Below are positions 1 to 64,000 of a stretch of 64,000 nt of DNA, piece by piece (the stretch's first letter is position 1; each line of letters starts with the position of its first letter). The DNA comes from Coptis chinensis. Lineage: Eukaryota > Streptophyta > Magnoliopsida > Ranunculales > Ranunculaceae. The stretch covers positions 12,497,501-12,561,500 of the forward strand of contig CM027382.1 of assembly GCA_015680905.1 (NCBI GenBank). The letters are read 5' to 3'. Made by a program: the position numbers and the translations under genes. Under the pieces are notes generated by a model. It saw nothing but the letters and a program-made list of their open reading frames with translations, made no database searches and had not been told where the DNA came from.

Positions 1-1200
1 TGTAAAAGATTGAATAGGTTGTTGCAAGGCAGAAAACAACATCAGCTTACAACACATGATAGTTTACTTAAACGACTTTTTCCATATACATTTTTTAGAA
101 TATGGGTTTTAGAAATTAAATGTAGTCAAGTTTTTCCCATAGATATAGTTCTTTTATAACCACCAGAATTTCAAACTTTGCTAAATAAGGGGTTCAGTCT
201 TTAACTTTTTCCACAGTAAGAACATTGGGCAGTATCCAAATCAAAGGCTCAAGCATTAACTATGGGAACCTATGAAAGATTAGATGACCTTTGGTGTTTT
301 ATACATGTCAATATGTGACACAAAGGGGGAGTTGAATTTTTGGGCTTGGCCTTGCTTGGCAACCTTTAAGCTTAAGGGAAACACTTGCACAACTTTCATT
401 ATAGGCAATCAAATAATTTGGATGACTTATTATTATTAATTTTTATCTTCATATATACACATTTCAAATGTGAATCGTACTACATTTTGCGTGTTAACTA
501 ATTCCATCTTGAGAAGTTTGTAATGCAAATTTTTAGATCTAAATTGTCAGTTTAGGTATTGCTATAGTGGGTTGCTCCGACCCACTCGAGCGGTTTTGTA
601 GCTTCAAAATTTATGCATGCTACACTTTAGCCCATGATATATAGTTGTTTTAGCTATATGGAGAATAAACTTTAATTTTGTTTTTATATTTATTTTTCTC
701 CATGAAATGTATTATGATATCATATGAAATTAGGTATGATAACATTTGCATGCATTAAGCTAATTTTAGTGTGTTATTCTTTAACAGGTATGATCAATTG
801 GTTGCATTACAGGAAACAGTAGTTGTATAATATGGAGGTCAAATTAATTATCTCCTGCTATGTGCCCAAGACATATTGCTTTTTGGATAGTTCTTCGTGA
901 AATGTAGTTAGATTGCATTGGCACATTATCTGCACCAAGGACGTTTATAATAGATGAAGCAGTACGTTGCAAACATGGTCTTATTGCTACGTTCGTAGGA
1001 TGCTTAGTGACAGTTGAGGTCAATGGATAAGTTTGGAGGACGTTAAGTAACAGTTGAGGTCTATGTCCCTATTACATGAATGTGTTATGGCCGCTACCTA
1101 GATTGGAGACTTTTAATTGTTACTGCACGATTATCTGCCATGCACACATTTTACTTTAATTATCTACTTTATGACAAAGACACTTTTTTAGTGAGTGTGA
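1..1200. other. AT-rich stretch without a recognisable gene
   Basis: I see no convincing coding region, RNA gene or transposon terminus here. The sequence is AT-rich and stop-dense in all frames. A short hairpin with GTGGGT and ACCCAC arms lies near 567-586, but nothing around it supports a function. Confidence 0.5.
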
Positions 1201-1613
1201 GGAAATGATATTAATAATTTTGCAAACCACAACTTCTCATGGGGAATGCATTCTTTGTCATCCCATACCCCAAGTATATATGTTATTATTGTTTTTCATT
1301 CTTTGTTTGTGTTTTTGTTTTTTCGTTACTTTTTTGTCAGATCTTGATTCTAAACCAGGTCATGGACATCTATACAAAAAGGTTATTTAAGTTTGGGAAA
1401 TACATTAGTGCATTGTTAGTTAAATTCATTATCAATCCAAAAAACAAACAAAATAGTGCATTGTTGATAGGAGACAATACGTGTAGCTCCAATTCAAAAA
1501 AAAAAAAAAACCCTACAAATTCCGACATATGCCACACATATCTGTGGATAGGAGACAGTACGTGTACCATGATTAATACCTACAAATTTCCATATAATAA
1601 ACACCTCATAACC

Positions 1614-1643
1614 AACCGTGGCGTAGCCACGGGTAATACCTAG
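1614..1643 (+). mobile_element. Helitron 3' terminus (hairpin plus CTAG end)
   Basis: A 7-bp perfect stem (CCGTGGC at 1616-1622, GCCACGG at 1626-1632, loop GTA) is followed about 7 nt later by CTAG at 1640-1643 and then a T. A hairpin shortly before CTRR, inserted next to T, is the diagnostic 3' end of plant Helitrons. The 5' TC end could not be placed. The 200 bases upstream contain two diverged copies of a 'GATAGGAGACARTACGTGTA' motif (about 1467 and 1548) that probably belong to the same element. Confidence 0.75.
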
Positions 1644-2570
1644 TGACTAAATAACTTTGAGGGTAGATGATGCAAATGGAGACGTACGCGCTAGAATCAA
1701 AGTGAAAATGGTTATAATAAATGATTTCAATTGTAGTTGTATGTCATGATGAATTTGATAAGAATATGTACGCTAATGCATTTTATTGATCTCGTACCAT
1801 TTATAAATATTTCGTTTTCATTTTTAGATTCATTCCAGTTTCATTAAGTTTAACATTCTCGAGCTAGTTACCAAACAAAAAAAAAAACACTCAGCTCTCC
1901 ATTTGCTAATATATGAAGCTGAGTACGATGAGACGACCACAATGGAGTCATATGAAGCTGCTGAGGTTATTTATTTATTTGTTACTAGTGAAAGCAGTGG
2001 TAGCTACACAAGTTTTGGCGTTTCTCTCGATGTTAAATGAACGGTATGATCACGTACTACTTTTGAAAATTTTCTTTATGAAATTACTTGTTGGAAGAAT
2101 TCGAACTATAGCTATAGCTATGAGTTTGAGCATCCAATGGCACGACAAAACTGGTAACACTATCAAAGTATCAAGTGTATTTTAATACCAACTAAGCACA
2201 ACCACCAAAGTAAGGGCCTGTAACCACCAAACTAAACTGATTTTCTTAAAATTATGGATTAGATGTTCTAGAAATAGTATGAGGTAATTACTACAAAACC
2301 ACAAGTCATTAGAGTAATTGAGAAGCTTTCATATTCGTTAGGTGGTATACAAATTGGCCAATTAACCATTATATTTTCAGCTTTAGGGACAAAGAAGAAG
2401 ATTTAAGAACGCCTCTTAGGAGCACTCCAACTGTGTCTACAAAGAGATAACGCGGAAATTAATTAGGGTAGGAGGACATCAGAGCTTCATTCAACAAGTG
2501 AAACAATAAGGAAACCAGAAACGAAGGAACTGCAACATTTTTCCATTTTGCATATTTAGACCATTAAATC
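1644..2570. other. Non-coding or decayed sequence between the Helitron and a kinase pseudogene
   Basis: The only sizeable open frame (1913-2185, plus, 90 codons) is hydrophobic near its start and resembles no family I recognise. It lies just upstream of a dead receptor-kinase gene and may be a remnant of that gene's N-terminal or membrane region. I cannot support a product. Confidence 0.3.
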
Positions 2571-2577
2571 AAAATTC

Positions 2578-3335
2578 GAGGGTACTGCCAAATTTGGAAG
2601 TATCTACAAAGGCCAACTTTCTGATGGTGTGCCAGTAGCCGTTCAGGTACTAAAGGATGGTGAGAAGCATGTATCTAAACTGCAGTTTATGAGTAGCGTG
2701 AACTTAATGGGAAAATTTTGCCATCCAAACTTAGTTAGACTCTATGGATTTTCCTATCTTGGCGGAGGTTCAAAAGCCCTCGTCTATGAATACACACGGG
2801 GCTAAGAACTTTAGATAAGATTTTATCTGAGGAGAATCAAGAGTGGGAAAAGTTGTATGGGATTGCAACAGGCACAACAAAGGGGCTCTCCTATTTGCAT
2901 AATGTGCTCATTGATTCAAGTATTTGTCCTAAGATTAAGAATTATGGACTGACTAAACTTTATAACAAATATTGGAATCCTGTCTCATTCTCAAACTTTA
3001 ATGTGATTTATGCATATGCTGCTCTAGAGTTCCAGAAGCCAGCGGAACCAATAACAGGCGTCTTTGATGTTTACTGCTTTGGGTTAATGTTATTTGAAGT
3101 TCTTTGCAATTGTTGTAAGAATACTAATGTCAGGGATCACTCCTTCATATGAAAATTTGGGAGATGTTTAAGAATGGACGATTTGAGAAACTTAGGGAGG
3201 GCCTTGGCATTGAGGAGAAGGACAGAGTAAAAGTAGAGACATTGTCTTCGGTTGCATTGAGATGTGTCTTTCAATGAGCACTGTGGTGAAGATGCTCGAG
3301 GAGGAGAATCCCACGCTCAAATTCTGAGTCATGAG
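2578..3335 (+). pseudogene. Receptor-like serine/threonine kinase pseudogene (kinase-domain remnant)
   Basis: Translated pieces match the kinase domain of plant receptor-like kinases (LRK10L/PR5K-type), in order: a degenerate glycine loop (GTAKFGSIYKG, about 2581-2613), the N-lobe (HPNLVRLYGF), an IATGTTKGLSYLH helix (from about 2859), the activation segment and subdomain IX (FDVYCFGLMLFEVL, about 3062-3103), and a C-terminal VVKMLEEENPTL piece near 3283-3315. The ATP-binding lysine of the VAVK motif is Q (VAVQVLKD). The HRD catalytic loop is absent, because the sequence jumps from SYLHN to VLIDSS. The DFG motif reads NYG. The frame breaks near 2805 and again after about 3150. No extracellular or membrane segment is visible upstream. 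With all three catalytic motifs lost and the frame broken, this is a dead gene copy rather than a working pseudokinase. Certainty about the kinase family is high; the exact subfamily is a guess. Confidence 0.85.
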
Positions 3336-3489
3336 CAGCAAAGCAAAGAGCAATCTTTAATCTTCAATCTATTTTGTGGAACATGTCCAAAAATATTCCA
3401 AATCCTGATTTCCGCAAGTTCAAACATTAGTCCCACATCGGGTGCTTGAATGTGTTTCTAACACTATATAACTCAATTTGTCACAATAT

Positions 3490-3675
3490 GTTTCGCCAAG
3501 GGGCGGGGCGGGGGTATTGACTCCCCATAAAATGGGACTAGCACCCTTTTTGGATGATACATGTCATATAATATCCATTTTTCTCTCTATATATGGGATG
3601 ATATATGACATATAACATCCAAAAGGGGTGCTAGTCCCATTTTATGGTGTGCCAATACCGCGTCCCTTCGCGAAG
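3490..3675. repeat. Foldback MITE, about 185 bp
   Basis: The two halves are near-perfect inverted repeats. The arm at 3513-3576 (GGTATTG...GGGACTAGCACCC...) is mirrored by 3592-3659 (...GGGTGCTAGTCCC...CAATACC). Weaker complementarity extends outward to TTCGCCAAGGG and CCCTTCGCGAA. A short AT-rich loop separates the arms. This is typical of a non-autonomous foldback DNA element; no target duplication could be fixed. Confidence 0.7.
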
Positions 3676-4270
3676 CTGGGTATTGTAACCTTAGTGGGGC
3701 ATAAAATTTGATGAATTGTTAGGGCATGGGCCTATCAAGCGGCATAGTGCTTTGACCCTGTATTTGTCGAGCCCACCCGAAAGGGGCATCACAGTGATGT
3801 ACGAAGTCTAGGCTAGGCAGCGAGAGAGGTACCTCCTAATTAAACATTAAACTTTTTTATTTGTTGAATTACTAATACATAGCTACTAATACATAGCCCA
3901 AGCCCAACCGAAGCCCGGTTAAAAACACCCAACCAAATGCCGAAAAGTCCAACAGCCTTTGTAGACTTCAATAATGTTCTACTGCTCTTGTTGTCCCTTA
4001 TATCCTGCCCGCACTCTATAAGTCTTTAGATCTGTCATGTCATAAATTAGATCCAAAAGTTAGGATTGCTTTTGGGGGCCCACACTATTCTTTTTATTAG
4101 ATATATAAAGTTATATTCTTTATAGCTTTTATAATCAAATGAATTATTGTGAATTGTTAGATATGTTTTTGTTCTCAAGCACTCTCTCCCGTCTATAAAA
4201 ATCAAATTTGCAAATCCAACCGGTAAAAAAATGGGTCAAAAGTTCAATTTCGTAAACAATATATATATAT
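3676..4270. other. Intergenic, nothing recognised
   Basis: There is no open frame of interest, and no family resemblance, RNA gene or transposon end could be supported. A tandem duplication of 'actaatacatagc' is visible near 3868-3897. Confidence 0.4.
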
Positions 4271-4664
4271 GCTCCTAAAATGACTTTAAATAAGGACTTT
4301 AAATAAGTACCAAATCTAAAACACCCATAACTTCACATACAAAATGATTTAAAACATAATCTTTTGTGAATATGATCTACTAACCATAAAGAACATTTCT
4401 ACAAAAATTCAACTCGTTTGACAATTTTTAACATCGGCAAAATATGATTGCAAAAACTAGACATTTCTGAACTATTAAATATTTTTTCAAAAATGGACAA
4501 CAATTTTTATCTAAGTTAGAGGATATCAAACAAGTTGAATTTTTGTAGAGATGTTCTATATAGTTAGTAGATAATATGCACAAAAGATTAGGTTTTAAAT
4601 CATTTTGTAGGTGAAGTTGTGGGTGTTTTAGATTTGATACTTATTTAAGGTCATTTTCGGAGCC
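4271..4664. repeat. Foldback MITE (TA-flanked), about 394 bp
   Basis: The element has long terminal inverted repeats: GCTCCTAAAATGACTTTAAA at the left and the complement of TTTAAGGTCATTTTCGGAGC at the right. Most of the interior is also self-complementary (for example CATACAAAATGATTTAAAA against TTTTAAATCATTTTGTAGG). It sits in TA repeats. The interior resembles the foldback elements at 7837-8697, so they probably belong to one superfamily. Confidence 0.75.
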
Positions 4665-4684
4665 GGGTTGTATATATGTATATA

Positions 4685-5136
4685 CTAGCTTACAGGCCCG
4701 TGCATACGCACCGATTCTTTTGAAAACATTTAGATTTTTTTTAGAAAAAGTGGGACTACCGTTTTAGTCGCTAACCTGTTTTAATTTTCTAACAAATTGT
4801 TTTAAATAAAGTTTTAATTAAGTTTTAAAAACCCGTTTTTTCAATTGGAAGAGAGATTCTGTTTTAGTAGGAGAATGATTCTTGTTTTCTCTTAATTTTC
4901 AATAGGAGAGGAATTCCCATTTTAATAGGAGAAAGATTCTCGCTTTAATTAGAAGTGTTATAATTTGTTTTAATAGGAGAAGAATTCCCGTTATAATAGG
5001 AGAGGAATTTCCGTTGTAAAAAAGAATTTTTGTTTTTCAAATAGAAAAGAAATTCCTATTTTAATAAGAGATGACGTGGAATTTTAATAGAGCTAAAAAA
5101 ATACCTCTTGTGGGAGCTTTAATATTAAGATATAGA
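4685..5136 (-). mobile_element. Non-autonomous Helitron, copy A of a tandem array
   Basis: Read on the minus strand, it starts with TCTATATCTTAATATTAAAG (the 5' TC end at 5136) and ends with a GTGC...GCAC hairpin followed by CTAG next to T (CTAG at 4685-4688). It contains degenerate internal repeats of the type 'TTTTAATAGGAGA-GATTC'. Its 5' end abuts the CTAG of copy B with no spacer. Confidence 0.7.
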
Positions 5137-6940
5137 CTAGAAAGTAAACCCATGCATACGCACCGACTCTTTTAAATACTTATTCAACAATCATAACCTA
5201 TGTTGCATGGACACGGATGTGGACACTGACGCGGACGCGGACGCAGACACGGCGACTCGGCTGTAACTCAAAAAAATAGGATGCGGACGCAAATTGGACG
5301 CGGGAATTAAATAATATATGTAATTTTATTTTATTTTAATAATTGAACATTACAATTTATAAACTAATTCATATGTATCATAAAATTCATGATTACTCAA
5401 AATAAACATCCACAAAGTTAAACAAACATATTAATATAGTATTTAATCAAACTTCTCGTAAGTCTTAACTCTTAAGTCTTAACAAAACAAAAACCAAAAT
5501 AAAACCCAGAAGGCCACAAGAAACATAGTAATTAGTAAAGAAAGAGCCCTAGAATTCCACAAGACAACATGATCAATTTTCTTCTCCCTCTTCCGCTTCT
5601 TCTCCAATTCGATTGAGCTCATCTTCAATGCTAGACTTGCGAGATTTGGGTGTTGTGTTCTGCGGACAGATAGAGAGACAAACTAGGATTAAACCCCAAG
5701 TCAAAAACATTAATCACAATAACCACTATTGTGTATTCTAATAACTATACATCTATTCTAATTTTGGTGATAGTTTCTTCAATAATCTAACAATTCTAAA
5801 TTCTCAACCATCAACAGTATAGATAATTACGTCAAAAAACACAAAGTTTATGAACTTGCAATGGGTGTTGTCAGAACACGAACTGAGAAACAGTTATAGA
5901 TAAATCTGAACACTTTAGAGCAAATTAACCTCTTATTAATCTTCACTAACAAAAATGTTTCTTTACTTGTGTAGTTGTGTTGCAAGTTAAAACCCAAAAT
6001 TAAAAGAAAAAAGAAAAAACGTACCTGAATGAACAAGGTGGTTGAAAGGCTTTAGAGAAGAATTAAACCCTCTTCTTCTTTTGCAACTTCTGTTTGAAAG
6101 GTGGTTGAAACTTGAAAGGTGTAATTGGGTTTATTTTCATTTAGCAGTTCAAGTGGATGGCGCATAATGGATTTTATTCTTTTCTGTTTTTAGTTTGAGT
6201 GTAATAAGTTCGATGATTCAAATTACACCATTTCCAAATCTCAAAATCATGCCATTTCCAGTAGAGGCGAGGTGAGAATCAGAGAATGAGGTCGTGGACT
6301 CGTGGGCTACTGGGCTTTTTCCTTTTCTTTTTTTTCTTATTTGTTTTCAAAATGTTTTGAGGTTGACCCGTGTCTTGACCTTGGTTTGACCGCGTCCCAA
6401 ACGCGTCTTGACTTGCGTCCAATGTCATTGACCGTGTCGGACACACGTCGAAACCGCGTCCATCCCCGCGTCCGCGTCCGATGCGGACACAGCCCTGTGC
6501 GTCCGTGCTTTAGAGATCATAACTATACATATATAAATTTTATAACAAATCATGATTCATGTTTTCATCGTTAACCCGTTTTAATTTCTTAAAAAAATAT
6601 TTTAATCAAGTCTTAAAAGCCCGTTTTAATTTCTCAATAAATTATTTTAATTAAGTTTTAAAAACCCATTTTTTAATTGAGAGAGGGATCCCGTTTTAAT
6701 TTAGAAGTGTGATTTCCATTTTTAATAGGAGAAGGATTCTCGTTTTAATTAGAAGTGTTAGATTTTTCTTTTTCAATAAATGAGGAATTTTCATTATAAT
6801 AGGAGAAGGATTTCCGTTTTAATTAAAAGTGTTAGATTTTTTTTTCAATAGAAAAAGAATTCTCGTTTTAATAAGAGTTGATGATGTTGAATTTTAAGAG
6901 AGCTAAAAAAATACCCATTGTGGGAGCTTTAATATTAAGA
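5137..6940 (-). mobile_element. Non-autonomous Helitron, copy B, interrupted by a hAT element
   Basis: CTAG lies at 5137-5140, followed by the family's hairpin region (CATGCATACGCACCG). The other end, AATATTAAGA, is at 6931-6940. Without the 1318-bp hAT insertion and its 8-bp duplication the copy is about 478 bp, close to copies A and C. The segment flanking the hAT (AACAATCATAACTATACAT) is found uninterrupted in copy C, which confirms the insertion boundaries. Confidence 0.7.
5198..6515. mobile_element. hAT-type non-autonomous DNA transposon, 1318 bp
   Basis: It is flanked by perfect 8-bp target duplications ATCATAAC (5190-5197 and 6516-6523), the length made by hAT transposases. The imperfect terminal inverted repeats are CTATGTTGCATGGACAC and the complement of GCGTCCGTGCTTTAGAG. 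The first and last 100 bp are rich in GACGCGGAC/GTCCGCGTC repeats, a subterminal feature. Short frames inside (6302-6574 plus, 5848-6036 minus) resemble no transposase. It is inserted in Helitron copy B. A short relative sits at 62552-62721. Confidence 0.88.
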
Positions 6941-7424
6941 CTATAAATTAGACCGTGCATACATACTTGACCGCTTTTAAAAACTTGTTCAACAATCATA
7001 ACTATACATATATAAATTTTCTAACAAACCGTGATTCATGTTTTCATCGCTAACCCATTTTAATTTCCTAACAAATTATTTTAATCAAGTCTTAAAAACC
7101 CGTTTAAATTTCTCAACAAATTATTTTAATCAAGTTTGAATAAAAACCCGTTTTTTAATTGAGGGAGGGATGCTGTTTTAATTTAGAAGTGTGATTCCCA
7201 TTTTTAATAGGAGAATGATTCTCGTTTTAATTAGAAGTGTTAGATTTTTCTTTTTCAATAGGGGAGAAATTTCCACTATAATAGGATAAAGATTCCCGTT
7301 TTAATTAAAAGTGTTAAAATTTCTTTTTTCAATAAGAGAAGAATTCCCATTTTAATAGGAGTTTATGATGTGGAATTTTAAGAGAGCTCGAAAAATACCC
7401 TTTGTGGGAGCTTTAATATTAAGA
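6941..7424 (-). mobile_element. Non-autonomous Helitron, copy C
   Basis: The same family in the same orientation: a degenerate 3' end (CTAT instead of CTAG, 6941-6944), internal GGAGA-GATTCTCG repeats, and the 5' end AATATTAAGA ending at 7424. About 484 bp. It abuts copy D directly. Confidence 0.65.
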
Positions 7425-7768
7425 CTAGCTTGTAGGCCAGTGCATACGCACCGGCTCTTTTGAAAACATTTAGATTTTTTTTCTAACCCATTGACTACCG
7501 TTTTAGTCGATAACCCGTTTTAATTTTTTAACAAATTGTTTTAAATTAAGTTTTAAAAACTCGTTTTTTCAATTGGAAAAGAGATTTTGTTTTAATAGGA
7601 GAAGGATTCCCGCTTTAATTAGAAGTTTTAAAATTTGTTTTAATAGGATAAAAATTCTCGTTATAATAGAAGAGGAATTTATATTTTTTAAATAGGAGAG
7701 AAATTCCCGTTTTAATAGGAGATGATGTAGAATTTTAATAGAGCTCGAAAAATACCCTGTGTGGGAGC

Positions 7769-7775
<7 letters not shown>
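7425..7775 (-). mobile_element. Non-autonomous Helitron, copy D (short)
   Basis: CTAG at 7425-7428 is followed by the hairpin region GTGCATACGCACCGG. The other end (GAGCTTTAATAT) runs into a TA microsatellite, so its 5' TC end is obscured. It is most similar to copy A in its interior. Confidence 0.65.

Positions 7776-7836
<61 letters not shown>
7770..7836. repeat. (TA)n microsatellite
   Basis: About 66 bp of almost pure TA repeat lies between the last Helitron copy and a foldback MITE. Confidence 0.95.
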
Positions 7837-7838
<2 letters not shown>

Positions 7839-8233
7839 CTTCTCTAAAAAGTAGCTACTTAAGTTAATTTGAAAATAAGTACGTACTTAAAACTTCACCT
7901 ACAAAATGAATTCAAACCAAATTTTTTGTGGTTATGAAGTACTCACCATAATGATTATCTTCCCAAAATTTCAGCTCATTTGGAAATCTCTAACATAGAT
8001 AAAAATTGTTGTCATCTTTAAAAAGAAATCTAACGGTCCAGAAATGTTGAATTTTTGTAATCGTTTTTTGCCAATGTTAGAGGTTTCCAAATGAGCTGAA
8101 ATTTTGTAAAGATGATCTTAATATTGAGTATATCATATCCATAAAAAAATAGATTTAAATTCATTTTCTAGGTAAAATTTTACTTACGTACTTATTTTAA
8201 TGTTAACTTAAGTAGCTACTTTTTAGAAAATGA
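7837..8233. repeat. Foldback MITE, copy B1
   Basis: The terminal inverted repeats are TTCTCTAAAAAGTAGCTACT at the left and the complement, AGTAGCTACTTTTTAGAAAA, at the right. The interior is palindromic (CTTCACCTACAAAATGAATT against AATTCATTTTCTAGGTAAAA). Confidence 0.8.
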
Positions 8234-8237
8234 CTAT

Positions 8238-8299
8238 ATATGAAGTTTTACTTACGTACTTATTTTAAAGTTAACAAAGTAGCTACTTTCTAGAGAATG
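8238..8299. repeat. Truncated end of the same MITE family
   Basis: GAAGTTTTACTTACGTACTT...AGTAGCTACTTTCTAGAGAATGA matches only the right-hand end of the neighbouring copies. Confidence 0.7.
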
Positions 8300-8697
8300 A
8301 AAAGTAGCTACTTAAGTTAACTTTAAAATAAGTACATAAGTAAAATTTCACCTACAAAATGAATTCAATTTTTTTTTTTTTTTTTTTTATTTTATTTTTA
8401 TGAATCACTTATCATAAAGATTATTTCTACAAAATTTCAGCTTATTTGGAAACCTCTAACATAGATAAAAATTATTGGCATCTTTAAAAATAAATCTAAC
8501 GATCTAGAAATGTCGAGTTTTTGCAATAATATTTTGCCAATGTTTGAGGTTTCCAAATGAACTGAAATTTTATGGAGATGATTTTTATAGTGGGTATATC
8601 ATATCCACAAAACATTGATGTTGAATTCATTTTCTAGGTGAAGTTTTACCTACGTACTTATTTTAAATTAACTTAAGTAGCTACTTTTTAGAGTATA
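8300..8697. repeat. Foldback MITE, copy B2
   Basis: A second near-complete copy of the 7837-8233 family, running from AAAGTAGCTACTTAAGTTAA to TTAACTTAAGTAGCTACTTT. It has a long A/T homopolymer in the left half. A further end fragment (AAGTAGCTACTTTTTTAGAGAA) follows at about 8719-8743. Confidence 0.8.
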
Positions 8698-8748
8698 ACT
8701 AAATATATATATATTTCTTTAAGTAGCTACTTTTTTAGAGAATGACTA

Positions 8749-8749
<1 letters not shown>

Positions 8750-8840
<91 letters not shown>

Positions 8841-8882
8841 TATTTATTTATTTATTTATTATTATTATTATTATTTTATTTT
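8750..8882. repeat. (TA)n followed by (TTTA)n and (TTA)n microsatellite
   Basis: A TA repeat to about 8840 changes into TTTA and then TTA units up to about 8882. Confidence 0.95.
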
Positions 8883-9537
8883 AGAAAAGTGAAGTATTTA
8901 GTTAAAACTTAAAACAAAAGACAATCCAAAGCATATACAAAGGAACCAGAGCCGGCCGGAAGGCCAGACTAGTGAACAAAAAATAAAATAAAAATAAGCG
9001 AACGAGAGCCGGTTTAAGTCAATGAAATTGTCCGCATCCTCTTTGGACGAAGGTGGCTCAGAACTCACAGTAATCATCATTTTAGGTGATCGTTAGAAAG
9101 CTTTTTATACATACCAAACACAATCACCATGCCATAGAAACAATCCCATCCGAGTTCTTTCAGTTCTCATCTACAGTGGGCTGTAGGCAACTAGCTGCTT
9201 CTTATCCTACCAGCTGGTCATCATTGTGAATAAACAAGAATTGTAAGGTCAGAAGTAATGATAAAAGAAAGAGTTCGATCTTGCTTAAGTTGGTAACTTG
9301 GTTGCCAACATATTATAGTTTAACGGGTACCTTGATGTGTTTTCAATACCTGAATCCTTTGTAAGCTATATAGTTTCTTATCACTCTAGTTCACTTCCAG
9401 AGACTCTTCATGAGTTCATCCACAACTCAACTTACTCTAATGAATCTATGTCCGGAACCAAACCAGTATTGAGTATTGTACGACAAATCATTTGAACAGA
9501 GATCATTTCGATGGATGCGTATGCAAAATTTTGTACC
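8883..9537. other. Intergenic or first-intron sequence of the NPF gene, nothing recognised
   Basis: No coding exon could be recognised. The region lies upstream of the copia element that sits in the intron before the first visible NPF exon, so a short NPF 5' exon might be expected here or further left, but none is convincing. Confidence 0.4.
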
Positions 9538-9542
9538 CATGA

Positions 9543-10154
9543 TGTAGAGAAAAAAAGGGATTTTTTCTGCTTTCACGATCGATCGCCGCTTCCGAAGCAC
9601 GACCAGCCAGGGCTCGGTATGTTTGGCGACGATTCTCAAAGCGGCGCCAGCCTTCGATGCTCCAGTTGATTTTAAGCGACCAGCCTCGAAAGGGGAAGCG
9701 CCCGCCAGTCTTTTTGTTCGCGGGCCTCGCTACAAGAATCGCGATTTTTTTGTTTTAGTATAAAACAAAATCGCTTTTTGAAAACCTAACTTTTCCAAAA
9801 CCAAGAAAGAGAGTGATTACAAGAGAACAATTCTTTGTGAGTTGAGTGTTCATTCTTTGTGAGTGAATTAAGAGAGACTTATAATCTGTTACTCCGGACA
9901 TCTAGTAAAGCTTGGAACTCGCAGTGTGGACGTAGTAAAATTGCCGAAACCACGATATATCTCGTCTTGTGGTTTGTTCTTCTTTTACATTGATTGTTTT
10001 ATTTCATTTGCTTGTTATTTGATATTGAGAAGTGTTGGGATATTGCTTGGAGGGTGTTGAAGTCTTGTCTAGTTTGAAGGATCGATCTTTGTGTAGGATT
10101 GATCCGTTTGTTGCGGGTAACGTTGTTTCCGCGACCGCTTTTATATTCACAACA
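9543..10154 (+). repeat. 5' LTR of copia copy 1
   Basis: 612 bp, TG...CA. A TATA-like 'AGTATAAAAC' lies near 9756. The segment at about 9580-9740 is GC-rich, unlike the rest. Confidence 0.93.
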
Positions 10155-10168
10155 ATTGGTATCGAGCT
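10155..10168 (+). other. Primer-binding site of copia copy 1
   Basis: ATTGGTATCGAGCT follows the LTR immediately and resembles the complement of the initiator Met-tRNA 3' end used by most copia elements. Confidence 0.8.
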
Positions 10169-13100
10169 TAGGTATACGACTCCAGGATTTTGAGTTTAGT
10201 ACTTTTCGAAATTTGTGTAGACAAGGTGTTCGATTAAATTCCGAGGTGAAACTGTTTTTTTTGGGTTATTGTGTGTAACTTGAAAGATGGCTCCCAAGAT
10301 GTCAAACGCAAGGTTTGAAGTAGAGAAGTTTAATGGGAAGAATAACTTTGGGATTTGGCAAGTCCAAGTAAAGGACATCCTCATCCAACAAGGTTTGCAC
10401 AAGGCTTTAAAGGGGATTAAATCTAAGGCGAAAGTATGAGTAATGATGATTGGGAAGAGTTCGATCTTCAGGCATGTTCATCAATCCGGTTATGTCTTGC
10501 TAATGAGGTCATGTATAGTGTGATGGGAGAAAATACTGCTGCCGGTATTTGGCTCAAACTAGAGTCTATGTATATGACCAAGAGCATGACGAACAAGATG
10601 TACCTTAAGAAGCGTCTTTATCGGTACATGATGGTCGATGGTTCAACGATGCAAGAGCACGTTAGTGAGTTCCGTCGACGTCTAGCGGATTATTTGAATG
10701 TTGGTATGAAGATGGATGATGAGGATCAAGCGGCATGTTTAATATTCTCCTTGCCAGAAAGCTATGAGCATCTAATGATGACTACATTCATGAACAGAGA
10801 AGTCGTCGATCTTGACGAAGTTCAGAGTGCACTTCTTTCTTATGAGTTGATGAAGAAGACACGTGTAGAGAATAGCATTGATGCAAGTCAGGGGCTAGTG
10901 GCAAGAGGAAATTCGTCTGAACAGAATTATTCAAGTAATGATAATTCTAGGTCCAAGTCAAAGAAGCCTTTAAAACATGTATAGTGCTACAATTGCAATG
11001 AAAAAGGACATTACGCAAGTAATTGTCCTCACCCGAAGAAAGAGAACAAGAGAGATGGTCAGAAGAAAGGTAAGGCAAAATTTGAGGCAAATTATGCTTC
11101 AGGCTCTGAAGAGGATGAGTTCGGTCTACGTGTGTCCACACAAGACTATATGACCGAGGTGGATTCTTGATTAGGATGTTCCTATCATATGTGTCCGAAT
11201 AGAAAGTGGTTTACGCCTTATGAGAGCATTGATGGTGGTTCCGTCTTTAATGGGTAATGACGCGTTGCTTGTAAGGCGGTAGGAATTGGAACTATACGGG
11301 TCAAGATGTATGATGGTGTAGTGAGGACTCTAACCGATGTGAGACATGTTCCCGAAAGCTAAAGAAAAGTCTTATTTCTCTTGGTACCTTGGATTCCAAA
11401 GGCCACAAGTTTGTGGGAGAAGGTGGAGTCCTAAATATTGTTAATGGCTCTTTAGTTGTTATGAAGGGTCAAAAATATGGAACCTTGTATACTACGATTG
11501 GTAGTACGGATGATAGCGATGTAGCGGTGGGTGCATGTAGTAATGATTCCGAGTGCACTAAGATGTGGCATACGCGTTTAGGGCATATATGAGTGAAAAG
11601 GGTTTGTCCGAGTCAGGCAAGCGATGGTTCTTGAAGAACTTGAAGAAGCAGTATGGGGTCGCGGAGCATTGCATCTATGGGAAGCAATGCAGAGTCAAGT
11701 TCAAGTCGAAACCCACTACAACAACAGGGAATCCTTGATTATGTGCATACGGATGTTTGGGGACCCTCGAGGTGGCTTCCAAGGGAGGTAACCGCTATTA
11801 TGTCTCATTCATTGATGATCATACTCGTATGTGTGGGTGTATATGATGAAATCGAAAGATGAAGTGTTTGAGACATTTAAGAAGTGGAAGCCAAGGGTTG
11901 AGAATCGCACGGATAGGAAGGTAAAGACATTACGGTCCCGACAATGGTAACCGAAAGTATACCTATGGACCTTTCCAAGAGTTCCCCAGGCGCGAATGAG
12001 GAATTGCCGCATTAATCGACCGGTCGGGCACGCCACGCCAGAATGGAATGGAATGGAGAGGATGAATAGAACTTTGCTTGAAAGAGCAAGATGTTTATTG
12101 TCTAATGCCGGTCCCAGGCAAAGAGTATTGGGCGGAATCACGGTGTCCATGGCGTGTTACTGTATTAATAGGTCACCCGATACCGACTATAGATTGCGGG
12201 ACACCTTATGAGGTGTGGTCGTAACCCACCGGTGATTATAGTATCTTGCGAGTGTTTGGATCGACGACTTACTACCATGTGAGGGGACGACCAAGCTAGA
12301 TCCTAGAGCTAAGAAGGCCATATTCTTAGAAGTTTCATAAAATGGGGTAAAGGGATACTGATTGTGGTGTCTAGAAGCCCACAAGTTCCCCGGTCGCCAG
12401 AGATGTTACCTTTGATGAGACTTCCGCGTGTTATCTTTGAAGAAGGAAGTAGGCCGGGTAAAATGGTGAGTCTATAGAAGTTCAAGCTAATGAGCTTGAG
12501 TTGTTGCGACGCAGCCAGATGGCCTGGTTAGATCATGATGAGGTACCAAATCATGGAACCACACAAAGAACAGGAAGAAGAGCAAGAGCATCCGCGAACT
12601 TGTAAAGGCCGACCCTAAGCCACAAAGACAAGTTAAAAAGTGCACAAGTATGGGCACGAAGCCGGTGAAACACTATGGTCGTGGATTTAGTGGCATATGC
12701 GACCGAATATCGAAGGTGATGAGCGGATAGCTTCAAGGAAGCCGCATTAGAGATGCTCATTTAGAGAGATTGGTTAGTAGCTATGCGCAAGCAGAGATGG
12801 AATCTCTTGATAAAAATCACACATGGGACCTAGTTTTATTGCAAAGGGCAAAAGGACTATCGGCGAAGAAATGGGTGTTCGTAAAAAGAAAGAGGTCCTT
12901 CCCGAACCGAAAAAGATCTTGGGTACAAGACAAGAGTGGTAGCAAAGGGTTTTTCACAGAAGGAAGGAGTTGACTACAATGAGGTATTTTCCCCGGTGGT
13001 CAAACATACGTCCATTCGTGTGTTATTAAGTTTAGTTGCTCACTTCAACTGGGAGTTAGAGCAACTTGATGTGAAAACTGCTTTCTTGCATGGGGACTTG

Positions 13101-14435
13101 GGACGAAGAGATCTATATGAGACAACTGAAGGGTTTGTCGTTCTTGAAAGAAGATTATGTATGCAAATTGAATCGGTCACTGTACGGGTTAAAGCAATCG
13201 CCCAGGCAATGGTACAAGCGCTTTGACACATTCATGATGCAACATGAGTACACCCGAAGTAAGTATGACTGCTGTGTCTACTTTAGAAGGCTTCGTGGTA
13301 ATGACTTCATCTATCTCCGCTTTATGTGGATGACATGCTTATTGCTTCCAAAAGCATGGTGGAGATAGACAAGTTGAAATCTCAACTTAGCTCACGAGTT
13401 TGAGATGAAAGACTTAGGTGGAGCCAAGAATATCTTGGGCATGGAGATTGACAGAGATAGGAAGAAGCGGCGGATAGTTGTATCTCGAAGAAATACATTC
13501 AGAAAGTAATTTTCGATTTGGTATGGAGAATGCAAAGTCGGTTTCTACACCTTTAGTTTGGGCATTTCAGGGCTTTCACCTAAGTTCTCTCCTAGTTCGA
13601 TTGGAGGAACAAAAGCATATGGCAAATGTTCCTTATGCAAGTGCGGGTGGGGCGGTTTGATGTATGCTATGGTGTGCACACGCCCGGACATTTCCACAGG
13701 CGATTAGTGTTGTCGGTAGGTATATGGCAAATCACGGGAAGCGGCATTGGGGAGGCGATGAAATGGGTACTAAGGTACTTGAAGCGGTACCTTGGATGTG
13801 GGATTAGTTTATGGTGGAGGCACTTATTATGTCGGTGGGTTTGTGGATTCCGATTATGCAGGGTGATCTAGATAGGCGACGATCGACCATCGGTTATGTG
13901 TTTACGATGCATGGGTGCGCGGTTAGTTGGAGGTCTATCTTCTGGCTACTTCTATCTATCTACTCTTGAAGGCGAGTATATGGCGATTGGCGAGAGGCGT
14001 GAAAGAGGCATTATGGCCAGCGGTCTTCTAGATGATTTGGATATTGAAAGCGAAAGCGATATTGCTTTTTATTGTGATAGTCGAGTGCTATTCATTTGGC
14101 GAAGAACCAAGTTCATCATGGTCGGACCAAGCATATTGATGTCCGTTATCACTTTATACGGGGGATGTCGTTGAGGATGGTGATGTTGCACTTGAGAAAG
14201 TAGACACCCATGACAATCCTGGCGATATCTTCGGCGAAAGTTGTCACCGGAGTTAAGTTCCAACCTTTGTTTGGACTTGCTCCAAATCCTACATGTTTGA
14301 AAGAGCGGTGTGGGCATAGCCCTTCAGGCGATTGATCGCGAAGTCTTCCTTCTTTGGAGGTGTTTCCTTGGATGTGATCTTCTTTGGATGTGTTCGGCTT
14401 GGTTTTATGTGTTAAAACCTCACCGAGGTGGAGAA

Positions 14436-15052
14436 TGTAGAGAAAAAAAGGGATTTTTCGCTTTTCCACGATCGAGGCCTTGGCGCCGAGAAGGGCGACC
14501 CGCTGCTCGAGCTCCGGTATGTTTGGCGACGACCAAAAGAAGCGCGCGCGGCCGGTGCTCGGTGATTTTGGCGCGACCCGCGCTCAAAGGGAGCGCGCCC
14601 GCGCTCAGGTCTTTTGTTTGCGGGCCTCGCTACAGTAACCGCGATTTTTTGTTTTTAGTATAAAAACAAAATCAGTTTTTTTGAAAACCTAACTTTTCCA
14701 AAACCAAGAAAGAGAGTAATTACAAGAGAACAATTCTTTGTGAGTTGAGTGTTCATTCTTTGTGAGTGAATTGAGAGAGACTTGTAATCTGTTACTCCGG
14801 ACATCTAGTAAAGCTTGGAACTCGCAGTGTGGACATAGGCAAATTGCCGAACCACGATATATCTCGTCTTGTGGTTTGTTCTTCTTTTATATTGATTGTT
14901 TTATTTCATTTGCTTGTTATTTGATATTGAGAAGTGTTGGGATATTGCTTGGAGGGTGTTGAAGTCTTGTCTAGTTTGAAGGATCGATCTTTGTGTAGGA
15001 TTGATCCGTTTGTTGTGGGTAACGCTGTTTCCGCACTGTTATATTCACAACA
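14436..15052 (+). repeat. 3' LTR of copia copy 1
   Basis: 617 bp, preceded by a purine-rich tract (CCGAGGTGGAGAA, about 14423-14435) that serves as the polypurine primer. Confidence 0.93.
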
Positions 15053-15102
15053 CATGATGTGCAACCTTTGTTGTTTAATTTGAAATTAAATAACTGATAC
15101 AG

Positions 15103-16847
15103 ATTGACTCACTGCTTCTGATCGCAGTTCTCAATTGGGCCACAAACATAACATCATACGTGCTTTGGGAACTGGTGACATTCCTGATAAACGTGTTGAA
15201 GGAGAGACCAATCGTGAATGCGCTAGATGGTTTGACAGCCATAATGTCCATAGGCACTACTTTCCTCAACATTCTCATCTCAGCATTGCTTTACATTGCA
15301 GTAAGTTCTTAACTTCTGAGAATTTCAGAAAACTTTTGAACTGCAAGAATGAAAAGGGGGGAGAATAATCGATTTCTGATTCTGCAGCTGCTTATGTTTT
15401 TTTCAGATCTATTTATGAACTTCCAAACCAGTGCAGAAACAATAGATGAAAAATCACTTATAAGTGCGCCTCACCTAATACCCACTTCATTCATAATTGT
15501 CTTGTTTCACTGCAGGGATTGGAACTCATAACAATGTCAGTTCCTCCGAGCTTTTCAAAGGTACTAGGAACATGTCATGAGAAGGACACTGCATGCATTG
15601 GCGAGGTACATCACTCTCTATTTTATGTGGCAGTACTTGCGATAGCAGTGGGAAGAGCTGGCTGTGAAAATTCGCTACCAACCTTTTGGAATCAACAGTT
15701 AAATGACCCTATCAATCAGCAGATTAGCTATGAAAAGCACTGCACAAGTGTAGAATGTATAAATATCAGCTTATGGCTATACGTGTTAGGCACTTACATA
15801 CTTTCTTCCATCAAGTCATGGACCACTACTTTTGAAATTCTTATTGTAGTAATGGCAATTGCAACTATCATCATCTTATGTGGAACCCTTTCCTACATAC
15901 ATTTAAAACCATGTGGGAGTGCGCTCACATGCGTGGTTCATGTTTTTGTGGCTGCAACATTAAAGAGACATCACCAGTGCCCTTCTAATACTAGTCAACT
16001 GCATAACCCGGAAGCTGTGGAGCTCCCGCTGCCTAACACTAACCAACTAAGGTTCTTGGAAAAAGCTTCCATTATCGTCTTACAGGGTGTAAATGACAAA
16101 GAAAGCAAGTGGAGACTTTGCACTGTCACAGAAGTAGAGGAAACTAAGCTTCTCTTAGGCATGTTTCCCATGTGCACAACATTCCTCATGTCTGGAGTAG
16201 TACTCTCAGTTGGAAACACTTACTTTCTTGAGCAAGGCAACAGCATGGAAAGTAAGCTAGGAAAGATACAGATTCCTATCCTGAGCTTTCTTCTCCTCTT
16301 TGAAGTTTCAAGAGTTGTAACCACAAAAATATATAGCCTAACACTGAGTAGTTGCACTCGACTTGATGAAACATGTTTGTCTAAGCTGAGACTAGGGGTG
16401 GGGATGCTTCTCTCTGTTAACTGTTGTGTTGTGGCTGCACTGGTAGAGACTAAAAGATTAAATGTTATCAGTAGCAATGGACTACTACACGAACCAGGAG
16501 CTACAGTCCCCATGAGTATGTTCTGGTTAACACCACAGTTTCTCTTACTGGGAGCAACGGATGGACTTGTGAAGGATGGAGTCAGACAATTGTCCCAACT
16601 CAATGAAGACATACGCAGAACCATTCGCCAACACAACGATTGGAGTAGGGACCATTCTAAGTATACTTGTTGTGACCATTTCAAATAAAGCTAGCAAGAT
16701 TGGAAGAAGACATGGTTGGTTTGCAGCTAACCTGAACCAAAGTCGCCTCGATTATTTTTATGGACATTAGCATGTTTGAGCCTTGTCAACTTGGGTTTCT
16801 ACTTTTTCATGTCAAATAGGTTCACACCCAAGAGAGAAACAGAGTAG
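15103..16847 (+). CDS. NPF (NRT1/PTR family) transporter, C-terminal two exons; frame broken near the end
   Basis: NPF proteins are 12-helix proton-coupled transporters of nitrate, peptides or hormones. Two exons are visible. Exon 15103-15300 is preceded by ACAG and followed by GTAAGT, and encodes a hydrophobic helix pair starting IDSLLLIAVLNWATNITSYV. Exon 15516-16847 is preceded by TGCAG and is joined in phase. The second exon holds the central loop typical of the family (CGSALTCVVHVFVAATLKRH, then VNDKESKWRLCTVTEVEETK) and C-terminal helices (FWLTPQFLLLGATDGLVKDG). The frame shifts near 16590, where the conserved continuation (SMKTYAEPFANTTIGVGTIL) lies in another frame, and again near 16765 before FTPKRETE and the stop at 16845. 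The family's G-G-KP/FGADQFD signature is poorly kept. The copia element lies about 50 bp before the first exon, and any N-terminal exon was not found. Either a recent pseudogene or a gene with base-level assembly errors. Confidence 0.75.
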
Positions 16848-17704
16848 CAAGCATTCAGTTTAAACACGGTTGTTTCAGAAAGCAACAGTTGTTCTAGTAC
16901 ACCCAACAGTTGTTCCAGTGCACCCTGGTAATATGATGATTCAGCTATATATAAATGTGTGCTTTCTCACTTTTCTGGAAAAGATGACTACAGTTTCTAT
17001 GCTTCTGTCCAGTACTGAGTATATGCGTCTAGACAAATTGCAATATGTAACACTTAATGTTCCCATCTAGGTTCGTTGTTTTTCAAAAAAAAATCGCTCA
17101 GATGAAGTAATGCGGAACGGAGTGAACTTAAAAAGAAAAAGAAAAGAGAGTTTCCAGTGAAATACAAATACCTTAATCAGATCTCAAGAGACGAGCTCTT
17201 CTCTCCAGCACCCATGTGCCATTTGAATCTGTAAGATCAGCTCTTGCTCCACGTTCTTCAACTTTACGAAGTCCAAATCTTGTTAAACATTGATTGTCGA
17301 ACTTTTAGTCACTCCCTGTCTCCCTGATGACGGCTCTTGTTTGATGAGAGCACAGTCCAAATAAATATGCAGCCAGACATAGCATGTCCCACTTTGAAGT
17401 GCGATGTGTGTGGTCTAATCTTAATACAATTATCACCTCTCATTTAATCTAGCGGAAGTATTGCAAAAATACTTATGTTCTCCCTTTCAGTTTAAAGAGC
17501 CTAACAGATTGTGTGTGCCACTATTTTTGACAGAACTCTACAGCTCTAATTAAATGGGTGACATCATTTTACCAATCATTATATCTACTAATGTATTTTG
17601 TCATCGAATGAAGTGTACAAGGGCCAAACCACACACCCTGTATTTCTAGATTGCCTATTTGAGGGACTGGACTTACAAAATACACCATCAGCAGGTGTGC
17701 AGTT
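16848..17704. other. Intergenic, nothing recognised
   Basis: This lies between the ends of the plus-strand NPF gene and the minus-strand PPR gene, so it should hold both 3' untranslated regions. No other feature is supported. Confidence 0.5.
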
Positions 17705-19623
17705 TCACCAATAATCCATGCACGAACATAAACCATTCTCAAAATGGTGGAAGCGGCTCCTGTCCCTGACAACAATTCTACGGTCATAAGCTTTTGAAAT
17801 AATCTTTACTGCGGCATGACAATCCCGACAAATGCGGAGGTTCTTCACTATTCGCAATGGTGTTTTATGACTAGTACTGATTAGGCCAAAAGCAATTGCT
17901 ATCTTCTCACTATGATGATACAGAGTACTTTCTTTCTCTCTGTCATCCATGTTTAGCAAAACATTTCTCGTATCCGGTCTGTGGCCAGCCAACCTCAACT
18001 TGTCAACTATCTCCTCCAACATTAGATGGATCTCTTCAGCTCTTGGATTTGAATCGTCTTCTACAAGAAATTCATTAATCATTCCATCAAGTTCAATCCA
18101 ACTACATCCAGGGTCTTTCCTGATGTTGAGCTCCTTCATTCGCATCCTAGTTTCAGCAACAGAACCCCAGTCGCCTAAAGAGTACATATTTGATAGAGCT
18201 ACATAGCCTCCACTATCACGAGGAGCTAACTCCATAAGGTTCTCAGCGTCGTTTTTCCCATTTCAATATGGCCATGCAATTTACAAGCACCAAGCAAGGC
18301 TTTCCATATCACGTCATCAGGCTTAATGGTCATGCTCAATATAAGCTTCTCAGCCTCTTCAAGTAGCCCAGCACGACCAAACAGATCAACCAGGCACCCA
18401 TAGTGCTCAATTCTAGGTTTTAACCCAACCACTCTAACCATTTGGTCGAAGTAAAACTTGCCCAAATCCACCAACCCTGCATGACTACATGCGGCCAGCA
18501 CACTGATGTAAGAAACATCACTAGGCTTTACTCCTGATTTTTCCATCTTGGAAAAGTAATCAAGTGCATCCTTAGCACGACCATGCATAGCAAGCCCTCC
18601 GATAATAGCATTCCAAGTGATTACATTAGTCTGTGGAAGCCTCTGGAATACCTGAACCGCCTTCTCGATGCTCCCACATTTCGAGTACATATCAACTAAA
18701 GCAGACCCAAGCACATCATCCAACTTAATATCATTTCTCTCTGCATACACATGCACCCATTTACCAACTCAACTTTGGCCAAAGCGTGATATCGCAGGCA
18801 AAACACTAACTAAAGTCACATAATTCGGACACTCATTCCCCAACTGCATCTCGCGAAAAATCTCCACAGCCTCCTTAAAAAACCCATTTTGCGCGTACCC
18901 AGCTATCATAGCATTCCAAGACACCACACTTCTTTCAGGCATCAAATCAAACAGTTTTCTCGCCGACTCGAACTCCCCATTTCTCAAATACCCATCAATC
19001 AAAACATTCCAAATCACATTCCCATCTCTAACAACACATTTTCCAAACAACCGCCTCGCGTCATCCATAACCCCACACACACTATAAACTCTAACCAAAT
19101 TACTAACAACAAACTCATCACAATTCAACTCACCCCCACATTTTATAATCTGTCCATGAACTTGTTTCCCTTCTTCTATCCCTCTTATCTCAACACACGC
19201 TTTTAAAACAGACGGGTACGTAAATCTATTCGGTTCAACAAACTCACTACAAACCATTTCACTAAACAAAACCACAGCTTCTAAACACTGGTTTTCACTT
19301 TCTGAATAAGCTCTTATTATAGTGTTCCATGAAAAACAATTTGGGTTGTCCATTTTATTGAAAACTAAACGAGCGTAGTCTAGATTTCTATGGTCAGACA
19401 ATGCACATAATCTTAATATCTCTGCGGAGATAAATGGGTCGTGAAAACGACCCGTTTTGATAGTTTTTGCATGGACTTGAATTAAGTGTTGCATGTTTTT
19501 GCAGGTTTTGATTTCAGTTAGTAGTAACGAGTTTGTAGTAAGTGTCACCATTTTGGCGGTTAATACCGTTAACAGTTTGCATGGGTTCATATAGATTGAA
19601 AAATGCTGCGATATTTGCGGCAT
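17705..19623 (-). CDS. LPA66: DYW-type pentatricopeptide repeat protein, LPA66-like plastid RNA editing factor
   Basis: An intronless PLS-type PPR gene. It reads in order: PPR motifs (CFSWNTIIRAYSES, VSWNAMIAGYAQNG, ALVDMYSKCG, ITWNAIIGGLAMHG, IEHYGCLVDLFGRAG), an E/E+ region (DVIWKALLGACKLHGHIEMG, DPGCSWIELDG), and a complete DYW cytidine-deaminase-like domain (HSEKIAIAFGLI, LRICRDCHAAVKIISK, ending CSCMDYW). Motif order and wording closely follow Arabidopsis At5g48910 (LPA66), which is needed for editing of plastid psbF RNA. Total length of about 640 codons matches. There are two breaks: an in-frame TGA at about 18769-18771, where the homolog reads LELG, and a one-base shift near 18240 after HIEMGKTT. 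The start may be the ATG at 19623 or the one at 19590 (MNP). Everything else is conserved, so sequencing error or very recent inactivation are both possible. It lies about 100 bp downstream of the PILS gene on the same strand. Confidence 0.9.
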
Positions 19624-19724
19624 TTTGTAATATCTCGTGATAGTTTAGAATGTCGGTATAATTAGCGTGCTGATATTTGGTGAAACATTCTGATAAAATA
19701 CAAGCAATTCCATGGGCAAATTTG

Positions 19725-20451
19725 TTATACACGTTTCATGGAGACTGAATATTCACTGTGACCTGCTCCGAACATTTGTGTAATTGTACGGTACAATATA
19801 TTTGTACCTGCCAAATTGATGGAAGGAAAGTTAGATGACAAACAATATATTTGAATCTGAAAAAGAATAATGGTGTAGTGCTATATACCAATGTCAAGTG
19901 CGAACTGCGTACTAAAGCACGAGAACAAATTGATACAATGGATCTGAGGAGACAAAGCCGAAATGAACTGCCCGTTTCACAATAAGAACACCTGATCGAG
20001 GCAGGAGAATGTTTTGTACTATTATGGTTCCAATAGTGAGAGACCTGATGAGTTCTTGTCTTCTTGACTGCTCCAAAGCTGAATGACAAGTTGACAGCAC
20101 AAGCATCAACAAACCAACTTGGTTTTGTCACAAATGAGAATAGCAGTTCTTGATTGATCGATTAAGGAAATCATGAATTACAAATAGTAGATAGTTACTC
20201 TTTTTTAGGTTTCCTCCCACCATCAAGATGAGAGCGGGAACAGATCCATCACTGCAAACAAGTGAAAAAAATAATAATAATAATAAAAAACCTGAGTCAT
20301 AGTATAGCGGTATAGCCATGTGCAAAATGAACATTAAACCATGTGTTTACCCAAGCAAAGAAGCAGAATCTTTGACTGCACGAAGAGGGGCGCTTGAACC
20401 AATTATTAACCTTCGTATCTGAGGGACCATTCCAACAATAAATCCAACAAC
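19725..20451 (-). pseudogene. PILS last four exons
   Basis: 20351-20451 encodes VVGFIVGMVPQIRRLIIGSS and APLRAVKDSASLLG. 20199-20251 encodes DGSVPALILMVGGNLKK. 19889-20044 encodes SLTIGTIIVQNILLPRSGV then VHFGFVSSDPLYQFVLVL, followed by a stop where relatives have Q. 19725-19807 encodes TITQMFGAGHSEYSV. All match C-terminal PILS blocks and are separated by GT-AG introns of about 82 to 154 bp. Confidence 0.85.
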
Positions 20452-20798
20452 CTATAAAGAAAACAAACAAGAAGTTATTTTGTTCCTTTTAATAAACTGG
20501 TAGGGGTCCTGCCCTTGGGTGATTTTTCAAAAATAAAAATAAAATCAGGAAATCAACATCATTCTAGGCTTCACTCATGATGAATTACACCGAGAAGTTC
20601 CCTAGTTTACCAGTGAAATAACACTCTAAGCTAAACTACGAACCCCAATACTCACGATGAGTATGGTGCAGGATTGGGAACCATTACTTTTTTCACATAT
20701 TTAAGAATTTATGTACTGTATAAACATACAACTAACTGAATCTAGTAGAGAAAGGTAAGGAAAATAAAATAAAACAAACACAATGAGACACTGCGCAC

Positions 20799-20886
20799 TG
20801 CAAAGGTGAAGGTGCACAAATTCTCTTCAAGTTGACACTGGCGGAAGCATATTTGAGAGTTGTTTGAACTTGGCTGACATTGATGC
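20799..20886 (-). pseudogene. PILS exon (INVSQVQTTLK...NLKRICAPS)
   Basis: Matches the amphipathic stretch before the C-terminal helices (NLKRIFAPST in relatives). The last codons appear one base short, so the frame to the next exon is lost. The copia copy 2 LTR begins 42 bp upstream of this exon. Confidence 0.8.
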
Positions 20887-20928
20887 CTAACATAGATTCA
20901 GAATAACCAACACTCTCTTTTATGCCCG

Positions 20929-21525
20929 TGTTGAGAATAGGACAATGCATAAACAACGTTATCCACAACAAATAGATCAATCCTACACAAAGATCAATCA
21001 TTCTCACTAGACAAGACTTCAACACCCTCTAAGCAATATCCCAATACTTCTTAATATCAAATAACAAGCATATATAAAGTAAAACAATTAATGTAAATGA
21101 GAACAAACCACAAGACAAAGATATATTGTGATTCGGCAATTTTCCTACGTCCACACTGCGAGTTCCAAACTTTCCTTGATGTCCAGAGTAACAGATTACA
21201 AGATCACTCAATTCACTCACAAAGAATGAATACTTAACTTACTAAGAATTGCTCTATTCTAATATCTCTCTTTCTTGGTTTTGGTTAGGTTAGGTTTGTA
21301 CAGAAAAAACATATATTTATACAGTTTCTGAAAACTTCCGAAACTAGTCAAATTCGTGTTAAAAAGCGATTGGAGCTGGCTGGCGCCGACCGAGCAAAAA
21401 GTCGGCGCAAAGCGCACCAAAAACATTGGAAGTCGCCAAAAAAATATGGTAGCGTGCGCATTTTTATTAATACATACATAGGCGCGCCTTACACCAAATA
21501 GAGAAAAACATCTTTTTTCTCTACA
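20929..21525 (-). repeat. 3' LTR of copia copy 2
   Basis: 597 bp; ends in TGTAGAGAAA read on the minus strand. The polypurine tract is the complement of CTCCACCTCG at 21529-21538. Confidence 0.92.
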
Positions 21526-24500
21526 TTCTCCACCTCGATGAGGCTTTAACACATAAAACCGAGCCGAACACATCCATCTAGAACTCGCAGTCAACCGCTC
21601 CGAAGGGCCATGCCCACAAATGGCTCTTTCAAGCATGTAGGATTTGGAGCAAGTCCAAACAGTGTTGGAACTTAACTCCGGTGACAACTTTTGTCAGCAT
21701 ATAAGCAGGATTGTCATGGGTGTCCACTTTCTCAAGTGCTACATCGCCATCCTCAATGACATCCCGTATAAAGTGATAACGAACATCAATATGCTTGGTC
21801 CGAGCATGATGAACCTGGTTCTTCGCCAAATGAATAGCACTCTGACTATCACAATACAAAGCAACAATGTTCTGCTCAATACCCATATCATCCAGAAGGC
21901 CTCGAAGCCATAGTGTCTCTTTCACTGCTTCTGCCCCTGCCATATACTCTGCATCAGTAGTAGATAGAGCAACTGTAGCATATAGCATAGACCTCTAACT
22001 AACCGGTGCACCATGCATCATAAACACATAACCAGTAGTCGATCGTCGTCTATCTAGATCACCTACATAATCTGAATCCACATACCCACTGACATAACAA
22101 GTGTCTCCACCATAAACTAATCTCACATCCAAGGTACTCTTCAAGTACCTCGCATCCCATTTCATTTGCTTCCCAATCTTTGCTTCCGATTTGTCATATA
22201 CCCCGCACAACATTAAGCGCGTGAAATGTGGGTGTGCCACACCATAACATACATCAAACTGCCCACGGTACTTGTATAAGGAACATTTGTCATATGTTTT
22301 TGTTCCTCCACCGAACTAGGAGAGAACTTAGCTGAAAATCTAAAATGCTCAGCTAAAGGTGTAGAAACCGACTTTGCATTCTTTATACTAAAATGAGAAA
22401 TTACTTTCTGAAGGTATTTCTTCTGAGATACAACTATCCGTCGCTTCTTCCTATCTCTGTCAATCTCCATGGTTAATATCTTCTTGGCTCCACCTAAGTC
22501 TTTCATCTCAAACTCAGTGCTAAGTTGAGATGTCAACTTGTCTATCTCCACCATGCTTTTGGAAGCAATAAGCATGTCATCCACATAAAGCAGGAGATAG
22601 ATGAAGTCATTACCGAAGCTTCTGAAAGTAAACACAACAGTCATACTTACTTCGGGTGTACTCATGTTGCATCATGAATGTGTCAAAGTGCTTGTACCAT
22701 TGCCTTGGCGATTACTTTAACCCATACAGTGATCGATTCAATTTGCATACATGATCTTCTTTTTTCAAGAACAACAAACCCTTCGGGGTTGTCTCATATA
22801 GATCTCTTCCTCCAAGTCCCCATGCAAAGCGGTTTTCACATATAGATCTCTAACTCCAAGTCGAAGTGAGCAACTAAACTTCGATAATAACACACTAATG
22901 GAAGTATGTTTGACCACCCAAGAAAATACCTCATTGTCAGTCGACTCCTTCCTTACGCGGAGAAACCCTTTGCTACCATTCTTGCCTTGTACCTAGTAAT
23001 CGTCGGACTCATGAAGGACCTCTTTCTTTCTAAACACTCATTTTTCGCCAATAGTCTTTTGCCCTCCCGCAATAAAACTAGGTCCCATGTGTGATTTTTA
23101 TCAAGAGACTCCATCTCTTTTTGCAAAGCAACCAACCAATATCTGTAATGAGCATCTCTAACAGCTTCCTTGAAGCTATCTGGCTTATCATCTTCGATAT
23201 TCAGTGCATACGCCACTAAATCTACCTGACCATAGTGTTTCACCAGTTTCTTGTGCCCATACTTATGCACTTCTTTAACTTGTCTCTTCTTCCTGTTGTT
23301 GTGTGGTTCCATAATTTGGTACCTCATCATGAACCAACCAGTCATCTGCTGCATCAGACAACTCAAGCTCAGTGGCTTTAACTTCTATAGATTCACCATT
23401 TTGCTCAGCTCCTTCTGGCTTATTGAAAGATAACACGGAAGTCTCATCAAAAGTAATATCTCTGCTGACCAGGAACTTGTGGTTTTCTTGACACCACAAT
23501 CTGTATCCCTTTACCCCATTTGCGAAGCCTAAGAATATGACTTTCTTAGCTCTAGGATCTAGCTTGTTCTCCCTCACATGATAGTAAGCGGTCGATCCAA
23601 ATACTCACAAAATACTATAATCATTTGGGTTGCGACCACACCTCATAAGGTGTCTTGCAATCTATAAATTTGAACCGGTGACCTATTATACGGTAACACG
23701 CCATGGACCTTTGCATCTTTAATACTCTTTGCATAGGCGGCATTAGACAACAAACATCTAAGCTCTTTCAAGCAAGTTTCTATTCATCATCTCTGCCATT
23801 CCATTCTGGCGCCCCCTTTTGGTCATCTAGTGTCGACAATTCTCATTACGCACAAAACTCTTGGAAAGGCCCATATGTATACTCAGTACCATTGTCAGAC
23901 CTTAGTGTCTAGACCTTCCTATCTGTGCAATTCTCAACCCTTGCCTTCCACTTCTTAAATGGCTCAAACACTTCATCTTTCATTTTCATCATATACACCC
24001 ACACATAGCGAGTATGATCATAAATGAATGAGATATAATATCGGTTACCTCCTTTAGAAGCCACTCTGGAGGGTCCCCAAACATCCGTATGCACATAGTC
24101 AAGAATGCCTGTTATTGTGTGCTTGCTTGACTTGAGCTTGACTCTGCACTGCTTCCCATAGACGTAATGCTCACAGAATCCCATACTTGGCTTCTTCAAG
24201 TCCTTCAAGAACCCTCGCTTGCACAACTCAGACGAACCCTTTTCACTCATATGCACTAGTCGCATATGCCACATCTTAGTGCACTCAAAATCATCACTGC
24301 ATGCACCCACTGCTGCATCGCCTATTACCCATCAAAGTATACAAGGTTCCATGTCTTTGTCCCTTCATAACAGTTAAAGAGTCATTGACAATCTTTAGGA
24401 CTCTACCTTCGCCCACAAACTTGTGGCCTTTGGAATCCAAGGTATCAAGAGAAATAAGGTTTTTCTTTAGCTCATGAACATGTCTCACATTAGTTAAAGT

Positions 24501-25681
24501 CTTCACTACACCATCATGCATCTTGACCCGTATAGTTCCAATTCCTACCGTCTTACAAGCAACGTTATTACCGATCAAAACGAAACCACCATCAATGCTC
24601 TCATAAGAAGTAAACCACTTTCTATTCGGGCACATATGGTAGGAACATCCGGAATCAAGAATTCACCTTTCGGCCATATATAGTTTTGTGTGGACACACA
24701 GAGACTCAACTATTCCCCTTCAGAGCTTGAAGCATAACTTGCCTCAATTTTTGCCTCACCTTTCTTCTTAACATCTCTCTTGTTCTCTTTCTTCGGGTGA
24801 GGACAATTACTTGTGTAATATCCATTTTCATCGCAATTGTAGCACTTCACATGTGTCAAAGGCTTCTTTGACTTGGACCTAGACTTCTCATTCCTTGTAG
24901 AAGCCTTTCCATGCGACCTTCCTCTTGCCACTAGCCCCTGACCTACATCATTGCTATTCTCTACACGTGTTTTCTTCATCAACTCATAAGAAAGAAGTGC
25001 ACTATGAACTTCATCAAGATCAACATCTTCTCTGTTCATAAATGTAGTCATTAGATGCTCATAGCTTTCGAGCAAAGAGGATATTAAACATGCCGCTTAA
25101 TCCTCATCATCCATCTTCATGCCAACATTCAAATAATCTGCTAGGCATCGACGAAACTCACTAACGTGCTCTTGTATCGTTGAACTATCCACCATCATGT
25201 ACCGATAAAGATGCTTCTTAAGGTACATCTTGTTCGTCATGCTCTTGGTCATATACATAGACTCTAGCTTGAGCCAAATACCGGCAACAGTATTTTCTCC
25301 TATCACACTATACATGACCTCATTAGCAAGACACAACCGGATTGATGAACAAGCCTGTAAATCGAACTCTTCCCAATCATCATCACTCATACTCGCCGTC
25401 TTTGCTTGTCTCCCCTTTAAGACCTTATGCAAACCTTGTTGGATGAGGATGTCTTTTACTTGGATTATCTAAATCCCAAAGTTATTCTTCCCATTAAACT
25501 TCTTTACTTCAAACTTAGCATTTGACATCTTGGGAGCCATTTTTCAAGTTACACACAATAACTCAAAAAATAATTTCACTTCGAAATTTTATCGAACACA
25601 TTGTCTACACAAATTTCGAGCACTATGGTTCTTTACCAAAACTCAAAATCCTAGGTCGTATACCTACACTCTGATACCAAT

Positions 25682-26278
25682 TGCTGAGAATAGGATAATA
25701 CGGAAACAATGTTATCCACAACAAATAGATCAATCCTATATAAAGATCGATCATTCTCACTAGACAAGACTTCAACACCCTCCAAGCAATATCCCAACAC
25801 TTCTCAATATCAAATAACAAGCATATATAAAGTAAAACAATTAATGTAAATGAGAACAAACCACAAGACAAAGATATATCGTGGTTCGGCAATTTGCCTA
25901 CGTCCACACTACGAGTTCCAAGCTTTCCTTGATGTCCAGAGTAATAGATTACAAGATCTCTCAATTCACTCACAAATAATGAGTACTCAACTCACTAAGA
26001 ATTGCTCTCTTCTAATCTCTCTCTTTCTTGGTTTTGATTAGATTATGTTTTTATAGAAAAAACATATATTTATACAGTTTCTGAAAACTTCCGAAACTAG
26101 TCAAATTCGTGCTGAAAAACAGTGGATTGGGCGCCGCGACCGACCGAGCAAAAGTCGGCGTGCAGTGCCAAAAACACTGGAAGTCGCCAAAAAGACATGG
26201 CGTCGCGGCATTTGTTAAGGCATACATAGGTGGCACGCGCTTTACACCAAATAGAGAAAAATGACTTTTTTCTCTACA
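25682..26278 (-). repeat. 5' LTR of copia copy 2
   Basis: 597 bp, matching 20929-21525 over its length. Confidence 0.92.
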
Positions 26279-26289
26279 GCTCGAAAACA

Positions 26290-26750
26290 AATTTAAAAAA
26301 GAAAATAAAATGCTGAAAGGAAAAATATTAGTTAATTACAAAATAAGGAGAATCTCAATAGTTTAGCATAATCCTCCACTTACAAAACCTAGTGTAAATA
26401 GGCACATTCAAGGACAAAATGAACCACAAAACTCAATTCGGTGCAGTAGCCAAATCTGTTAAAAACTTGGGGGTTGTAAATCCTTACATATTAGGAAATT
26501 CGTAACTAAAACACACCAGAGTCGACCCAAGTATTAATATCAACAATAGGATGCTAACTCAATCGAATTTTAAGTTTCAGTACTTGTGCAATATGTACAT
26601 TGGAAACATTTTCTTTTTATCCTTCTACCCTAAGATATGAGTTTATCTACTAGGTGACATGAAAATAAAATTGATGGTGAACAACATTTTATATAACCAA
26701 CACACAAGCAACAGAAATAAATGGAGATTAGAAAAACCTTCCCACTACAC
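26290..26750. other. PILS intron sequence
   Basis: AT-rich with no frame or element recognised; lies between copia copy 2 and the PILS exon at 26751-26987. Confidence 0.6.
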
Positions 26751-26987
26751 TTTATGGGAATCAATCTTTGGGCCGGTATGGACAAGCGATGCATGCGATA
26801 CTGGGGGATTGAGCAAGTGTGCGGTGGAAGAAATGCTTTCAAGCAGACTCTCCAAGCATAACTTTGAGGTTTGCCCAGGAAAGTTCTCATCATCCGAGCT
26901 GACAATTACTTCATCCTGTCTCCTGCTAGTAATTGCAGATATGCGCACAATGTTGTATATGTAAGTCCACAAATATGTAGCACCAAT
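26751..26987 (-). pseudogene. PILS exon (IGATYLWTYIYNIVRIS...)
   Basis: Preceded by CTTCTTCAG. It encodes the end of a membrane helix, then a variable hydrophilic loop (SSDDENFPGQTSK...). The likely donor is AAA|GTGTAG at 26751; otherwise a stop follows. Confidence 0.85.
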
Positions 26988-27026
26988 CTGAAGAAGTACG
27001 TAAAAACACAGAGCAAATTCAACCCT

Positions 27027-27470
27027 CACTATAAGAAAGCTGACTTTTAGCCACGGACCAAAACTGTGGGTAAAGGGCTTTAGCCACAGCTATCGGCTGT
27101 CGCAAGTCCGTGGGGTTTTGACCTGTCGGGAAAATATTAGCTACAGCGAATGACCGTGGGTAATTGCGACGGTCCACACAACAGCTCAAACCGTAGGAAC
27201 TTGCCACTGCGAATGACCGTGGCAAACGCCGTCGCAAGTGCCATAGATAATGACCGTGGGAATAGTCGTAGCAACTACCACAGCTCTCGACCGTGGCATA
27301 AGCCGTGGCAAGTTCCATAGATAATAATCGTGGCATAATCCGTTGCAATTATTTTTGTGAGAGATAAAAGTTGTGGTATAATCTGTGGTAAAAGTACATC
27401 TGCCACACACATCTTTTTGCGTTATCTACGGACATTGGCCGTGGCTAAAACGTTTTAGAATTAAAAAAAA
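27027..27470. repeat. CACTA left subterminal repeat region
   Basis: At least nine copies of a CCGTGG-type motif (GACCGTGGCA, GACCGTGGGA, GCCGTGGCAA, GCCACGGACC and variants) occur in about 400 bp, for example near 27050, 27103, 27149, 27220, 27251, 27290, 27304, 27328 and 27437. Confidence 0.85.
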
Positions 27471-27483
27471 ACAAAAATTAAAA

Positions 27484-27489
<6 letters not shown>

Positions 27490-27564
<75 letters not shown>
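27490..27564. repeat. A-rich tract and (TA)n microsatellite inside the CACTA element
   Basis: An A-rich tract passes into about 74 bp of TA repeat. Confidence 0.95.
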
Positions 27565-27565
<1 letters not shown>

Positions 27566-27854
27566 TAGTTTTATCCACTTTTGCCTTTCAATCCAACTAA
27601 TAATCCATCCATCCTAATAACAATATTACAAAGAAGCCACATTCCCAATCAAAATTCCTTTGCTGAATAATAGATAAAGAGATGAATATTCATACAAGTA
27701 AAAAAAAAAAAAAAAAAAATCTGTAACATTTATTACCACAAGCTCAATATAATATGAATTTTCAAATATTTTTCAATATATTTCATCACCCCGTACAAAT
27801 AATAATGCCTTAGTTCACCTCGTGCATGTTTCTCCGTACAACTTTATATCAACC

Positions 27855-30800
27855 TTTATATGTCAGTAAATGCTCCCATCTCATGAAGCTTCTTGCAAGC
27901 AGCCAAACAAACAGCCTACACAATGAACACATATAAAGGGTGATACTTTTTCGTATATTACGAAGATCTCTAAAAACAAATTGATTAGATTTGACACCAT
28001 ATCAACATGCCTGTTGTGCTAAGCGATTGAAGCGCATCACAGGGACCCACAAGCTTTTCGAATGGTGCGTTGCAAAGGGAGTTGAAGCTTACATGAGTAT
28101 ACTGTGGAACCCCGGCTTTTCATGTCTTTCCATAATAAACTTCGGGGACGAAGGATAGAATACCTTGTAAGGGATGCAGAAAAATAGAGTTACAACAACA
28201 AGTTCAGCGATAGTCATCAATCTAAGCTCTCGAGAAAAACAAAGATTTGTATTCACTATTACGAAATTGAAAGCACACCTGTCACTAGGTAGTTGAGAAC
28301 AATAAAAGTGGAGGAGACCCATTGCAGAATTTAAGCTTACAATTGCCCCGATTGACTTCACGGTACCTGGATGAACCGGTGTTGTATCCACTTGAAGTTA
28401 GCCTTGAAGTACCTTTAAGATGGCTAAGGTCAGTTCTTACTATTGCATCCTGTCTTAAAGTTGACTCACTATTCCGTGCATTTTGTAGAAAGGTTTCATC
28501 AGACAACTTTCCTTTGGAAATAACATGAAAAGAACGGTCGGGTCAATTACTTTTTTTATTTTATTTTTCATTTTCTTTTAAGAAAACTTCATTGCCTTTA
28601 AGAGGCGTGAAGTACAACAAACAATAATAGAGAAACTAACTAAAGTTGAGGTGGACATAACAATTGCCTTTCCACCCGCCCCGTGCACGCAGTGAGAGGC
28701 GGTCAATCGAGTAACTCATGTACATAACAAAGACAAGGTACATATGGGCCTAAGACAATGCAAACATCTTCTCAACATAGCGTAAGCGTCAACCTACAAT
28801 GAGGTCTTTGAGCGTCAACCCTTTCCATGTATCACTTATCACCGACCAATACGACAAGCGGGCCTGATTTCAACCTCAACTCCATCATAATGTGGCATTG
28901 GTGACATTTACTTCAAAACTATAGGCGAATAACTGTAGCATAAATGGAAAGTTAACAAGTAAGTGCTAGTACGATTGGATACATGATAATACCTCTCAAC
29001 CATCAATATGTAATCAGACCCCGACATCCTTGCACGGCTCCTGGACTATATATAGGCCAAGAAAGTCTTTGCAAAGGTCAAAGCGAATGACAACATTGCA
29101 TTGCACGATATCCGGGCCTTCTTCGCAACACTTTCGTAGCTACAAGTAAAGTCACCTGTAATCCCCGCAATGGCGAAAGAGGAAAAATCCCTTTAGTAAT
29201 GGAAGAACAAAAGTAGTATTTTATTACAAAATTAAGGAATCCACTGCTTCTAAAACTCAAGCGTCCATCGCGAAATTTGGCTAATGAGTCTTGCATTTGG
29301 GATGCCCGCATTTCGACTATTGTTGTGTCCAATTAAACTCGCACACTTGATGAAATTCAAAGGCGGAAGCTCATAAAAAAACCTGCTTAATAGGCGAAAG
29401 AAATAAATCGTGGTATGAAAACTTGTAGCGGGGAGGATTCCAAGGAAACAAGAATAATAAATTAGAATTGGTGAAATTTCACAAGTCGGGAAGTGAAATT
29501 TTTACCTTCGGAAGAACGAGGCAACAACTACTCTCTCCACAAAAGACAATTGCACGGAAATCTTCCATTTGTTGATACTTGAGAAGTATTTTTATCAATG
29601 ACTGCACTTTCGGGGTCACCTTTCCATCGCCTCAGCTGCTCCTATTACCACATCCACATGCTCTCCACGAAACAACTATGTAAAGCAAAAGCATGTCAAA
29701 ATATGAAGAACAAAAAGATCAAATCACCCATGAAAATTATACATATTAGGGGAATAACGATCTAATAATGTTTAAGTCGAGACATGAGAAACAGCTACCA
29801 AGTGAGATTCTTTGATTGTGCTTATTTGCTTAGTGCAAAGCAATTAGTAAAAATATTCTGGCAAATCATTAATTAGTTGAGTGTAAACTATACATGATTC
29901 ACAAGCCTTTTATACCTCGTATTATATGTATCACTAGAATATCCTCACTATTTACTATGATAACGAAATCAAATCAACACTACAACAAAATAGAAGGGGA
30001 GAAACAACACTAAAAGTTGCATCAAGCATCAACAAACAACACCCCAGAACTTAATTACTAGTAGACAAAATCTTGTTTTCAAATTTGGTTCATCAAGTAA
30101 TCTTATAATGCAGTTAAACACCAATTACAAACTTATTTTTTCAATTATGGACAATATACAATTTGCAGGACGATTTGAGAAATGAATAACATGGACTTGT
30201 GTTATTACCAGATTGAACTGGAGCATGCACCATAACCAATACAAACTATATTAGTAAATATAAATAAGGACCGGCAAGCAAGCCTCACCATGACTGTCAG
30301 GTAGCTCGCCTTCCTCAATCTCATCAACAACACCATCCCTTTGATCAATGCCATTCTCCACTTATATATGATTCACGTCTTTACCGAGACGGCTCCCTCG
30401 ACATAGTGGCATTGTAGTAAAGATACAACTTTCTTTAAGTATGATTCACGAAACTTGGCATCAATTTGGTAGTTTGCCCTTTCATCGTTTTGTAAGGCTG
30501 TCTAAAAATGAGTGTGCAACCTAGCACACACACACACACACAGATCTTGAGAAATCACTCTTAGAATAGTTCATATTGAGACATTTAACAATAAAGAATC
30601 AAGTGTCCCTAGGATGCGATAAAGCACCTTGACCAGTTCACTTAAAGCATAGTTTATGGCTCGGTTTTTGAATTAGATTAGCAGCTCCGTCACTTTACGT
30701 TCTTTCGAAACACCATAAACAAAGGCGTAGCTCTTCTTTAGATCAAACATCTCTATCCCCATAAATTGCCATTTACTTCTTCTAGAACTCAATTGTGCGG

Positions 30801-31010
30801 CTTCTTCAACTTCCTTTTCCATTTGTTTTAACTGTTCGATGCGGGGACCACAAACTAGCTGCTTTGTCATATTCAACCACAACCGGAAGGCGTTGGAATA
30901 TGCTTCTCCATTTCTTTCACGATCTTTTTTGTACAAACAATAGAATCTAATTTACTTTCAAGATTCGAATCTTTATAGCACAATCCTCTTGGCTAGAAAC
31001 ACTGTTGGAG
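27855..31010 (-). pseudogene. DCL1: Captured fragment of DICER-LIKE 1 (helicase C domain to Dicer-dimerisation region)
   Basis: Collinear minus-strand blocks match DCL1, which makes plant microRNAs. Around 31005-30960 is DCAIKIR...KLDSIVCT. At 30673-30860 is IKQME-like LKQMEKEVEEAAQLSSRRSK, then WQFMG and VYGVSKER. Near 30300-30360 is VDEIEEGELPDSHG. Near 29510-29690 is KVTPKVQSLIKILLKYQQ and FRAIVFVERVV. Near 29240-29380 are ELPPLNFIKCASLIGHNNS and MRASQMQDSLAKFRDGR. Near 29000-29150 are VTLLVATKV and QCNVVIRFDL, with IQSR(x)RAR and GSDYILMVER. Near 28290-28510 is FLQNARNSESTLRQDA then TDLSHLKGTSRL. Near 28090-28350 are GAIVSLNSAMGLLHFYCSQLP and MERHEKPG. Near 27855-27905 is AVCLAACKKLHEMGAFTD. 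This covers the helicase C-terminal motifs into DUF283; no RNase III, PAZ or DEAD motifs are present. Introns are kept (for example TGTAG before GCTGTTTGTTTGGC), so capture was from DNA. Frames are broken. Confidence 0.93.
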
Positions 31011-31719
31011 ACAGAACCCGCACGAACCATAAGCTCCACACATATCTCAATTACGGCGGTAAAGAGATTAACCCGGATAAGACAAAACACATATCGCAAC
31101 CATAAATATAAGGAAGTTAAGCCATAATGCCGATTAGAAATTTCTGAAAGTATAAGTTCGTTACTAACCTTAACTCTATTTCCTCTTTTATGTAAATACT
31201 AGGGTATGCCCGTGCCTACCTGATGGCGTCGGCGTGCACTTGGCGCTACCTCGGCATTTCGACGAGCCTTCTGATCGATCTACGATATACTGGATATAAT
31301 AAATATAAAAATGACAAAAGCAAATAACAGAATTTATGTACCATAGGGAACTAGAAAACATTTTAGAAGGTAGTATTCCACCACTAACATCGATGAAGAG
31401 AACGTCATGGCAAAAGTTGTTGTAGCACTTGAGACCTGCAATTAGACCCTCACATTAAGTCTAGCAAACATAAGTAAACACGTAACTGCAATCATTTATT
31501 GATTTATTTTATGAACAACAAGTTGGTTTTTACGAAGGGTCAACAATTTTATTTCCTGGATGTGCACTGAACTGACGAGAACATCTTGAGATGGTGATAG
31601 GGTGATCTATTCTCCCAAACCCAGAAAATATAGATATTGGATGTGCACTGAACCTAGAAAAGCATCTGAAGTTAACCTAGGCTGCTTAAACAGAGTCACA
31701 CAATAGTAGCATATCTTAC

Positions 31720-33225
31720 GACCTCTTGATCTCCATTAGTATTTGTCTCCTTGTGAGTACCGTTGCTTGGGCCACGGTAAGGCCTTGTATTCTACTTCTT
31801 CGTTACCTTATTAAGCGAGGAAGGGATGCTAACTATCAAGTTGAAGTACAAGAAGCGAAGTGGCGATTATGAAATCTTGATGCTATCGATACGCCGAAGA
31901 AAGCATCTTGGCGTACCATTTGACTCAATCGTTTAGCGGCTTCACGAAATCAAGGAAGAAACAACTAATTCAGTGGGAGGAAAGAATTGGTTTAAAATGG
32001 ATTAGAACTCCACAGTAGATGAATGAAGGTTCAAATTACCTTCTTTAAAATAGTTTCTTTTTTCCATGTCTCTACACCTTTAAAGAATGCCTTAGTTGAT
32101 GTGCCTGGAGAATCACTAAATAACTAAAGGATGCTTTCCAACTCCAGAAAATGGCAAGGAGAAAATCAAATCAAGAAATTTCTTACCTATGAAAAGGATA
32201 ATCAGGAGAACCGTGACCATCCAATCGGCAAAAACCACATTAAAAGCAACTCCTATCTTGATCCCAAGCATAAGCATTGGTTGGAAGAGCAATGCCAAGT
32301 TATAGTCAATAATCGACAATTCAAGTGTTGGATGCCTTAGCTTAAGATTGTAATATCACAGTTGAGCCGGCTGCACCCATGATCATACACGAACAAAGCG
32401 GAATCCATAAGTTACGTAGGTCTCTTGTAACAATTAACGACATGAGTTTTCCAAAGGGAAATAAAAAGTTTATTCATTGTTATAACTTGAATCATATCCT
32501 AATTCCCAAGTTCAAAAATGCAATCAAATGTTATAGTCAATCACTTTCGAGAACTGGGTCAAGTCGGGTAAATGTGCTCCAACGCAACCATGAAAGTCAA
32601 TGAGTTAATAGGAACTTCGTCAAAGCCGAGAACCCGGCGAAGGAATTTCTGCCTAGAGATTTCGCAACTTATGTATCGGCTCCAAAAAACACTAATCTAT
32701 CGAAGCGACTAACTATTGCCACTACCAATTAATCATAAAATCTAAATAAGTCAAAACAAACACTATGACTTATTTAGCGGTTTGCAACAAACAAATGGTA
32801 TGACTAATAAGATCACTTACATTTAGAAATCGCGGTTGAAGATTTGGATCAAACCCAATAATAAGAGTAAGCATAGGAACAAAAATCCACCACCACCAAC
32901 TCCTCCTACACTCCCAAACACTGCCCCACAAAATCCAACTATCGAACCAACCACAATCTTCTAACTAAATGTCAACTCCTGTAGAGTCAAATTTTATTTA
33001 ACATTTACTCAACACAAGCAAAAAAATATAATAAACTAGTAAAAAACACTTCTTGGCCAAACATGTTGATAACCCGGTCGATCGAGCACGCCATAAGAAA
33101 TTTACAACATTGAGAAAATAATCCTTCTTCTCAGCGACTTGTTTTGAATCCTCAAAATGTTTCAAACTTCTTCTTTCAATTTGAACCAAGAAAAGCATTT
33201 GCAAGAAACAAGAATGCAATATTTA
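31720..33225 (-). pseudogene. Captured fragment of a sulfite exporter TauE/SafE family gene
   Basis: Collinear minus-strand blocks match plant TauE/SafE membrane proteins. Around 33220-33060 are SLKHFEDSKQVAEKKDYFLN, VVNFLW and GYQHVWP. Around 32960-32860 are KIVVGSIVGFCGAVFGSVGG and VGGGG with MLTLIIGFDP. Around 32385-32160 are [38 protein letters not shown] and [20 protein letters not shown]. Near 31930-31890 is EAAKRL. Near 31810-31720 are EEVEYKALP and GPSNGTHKET. Together these represent the N-terminal half of the protein (the first membrane helices with the glycine-rich VGGVGGGG signature); the second half is absent. Introns are retained and the frame is broken in places. The fragment is upstream of the DCL1 fragment in the same orientation, inside the same CACTA element. 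Confidence 0.9.
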
Positions 33226-33229
33226 CTAC

Positions 33230-34000
33230 TTGATCTTATTCCCTCCATATTGCCCCCACGTTCAGCCATTCCACACTTTGAGAGTTTCTAAGTATATAAG
33301 ATTTATTATAACTGTGAAATGAAGATGTTGCAGAACTATCCTCAACATCTGCTGAAATCAGTGGACATTTAGTCTAACTTAAAAGCCCAACTTAAAAAAA
33401 ATACTAACTTTAATCTAACGTACGTCAAATATCAAACTACAACTTCAATCAGTTTGTTGGTGGTACGTACAACGCACTTAATTCCAAAGTGAAAATCGTA
33501 TGTAAGTTGAGATGGAAAAGAGGAGTTTTGATTACCGATAGTTTGAAGATAAAGTTGAAGGCAATGAAGACCAAGAGTTTGATTTTGTGTATAGTCGGGG
33601 CGTCCTTTGTGTGTAATGACAATAAAAGGAACACCAATTACTCAATTTCCATCCAAAACAAAAAAAAAGCAAACTTTTAATAAACTAAAAACTTAAAAAT
33701 ATACCTTTAAGCTTTACTTTGGTGTTTGATGAGAGAGATGTGAGAGAACCGATAATAGTAATGAACTGTAAAGGGAAGAAGATGAGAGAGATGGTGAGAG
33801 AGGCGATTTTTTTTTTTTTTTTTTTGCTACAAAGGCGGTGGAAGCTAGAGGTGGTGAGATTAGTTCCAACTTCTCTGTGGTATCTAATTTTTGTGGGAGG
33901 GAAATTTTGGTGCTCCGCTCCCAAAACTTTGGAGCAATGTTGGATCTATACCGAGGAAAGATAACCATGGGTGAAAACATACTGTGCCAAGATCTGATCC
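33230..34000. other. CACTA interior of unknown origin
   Basis: No family recognised. Open frames on both strands (33449-33637 minus, 33489-33680 plus, 33714-34055 minus) are short. It could be further TauE/SafE 5' sequence or original transposon DNA. Confidence 0.35.
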
Positions 34001-34187
34001 AACGGTCGAAGCTGTGGGAACACCCACGCGCTGTTACCGTCGCAAAAGGTTGCAAAATAGTGTCACGCCCTGCTACGGCAACTATAACTATGTCAACAGC
34101 TGGTGACCGTGGCTAATAATTTTACAGCTTTGGTCTGTGGCTAATGCTCCGGGCCATCCGTGGCTAAAGCCCATTTTTCTTGTAGTG
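34000..34187. repeat. CACTA right subterminal repeats and terminus
   Basis: GCTGTGGGA, GACCGTGGCT, GTCTGTGGCT and ATCCGTGGCT lie in the last 180 bp, before the inverted end TTTTTCTTGTAGTG. Confidence 0.85.
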
Positions 34188-34342
34188 CCTACATAGTTAG
34201 GTTCATCCAACTTCCATAAGTATCTAATAAATTTCCAAAAGTAAGAAAACAATTTATGCAGTCCTCATAGGATCCTAACATATGAACAGAGTGGGCAGAA
34301 AATCATGGGAAGTCGATCAGGTTGCCCTAAAGGTTTTCATCT

Positions 34343-34816
34343 TGTTTCGCAATAAAGCTGTTTTCAACACAACGAGAGCAATGGTAAAGAACACACTAAA
34401 AAATAGATGAATTTGATGTTGGGGGAGATGAAACTGAACCAAGATAATGGTTGCCTACGTACCCAAGATCTATTCTCTGGGGATCAAGTTTTCACGTAGT
34501 TCTTTATGAAAAATAGTTTGGTATTTATAGAGGTAGAGTAGAGAGTCCTTGTAGATCAAGTAATCTTGTAGCTTGAGTAACTGTGATAGACTATAACTCT
34601 CAATTGATAATTATCTCTTTGATAAGAAATGAATCTGGACATAAATCAATGTACATTAGTGGCAAGCCATGTGGCCAAGATTCAGCCTTAGACACATGAG
34701 TTAATGGGCATGTACATTGATCCATGGTATTGCAAATTGGGCTTTAACCCTGTCGATTAAATGAATAAAATAGAGACCCCTAGTAATGGACGTTTGCCAC
34801 GTAGGTGGGGGTGAAA
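34343..34816 (-). repeat. 3' LTR of the Tat-like element
   Basis: Matches 50506-50980. The polypurine tract of the minus-strand element is the complement of TCGCTTCTTTG just above 34816. Confidence 0.9.
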
Positions 34817-34829
34817 TCGCTTCTTTGTC

Positions 34830-36570
34830 ATGCGAACAAAGTTCACATGGCAAAGAAGAGAAGAAAAATCAAGGAAAACTTAGAATAAGAAAAAGTAAAA
34901 GCGGAATGTATAACAAAGTGTCGTGTGAGCGTAAACGATAGGAAAATAGACAATCGGAAAAATCGTGAACTATCGAAAGCGAAAAGAATATCAAACTAAC
35001 GATACGAGGGGCCGCCAATGTAGTTAAAAAATGGCTGAAAAATGCACCGAAAAAATAAAAGATGCACAGAAAAAAATTCAAAAGAAATTGATTGCCGAAA
35101 ATGTACCGAACGCATTACGTAATAATACGAAGATTGATTTCGACAACGCATGTCAGCGGAATAGCGATTTTAGGATTAGACCGTTGAAATTAAATGTAGG
35201 GGCAGTTTCATAATAATAGAAATAAAATGAAGTTAAATACGAATTTGATTCGAAGGTGAAGACTTTAGCGACTAAAACTGGATGCCAACTTCGGATTTGA
35301 TAAGAATATGGATTAGATAAAAACGTGGAGTAGATAAAAATTTGGATTAGATAAGTGTTTTTCTGTTTGATCCATCGAAAATATACGTTGGGCCTATTTA
35401 ATTGTGTGTGGGCGAAACCACAAAATGGTGTATATAATGACATCCATGTGAAAACATCGGATTACGATTTCCTACTTAACTCAAAAGGAAAGCTAAAACC
35501 GAAAAACAGAAGTTTGACCATCATGTCAAAACAAAAAGCGAAAAGGAGTTGGTCTCTTTTATGAGTCCGGTCAAAACCAAAAGCGAAAGGAGTTGGTTTC
35601 TTTTATGAGTCTGGTTCTTTTATGAGTCTAAAAAGCTTTTTTGTCTCATAACTCATAAGGACTCGTTTCTAGTTTCTAAATAAGAAGTTACACGCCATAA
35701 ATTATCTATTGAAAAAGGCTGCGAGCTTCGTCCTCCTGTAACATAGTCTTTTCTACAATGTAATAAAAAAAGCTCTCCAGACTATGCGTATATATCTGTT
35801 TGGCTCTCTGTAATCTCGTGAAGAGTCGTATGATGATATGTGGATGCGATCAATCTTAATATGTTTGGCGTAAAAGCGTCGCCCGAATGTTGCGATACCT
35901 CCCTGAGTCAATGATAGAATTGATCTTTTTATAAGCTTTTACATCGTCTTCCACACTTTGTTATCCTCGAGGTATGATTCAACAGACTCCAGGGACAGAT
36001 CCACTACTTACAGGAAAAGAAGCAAGGTGCGTGGGGCTCATTGTAGCATATAACAACAAAACAAAGAAGCAATGAGCAGGGAACAACAAGATCTTGGCTG
36101 CGAGGCCCGCGAAGCAATACTACCAAATTTCAAACACTACTCGCATCGCCTTGCGACTAGAAGACAGAGCAAACTCATGCGACACACTATGTAAAGACAG
36201 TGGCAGAAGTTTGTGGCAAAGGGAAACGATTGTGCACAAGCGAACTAAAGCAAAGTATGGAAATCAGGATACCAAGCAACGAAAACGATGAACGAAAAAC
36301 TCTCGGGTGAGAATAGTTATTAGATTGGTTTAATTTATTATTTTAAGTTGTTTGAATGATGGATTTTCGATAGTCAGTATTTTTTATTAGTTATTGTGAA
36401 AATTTTGGTTAAGTTTGAAAGACTGACGAAAAGTTTATTCTTGTCGTCGCAGGTAGAAACGGCAGTATGACGGGCGAAAAAAATTCACGAAGAGTTGATA
36501 GAGAAAGGATTCGCACAAAAGTCAATGAATGTCATAGACGAATTAAAGAAGCTGACAGAAATTTCGTTGA
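34830..36570 (-). other. 3' untranslated region of the Tat-like element
   Basis: No coding motif recognised; short frames on both strands resemble nothing. A duplicated block AAAAGCGAAARGGAGTTGGT occurs near 35534 and 35579. Confidence 0.5.
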
Positions 36571-36574
36571 GAAA

Positions 36575-37375
36575 GATTGGCTCAATGCTTTAAAGCTTTA
36601 GAAAAAATAACGAAGTTATTAGAAAATTTCAATTCGCTCGGAAAAAGCAGCTCAATGCCTTAGAAAAAAATAATGAAACTGTTAGAAATGTTCAATTCGC
36701 TCAGAAAAATTTGCTCAGAAAAATTGGCTCAATGTCTTATAAAAAATAATGAAGCTGTCAAAAAATTTCTCTTTGAAACTTTATCGTAGAAAGATCGGCA
36801 GAATGCTTTAGAAAAAAATAAGTCATTGAAAATTTTAAATTTCGACAAGTTTCTCGTAGAAAGATAAATTTGACTAAAATTGTCACTAGGAAAAATTTAT
36901 CGTAAAAAATCGGTACAATGCCTTGGAAAAATAATGAAGTTGAAAAAATTGTTGCTAGGAAAATTTATCGAGAAAGATCGATTACAATGCCTTAGAAAAA
37001 AATAACGACGCCAATTTTAAAAATTTTCGCTCGGAGAATTTTTCGTAGAAAGATCGGCACAATGCCTTAGAAAAAATAATGAAACTGACGAAAATTTTTG
37101 CTCGGAAAATTTTTTTGTAAAAAGATCGGCACAATGCCTTAGAAAAAATAATGAAACTGACGAAAATTTTCGCTAGGAAAATTTTTCGTAGAAAGATCGG
37201 CACAATGTCTTAGAAAAAATAATGAAGCTGACGAAAACTTTCGCTCAGAAAATTTTTCGTAGAAAGATCGGCACAATGCCTTAGAAAAAATAATGAAGCT
37301 GACAAAAATTTTCGCTCGGAAATTTTTTCGTAGAAAGATCGGCACAATGCCTTAGAAAAAAGAATGACTGCGGAA
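36575..37375. repeat. Tandem array of about 70-bp units in the Tat-like element
   Basis: Units of the form GAAAGATCGGCACAATGCC...TAGAAAAAATAATGAAGCTGACGAAAA repeat with GATCG anchors at about 36976, 37052, 37124, 37195, 37265 and 37337 (spacing 70-76 bp). More diverged units extend to the left. It lies in the 3' untranslated part of the element. Confidence 0.9.
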
Positions 37376-37689
37376 AATAGTTAACCGAAAGCTTAAGCCG
37401 GTTTAATCTGATTTCGAATAAGAAAATGAAGATTTAATCGAACAACCGTAAGACAATTGACAGGGACAATTTATTAGATAATTGTGTAAATGTAATACTA
37501 TAAAGCTAAAACTTCTTTTGATGAAAAATAAAAATAAAAATGGGTTTGTTATTGAATATTGTTGTTGTGTCAGATAACATACCTGCGGAAAACTGACAAT
37601 GTTGTAGATTTATGCAGTTGAAATGAAATAGAACGAGACGCCCCCACGTAGAGAAAAACGCCCCCAATGCGTACTTAACTTTGCAAAAT

Positions 37690-38345
37690 TAGGCTAAGCA
37701 AGCATAAAAGCGTTCAAACTTAAGCTGACGAAGCTAAACATGGTAACCTCGTCAGATTTTGTCGGAACGATAGTAATGGACTAAGCGAGCGTAAAAGCGT
37801 TCAAACTTAAACCGACGGCTAAGCGTGGTAACTTTGCGGATTTTGTTATAGTGATAGTAACGAACTAAGCGAGCGTAAAAGCGTTCAAACTTAGACTGAC
37901 GAAGTTAAACGTAGTAACTTCATCAGATTTTGTCGTAGCGATAGTAATGACTAAGCGAGCGTAAAAAATGTTCAAACTTAGACTGACATAGCTAAATGTG
38001 GTAACTTCGTCAGATTTTGTTATAGTGATAGTAACGAACTAAGCGAGCGTAAAAGCGTTCAAACTTAGACTGACGAAGTTAAACGTAGTAACTTCGTCAG
38101 ATTTTGTCATAGCGATAATAATGACTAAGCGAGCGTAAAAAACGTTCAAACTTAGACTAACAAAGCTAAATGTGGTAACTTCGTCAGATTTTTTTTCGTA
38201 ATGATAGTAATGAACTAAGCGAGCGTAAAAGCGTTCAAACTTAAACTGACGAAGCTAAATGTGGTAACTTCGTCAGATTTTTTCGTAATGAGAGTAACGA
38301 ACTAAGCGAGCGTAAAACGTTCAAACTTAGACTGACGAAAAGATG
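37690..38345. repeat. Tandem array of about 87-bp units in the Tat-like element
   Basis: Eight units start CTAAGCGAGCGTAAAAGCG at about 37693, 37783, 37865, 37951, 38039, 38125, 38215 and 38302 (spacing 82-90 bp). Each contains GGTAACTTCGTCAGATTTTG. It ends just before the nested element at 38401. Confidence 0.93.
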
Positions 38346-38400
38346 ATTGCAAAAGTGATGTGTCTTGACCCTTCGCTTCTAACGACGGCGGAGAGATAAG

Positions 38401-39498
38401 TGATAAGAGCCCAAAACTGTAGTTTTAACCCCTTAATAATCATACTGTTAGACCAATTATGTGAATAATAAGTAAGAGTTAATATTGATTACGTGTTTTT
38501 ATGCATTTCAGGCTTCAAAGTCCATTATGTGCATAAATGTGCCACTTTAGCGAGATAAAGGAGCAAAAGTCAGGAGAACTTCCGAATGCCATATCTTTGG
38601 ACTCGGACTGGATCGGATTGAGGCCTACCTTTATCAAAACGACCGGCTCGGAAAGAGCTTCGCAATGGTCCAAGCCTTGACCCAATCAGAGGAGTAGAAG
38701 TGGACGAAAAGTCTGTGGAAGCCAACTGCAATTTGAAGAGGCCTTTTTGGATTTGAAAAGAATTGGGTTTTGGGCTGATTCTTCGGCCCAAAACATGGCT
38801 CCAAGCCCATGCACGATTTTTGGATCTGGAAGTATAAAACAAAAGCTTGACTCTTTGTTAATGGCAGTTAGGTTAGGAAGCTAATGTTAATGGAGTTTAG
38901 GGTTAGAAAAAGATAGTTAGATCTAGATTAGTTAATTACTTAGCTTTCATTCCATTAATTAGTTTCATTCTTTGTTTTAGATTAGTTATTTAAATCATTG
39001 AATATCATTCATTAGATAAATAAAATAGTTGTTATTCATTCAATCATATCTTGTTCTTATTGTTCTATTAGATAAATAAAGTTAATTAGTTCTCCATAAT
39101 CTAGTTTCATTTTCATTTATTTATTAGCTTAAATTCTTAGATTTACTTATTTGTCATTATTAGTTTAATTCAATTATTGCATGAGTAGTTTCGAATTGAG
39201 TTTAAACAAATAAAGTTCAAATATTTATATTATGTCTTGTTTAGATTCAATTGTTGGGAATGGTAGAATAGAAATTTCACATCAAATCATTACTCTCACC
39301 ATTGTTCCTTTTGGGTTTGAGTAGTTGGATTCTATTTAGTCTTGATAGATTGAGAGTGGAACGAAATCCTTACTCGTTGTATTGCATGATTATGTTTTGA
39401 GAGTAAGAAGAATTGATTTAAACGTAAGAACGGTAGGATTACGTATTAGTGTTCTTGTAGCATTAATATTAAAGATTCTATATTTTTTACGGTTATCA
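38401..39498 (+). repeat. 5' LTR of the nested Athila-like element
   Basis: 1098 bp, TGATAAGAGC...ATCA; followed by AA and the TGGCGCCG primer-binding site. Confidence 0.92.
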
Positions 39499-42400
39499 AA
39501 TGGCGCCGCTGCCATCTTAATCTCGTTCATGACAAGAATTCAATTGCTTGAATCCAAGGGGCAATCCCCCATTCTCTACCCACCCACCCTTTTAATTTTT
39601 CATTCTTATTTCTTGATTTTCGAACCGTTCCTTTGTTTCGGGCATAGGGCTGCGGATTCACTGAGAAAAACACTGCGGTGAAGGTATTTCTAAATTTTCG
39701 AAAATTCTGAAAATTTTCATACATATTATTGAATGTGTTGTTGATTTACTGGAATATTTTCAGATTTTTCAAAGTTGGTTTACCTTGTGAAACAAATACG
39801 ATCTTTACAGTGCTGCATTTCAGTTTTCACACCGTATGTTCTTGAAAAACAGACGAGTAAGGTTACTTAGGGAGTTCTAAAAATTCTATAATTTTTACAG
39901 GAGTATCTATCCTAACTAAGGAGTTTGTAGTAAAAAGTTGATGAGTTTTTGATTTGTTTTGACCTCCTAAATAGTAGAGTGTTTCCAGTGTGTTTCTGCA
40001 GTGTTGCAAACACTTAATATCTGAAACACCAGCCAATAAGGAGAGGTTGTAGAACTCCAATTGCTCTAAATTTTTTACAGGAACAAGTAGGATCTGTCAG
40101 GAGTCTCCAGTAAAAATTTGGCAATTTTTGGATTTTTTTTGATGGGTTAACCATTCGGTTGTTTGTATTGTGTCCGAAAACCGTTTTGCAAACTTTGAAG
40201 GGCTGTAGAGGGACTTTCACAGCTCCGATTGATCTGAAATTTTACAGGCTACTTGATAGACGTCTTAGCAAATTACTGTAAAAATTTCAGATTTTTTGGA
40301 GTACGATAAAAGGCCTAAAACTTGAAAACCCTGGAGCGCGACCTGCGCCCAAACCGAGCGCGACCGCGCCCAAAACATGGACATTCGACAAAGCGGAGGG
40401 CACTCGCGCCCAACTCGCGCCCACTCGCGCCCTCAAGGGAAAATTCAGTGTGAACAGCCCAATTTTCACAGAAAAATGCAAATTTTATTCCTTAAAGTTA
40501 TTTAGTGTTTCTAACTTGTTAAATACAAAAATCGCTGTGATACAAGACGCTATTCAAACGCCAGTAAGAAGGAGGCATTCGGTACTCCTTCTTCCACTCC
40601 CTCGCCTCTTACGTCGGAGGAGTTTTAATTCTAGTATAATCAGGCTTGTTTTTCGTAGAAATAAATATAACACGCCTATCTAGAATTTCACACACTACAC
40701 CTGCATCAATGGCTAAAGAACAAGAGACTCCTCTCTCGATTTTTATAAAATACTGAGCGATAATGGCCCTAAGTCGTGCATCGTTCTTGTAGACCTAGTG
40801 GGGGATTTTGAATCCCCCTAATATATTTAACTTGTTACCGGTTTTCATGGTTTAGACCACGAGAAGCCTTACCAAAGACACGCGTGGGATAGACCAAGTT
40901 CTCACTACATTCCATCATCCTGGCGTAAGTCCGAACAAGTTAAACTTAGGGTGTTTCTTTTCACCCTAGCCAACAAGGCGCATCTTGGTTAAGCGCCCAA
41001 ACGCCAAACTCGTGGACTCATGGGCTCAACTTGTTCAATTGTTCATGGAACAATTTTACCCACCACTAAAGACAGATGAAATGCTTCATAAGATTCATTT
41101 CTTGACCCGGAATAATCCTCATGAATCCTTTTCGTGAGGCACGGAATCGTTTCGATCTTCTCATTGAATGCCGATCATAATCTTGCGAAAGACACGCTTT
41201 GTTCGTTTCTTTCTTCAAGGGGCTTTCACATTATCATAAGGAGGTTCTAGATATCATGTGCGGGGGTAGTTTTCTTAGTAAAGGAGCCTTGGAGGCTTAT
41301 ACATTCTTAGAAGATCAATCTAAGAGAGAACAACAATTGGGAGGTAACGATTCCTCCCGCTCCTCTCCTTCTTCTCTTGAGGTTAAACATGATCCCGAAG
41401 CTTAAAACTCTTATCGATGCCCTCACTAAAAAGGTAGATGCCATCTCTCGTTCAACAACAACCCACTCCGGTCATGAACATTAACTTCTACTCGTTCGTT
41501 GTAATAATGCATTTGTAGTCTTGAGCATTCCGACTTCTATTGTCCTCTTGTCTATGCACAAACACCACCACAACCATCACACTTCAACCAGAACTATCAA
41601 CATCAAGACATGAACGCTCAACAAGCTTTAATTCCAATACAACCATCTACAGACAAAGTAGTAGTGACCTTGTTGGAGAAACAAAATCAAATTATGCAAC
41701 AAAACTCCAACTTGATAAAAGATCAGCATGATCAAAACTCTAATATGATGAAACAAACGATGCAAATGATGCAGTCTTTGTGCCAAAAGGTTATTGACAT
41801 GTCTTCTAACCAAAATAATAACCAAACCGGCGTGTTTCCAAGTCAAGCAATGCCTAATCCTAAGTCAACAAACAACGCCGAAATAAAAGTATTCATTGTA
41901 ATGGTAATATAAACCCGAGGGGACCTACAGGCACCACTACCCTTCGCGAGGCGTAGTAGTTGATAACCAAGTGACTATGCCTAAAGATTACCCGCAAGAA
42001 CTAAAAATAATGTCATACCAAATACTATAATAGAAACTCGAAGACCTACAACTGTAGAAGTACCAGTTAAACCACAACCAAAAGGAATGACATTACAAGA
42101 CCCAATAATAGAAAGTGAAGACCCTACACCGTAAAGGTTCCAAGATGGACACCTAGTTGGAAACGGCTAGAGATAAAGCAAAGACTAATAAAACTTTTTT
42201 ATCCCTTCGCTAAAAATAGTGATAAAGCACCATATCCCCAAAGACTAGTTGTGTTTAAAAAGGGCGAGAATTTTGATGAGATTAGGGAAGTGTTTAAAAA
42301 TTTGACTATAAACCCACCTTTTCTAGAAGCTATAAAAAGTCTACCTGGACACGCTAAGTTTCTAAAAGAGTTGTGCACCAAGAAGAGGAAAACCAACATA

Positions 42401-43619
42401 CCCTACTTAAGCATTCTTAATCGAACAATATCCCTCTTTATCCTCGAACATAGCGAATTGTTAAGTACAAGGACCTCGGTCGCCCCTCTTGTACAATGCA
42501 CCTTAGGTGATACCTTCATAACAACCGCTTTATTAGACACTGGGGCGAAAGTGTTAACTTACTCCCTTTTTATTTATATAAACAACTGGGTCTAACAATA
42601 CTTCAACCAACCAAAATGACTTTGCGGTTAGCCGATCGTTCTATTAAGTATCGAGGGTGTAGTTGAAAAAATATTCTTGTTAAAGTTCAGGATTTTTACT
42701 ATCCTGCCGACTTTGTTATTCTCGACACGAAGTTGCTCATGATTCCATTCCCATCATCTTAGAAGCGTCCTTTCTTGGTAACCGCCAATGCCCAAATCAA
42801 TTGTCGGGATGGCTCAATGACTATTTCTTTTGGAAATCTTTACGTAGAAGTTAACATGTTTAGACAAAAACAGGGACAACTAGGTTTGCCTATAGAAGGA
42901 GAAGTGAAGTTCATTGAGAGTTTTGTACCTCACATTAGTCGCGGTGACACTTTAGTCCCCACACTAGTAGATACCCCTCTTATGGAAGAAGACAAGGATC
43001 ACAATTTCTACTCCCTAGCGTAGATAACATCGAGGAAGATTTCCTTCGACTCTCGAGAGTTCTCTCCTATTGACATCCATTCATCTCTTGACGCCATGAC
43101 GGAAGAAGAATTTTTCGCCCTCTATCCCAGTGATTCTTCTTACCCACCTATTGAGGAATGTCTTGCATATCTCAAAGCCTCTGATGATATAGACCTAAGA
43201 ACACTAGTTGAACACCATTCACCCACCTCACATCCTCATGTCACTCATTCACCTTCCATCACGAATGTTCCTCGCCCTCTACCTTTTCAAAGAACCATTG
43301 AGTTTGTACTTGACCTTGGTGTTTCTCCTATGCTTCATAACTATCTAAAACCAACTAGTGAAGAAGTAACACCCAAGGACAAGCCACCGGACACTTTTTC
43401 ATTTTTTCCATTTTTTCCATTTTTCCCTTCTCAAAATTATCCACATCCTACGTATCTTCCACAACCATCAATTTTCTCATGTTCATTTACTTGGCATTCC
43501 CTTCGTAGGGAGGACAAAGAAGAAAGCGTATGCTTTCGATTAGGTTTTAGATCTATAAGGCTTTACTCTCATTCCACTTTAAGCTACATCATAGGAAATC
43601 TTGGTGCTTAATTCTGTTT

Positions 43620-46600
43620 TGATGGTGCATTCCATGTTAATTATTTGTGGAAAGACCCACAACTTTTAGATTATTGATATATGGGAAGCTGCATGTAAAT
43701 ACATATATATCACTTTTAAGTCTAGGGAATCGACTTTAAAAGACCCGCGTTTTTAAAACAAATTTTACAAACCTGTTTTCAAAAATTTGTTTGGGGGTGG
43801 GGTGTTTGGTTTTTCCATGCTTGATCACTAAACTTCCTATTCTTACCCCCACCTCGCTCCATTCACAAAAAAAAAAAAACGTTTTCCACTCCAAGTTTTA
43901 CCTTCTTTTTTGCTCTAAACTCGGTTTCAAAACTACTACGAAGCGCTGCGCTTTGTCGAATTGGCGCTGCGCCTTTTTTTTTTGAAGAATTTTGTCGAGC
44001 GCGACCATACCTCGCCTATTGGACCTAGAAGCTCCAGCGCTTGGCCGGCCGACCGACCTAATCTAATCGGACGCTGGCGCCATCGAGCGCTGCGCCCTTC
44101 ACATTTTGGAAAATTTATTCAGAGGCGACCGCCTTCATATCTTGGCCGCGACCGCCCTCATCTATTGGACTCGGATTAAGCGCCGAAGCGCGACCAGCGC
44201 TCAAACACTGGAATTCCAAAATACAAAGAGATGCGACTTCAGCGCCCTAGTTGCTGGCCTTCGCGCGACTTCCTTCGACCAGAAAAATTCCAGTTTTCAG
44301 CGGGTTGTGCCGGTTGTTTTGCAGTCTGTTCAGGCGTAGTTTTGAGATGACATCTCCTATAATAATACCGAACAGTCTTTCAAAGATTTGTTTCAAAAGC
44401 ACTACTTATGGTGCTTGGTTTGTGAGGTGATCACACACGTAAAATTTGGGGAACCGCTTATGGTTCTTGCTAGCATTTGTTCTTGGACTTGCCATGCCCA
44501 TTTGAAATACAAGACCCATGATGCTATTGGGTAGATAATATGCATGTCTACACTTATGACTTTTGCATGAGGCTTATGGGTCAGGCATTTTCCGTGTAGA
44601 GGACCAAGGGACATATAACATAGCCGCTTGGTAGCTTGTCCCTTAATGTGATACGGTAATGTTCTTTATCATGCTAAACATATTAGGGGAGTGACATTTT
44701 TCTTCTGCGAATGATGACACTTGCGATGTTTTCCTTGCTTTAGCTGAGGAACGCCTGCTATATGACCTTCCTAAGACCTTAATGTCTAGTTTAGCACGAG
44801 CCCGTAGCATGAGGCATAAGTATCTTCTTATGCCTATATTAGTTTCCGTATTATGCTATGTTTCTTTCCTGTTTTTGTGCCCGTTTCACGGATTGGGTTG
44901 GGGTCGACATTTGTGAGACCACCAATTATATTATCAGATCTTTCAGTGCAATGACTTGGCAAGGATGGAGGATACAACCTCATCAGGTTGCACCTTACAC
45001 CCCATCCGACCAAGTGGCTTTAATAGGTTAGCAATCATAAATGATAAATGGCGTGAAGCATGGCAAATTATCATGGCATGGCAGGAGGCGAAGGAACCTC
45101 ACTTCTTGATAGAAGAGGAGGATGACGAGTAAACGCTGGAGTGGAGGTAAGTTTTTAGTTTCAATTAGTGTGCGCTTATGTCCCAAGCAATTTAATTCTG
45201 TTAACCCCATAATGGGTGGAACTCTTATAGAGTTTTCGCGTCGCTTTTTTATTTCCTATATTAGTATATTCTAACCTTGTTTTCGCGGATGTTCGAGGAA
45301 TTTCACGCATTTCCAAGGTATTTTTCCTATCCTCTTTATTTAAATGCTTTGAGGACAAAGCATGTTTCTTGTTTGGGGGGGGGGGGCATAGAAACACGTG
45401 TAATTAAGGCATCTGTTAGGATATAGATATATATAATATGCATTTGTTTTCAAGTTAAAATTTCAAAAATATAAATAAATAAGTTTATGCTATACACTTA
45501 GGAATATTGGTATTGTTTTCTTTCTCTATGCTCTTAACAATCTAGAAGTCTCCGTAGCTTTTGCATCGAATAATTGTTAGAAACTTAGGTTAATATGTAG
45601 GTAATAATCTTTGCATCTATCTATAAATATATTACATGAGTATCTATGATTGTTAGTAGTAAGTTTTCTGAAATCTAGGCTAGAGTACTTTATTCTACAA
45701 ATCCTGTGAGAATATAGCCTAAAAGCCTTATATGGCGAAATATTTGAGAAATGACACAAAGGGAGAAGTAAAATCGGATAGAGAAATCACCGTCCACTTG
45801 CTTGATCACTATGCCATATCTGGCGAGAATTTAGGCCCTCTTTGGATCGATATAGCCAAAAATTCAAACCTATGAATTATTTTCCGCTAGTAAGCCCCTC
45901 CGAGCCTTTCTTTAGCCTTCCATAAACCACAATTCCTTTACCCCTGTTACAAAAACAAAACAAAATAAAAAAAAATAATAAATCAACCTACCCAATCTAG
46001 AATAAGTCCGAGAATAGAATGAGTGAAGAAGAAGAAGAGAAAAACACGTGGTAAACAAAAGTTAGTTAATTGCTTGAGGAAAATAAAGAAAAGAAGTTTC
46101 CATCCAAAGAAAAGAAAAAAAAAAAAAATAAAATAAAAACTCCAAAAAAAAATAGAATAAAAAGGAGTCAAAAGCCAAAGAAAAAGAAAAAAAAATACAT
46201 TTAAGGATGGAAACAAAGTGTAGAAGCAAAAGTAAATAACAAGGTTTTCTCTAGTTACATAATATGAAGACTACATTATCTCGGACTTGTCCTTTTGAAT
46301 ATCTATTTCCTTCCTTCTTAAACCATCTCCTAATCCCATGAACACCTAATAAAACTTCTAGCTCGATTAGGAATAGGTTAGTGGGATAGTAAGTGCGGAT
46401 GTGTTTGATCGACGACCCGGCTTCCTTGTTGTCATTGAGATTGTAAGGTAAAAGTGTGCCCATTGCATTACTTGGAGTAAATGAAAACTTGAGCGGAAAA
46501 ATCGAAGTGATTTTTTGTCTTGACTTTTATGTGAGGACCTACTTAAGGGCGCTTATTCCGGAGTTTTAAAGCGGACTGCTAAGCATTTCATAGCATTACT

Positions 46601-46950
46601 CATTGTATATATGTTTATTAAGTAGATGATTGATTATTATGCATATATTAGCTTAGGTTTCGACATGATTATTACGTATTCAATTGCTAGTGAGATGTAT
46701 AGATAGTTGAGACATGAATGAGGAAACAATAGTTTTATTTCTTAGTCGTTGTAGTATAGATGAAGTTTGTGAGTACCTTCACTAGAAAACTCTCCACGAG
46801 GCTATAACTTCGTCCACTAGGGAATTCCTAGTGGTTTAAGGCCTTGTTGCATATGGTCAATGCAATCGCACTCAATGAAAACGAGAGTAGTTAGAACTCC
46901 ATTTTTGGTCACTTATTCTAATTTCTCATCTTTGCTTGAGGACAAGCAAA
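43620..46950 (+). other. Non-coding interior of the nested Athila-like element
   Basis: No RT, integrase or envelope-like domain recognised. It contains a GC-rich GCGCGACC/GCGCTGCGC segment (about 43940-44290), a run of nine or more G (about 45376-45386) and a very A-rich plus-strand stretch (about 45955-46200). Confidence 0.6.
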
Positions 46951-46970
46951 ATCTTTGTTTTGGGGTGGTT

Positions 46971-48041
46971 TGATAAGAGCCCAAAGCGTAGTTTTAACCC
47001 CTTAATAATCATCTTGTTAGACCAATTATGTGAATAATAAGTAAGAGTTAATACTGATTACGTGTTTTATGCATTTCAGGGCTTCAAAGTCCATTATAAT
47101 GCGAGAAATGTGCCACTTTAAGCGAGATAAAGGAGCAAAAGTCGTGAGAACTTCGAATGCCATATCTTTGGACTCGGACCACCGGATTGAGGCCTACCTT
47201 ATGTCAAAACGACCGGCTCGGAAAGAGCTTCGCAATGGTCCAAGCCTTGACCCAATCAGAGGAGTAGAAGTGGACGAAAAGTCTGTGGAAGCCAACTGCA
47301 GCTGAAGAGGCCTTTTTGGACTGAAAGAATTGGGTTTTGGGCCTGATTCTCTGGCCCAAAACATGGCTCCAAGCCCATGCACGATTTTTGGATCTGGAAG
47401 TATAAAAACAAAAGCTTGACTCTTTGTTAATGGCAGTTAGGTTAGGAAGCTAATGTTAATGGAGTTTAGGGTTAGAAAAAGATAGTTAGATCTAGATTAG
47501 TTAATTACTTAGCTTTCATTCCATTAATTAGTTTCATTCTTTGTTTTAGATTAGTTATTTAAATCATTGAATATCATTCATTAGATAAATAAAATAGTTG
47601 TTATTCATTCAATCATATCTTGTTCTTATTGTTCTATTAGATAAATAAAGTTAATTAGTTATCCATAATCTAGTTTCATTTTCATTTATTTATTAGCTTA
47701 AATCCTTAGATTTACTTATTTGTCATTATTAGTTTAATTCAATTATTGCATGAGTAGTTTCGAATTGAGTTTAAACAAATAAAGTTCAAATATTTATATT
47801 ATGTCTTGTTTAGATTCAATTGTTGGGAATGGTAGAATAGAAATTTCACATCAAATCATTACTCTCACCATTGTTCCTTTTGGGTTTGAGTAGTTGGATT
47901 CTATTTAGTCTTGATAGATTGAGAGTGGAACGATTCCGTACTCTATATATTGCATGAATATATATGTGAGAGTAGGAAATAAATCATTGAGACCGTAAGA
48001 ATAAGGTTAGAGTAATCTAATTGAGTTTTTACGGGATATCA
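46971..48041 (+). repeat. 3' LTR of the nested Athila-like element
   Basis: 1071 bp, matching 38401-39498. The conserved upstream box GCTTGAGGACAAGCAAA (about 46934-46950) is typical of Athila and related elements. Confidence 0.92.
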
Positions 48042-48045
48042 ATAA

Positions 48046-48404
48046 GCCAATGAATCTGCATGATGTATGTCATTTTGGGGTCTTTGAGTGATAGAGATGC
48101 TATCAAATTGTCGAGCAAGACTACGTATCAAACTAAGATAAGTCGTCATACGCTCATCTCTTGCTTCAAAAGACCCACCAAACTGATTGGCAACAAGGCA
48201 AGAATCCGTGTATAACTGGAGCTTTCGCTTTGATGTCAAAGCCGTTCTCAAAGCACAAATGGCGACCCTCATACTCGGCTTTGTTATTTGAAGCGTGAAG
48301 CCAAGTCGCCTTTGATTTCCCAATCTTTTCTCATTTGGGTTTAACAAAAATGCATCCAATTCGGACCTAGATTTACTATGGGAGCCATCGAGTAAACAAT
48401 TCAT
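48046..48404 (-). pseudogene. Second (archaeal-type) RNase H region of the Tat-like element (fossil)
   Basis: Contains LQLYTDSCLVANQFGGSFEA and ARDERMTTYL, the signature of the additional RNase H found in plant Tat elements. The nested Athila-like element is inserted directly beyond it. Confidence 0.85.
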
Positions 48405-48669
48405 AGGTCAATAGGATTAGGAATTGCGTTTTCATGTTGTTGGTCGTCGTCCCCGATTATTGGCCAAAATGTCTTCCATAGATTCTTCCCGCGCAAGGAA
48501 TCGTCAATAGGATAATCATCAATCGGAAAATCAGCTATCAAAGAAGCGAGCATGTCCTTTTTGAGTAATGCGACTTTCAAAAACAATGCTATATGCACTA
48601 AGATAACTTTCCCATAAATTTAATCTACTTGATTCACGTGCATTCTGAAAGATCCGGGTAAAGGGATTT

Positions 48670-49542
48670 TCAATATAATTCGACCAACCTCCCTCGAAGT
48701 ATGGTTTCGGTCGTGGCGACATGAACCAATGCAAGTGCAATTTTTTCCATATTTGAATAACGAGACTCAGCTTCGATTAAAGTCTTACTGATAAAAAAGA
48801 CGGGTCTACCATCATCAATGAAAAGAACAGCACTAACAACTTGAGTTGTAGCTACCAGGTATATGCCACTAGGTTGACCCGTTAAAGGACTTGTCAATAT
48901 AGGAGGACTGACCAAGTATTTCTCCAGTTGTTGCAATGCCATCTCACAATCAACGTTCCAAGTTGCCGCCCCCTTTAAAGTTTGGAAGAAAGGATGACAA
49001 CGATAAGAATATTTAGAAATAAATCTATGAAGAGCGGCAAGCCGACCAGTAAGTCGTTGAATTTTCTTATTATTTTTTGGTGATGGCATATCAATAACGG
49101 CGCGTATCTGATCAGGATTAGCCTCAATGCCTCTACAAGTCATGAGATATCCTATAAATTTTCCAGAAGAGAGGCCAAAAGAACATTTGGCGGGATTGAG
49201 TCTCATGTTATACTTATTAAGCTTATCAAAAACAAGTTGAAGATCGGAAAGATGATCACCAATAAGCTTCGATTTAACAACTATATCATCGATATAAGCC
49301 TCCATTATTATCCCCAGCAGATCAGAAAAAATTGTATTGACAAGCTTTTGGTAGGTTGCACCGACATTTTTCAGACCAAAAGGCATAACAGTGTAGCAGA
49401 AAATGCCTTGGTCGGTAATGAAGGCGGTGAACTCTTGGTCATCCACATTCAAAGAGATCTGATAGTACCCTAAAGAAACATCCATGAAAGATAGGCGTTG
49501 GAAGCTCGAAGTGGCATCCACTAGTTCTGAAATTCGTGGCAA
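48670..49542 (-). pseudogene. Tat-like reverse transcriptase and RNase H region (fossil)
   Basis: An open stretch of 290 codons with reverse-transcriptase motifs MPFGLKNVGATYQ and YIDDIVVKS, the gypsy block LRRLT-like IQRLTGRLAALHRFISK, and the start of RNase H (FFISKTLIEAESRYS). It is part of the 34343-50980 element. Confidence 0.92.
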
Positions 49543-49809
49543 CGGATACAGATGAATCGGACAAGCTTCGTTAAGGTTCGGATGAACTTTACGATGAGTG
49601 GGAAGTTACATCAAAGGGACTTCGTGTTAAGTGGGGTGAAATCCATTTTATCTAGAAGATTTAAACAGATAGACGCCCCCGGTCGAGCCTATGTGGAAGA
49701 TGACACCTGCCATTACCTCTTACAAAAGTTAGAGATTTTAGGCAAAACACACGTTCGGTCCATTTGGAGATTGTCTTTTTCTTTGCGTGTAAACAAACCT
49801 ATCTAGGTC

Positions 49810-50490
49810 GGTAGTTTGTGCGGGATTGTGGTCTTCCCTCTAGTTGATTTCGTGACACCTTCCTTCCTTATTGGATCGGACCTATCTAGGGACTAACGAT
49901 TTTCCTCAGGTCAACGAGGTCGGCCTTCCCTGTCAGGTCAGTCTCATTTGGGATATTGGTATTCCTTATATTTTCTTCTCGTGGCCTTCTTTCCCCTGCC
50001 TGGTCGGACACATGCGAAATAAATGAGTTTTCTCTCAAATATCGCGAGGTCGACCTTCCCCGTCAGTCGGTCCGATCTAGGATGAAGGTTTTCCTTATAC
50101 TTTCTTCCGTGGACGCCTTCTTTTTCTGTCCAGTTGAACTCGCCTCTAAGATGGCGATTTTCCTCAATCTGCGAGGTGACCTTCCCGTCGAGTCGGTCCG
50201 GTCTGGAATGAAGGTTTTCCTTATACTTTCTTCCGTGATGCCTTCTTTCGGAGGCGTTTGTATCGCCGTTTGCGGTAGCGGCGGCAGCGGTGCTGCTGCA
50301 GTTGGATGTTGAGAATTGATCCTACCACTAGGAGCAACTCGATTGTTCAACGGTTCTTGCATTGCCCGACTTGAATTTCGGAGGGTTGCGATTCCTATTG
50401 GCAGGAGGAATATGTTGTGCATTGCGGTGTTCCGCTTCTTGTGCTTACCATCTTGATTGTTTTACGTGATAATGGATTCAAAAAACCCAT
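49810..50490 (-). other. Leader and gag-like region of the Tat-like element
   Basis: Contains a degenerate tandem repeat of about 110 bp (GTCGGTCYGRTCTRGRATGAAGG...TTCTTCCGTG, copies near 50080 and 50190, a weaker one near 49960). The start of a gag-like frame lies near 50422. Confidence 0.5.
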
Positions 50491-50505
50491 AGACGGCACC
50501 AATTA

Positions 50506-50980
50506 TGTTTCGGCAATAAACTGCTTCAACACAACAAGAGCAATGGTAAAGAACACACTAAGAAACAGAGGAATTTGATGTTTGGGGAGATGAAACTGAA
50601 CCAAGATAATGGCTGCCTACGTACCCAAGATCTATTCTCTGGGGATCAAGTTTCCACGTAGTTCCTTATGAAAAATAGTTTGGTATTTATAGAGGTAGAG
50701 TAGAGAGTCATTGAATTGTAGATCAAGTAATCTTGTAGCTTGAGTAACTGTGATAGACTATAACTCTCAACTGATAATTATCTCTTTGATAAGAAATGAA
50801 TCTGGACATAAATCAATGTACATTAGTGGTAAGTCATGTGGCTAAGGTTGGTTTAGACACATGAGTTAATGGCCTGCACATTGATCCATGGTATTACAAA
50901 TTGGGATTTATACGCCGATTAAATGAATAAAATAGAGACCCTAGTAATAGGCGTTTGCCACGTAGGTGGGGGTCGAAACA
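50506..50980 (-). repeat. 5' LTR of the Tat-like element
   Basis: 475 bp. The complement of the primer-binding site adjoins it at 50490-50505. Confidence 0.9.
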
Positions 50981-50989
50981 CATACATCT

Positions 50990-51723
50990 GACCAGATTTT
51001 CAGCCATTTTCTTTAGGGAAAATGGCATGTTGGGTGTGGTCTAGTGCTTTTATTGTGACTCTCTCTCAAGGTTCCAAACTCTTCTTGCATAAGAGAGTAT
51101 TAAGCGTATTTCACTTCAGCACCAAATTGCTATTTGTTCAGTAATCACCTCAGACTCTTATGACCTTCAAAATTATCTTCTTTTTTGACCCAGACATGCG
51201 TATGCCCTTCTTACACAAGCAACCAAGCTAGTCAATAGAATGGTTTCTTTAATTTTGACAGTCTCTGGACTTCTTTTGTTTTACCATTGAGTGCTTTGTA
51301 AACACTCAAGCATCTTAAATGTTACTCATACTAGTCACATGTGTATTGTTGAAATTAGGAACCCAAGTAAGCCGTAGTTTTGAGCTCAGCAGTGACTTGC
51401 TGAAAAACTTTGAAAGAAAAAATTAGTAACACTCAAAAGGCAACACGAACTAAGTAGATCTGAACCAAGGGTTTTACTGTAGGTGTGGGCTAACCTACGA
51501 CTCTCAATGAGGGCTAAATCAGCAAGCCAACAACATTTGCAAGGATGATTAGATTATAAGATAATTTTCTGGCAGAAACAACATTCTCTTCGGTTTTCAA
51601 CAATCTTTGAAACCTCTTTTTAGCATTATCATCTTCAATATAATAAGATAACGGTACACATGAGTATCAATTGCGGTTATTTGTTAAGATTCTTAGTGAT
51701 GTGAAGAAACTTACCAAGCATAC
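50990..51723 (-). other. PILS intron sequence
   Basis: No exon or element recognised between the Tat-like element and the PILS exon at 51724. Confidence 0.5.
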
Positions 51724-51845
51724 CGCCATAGAGAGTGAAGCATAAGCCATCCCATGTTTATAGCAGACTTTTGAATCTCCAAAGGGACTTTCTTTCTCTT
51801 TACAAGTTTCTGGAAGGATGACAAGAAGCATACCACCCAGATTAC
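51724..51845 (-). pseudogene. PILS exon (NLGGMLLVILPETC...)
   Basis: Encodes NLGGMLLVILPETCKEKE then SPFGDSKVCYKHGMAYASLS and MA, matching the PILS block around the 'GNLGN' motif. Acceptor AACAG, donor GTATGC. Confidence 0.9.
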
Positions 51846-52190
51846 CTGTTCAGACTAAAATAATAAAAGAATGAGAAGCTGCATACTTTGCAAATAATTA
51901 GAACAATGCATCGAAATTGTAAGTGAGGCAATACTCCTAACAGTTTGGCCTGAAAGGCTTAAAGAACTGCTCAACACCATTTATGCTTCCTAACCTCTAT
52001 TCAAATGGAGTACATATAAATCGTCATCGAAGCAGAAATTAAAGTGGCCCAAATCGTACATCTCCTTGCGCATTATCACTACCCCGACTCACCTCTCATT
52101 CTACAACAAACAATTTAAAATTATTTTTGAACCAACCCTGGTCTTCTACCAAAGCAAATCTTGCAGTACAAACTACAATTAATAACTCAA
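51846..52190. other. PILS 5' intron or flanking sequence, nothing recognised
   Basis: The missing upstream PILS coding exons would be expected in this direction, but no matching codons were found. Confidence 0.4.
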
Positions 52191-52191
52191 G

Positions 52192-52760
52192 TGTGAGGGA
52201 CTAATATATACAACCACTGTATATTATACACGTGTCCATCACAGCTTATCACATAATTATATTTAGACCTCAGCGGCTCAACCATGTCGCTCATATCAAG
52301 ACCTCAGTCAGGTCGCTCCTATCAAGACCTCAGCCTCAACCAAGTCACTCATATCAAGACCTCAACTAGGTCACTCCTATCAAGACCTCAGCCAGGTCAT
52401 CACTCATATCAAGACCTCAGCCAGGTCGCTCATGTAAGGTCGCTTATTTCAAAGTCAGACAAGTCTTGTAACGCTCAGAGAAGAAAAGACAGTTGTTACA
52501 ACAATTCTATAACAGCAGTCATGCACTAATTTATCCTCCATTTAAGATCGTTCAAGTCCCACATTAAAAGGGATATGATTGACCAAAGATCATGTGCTAT
52601 AAATCACAAGGGAAGGACCAAAGGAAGTGGAAAGAGCTTTATGCTCACATTCTCTCAACTCCAATTCAATCACTCGATTTCAATATGAACTACGTCTGAC
52701 TTGATTCCTCCAGTTCACCGGATAACTTGATACGTTGGGAGTTCGATTATTTAAACTCAG
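52192..52760. mobile_element. Probable solo LTR with internal minisatellite
   Basis: A TGTGAGGGACTAATA start, TATA-like GCTATAAATCAC near 52600 and a promoter-leader-like tail are LTR-like. No matching second LTR or internal region is present. Ends and target duplication are not certain. Confidence 0.4.
52264..52445. repeat. Minisatellite, about 26-32 bp unit, six copies
   Basis: Repeats of the form AGACCTCAGCCAGGTCGCTC(A/C)TATCA with small length variants. Confidence 0.9.
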
Positions 52761-52765
52761 TCATA

Positions 52766-53161
52766 CCAGTGGCAGAGCCATGTAAAGGCCTAGTAGGGCG
52801 TAGCCCCCCCCAACTTGGGACAAAAACTAAATTAGTAGTATTTGTTTATGCCTACCTAGCATTTTAAAATGAAAAAACTACTAATCAGGCCCACTAGGCA
52901 TTAGGAGGAGGTTTGGTTTGCCCGGGTGACTTTATTTATACAATCGATGCTGTTATTTATTGTCGACGCTAATAAATAGTGGACTAAGGCTTGCTTTTCC
53001 AAGTACTTTTACAAAGTAAAACAAAGGCCTTCGTGCTCGAAAATAAATTAAAATAATTTTTGGAGTAAGCATAACTCAAAATTGAATTGAAGAGAGGCAA
53101 AATAAGAAACATGCTGGTACACTAGGCCCTCCCTAGAGAAATTTCCTGGCTCTGCCACTGG
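52766..53161. mobile_element. Non-autonomous DNA transposon with CCAGTGGCAGAGCCA termini, 396 bp
   Basis: The terminal inverted repeats CCAGTGGCAGAGCCA and TGGCTCTGCCACTGG are almost perfect. The flanking duplication TCATA is at 52761-52765 and 53162-53166. There is no coding capacity; the superfamily is uncertain. Confidence 0.75.
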
Positions 53162-53166
53162 TCATA

Positions 53167-53934
53167 ACATCACCAATCTCATCTATCCCCTATTCTCATA
53201 AGTTGATCAGGTTAAACACAAAATGAACTTTTACATCAAGCACAAACTCTTTGGTTTACTAGGAGAAGGCAACACCGCCTTGAAACAAACTATAACAAAG
53301 AAACCATCATATATACCACTAGAAGTAGCAAACTAATAAAAGTAAAAAATAACTCAAATAAATCACACTACTACTAGGAAATTGTATCCATATTGCTTCC
53401 TTCTGGGTAAAACAAAAATCTGTTCATGTTACATGTTAAATGCATAACTTTAATAACTTCATGCAAAGCTCACTTAAATAGAAAAAAATAGACTCACCAT
53501 TTAAAAGTTAAACCAAATACAAAATGAACGAACTTACCAGCGTTATAGGCCTACGCGCTATATCGAACATTCAGGTTAGAGAAACTTAATAAGTGAAAAT
53601 TTACAATGGGTACGTGTTAGAAGTTGAAGATAATGGAAGAATGTAGCAAGTACGAGGTTGAAATGGAGTAGTGGCGGTTCGCGCTTTTGCTGTTTTTTGT
53701 TAGTGAAATAACTTGAACAGCGAGGTTACTGGTGGGACCCAAAATACCCAATCTCCTCGTCTCATGCAAAAGTCAAAATAGTTGACAAGTAAGTTGGATA
53801 TAAAAGGTACACACTAGTCCATAGAATTAGGGAACACATATGGCCAGAACTAAAAATGTGGACTAAACTTTCGACAAAGCCGTGTTTGCGGCCCAATTAG
53901 GGTGTTGGAATATGGGCTGTTGCCATATCACACT
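53167..53934. other. Possible PILS 5' untranslated exon and promoter; otherwise nothing recognised
   Basis: On the minus strand the segment 53700-53541 ends ...TAACGCTG|GTAAGTTCG, a good splice donor, and has the higher GC of a 5' untranslated exon. This is a weak candidate for the PILS first exon. Confidence 0.3.
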
Positions 53935-54578
53935 ATTTGGGGCCAACTAAACTGAGTTAGTTGCTGCCTATACACACATGCGACACGATCATATCTTAAA
54001 AAAAAGTAGGATGTGAATGTTAAATAATATTTTAAAAGGATGTAACATTAGATTTTAAGTAGGACTGGAAATGGTATAGGATGCGATCCGAATCCGACCA
54101 TATACGAATCCATTTTAACGGATATGGTTTCTATTTTTGTGATTAGAATTCGACCCGAATATCCGAAAATCTGAATAATTTGAACAAGATTTATATTTTG
54201 ATGCCTAAAAATTAACTTATATCTTACATTTATATATATAAATCATAAAAATTGTGTATTTTTTTGTGTTTTTTAATAGATATGGATATCCGAATCCGGA
54301 TGGATCCAAATATAGAGAGTTTTGAGTGAGAATCTAACCCGAACTCGCTCCATTTTCAGCCTTAATTTTCAGTCATATCAAAATAATTCAAGATTCACAA
54401 ACCATGTTTTGTCTCCAAACACAGTGAATTTTAGAGGTGTCCATGCTTTGTGTTTTGGTTAAAATGGTGAATCTATAAAACCAATTGCAATTAGCCCAGC
54501 CCAAGTCGAAAGTTTAAATCCGACCCAAATAGTCCAACACATAAAAGTTAACCATGAAGAAACCAGCAGTCGGAAAAA
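53935..54578. repeat. Duplicated block, copy 1 (paralogous to the ARID gene upstream region)
   Basis: 53935-54060 (GGCCAACTAAACTGAGTTAG...) matches 57873-57999 plus 58183-58216. 54365-54578 (TCATATCAAAATAATTCAAG...CCATGAAGAAACCAGC) matches 58988-59165. The copies differ by a few percent and by different transposon insertions. Confidence 0.85.
54061..54364. mobile_element. MITE, about 304 bp, inserted in duplicated block copy 1
   Basis: Imperfect inverted ends AGGACTGGAAATGG and CCATTTTCAGCCTTA. Flanked by ATTTTAAGT (54052-54060) and ATTTTCAGT (54365-54373), a 9-bp duplication with one mismatch. The interior holds GGATATCCGAATCCGGAT palindromic motifs. Confidence 0.65.
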
Positions 54579-54850
54579 TCATAAGACAATAATAAGGGAC
54601 ATTGAAGATGAAGAAAATGACATGCTGCATAGTAAAGTATATTTATAAAGGCCAACTTTATATATGCCTCAGTAGAAAAGTAGGCAGAATCTTAGATTGT
54701 CTACTAAATGGCTAGAAACTAAGGAATGGTGGGAGAATTATTAAAACAATGAATTTTCACACGTGTATTATATATTAACATCAATGAGGTCCATCTACAC
54801 ACTTAGATATCTTTCTAAAGCTATCAAGTTGTTAGTATCTTCAAAACTAA
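54579..54850. other. Intergenic, nothing recognised
   Basis: No frame or element could be supported. Confidence 0.4.
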
Positions 54851-55286
54851 GGGTGTGTTTGTTATGATGGAAAGGAAAGGAAATACTATGGAAAGGAAAG
54901 GAAAATAAGAGTGGTCCACCTTTTCCATAGTTTTTAAGGCGTTTGTTTACCCATGGAAAGGAAATGGGCTTTTCCATATGGAAACAAATGGAAAAGGTTT
55001 TGTGTCTTTAGCTAACCCCTGAAATTTTTGTGGAAAGGAAAGGAAAGGAAATAGATAAATAGAAACTTACTACTAATACACTCCACTCAACAATACAATT
55101 ATTCCTTTCCATAGCTTTTGCAAACAAACATGATTATTCCTTTCCCTAGTTTTACTTTCCTTTCCCAGTTTACCAAACACATACCATTTAAAATTATTTC
55201 CTTTCCATTCCATTCCATTCCATTCCATAGTGGACCACCCATTTTATTTCCTTTCCTTTCCATGAGTTAAAATTTAACAAACACAC
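54851..55286. mobile_element. MITE with GGGTGTGTTTGTT termini and GGAAA repeats, 436 bp
   Basis: Inverted termini GTGTGTTTGTT and AACAAACACAC, flanked by ACTAA (54846-54850 and 55287-55291). The interior is built of GGAAAGGAAAGG on one side and TTTCCTTTCC on the other, so it folds on itself. Confidence 0.75.
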
Positions 55287-55291
55287 ACTAA

Positions 55292-56866
55292 GTTGCTTGA
55301 ATTGGTATCTTCAAAGGTATTATAATCACCATATATACATGTTCAATATTATCAAAAAAATAGCAACGCTCCTAAAATCCGCCTTAATCTTTGTGTCACT
55401 TGAAACCGTAGTTAAACTAAGTTTTACTCAACAGAAGAACAATCATCATATTGTGTTCCAAATCAATATTTGTATAAGCTTATCTACTTTTATTATTGTA
55501 TGATTATTCTCCAGTCCATATAAACTTCGATAAATTATTTCTTTAAGATTATAAGTTGACACGTTTCATAGCCCACATTATAAAATACTAATCCCTAGCC
55601 ACAACACAAAAGAATGATATGCACCGAGTTGAAAAATTAGGAATAGAACATCATTGCTAGTACATGAGCAACAAAAAGATGAAGTACTAAAATCACTCAC
55701 ATTGCTAGTACATGAGTAACAAAATATTGAAGTACTCAAATCACTCACCTTTCATCGACTTGTATGCCAATCTCGTGGTTAGTTTCTTGAGGTATTGAGT
55801 AGCATTCAATCCTTATGAAAGCCTTCTACAATTTGTTGTTAAACCATAAACCTACGTTAGGCGAATTATTTCATCAAATAAGTGCAATGAATCAAATATG
55901 TAAGTCTATATCTGCAAGTTATGCAACAAATTTTAAGCTGTCGAGTTCTAATTTAATCTAAGTCTCAAGTTAAATATTAAATACAATGAAATAGCAATTG
56001 AGCCCACAGTACATGAGAGAAATCCATTAGTAACAAAAATGATAATCACACGCTTGCACAATTACTTGAAAAGGAAAAAAAATAAAAGAAGTAACGCATA
56101 GCTAGATCATGCATAAAAGTTGAAACATATTGAATAAATGAATTCTTATTCACATCAACAATTAAATAAAAATGGCTGTGAAAATTTCATTGCTGAAATC
56201 TGTAAAACCCACCATTAAAAAGAGAAATGATTAGTTCATTCAGTAAAAATTCAATTCCATAACTTTTCACGACCATTCTTATTAAAAACAAAACAAAAAC
56301 AACAAAACAATTGCTTATGATACTTTTCGGTTGTGAATTGTTCAATGGTTTCGAGCATACTCACGGTTGCTAATTACGACAAAACAACTTTTATTGATGG
56401 AGTGTTGTTTGGTTACATTAGCGTTTTAGGTGAATATAAGGATCTTGCATAACATCTTTTCTTGGGGTTAGTGGTTGTGTATTGCATCTACGACAAGATA
56501 AGTGAGTATGTGTTGAAGAGGTTATTGGTTTGGTGCAGATTGCAATCGGTAATTTATTAACTTGATGTAACTATACTTACTATTTCGTTTTACTTTTGCC
56601 ATTAATTAATATCTTTCATGTTGTTGTTGTTTTTGTTTTTTGTTTAAAAAATATGCTTTCAACATGTATGACCAATTTTAAACATGTCTTTAACTTTGTC
56701 ATGGTCTTCTATTTAGCATGAACAAAGGGTTTGTTAAGGTGATTATCCGAGGAGAAGTTTACAAAGAAATGTTTCTTTTTTGAGGGGAGGTTTAATTTTC
56801 GGGGGTTTTTATTTTCAACTAAAAAGAGAAATGTGAGGGAAAAAAACGTGGGAAAGAGTAGATAGA
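55292..56866. other. Intergenic, nothing recognised
   Basis: AT-rich. A short direct repeat (TTGCTAGTACATGAGYAACAAAA) occurs near 55655 and 55702. No gene or RNA supported. Confidence 0.45.
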
Positions 56867-56874
56867 GTATGGAG

Positions 56875-57706
56875 CTGTGCAATTTAAGCATTAATCGGTA
56901 GCAAATCGCTCCAATAGTTTATAGCGATTAATCGGAATTAATTGGGGATTAATCGAAATTAATCGGCAATTAATTTAAATTTAAATTTAATTTATTTACC
57001 ATAGTATTTGTTTATGACTTAATTTCTCTCTTTTTTTTTTATAAAATATATAAAACCCAAAGAGATGGGTTTGAATCACACATTTGGTGTCACAAAATTT
57101 GCATAGTGTTCCATTTCAATTTCAATTTGATTGATTACTTGATTGAATAGAAAATACAACAAATAATTTTTTGATATATATTATAAATTTCTACACACAA
57201 ATAATGGAAAATAAAAATAAATTAAATAGTCGTCTTAAAAGAGTACTAGGCATGGACAAGTATCAAGCGGAAATGACTGAACAATATTATTGGTAAGTCC
57301 CCGTATTAATTATTTCCTTTTGCTAGAAAAGTCATAAATTGTCTGACTTGACTTGACCCATCGTCCTCAAGCGGAAATACTCAGTAACCATTGATGTCTA
57401 CAAAACCACATCCGGTTTAGAAACTCGTAAATCATCTCCCATCTCTTTACACTTGGAATAAAACTCATTAAAAGCCGAACCCACAAACATATCAGACCCA
57501 ATCTTCTTCTCACTTTTCACCAAAAACTATTAAGCGGTGATTTTTGGAAATCGGTTAATCGGAAATCGTCCGATTAAGCGGCGTAAATCGTTCGATTTTT
57601 CAATCCCGCTCAAACCTCAAATTTTTTACCTAATCAGATCGGTGTAGTAGCGCATAACGCTTATACATTGATTAATCGGTGATTAAGCGGCGCTTAAACT
57701 GCACAG
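56875..57706. mobile_element. hAT-type non-autonomous DNA transposon, 832 bp
   Basis: Terminal inverted repeats CTGTGCAATTTAAGC and the complement of GCTTAAACTGCACAG. Perfect 8-bp target duplication GTATGGAG at 56867-56874 and 57707-57714. Subterminal GATTAATCGG repeats occur on both sides. No transposase frame is visible. Confidence 0.9.
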
Positions 57707-57999
57707 GTATGGAGTATAGTTTTTTCTTATTTGTCCCAATTTTTTTTTCTCGTAATTGCAACAGTTTTGTTTTTTTGTATTGTAATTGGTTATAGTGTTG
57801 AGACTCTATAAGCCTCCAAAAGACACTGAATTGAAAGAATTGAAATAGGGAAGACTATAATATATATATCTAAATATTTGGGCCCAACTAAAACTGAGTT
57901 AGTTACTGTCTATAAATCGCTGCACTGACACGGACACAGAGCGATGCGATCATATCTTAAAAAACTGTAGGACATGAAGATTAAATAATATTTTAAAAT

Positions 58000-58172
58000 C
58001 CAAAATTCTATAGCAACCGAATCTTTTGAACCGAATTTGTGAACACGTGGCGCTCATACCATCAGGGGTGCGTGTGTATTGGTCAGTCAAAAATCACGAA
58101 AATCAAGGTCTCTCGCCGCGTCGGTGTGTTCACAAATTCGGTTCAAAAGTGTGAGTTCTTTGTAGAAACACT
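58000..58172. mobile_element. Small insertion with a 24-bp perfect hairpin
   Basis: Flanked by the 10-bp direct repeat ATTTTAAAAT (57990-57999 and 58173-58182) and absent from copy 1 of the duplicated block. Perfect arms of 24 bp (58023-58046 and 58126-58149, GAACCGAATTTGTGAACAC and complement). Confidence 0.75.
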
Positions 58173-58216
58173 ATTTTAAAATTTATTTCATAGTGAGGTA
58201 ACATTAGATTTTAAGT

Positions 58217-58987
58217 CTAGAAAATTGGGTATAGGTACACAGACGCAAATTTCTTATGTTCAGAGAAAATAGCAAACTTTTTTTTTTTTTCCTCCATAAA
58301 CCGAAATTTGACATCTGTCTCAAATTTGATTTGACTTTTACAATTTTGACCTCTTTTATTAGTCCCAACTAAAGAAAGCCAACTACCAACAAAAAAAAAA
58401 CTACGAACTAAATCAATTACCAAAAGAGTAGTGGGTTAATCAAAATAACTAAAATTCATCCAAAATCTACAAATTTCCAATTAAAAGTGAGATGAATTTC
58501 TAGAGAGACCAAAACAATATGGAAAACATCAACTTAAAAAACGGAAAAAATGTATGTTGATTACAACTAATTTCAATACAGCTTTAACAATTTAAAATGC
58601 ATCTCTGATAATTTTGAATATCATGTTTAAGCTTTGTTTGATGTAATTCAAATTGTGAAATTGTGAAAGGACAAATGGGTTTTTTATAAGACAATTGTAT
58701 TATTTGATTGCGGTACATCTTGGAGCAATAATACGCACCCTTGCGATGAGTGGCCTCGATTGACACACACACACGGCTTAGCACATTAGATTTTCGTATT
58801 ATTTATTTGTGGAAGAAATTGGCAGTTACAAATGAAAGGGTAAAAAAGAGAAATAAGAAGTTTTAAAAACAGTTAATACACTCAAAAAGTGACATGTTGT
58901 TAAAATTGGAGTAGAATCAAAAGATAATATTGGTCTTTCTCTAGACAAAAAACACACTAAAGAAAGTGTCTAAAGCCCAATTTCTAG
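58217..58987. mobile_element. Mutator-like non-autonomous element, 771 bp
   Basis: Termini CTAGAAAATTGGG and CCCAATTTCTAG are inverted. A perfect 9-bp duplication ATTTTAAGT is at 58208-58216 and 58988-58996, the length made by Mutator-like transposases. Copy 1 of the block lacks it. Short frames inside are not recognised. Confidence 0.8.
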
Positions 58988-59281
58988 ATTTTAAGTCATA
59001 TCAAAATAATTGAAGATTGAATTTTAGAGGTGTCCATGTTTTGTGTTTTGGTTAAAAATAGTGAATCTATAAAAACCAATTGCAATTAGCCCAGCCCAAG
59101 TGGAAAGTTAAAACCCGACCCAAACAGTCCAACACAGAAGAGTTAACCATGAAGAAACCAGCGGTCTTCCAAACTTGAAACAAAAAAAAACAAGAAACTT
59201 TTTGCAGACGGTGATAAGTCATATTCAACACTTCTGAACTCGTGTCCCGATACGCACACGGCGCATTATATCATCACATCA

Positions 59282-59530
59282 TCATTCATATATATATATA
59301 TATATTTTTTATTCTAGGGTTTTTCAACAGCAGCAACAACAACCAAACCCTAAATTTCTCATTTTAAACCTCTCCAACTTGGTAAGTTTCTTATTTTCAT
59401 TCTCATTGTTAAAAATTCATTCTTTTTTGTTATATAGTTGTATAATTAGGGCTTTTCTGAATTTTAAATAGGTTTAGCTTCTTGTTTGTTAAGAAAAGTT
59501 TTTTCTTTTATTATTTCTTTTATTATAGAA
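59282..59530 (+). promoter_or_regulatory. ARID gene TATA-like tract, 5' untranslated region and its intron
   Basis: An AT run at about 59286-59306 could hold the TATA box. The untranslated exon ends CCAACTTG before GTAAGT (donor at 59382), and the intron ends TTATTATAG at 59528, two bases before the start codon. Confidence 0.6.
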
Positions 59531-62500
59531 ATGAGTGAAAGGAAAGAAGACGAAGAAATGGTGGAAGAACAAGGTGGTTCTGGTTCTGCTTCTGATTCAT
59601 CATCTGATAGTGATGAAAGTGAACATTTGGTTGATGCCCAAGTTGAGTTACACGATGAATTAGATGAACAAGAAGAAGGAAATCAAGAAGATGTCCCCAT
59701 TCATTCTACTGAGGCTAATGTTGAGTTACCTGAAGAAGCTAAAGTAAATGAGAATGATGCTGTTAAAACTACTGTTGATGGAAGCTCGAATGGTGAGGAA
59801 GTTACAGAGGAAGGTTATGTTATGATTAATCAGACTGAAACTGTTGTCCCTGTTAACGAGGAGGTATTAGACGTTAAGGAGGACGACAAGGGGGTGTCAG
59901 ATGTTAAGGAAGACGAGATTATGGAGGAGTCGAAGAATGTTGAGGAATTGAAAGACGTGGAGGAGACTAAGGATGTTGAAGAAACGAAAGACGCAGAGGA
60001 TTCGAAGAATGTTGAAGAATCCAAGGAGGTAGAGGTATCGAAGGATATTGAAGAACCGAAAAAGGTAGAGGAATTGAAGGATATTGAAGGGCTGAAAGAC
60101 ATGGAGGTATCAGAGAATAGGGAAGAATCGAAAGAGGTGGAGGAACCGGAGGAAGTGAAGAATGTCAAGGAATTGAAGAATGTGGAAGAACCAAAGAAGC
60201 AGGTGGTGGTTGCTGCAGTGGGGAGTCCTGTACGCGTAGGAAATGGTGTTAAGGAGGAAAGACTGACTGATGAAGCGGGAGGCTGTATTGGAACAGTACC
60301 CCGTAATATAGGAACCTCTAATAACCAGTTAGTTCTAGCAGGACCATATCGTTTGACGGCGATGATACCGGAACTGAAGAGGAGCAAGCTGCATTTATTG
60401 TAGAATTGGATAATTTCTTCAGGGAGAGAGGATTGGAATTCAAACACCCAAAGTTCTATGGAGAGGGATTAAATTGTCTTAAGTGAGTTCCAGACCATTG
60501 TTTATTATGCCATTTTGTAATTGCTTTTTTATCAGGTCCGATTCTCAGGCATTTGCTATTTATTCAGGTTATGGAGGGCTGTTACAGGATTGGGTGGCTA
60601 TGACCGGGTATGCCTTCTTTATTTTGTTTTGTGGTTACCATAAATAATATTTTCTTGTTTATATATTTCATTATCAACAACAAAACCCCCAAAAATTATG
60701 TTAGGTCAAGAAGGATGCATCTTTGTGACGTAATTCTATTATGTTAATAGCCTCAGTTTTAAATGGTCAGTCACCGAGCTCTTTGGAACTTGGTATTTCG
60801 TATGCAAGTCCTTTTCCTCTTAAAAAGATTGCCTAATCATCAAGGAAAGTGCCTATACTGTAGTAAATCTTGAAACTCTGATGGAATTGATAATATAGTT
60901 CAAGAGTGTGATGTTAAAGTTGCATTTGATTAAAAAAATAGTAACTACCTCTTAACAAGATCTTTCACATAATGCACATGATCACTACATGTGATTATCA
61001 TTCCTTGAATCATCTGCAGTACGGATACTGTTATGCCTCAGTGGATATAAAGGAAAAGAAAACACTTAAAAGGAACTACACCCATTTCAGGATAAAAAGA
61101 AAAAGCCAAGTCTGATACCTGAGGTTGAAGAGTCGGAAACTAAAACCAAATATTGAAAAAGAAAGAAAAACCTGAAAGAGACAAACAATTTGTGAGAGTG
61201 ATTAGTTTGTTTACATTTAGGCCATGCACTCCTACATCTTGGATGGAGGACTATCTGTGGCTTACTATTGATGTATTTTGCAGGTGACTGCATGCAAGCT
61301 GTGGCGACAAGTTGGAGAGTCTTTCAAGCCTCCAAAGTAAGAATCAGCATCAGATTTTTTGTCTTTTGAATGTCAATGGTCATGTTGGTTATTAATATCT
61401 TTTACTTGATTTTTTGGTTGTGAATGTATATATGTTTGTATTTAGTAGTTGCGATTGGTAATGGGAGATGTTGATTTGTTTGTAATTAAAACCTATAGAT
61501 GTTCTTTTGAAGCGTGAGGTGAGATGATTTAGGGATCCTCTTTAGTGAGGTGGGATGACAAATGATTAGAGGTTTAAGGGCTCCTGACAGCTGACCTATT
61601 TGTGAATTCCTGGTTTTTACTTCTGATGAATGGGTTTACTCTAAATCTTTGACATTAAGGCTGCAATTTTTCGAATAAACTGCCTCCTGATACAGTCAAC
61701 CTTGAGCACTGACTTGCTTGTCTGCTTGGAATGGTGAATAGATGTAATTTGACAGAAAATACTTGGAGTTACTTTAGTTTGCACCTGTTTTAGATATAAT
61801 TTAGTCCTTTTTAGTGTTGACCGACTTACTTGTTTTTTTATGGGAACATACTGATCCTGTTTCAAATGTAGTCCTTTTTTGTGCAAAACCTTTTATGTCC
61901 TAGCTGGCACAAGATTAGATTAATTATTTTTATATACTTATTGCTGAACAAATAGTTTTAGTAATCAAAAGGGAAGGGTACACCATAAGTGTGTAGGCCA
62001 GGGTGGGTTACTGAATAAACAGTTAAACACAAACACACATATAGAGCAACCAAACAAAGACAAATGTAATGCTCTCCCAGGAAAATGCAAAGACTTTAAA
62101 ACAGAATTTTCCCTTTAGTCTCAACTGTTCACATTATGTTTCAAATACGTAGATTTCTTCTATATTTCTGCTGTAATTTTGTATGTTTTCAGCATTTATT
62201 TATTTGTATTATTTAGAATTTAGTGGTAATTTTAGAATACAATATGAGAATTAGTCAGTTTCATCTGCTACTCTTCAGAAGTCTTTTAGCATTTTAATTG
62301 TTTATTGTATTTGTTAAGTTAGTGACTAACTTTTTTCATGTTTCCCCCCCTCTTGTAGGACCTGCACTACTGTCTCTTGGTCATTTCGAATATTCTATGA
62401 AAAGGTGAATGATTCATTACAAAGCTTCCTCACATCTTTAGCATTTGTGGAATTTTCAGCCTTTTGGCTTGTTGTTGTTGTTGGTGTTGCATGTTTTTGT

Positions 62501-64000
62501 GTGTTTTCCATGCATGTGTGACTTTAGGTGGTAATAAGAATGCATTTTAGGCTATGTTACATGGATACCTCATATTTTGAAAACAATCAGTGTCAGATAC
62601 ATGCCCTCGTATCTATAGCCGCACACATTGTATGTGATATACCTCAATCTTTGTATTTTTTGCTGTGTCGGACACTTCATTATCCGTGTGTCGGATATGT
62701 ATCCATATCAATGTAACTTAGATTTTAGGTAAGAAATAAAGTTTCTGTTGCAAAATAGTTAGAATGTTTAAACTGTTTGAGCTCTTCACCCCTCGCACTA
62801 TGATGCACTGCGAGTTGCTCGTCGATTATGAAACTTGATTCTTTTGATGAGAAAAATGAGTTTTTCCTTTTGCTGAAATTGGCGAGAAGAATATCTGAAG
62901 CATAAACACTTTTGAATTTTATATTGGTGCATTGGTATGGGTAAAATCTGATAGCAAATGTCACAACTCGTGTGCGAGTGTACTCATGACAGTTGGTTAG
63001 TCTGAAACTGGATAACTGATTAGATCAAACTTTTTAGGTTGTGCAAACCTTTTATGTCTCATGGTAGTAGCAACACAATTCTTTGTATACGCTACATTTA
63101 AGGATGGGTAGGTTGAGAAAGATGTGAGCTTATAAATCACAATCATGGTTGGATCATTGAAATATATGGGCTGTTTTAGGAGTGTTATATTGCTATATGA
63201 CCAGCACGTTACCATTATATGAAACTGCAAGTTTTACAAGACAGGAGCTGCGATGTTTTCTGAGTAATGTATTGTGCAAATATGCTCATAGACCTAGTGT
63301 AGTAAGAATGAAATTTGAGACTTGTTGTAAGACCAAGAAGAATGAAATTGTAGGTTTTTGCACTTGAGATAGTGTGACATTTTGATCAGTTTCATATTTA
63401 GTTTACTGAGGGGAAGTTCATTGAGATGGTTTCATGGTTCAGCCATGTTCTGTGTGGACCATATACAATTGGAAGGAATTTACATGTTGATTTCATTTCC
63501 TTATGTGTAATTGTTATTTAATCTTTATTATTAGGTTGATTCTAAAATAGGTATAGAAGGTCTAACAGAACTGGTGTCATTGAAAGTTTAAAACATGGTT
63601 TTCATATATTGAACTAGAATGGCTCATTCAATATCTTTATCCTTTTTAGTGAATATTTTTGTTTACCACCTTTAGGTATAACAAAATGACCCCGAAAGTT
63701 AACCCTCACCAAGAGGCAAATCTGTCGTCCTAAATATTAACAGCTACACATAAAAATAGATAATGCGCAAACCCCCTAAGACAGTGAACATCAAAGGAAC
63801 TCCTGGGAATATTTGAGCTTGATTTGTTCCTAAAGTAGTGCTAGGTGGTCCTGATTCTGCGCCTTTTATTTATTTATTTTGTTTGTTTAGTTATTTATCT
63901 CTATTTATTTATTTGTATATAAAATTTATGTTGTTAGTTTTATATGCTGTTTTCATTCCTGCTTAAATCCTTGTAACTTAACACTCGAGTTCTTGCAGTC
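59531..64000 (+). CDS. ARID-domain (AT-rich interaction domain) nuclear protein, 5' part; continues past the window
   Basis: Coding exons: 59531-60482, 60568-60607, 61284-61336, 62359-62404, with the next probably starting at 63999 after TTGCAG. ARID proteins bind AT-rich DNA in chromatin complexes. The start ATG at 59531 (MSERKEDEEMVEEQ) directly follows the 5' UTR intron. The N-terminal ~250 residues are acidic and low-complexity, with repeated VEE(S/L/T)K(D/N)-type units (about 59920-60200). The ARID follows: FFRERGLEFKHPKFYGEGLN, CLKLWRAVTGLGGYDRV, TACKLWRQVGESFKPPK, TCTTVSWSFRIFYEKV. Exon phases agree across all GT-AG junctions. One break: at about 60350 the frame moves by one base (GPYRLTAM versus GPYRFDGDDTGTEEEQAAF), in a short T run, so a base-calling error is likely. 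The architecture resembles Arabidopsis ARID3/5/6, which also carry an HSP20-like domain; that part would lie outside the window. Confidence 0.88.
62405..63998 (+). other. ARID gene intron carrying a hAT MITE
   Basis: Begins GTGAAT after GAAAAG and ends TTCTTGCAG at the window edge. Apart from the MITE at 62552-62721 nothing is recognised in it. Confidence 0.7.
62552..62721. mobile_element. hAT-type MITE, 170 bp, in an ARID intron
   Basis: Starts CTATGTTACATGGATAC and ends ATGTAACTTAG, flanked by a perfect 8-bp duplication ATTTTAGG (62544-62551 and 62722-62729). The ends resemble the 1318-bp element at 5198-6515 (CTATGTTGCATGGACAC), so it is likely an internal-deletion relative. Confidence 0.88.

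Follow-up and report, generated by a model that had tools for sequence, protein, structure and literature searches.

Positions 27027-34187 of the window, the 64,000-nucleotide stretch of Coptis chinensis DNA analysed here, are a non-autonomous CACTA (En/Spm) element of the Pack-CACTA type. Its cargo consists of adjoining fragments from two plant genes that are unrelated to each other, one for a TauE/SafE transporter and one for DICER-LIKE 1 (DCL1), an enzyme of the small-RNA pathway. The whole explanation, a Pack-CACTA element that would have taken up host genes serially at the DNA level and would carry them as silenced passenger cargo, is held at a probability of about 0.87.

Element ends and layout

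The element opens with CACTATAAGAAAG (27027), closes with TTTTTCTTGTAGTG (34187) and is flanked on either side by CCT. As in the CACTA superfamily, its terminal inverted repeats start with CACTA (CACTATAAGAAAG and CACTACAAGAAAA at the two ends), the CCT/CCT flanks form a 3-bp target-site duplication, and subterminal repeats of 20-22 nt are present at both ends. The sequence-only reading had claimed a non-autonomous CACTA element with intact termini, a 3-bp duplication and subterminal repeats, and each of these points was recovered; both ends also travel together in a copy on contig 21, which argues against their belonging to different elements. The end region at 27027-27837 is found as well in relatives carrying TauE, DCL1 or neither of them. 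Immediately to the left of the element, a minus-strand open reading frame (26748-27026) with some likeness to an auxin-carrier (PILS) exon raised the idea that the element lies in a host-gene intron; this was dropped, protein, Pfam and PDB searches giving it no support.

Features of the element and its flanks, in window positions
Feature	Position	Strand	Description
Target-site duplication, left copy	27024..27026	.	CCT, read from sequence
CACTA terminal/subterminal region	27027..27837	-	3' end in transposase sense; begins CACTATAAGAAAG; subterminal repeats and AT run
Junction stretch, element end to DCL1	27838..27859	.	diverged compared with DCL1-free relatives
Captured DCL1 segment	27860..31041	-	about 38 bp of intron with 3' splice site, seven exons, start of the eighth; introns kept
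253-bp filler	31040..31292	-	adjoins TauE in DCL1-free relatives too; central part of the TauE-DCL1 hybrid intron
Captured TauE/SafE, last captured exon	31293..31640	-	phase-1 splice donor; flanking intron included
Site of 790-bp internal TauE deletion	31641..31651	.	common to 3/3 double-cargo copies
Captured TauE/SafE, 5' part	31652..33334	-	exons 1-6, introns kept, preceded by 63 bp upstream of start codon
CACTA terminal/subterminal region	33381..34187	-	5' end in transposase sense; final letters CTTGTAGTG
Target-site duplication, right copy	34188..34190	.	CCT, read from sequence
Hybrid intron borders			TauE side ...CCCTATG; DCL1 side GTGTTTCT...

Captured genes, relatives and order of capture

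A typed mosaic of minus-strand pieces scored 327 bits against 7eld ('Endoribonuclease Dicer homolog 1'), the runner-up reaching 87.5, and as much as 370 bits against plant DCL1s, while a typed TauE mosaic matched the Coptis chinensis proteins P0094 and P0095 at 84-85%. Pfam analysis of 10 short open reading frames of the window returned a single match, Dicer_dimer, at 14.9 bits, below the cut-off of 23.7. At the DNA level, the 3.18 kb of DCL1 on the minus strand are collinear with an intact DCL1 gene on contig 6 (C6:98766846-98770027; 94.1% identity, introns included), whose exons read open across the captured part. Likewise, three blocks (31293-31640, 31652-32655 and 32713-33334) match an intact TauE gene on contig 3 (C3:85292896-85295654) at 93-95%, giving about 2.0 kb of minus-strand TauE with its introns; a 57-bp stretch between two of them (32656-32712) is not in the donor. 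The TauE distances were taken from these block alignments, a single alignment across the 790-bp deletion inflating them.

Host fragments duplicated from contigs 6 and 3 thus lie inside shared ends, as in Pack-CACTA elements. The earlier claims of an internal part of DCL1, of two cargos collinear in one orientation and of capture at the DNA level agree with these alignments, the introns of both genes being kept in line with the intact donors. The claim of an N-terminal half of TauE/SafE stood as to identity and introns and was refined as to extent: the cargo starts 63 bp before the ATG, stops about 57 bp inside the intron that follows the tenth exon and covers about codons 1-251 and about 372-402 of 477, 790 bp of the gene being absent between them.

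Contig 21 holds a further full copy of the composite (C21:267816-274900; query 1-7161, 93%) and contig 4 an almost complete one (C4:25364796-25371282), each with its own 3-bp duplication. TauE cargo is present at at least 18 places in the genome, all copy numbers being lower bounds. Longer relatives (14.9-18.9 kb) have a transposase block in common and carry TauE (some together with ORC1, the third captured gene of the family), DCL1 or neither. On contig 7 this block encodes a tnp2-type transposase (Transposase_21, PF02992, 282.8 bits, with DUF4218 and Transpos_assoc), and the DCL1-bearing relative on contig 3 has DUF4216; the block of these two relatives is found in other long relatives too, and sequence comparison detected none of it in the window element. 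Identical 3-bp flanks were found in 9 of 10 family members, the exception being a contig-8 member (ACT/ATG) whose far end was placed on a 65% match; a pair of ends on contig 9, 33 kb apart with unequal flanks (ATA/TAT), was left out of the ten. The family, of En/Spm type, would have been active recently. The ends held in common and the number of insertion sites suggest that the window, contig-21 and contig-4 copies were moved in trans by its transposase.

Breakpoints are largely shared. The DCL1 breakpoint at donor position 4682 occurs in five of eight copies, two more lying no more than 9 bp away and one lacking that end. For TauE, the start breakpoint (donor position 897) is common to all three double-cargo copies and the end breakpoint (3655) to 5/8 copies, the window and contig-21 copies stopping 7-8 bp short and one being an 82-bp piece. 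DCL1-free TauE copies continue straight after ...GAGATATGT, whereas double-cargo copies switch there to DCL1 with a 2-bp overlap. The tree of the flanks holds a single starred fork (98/98), separating 4 TauE-bearing, DCL1-free elements from 9 others; in this tree 1 of 10 inner branches is well supported, the contig-9 row (247 bases) was dropped as short and the contig-4 row has 443 bases. Away from CNG/CG motifs, differences from the donor fixed in the three copies number 10/2192 for DCL1 against 24/1517 for TauE (p = 0.0006). Since junctions, the one supported fork and divergence fit that order, TauE would have been captured first and DCL1 later, between two neighbouring elements. The proposal of at least two capture events holds against the intact genes and the sister copies.

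As the copies show, TauE/SafE became internal to the family. Two nearby elements flanking a DCL1 gene would then have fused with loss of their facing ends, as the junctions, fork and divergence suggest, leaving the 3.18 kb of DCL1 enclosed by a left part with TauE and a right end of 833 bp. Descendants, whose structures are observed, would finally have lost the transposase and kept both cargos (window, contig 21 and contig 4) or lost TauE and kept DCL1. Such a hybrid of neighbouring elements with complementary end deletions is the two-element model summarised in PMC13317346. The 0.4-0.9 kb lying between the breakpoints in DCL1-free TauE copies are missing from the hybrid, as such deletions predict.

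That absence argues against capture by copying, in which repair of an excision break would have switched template to DCL1 and back without any fusion of tandem elements. Overlaps and diverged stretches at junctions are also typical of break repair with template switching, and the 2-bp overlap at one junction, the diverged inner 22 bp of the 833-bp right end (a counterpoint to the two-element model) and the open donor exons are consistent with it; this route is rather unlikely. It is more doubtful that a second DCL1 copy supplied the piece by excision. A 3' part of DCL1 on contig 8 does start at donor position 4685, 3 bp from the captured end at 4682, the whole gene being about 10 kb long, but the 3.1 kb beside this remnant have no similarity to the eleven elements compared, no 5' DCL1 part was seen on contig 8 among the matches listed, and at masked sites the captured segment has 7/2447 fixed differences from the contig-6 gene against 5/285 for the remnant, a weak comparison as the remnant is another part of the gene.

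Decay, silencing and coding potential

Changes in the copies are concentrated at CNG/CG motifs, the pattern that miscalling of methylated cytosine in Nanopore reads should leave, and most of the apparent frame decay therefore looks like an artefact. For the same reason the raw divergence of 6-7% was dropped as a measure of age. Away from the motifs the captured DCL1 differs by 1.1-1.5% from its donor; the capture is therefore recent, and the raw letters probably overstate both the age and the decay of the element. The ORC1 part of the contig-7 copy has a weak motif signature (18/505 near motifs vs 22/2016 away), thus methylation or miscalling is not uniform. The error signature suggests that the cargo is cytosine-methylated, a silenced passenger. 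Singletons in DCL1 are equally frequent at codon positions 1, 2 and 3 and in introns (4.3/4.7/4.0/4.5%), giving no sign of protein-level selection, and this cargo appears, as far as residual errors allow, to drift without protein-level constraint. For TauE, fixed differences are fewer in exons (3/656) than in introns (21/861), which we take to reflect constraint on the donor gene, although the copy may have been constrained early on as well.

With the last captured TauE donor and the first DCL1 acceptor both in phase 1, the exons of the two genes could be spliced in phase. TauE upstream sequence and the ATG lie directly inside the element end, and the contig-4 copy was deposited as a TauE-DCL1 protein of 449 aa (P0095, IFM89_018159). 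According to the Coptis chinensis genome paper, gene models are evidence-based, so the contig-4 chimera may be transcribed. Nevertheless, an expressed chimeric gene joining a TauE membrane part to a DCL1 helicase part, transcribed from near the 33.4-34.2 kb end of the element, is very unlikely: TauE exon 2 is interrupted by a shared stop in all three double-cargo copies (the 7 codons concerned are missing from the deposited model), each copy retains frameshifts and nonsense changes that lie away from the motifs (5+2, 2+2 and 3+2), and the DCL1 codon positions show no constraint. The cargo looks like a silent passenger and not a working new gene.

It is extremely improbable that the DCL1 piece has been retained for interfering with the small-RNA machinery of the host, transcripts of DCL1-bearing copies serving as a small-RNA source or decoy against DCL1 and helping the family to escape control. 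The LDAEVLS codons, where the miR162 site presumably lies, fall outside the captured segment, so that these transcripts would lack the site; no inverted matches above 60 bp were found between the element and its own copies except the AT run, and an inverted-repeat scan of the window gave 125 pairs, of which 25 were covered. Rice CACTA elements reportedly carry miR820, acting against DRM2. They too hold sequence tied to host silencing machinery, whereas the microRNA acts in rice and the Rfam scan of the Coptis chinensis window gave no match at gathering level.

Known gene-collecting elements and meaning

The Tpn1 family of Ipomoea nil is of En/Spm type and captures host gene segments; the present family is likened to it by description and not by sequence. 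CACTA elements that carry genes are already known in plants, as the earlier reading had stated; Tgm-Express1 and Pack-CACTA are examples. Tgm-Express1 of soybean (PMC1947982) holds five unrelated gene fragments and is alike in its several host fragments, kept exon/intron structure and potential chimeric splicing. It differs in its genes and in its demonstrated chimeric transcripts; in Coptis chinensis, on the other hand, sister copies and relatives with a transposase reveal the steps by which the element was built. Arabidopsis Pack-CACTA elements (Catoni et al. 2019, as summarised in PMC13317346) have CACTA ends around host DNA, and the hybrid model given there would explain the junctions described above; mobilisation is reported in Arabidopsis, whereas for Coptis chinensis we infer it. 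Among the open-licence matches listed, no paper was found that describes a CACTA element with DCL1 or the present family in Coptis; the main text of PMC8903248 names neither Coptis nor Dicer, and PMC8172641 does not name CACTA.

Taken together, a single genome still contains the donors, the relatives with one cargo, those with a transposase and the finished double-cargo element, all little diverged, and so documents with unusual completeness how a cut-and-paste transposon assembles a composite gene. The deposited 'sulfite exporter' IFM89_018159 is explained by a fusion of transposon cargo with DCL1. In plant assemblies based on Nanopore reads, much of the frame decay seen in transposons can stem from miscalled methylated CNG/CG sites, and these miscalls may themselves be a marker of silenced copies.

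Structure of the element and origin of its cargo

The CACTA element proposed from the sequence alone, with intact ends, a 3-bp duplication and subterminal repeats, was recovered with all of these features: both termini are present, CCT flanks it on either side and short repeats lie near both ends. The composite recurs whole on contig C21 and nearly whole on C4, each time between its own 3-bp flanks, so that the two ends belong to one element. Read along the minus strand, with coordinates descending, the window element carries a TauE/SafE segment and then a DCL1 segment; the window, C21 and C4 elements are referred to below as the three double-cargo copies.

The TauE part of the window element matches the intact TauE gene on C3 in three blocks at 93-95% identity; the Coptis chinensis protein P0094 follows the same gene. 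In coordinates of the C3 gene extract, captured sequence extends from 897 to 3655, starting 63 bp ahead of the ATG and stopping ~57 bp past the donor site of the tenth exon, and codons ~252-371 are absent because 2510-3299 are missing from all three double-cargo copies. The N-terminal half claimed by the sequence-only reading was close, but incomplete. The DCL1 block, said to be collinear with an intact gene and to keep its introns, proved to be both when aligned to the C6 gene; in it, ~38 bp of intron lead into seven exons and the first part of an eighth. A mosaic of its joined pieces scored 327 bits against DCL1 (structure 7eld, from Arabidopsis), versus 87.5 bits for the next-best sequence.

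Features of the window and related loci
Feature	Location	Strand	Details
CACTA element	window 27027-34187		starts CACTATAAGAAAG at 27027, ends TTTTTCTTGTAGTG at 34187
DCL1 segment	window 27860-31041	minus	collinear with intact C6 DCL1 gene, introns included, 94.1%
Double-cargo copy	C21:267816-274900		whole composite, flanks ACA/ACA
Double-cargo copy	C4:25364796-25371282		nearly whole composite, flanks AAA/AAA
ORC1 segment	L027 1608-4891 = C7:21134107-21137390		98% to C13:225300-229100 (L040)
Further DCL1 matches	C4:77231229, C8:49818357, C7:21826093, C2:84221237, C5:76233638, C5:80025316, C6:35362330, C5:76229032
Copia-type retrotransposon remnant	window 10427-13223		Retrotran_gag_2
Copia-type retrotransposon remnant	window 21632-25468		RVT_2, Pol_BBD
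PPR gene	window 17708-19644	minus	split by frame breaks
POT-family transporter frame	window 15450-16685	plus

The window occupies C6:12497501-12561500 of the 935.6-Mb assembly, the genome paper giving 936.6 Mb (PMC8172641). Its two Copia-type remnants are opposite in orientation, with gag frames alike by eye, and the frame breaks in the PPR gene may also be base-call errors. Just left of the element, a minus-strand ORF (26748-27026) resembled an auxin-carrier exon by eye; protein, Pfam and PDB searches gave it no support.

Copies, relatives and a third captured gene

Identical 3-bp flanks were found in nine of the ten members having both ends assigned. In the remaining one, on C8, the flanks read ACT/ATG, and the far end was assigned from a match of 65%. 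On C9, two ends that lie 33 kb from each other and are flanked by ATA/TAT were not counted as one element. Six relatives of 14.9-18.9 kb have the ends and long blocks in common, and one of them (C8 at 68.6 Mb) lacks both TauE and DCL1. The Pfam search among these six covered two: in the C7 relative a single 778-aa frame contains Transposase_21 (282.8 bits), DUF4218 and Transpos_assoc, and a DCL1-bearing C3 relative holds DUF4216. Between transposase and DCL1 in a C3 relative lies a stretch of ~3.5 kb (L021 1-2860 and the neighbouring extract L020), largely common to other DCL1-bearing relatives, which is perhaps another captured gene.

With the donors excluded and the window included, TauE segments with identity of 91% or above occur at 18 or more places and DCL1 segments at 10 or more. 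Three of the ten DCL1 places belong to the double-cargo copies. A detailed comparison covered five more, four of which extend into longer elements (C3 twice, C8 once and C6 once, the last 9.4 kb long). A rearranged derivative is seen at C8:5849265-5851551 and C4:97913804-97916080, the other-end piece lying on the wrong side of DCL1 in identical order in both. Eight further DCL1 matches, at 45-87% and covering about residues 1272-1460 in the Vitis protein, are uninterrupted where the C6 gene match splits into separate exons, and could possibly be retrocopies.

A third host gene is present in the C7 relative: the pieces of this gene, joined as a mosaic, match ORC1 structures at 105.6 bits. ORC1 segments of 1.9 kb or longer occur at six or more places, all six with a TauE segment within ~6 kb. 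Beyond the matching part, the C13 stretch runs on into a further exon presumably of ORC1, the origin-of-replication gene, and C13 is therefore likely the donor.

Apparent decay and coding state of the cargo

Differences in the eight DCL1 copies are concentrated near CNG/CG: substitutions reach 14.6% there versus 1.3% away, deletions 3.4% versus 0.24% and insertions 1.9% versus 0.3%. Altered copy-sites numbered 436/702 for CTG/CAG, 63/172 for CCG/CGG and 92/406 for CG, and among control words 34/619 for GAT/ATC, 88/1103 for CTT/AAG, 69/561 for CTC/GAG, 68/499 for GTC/GAC and 141/734 for GCA/TGC, which can overlap CAG/CTG. The transposase blocks follow the same trend (CTG/CAG 28-35% different versus GAT/ATC 5-9%), which is weak in the ORC1 segment of the C7 copy (18/505 near motifs versus 22/2016 away). 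Changes from T to C within CTG, as in 13 of 16 at CCTGG, are unlike the product of deamination. The assembly is described as based on R9.4 Nanopore reads called by Albacore, with Illumina reads used for polishing (PMC8172641), and such base callers are reported, from bacterial data, to err in native DNA at CCAGG/CCTGG, which are 5-methylcytosine motifs (PMC6591954). We infer that the element copies are methylated and that short reads could not polish their miscalls; much of the apparent decay is probably not true decay. In the double-cargo exons of the window, C21 and C4 copies, respectively, 28/33, 22/24 and 18/21 frameshifts and 5/7, 1/3 and 1/3 nonsense changes lie near CNG/CG; each copy therefore keeps lesions once the motifs are discounted.

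The donor site closing the last TauE exon of the capture reads CCCTATG|GTACAG, and the first DCL1 exon starts after the bar in CAACAG|GTGTTTCT; both sites are phase 1, and the predicted splice reads PYG-VSSQ. Exactly this structure is deposited for the C4 copy as a 449-aa protein (P0095 = IFM89_018159, 'sulfite exporter TauE/SafE'), which is a TauE-DCL1 chimera modelled on a transposon copy. A stop in TauE exon 2 is common to the three double-cargo copies, and the deposited model omits seven codons of that exon including the stop. In the window copy a G is missing from the acceptor; this may be a miscall because the site lies at a CAG.

With motifs masked, DCL1 singletons fell at 15/349, 17/362 and 15/371 of codon positions 1, 2 and 3 versus 61/1365 in introns, showing no visible protein-level constraint, which is evidence rather than proof because residual sequencing error pushes the same way. 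Fixed TauE differences are fewer in exons (3/656) than in introns (21/861), a deficit partly explained by donor-gene constraint.

Assembly and age of the composite

In DCL1-free TauE relatives ...GAGATATGT is followed by 0.4-0.9 kb of other sequence and then the common end, and it is exactly at this point that the double-cargo copies switch to DCL1, with a 2-bp overlap. At the opposite junction DCL1 ends ...TTTACTGACAT and the common 833-bp end comes next, its inner 22 bp diverged. Both observed junctions would result if two adjacent elements, with complementary deletions at their ends, had fused, and a two-element hybrid model of this sort is summarised for Pack-CACTA (PMC13317346); template switching during repair is a less likely alternative. 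A DCL1 3' part on C8 (C8:79157907-79161060, extract L039) starts at position 4685 of the donor, at a distance of 3 bp from the end of the captured piece at 4682, and may be the other half of a broken donor; the sequence beside it has no similarity to the elements compared, and the proximity of the breakpoints may be coincidence. In a phylogeny of the common end, built from 13 rows after the removal of a short one, the one well-supported inner branch of ten (98/98) splits four TauE-bearing, DCL1-free elements from nine others, including the element with neither TauE nor DCL1.

Away from CNG/CG, the three double-cargo copies differ from the donors by 2.0-2.4% in TauE and 1.3-1.5% in DCL1 (1.1-1.5% across all eight DCL1 copies). 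Between copies, TauE and DCL1 distances are 1.25% and 1.39% for window-C21, 1.38% and 1.69% for window-C4, and 0.79% and 1.46% for C21-C4. Differences fixed in all three number 24/1517 in TauE versus 10/2192 in DCL1 (p = 0.0006). Since TauE is more diverged from its donor and has more fixed differences, it was probably captured before DCL1. At 1e-8, the LTR rate of the genome paper (PMC8172641), rough sequence-based ages would be 1.0-1.2 million years for TauE and 0.55-0.75 million years for DCL1.

Elements of this kind, a CACTA carrying several unrelated host-gene pieces, are already known: Tgm-Express1 of soybean, reported to hold five unrelated gene fragments spliced into chimeric RNA (PMC1947982), likewise carries pieces of unrelated host genes. 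The gene-capturing CACTA of Coptis chinensis is a real finding, and a better one than the sequence-only reading had described.
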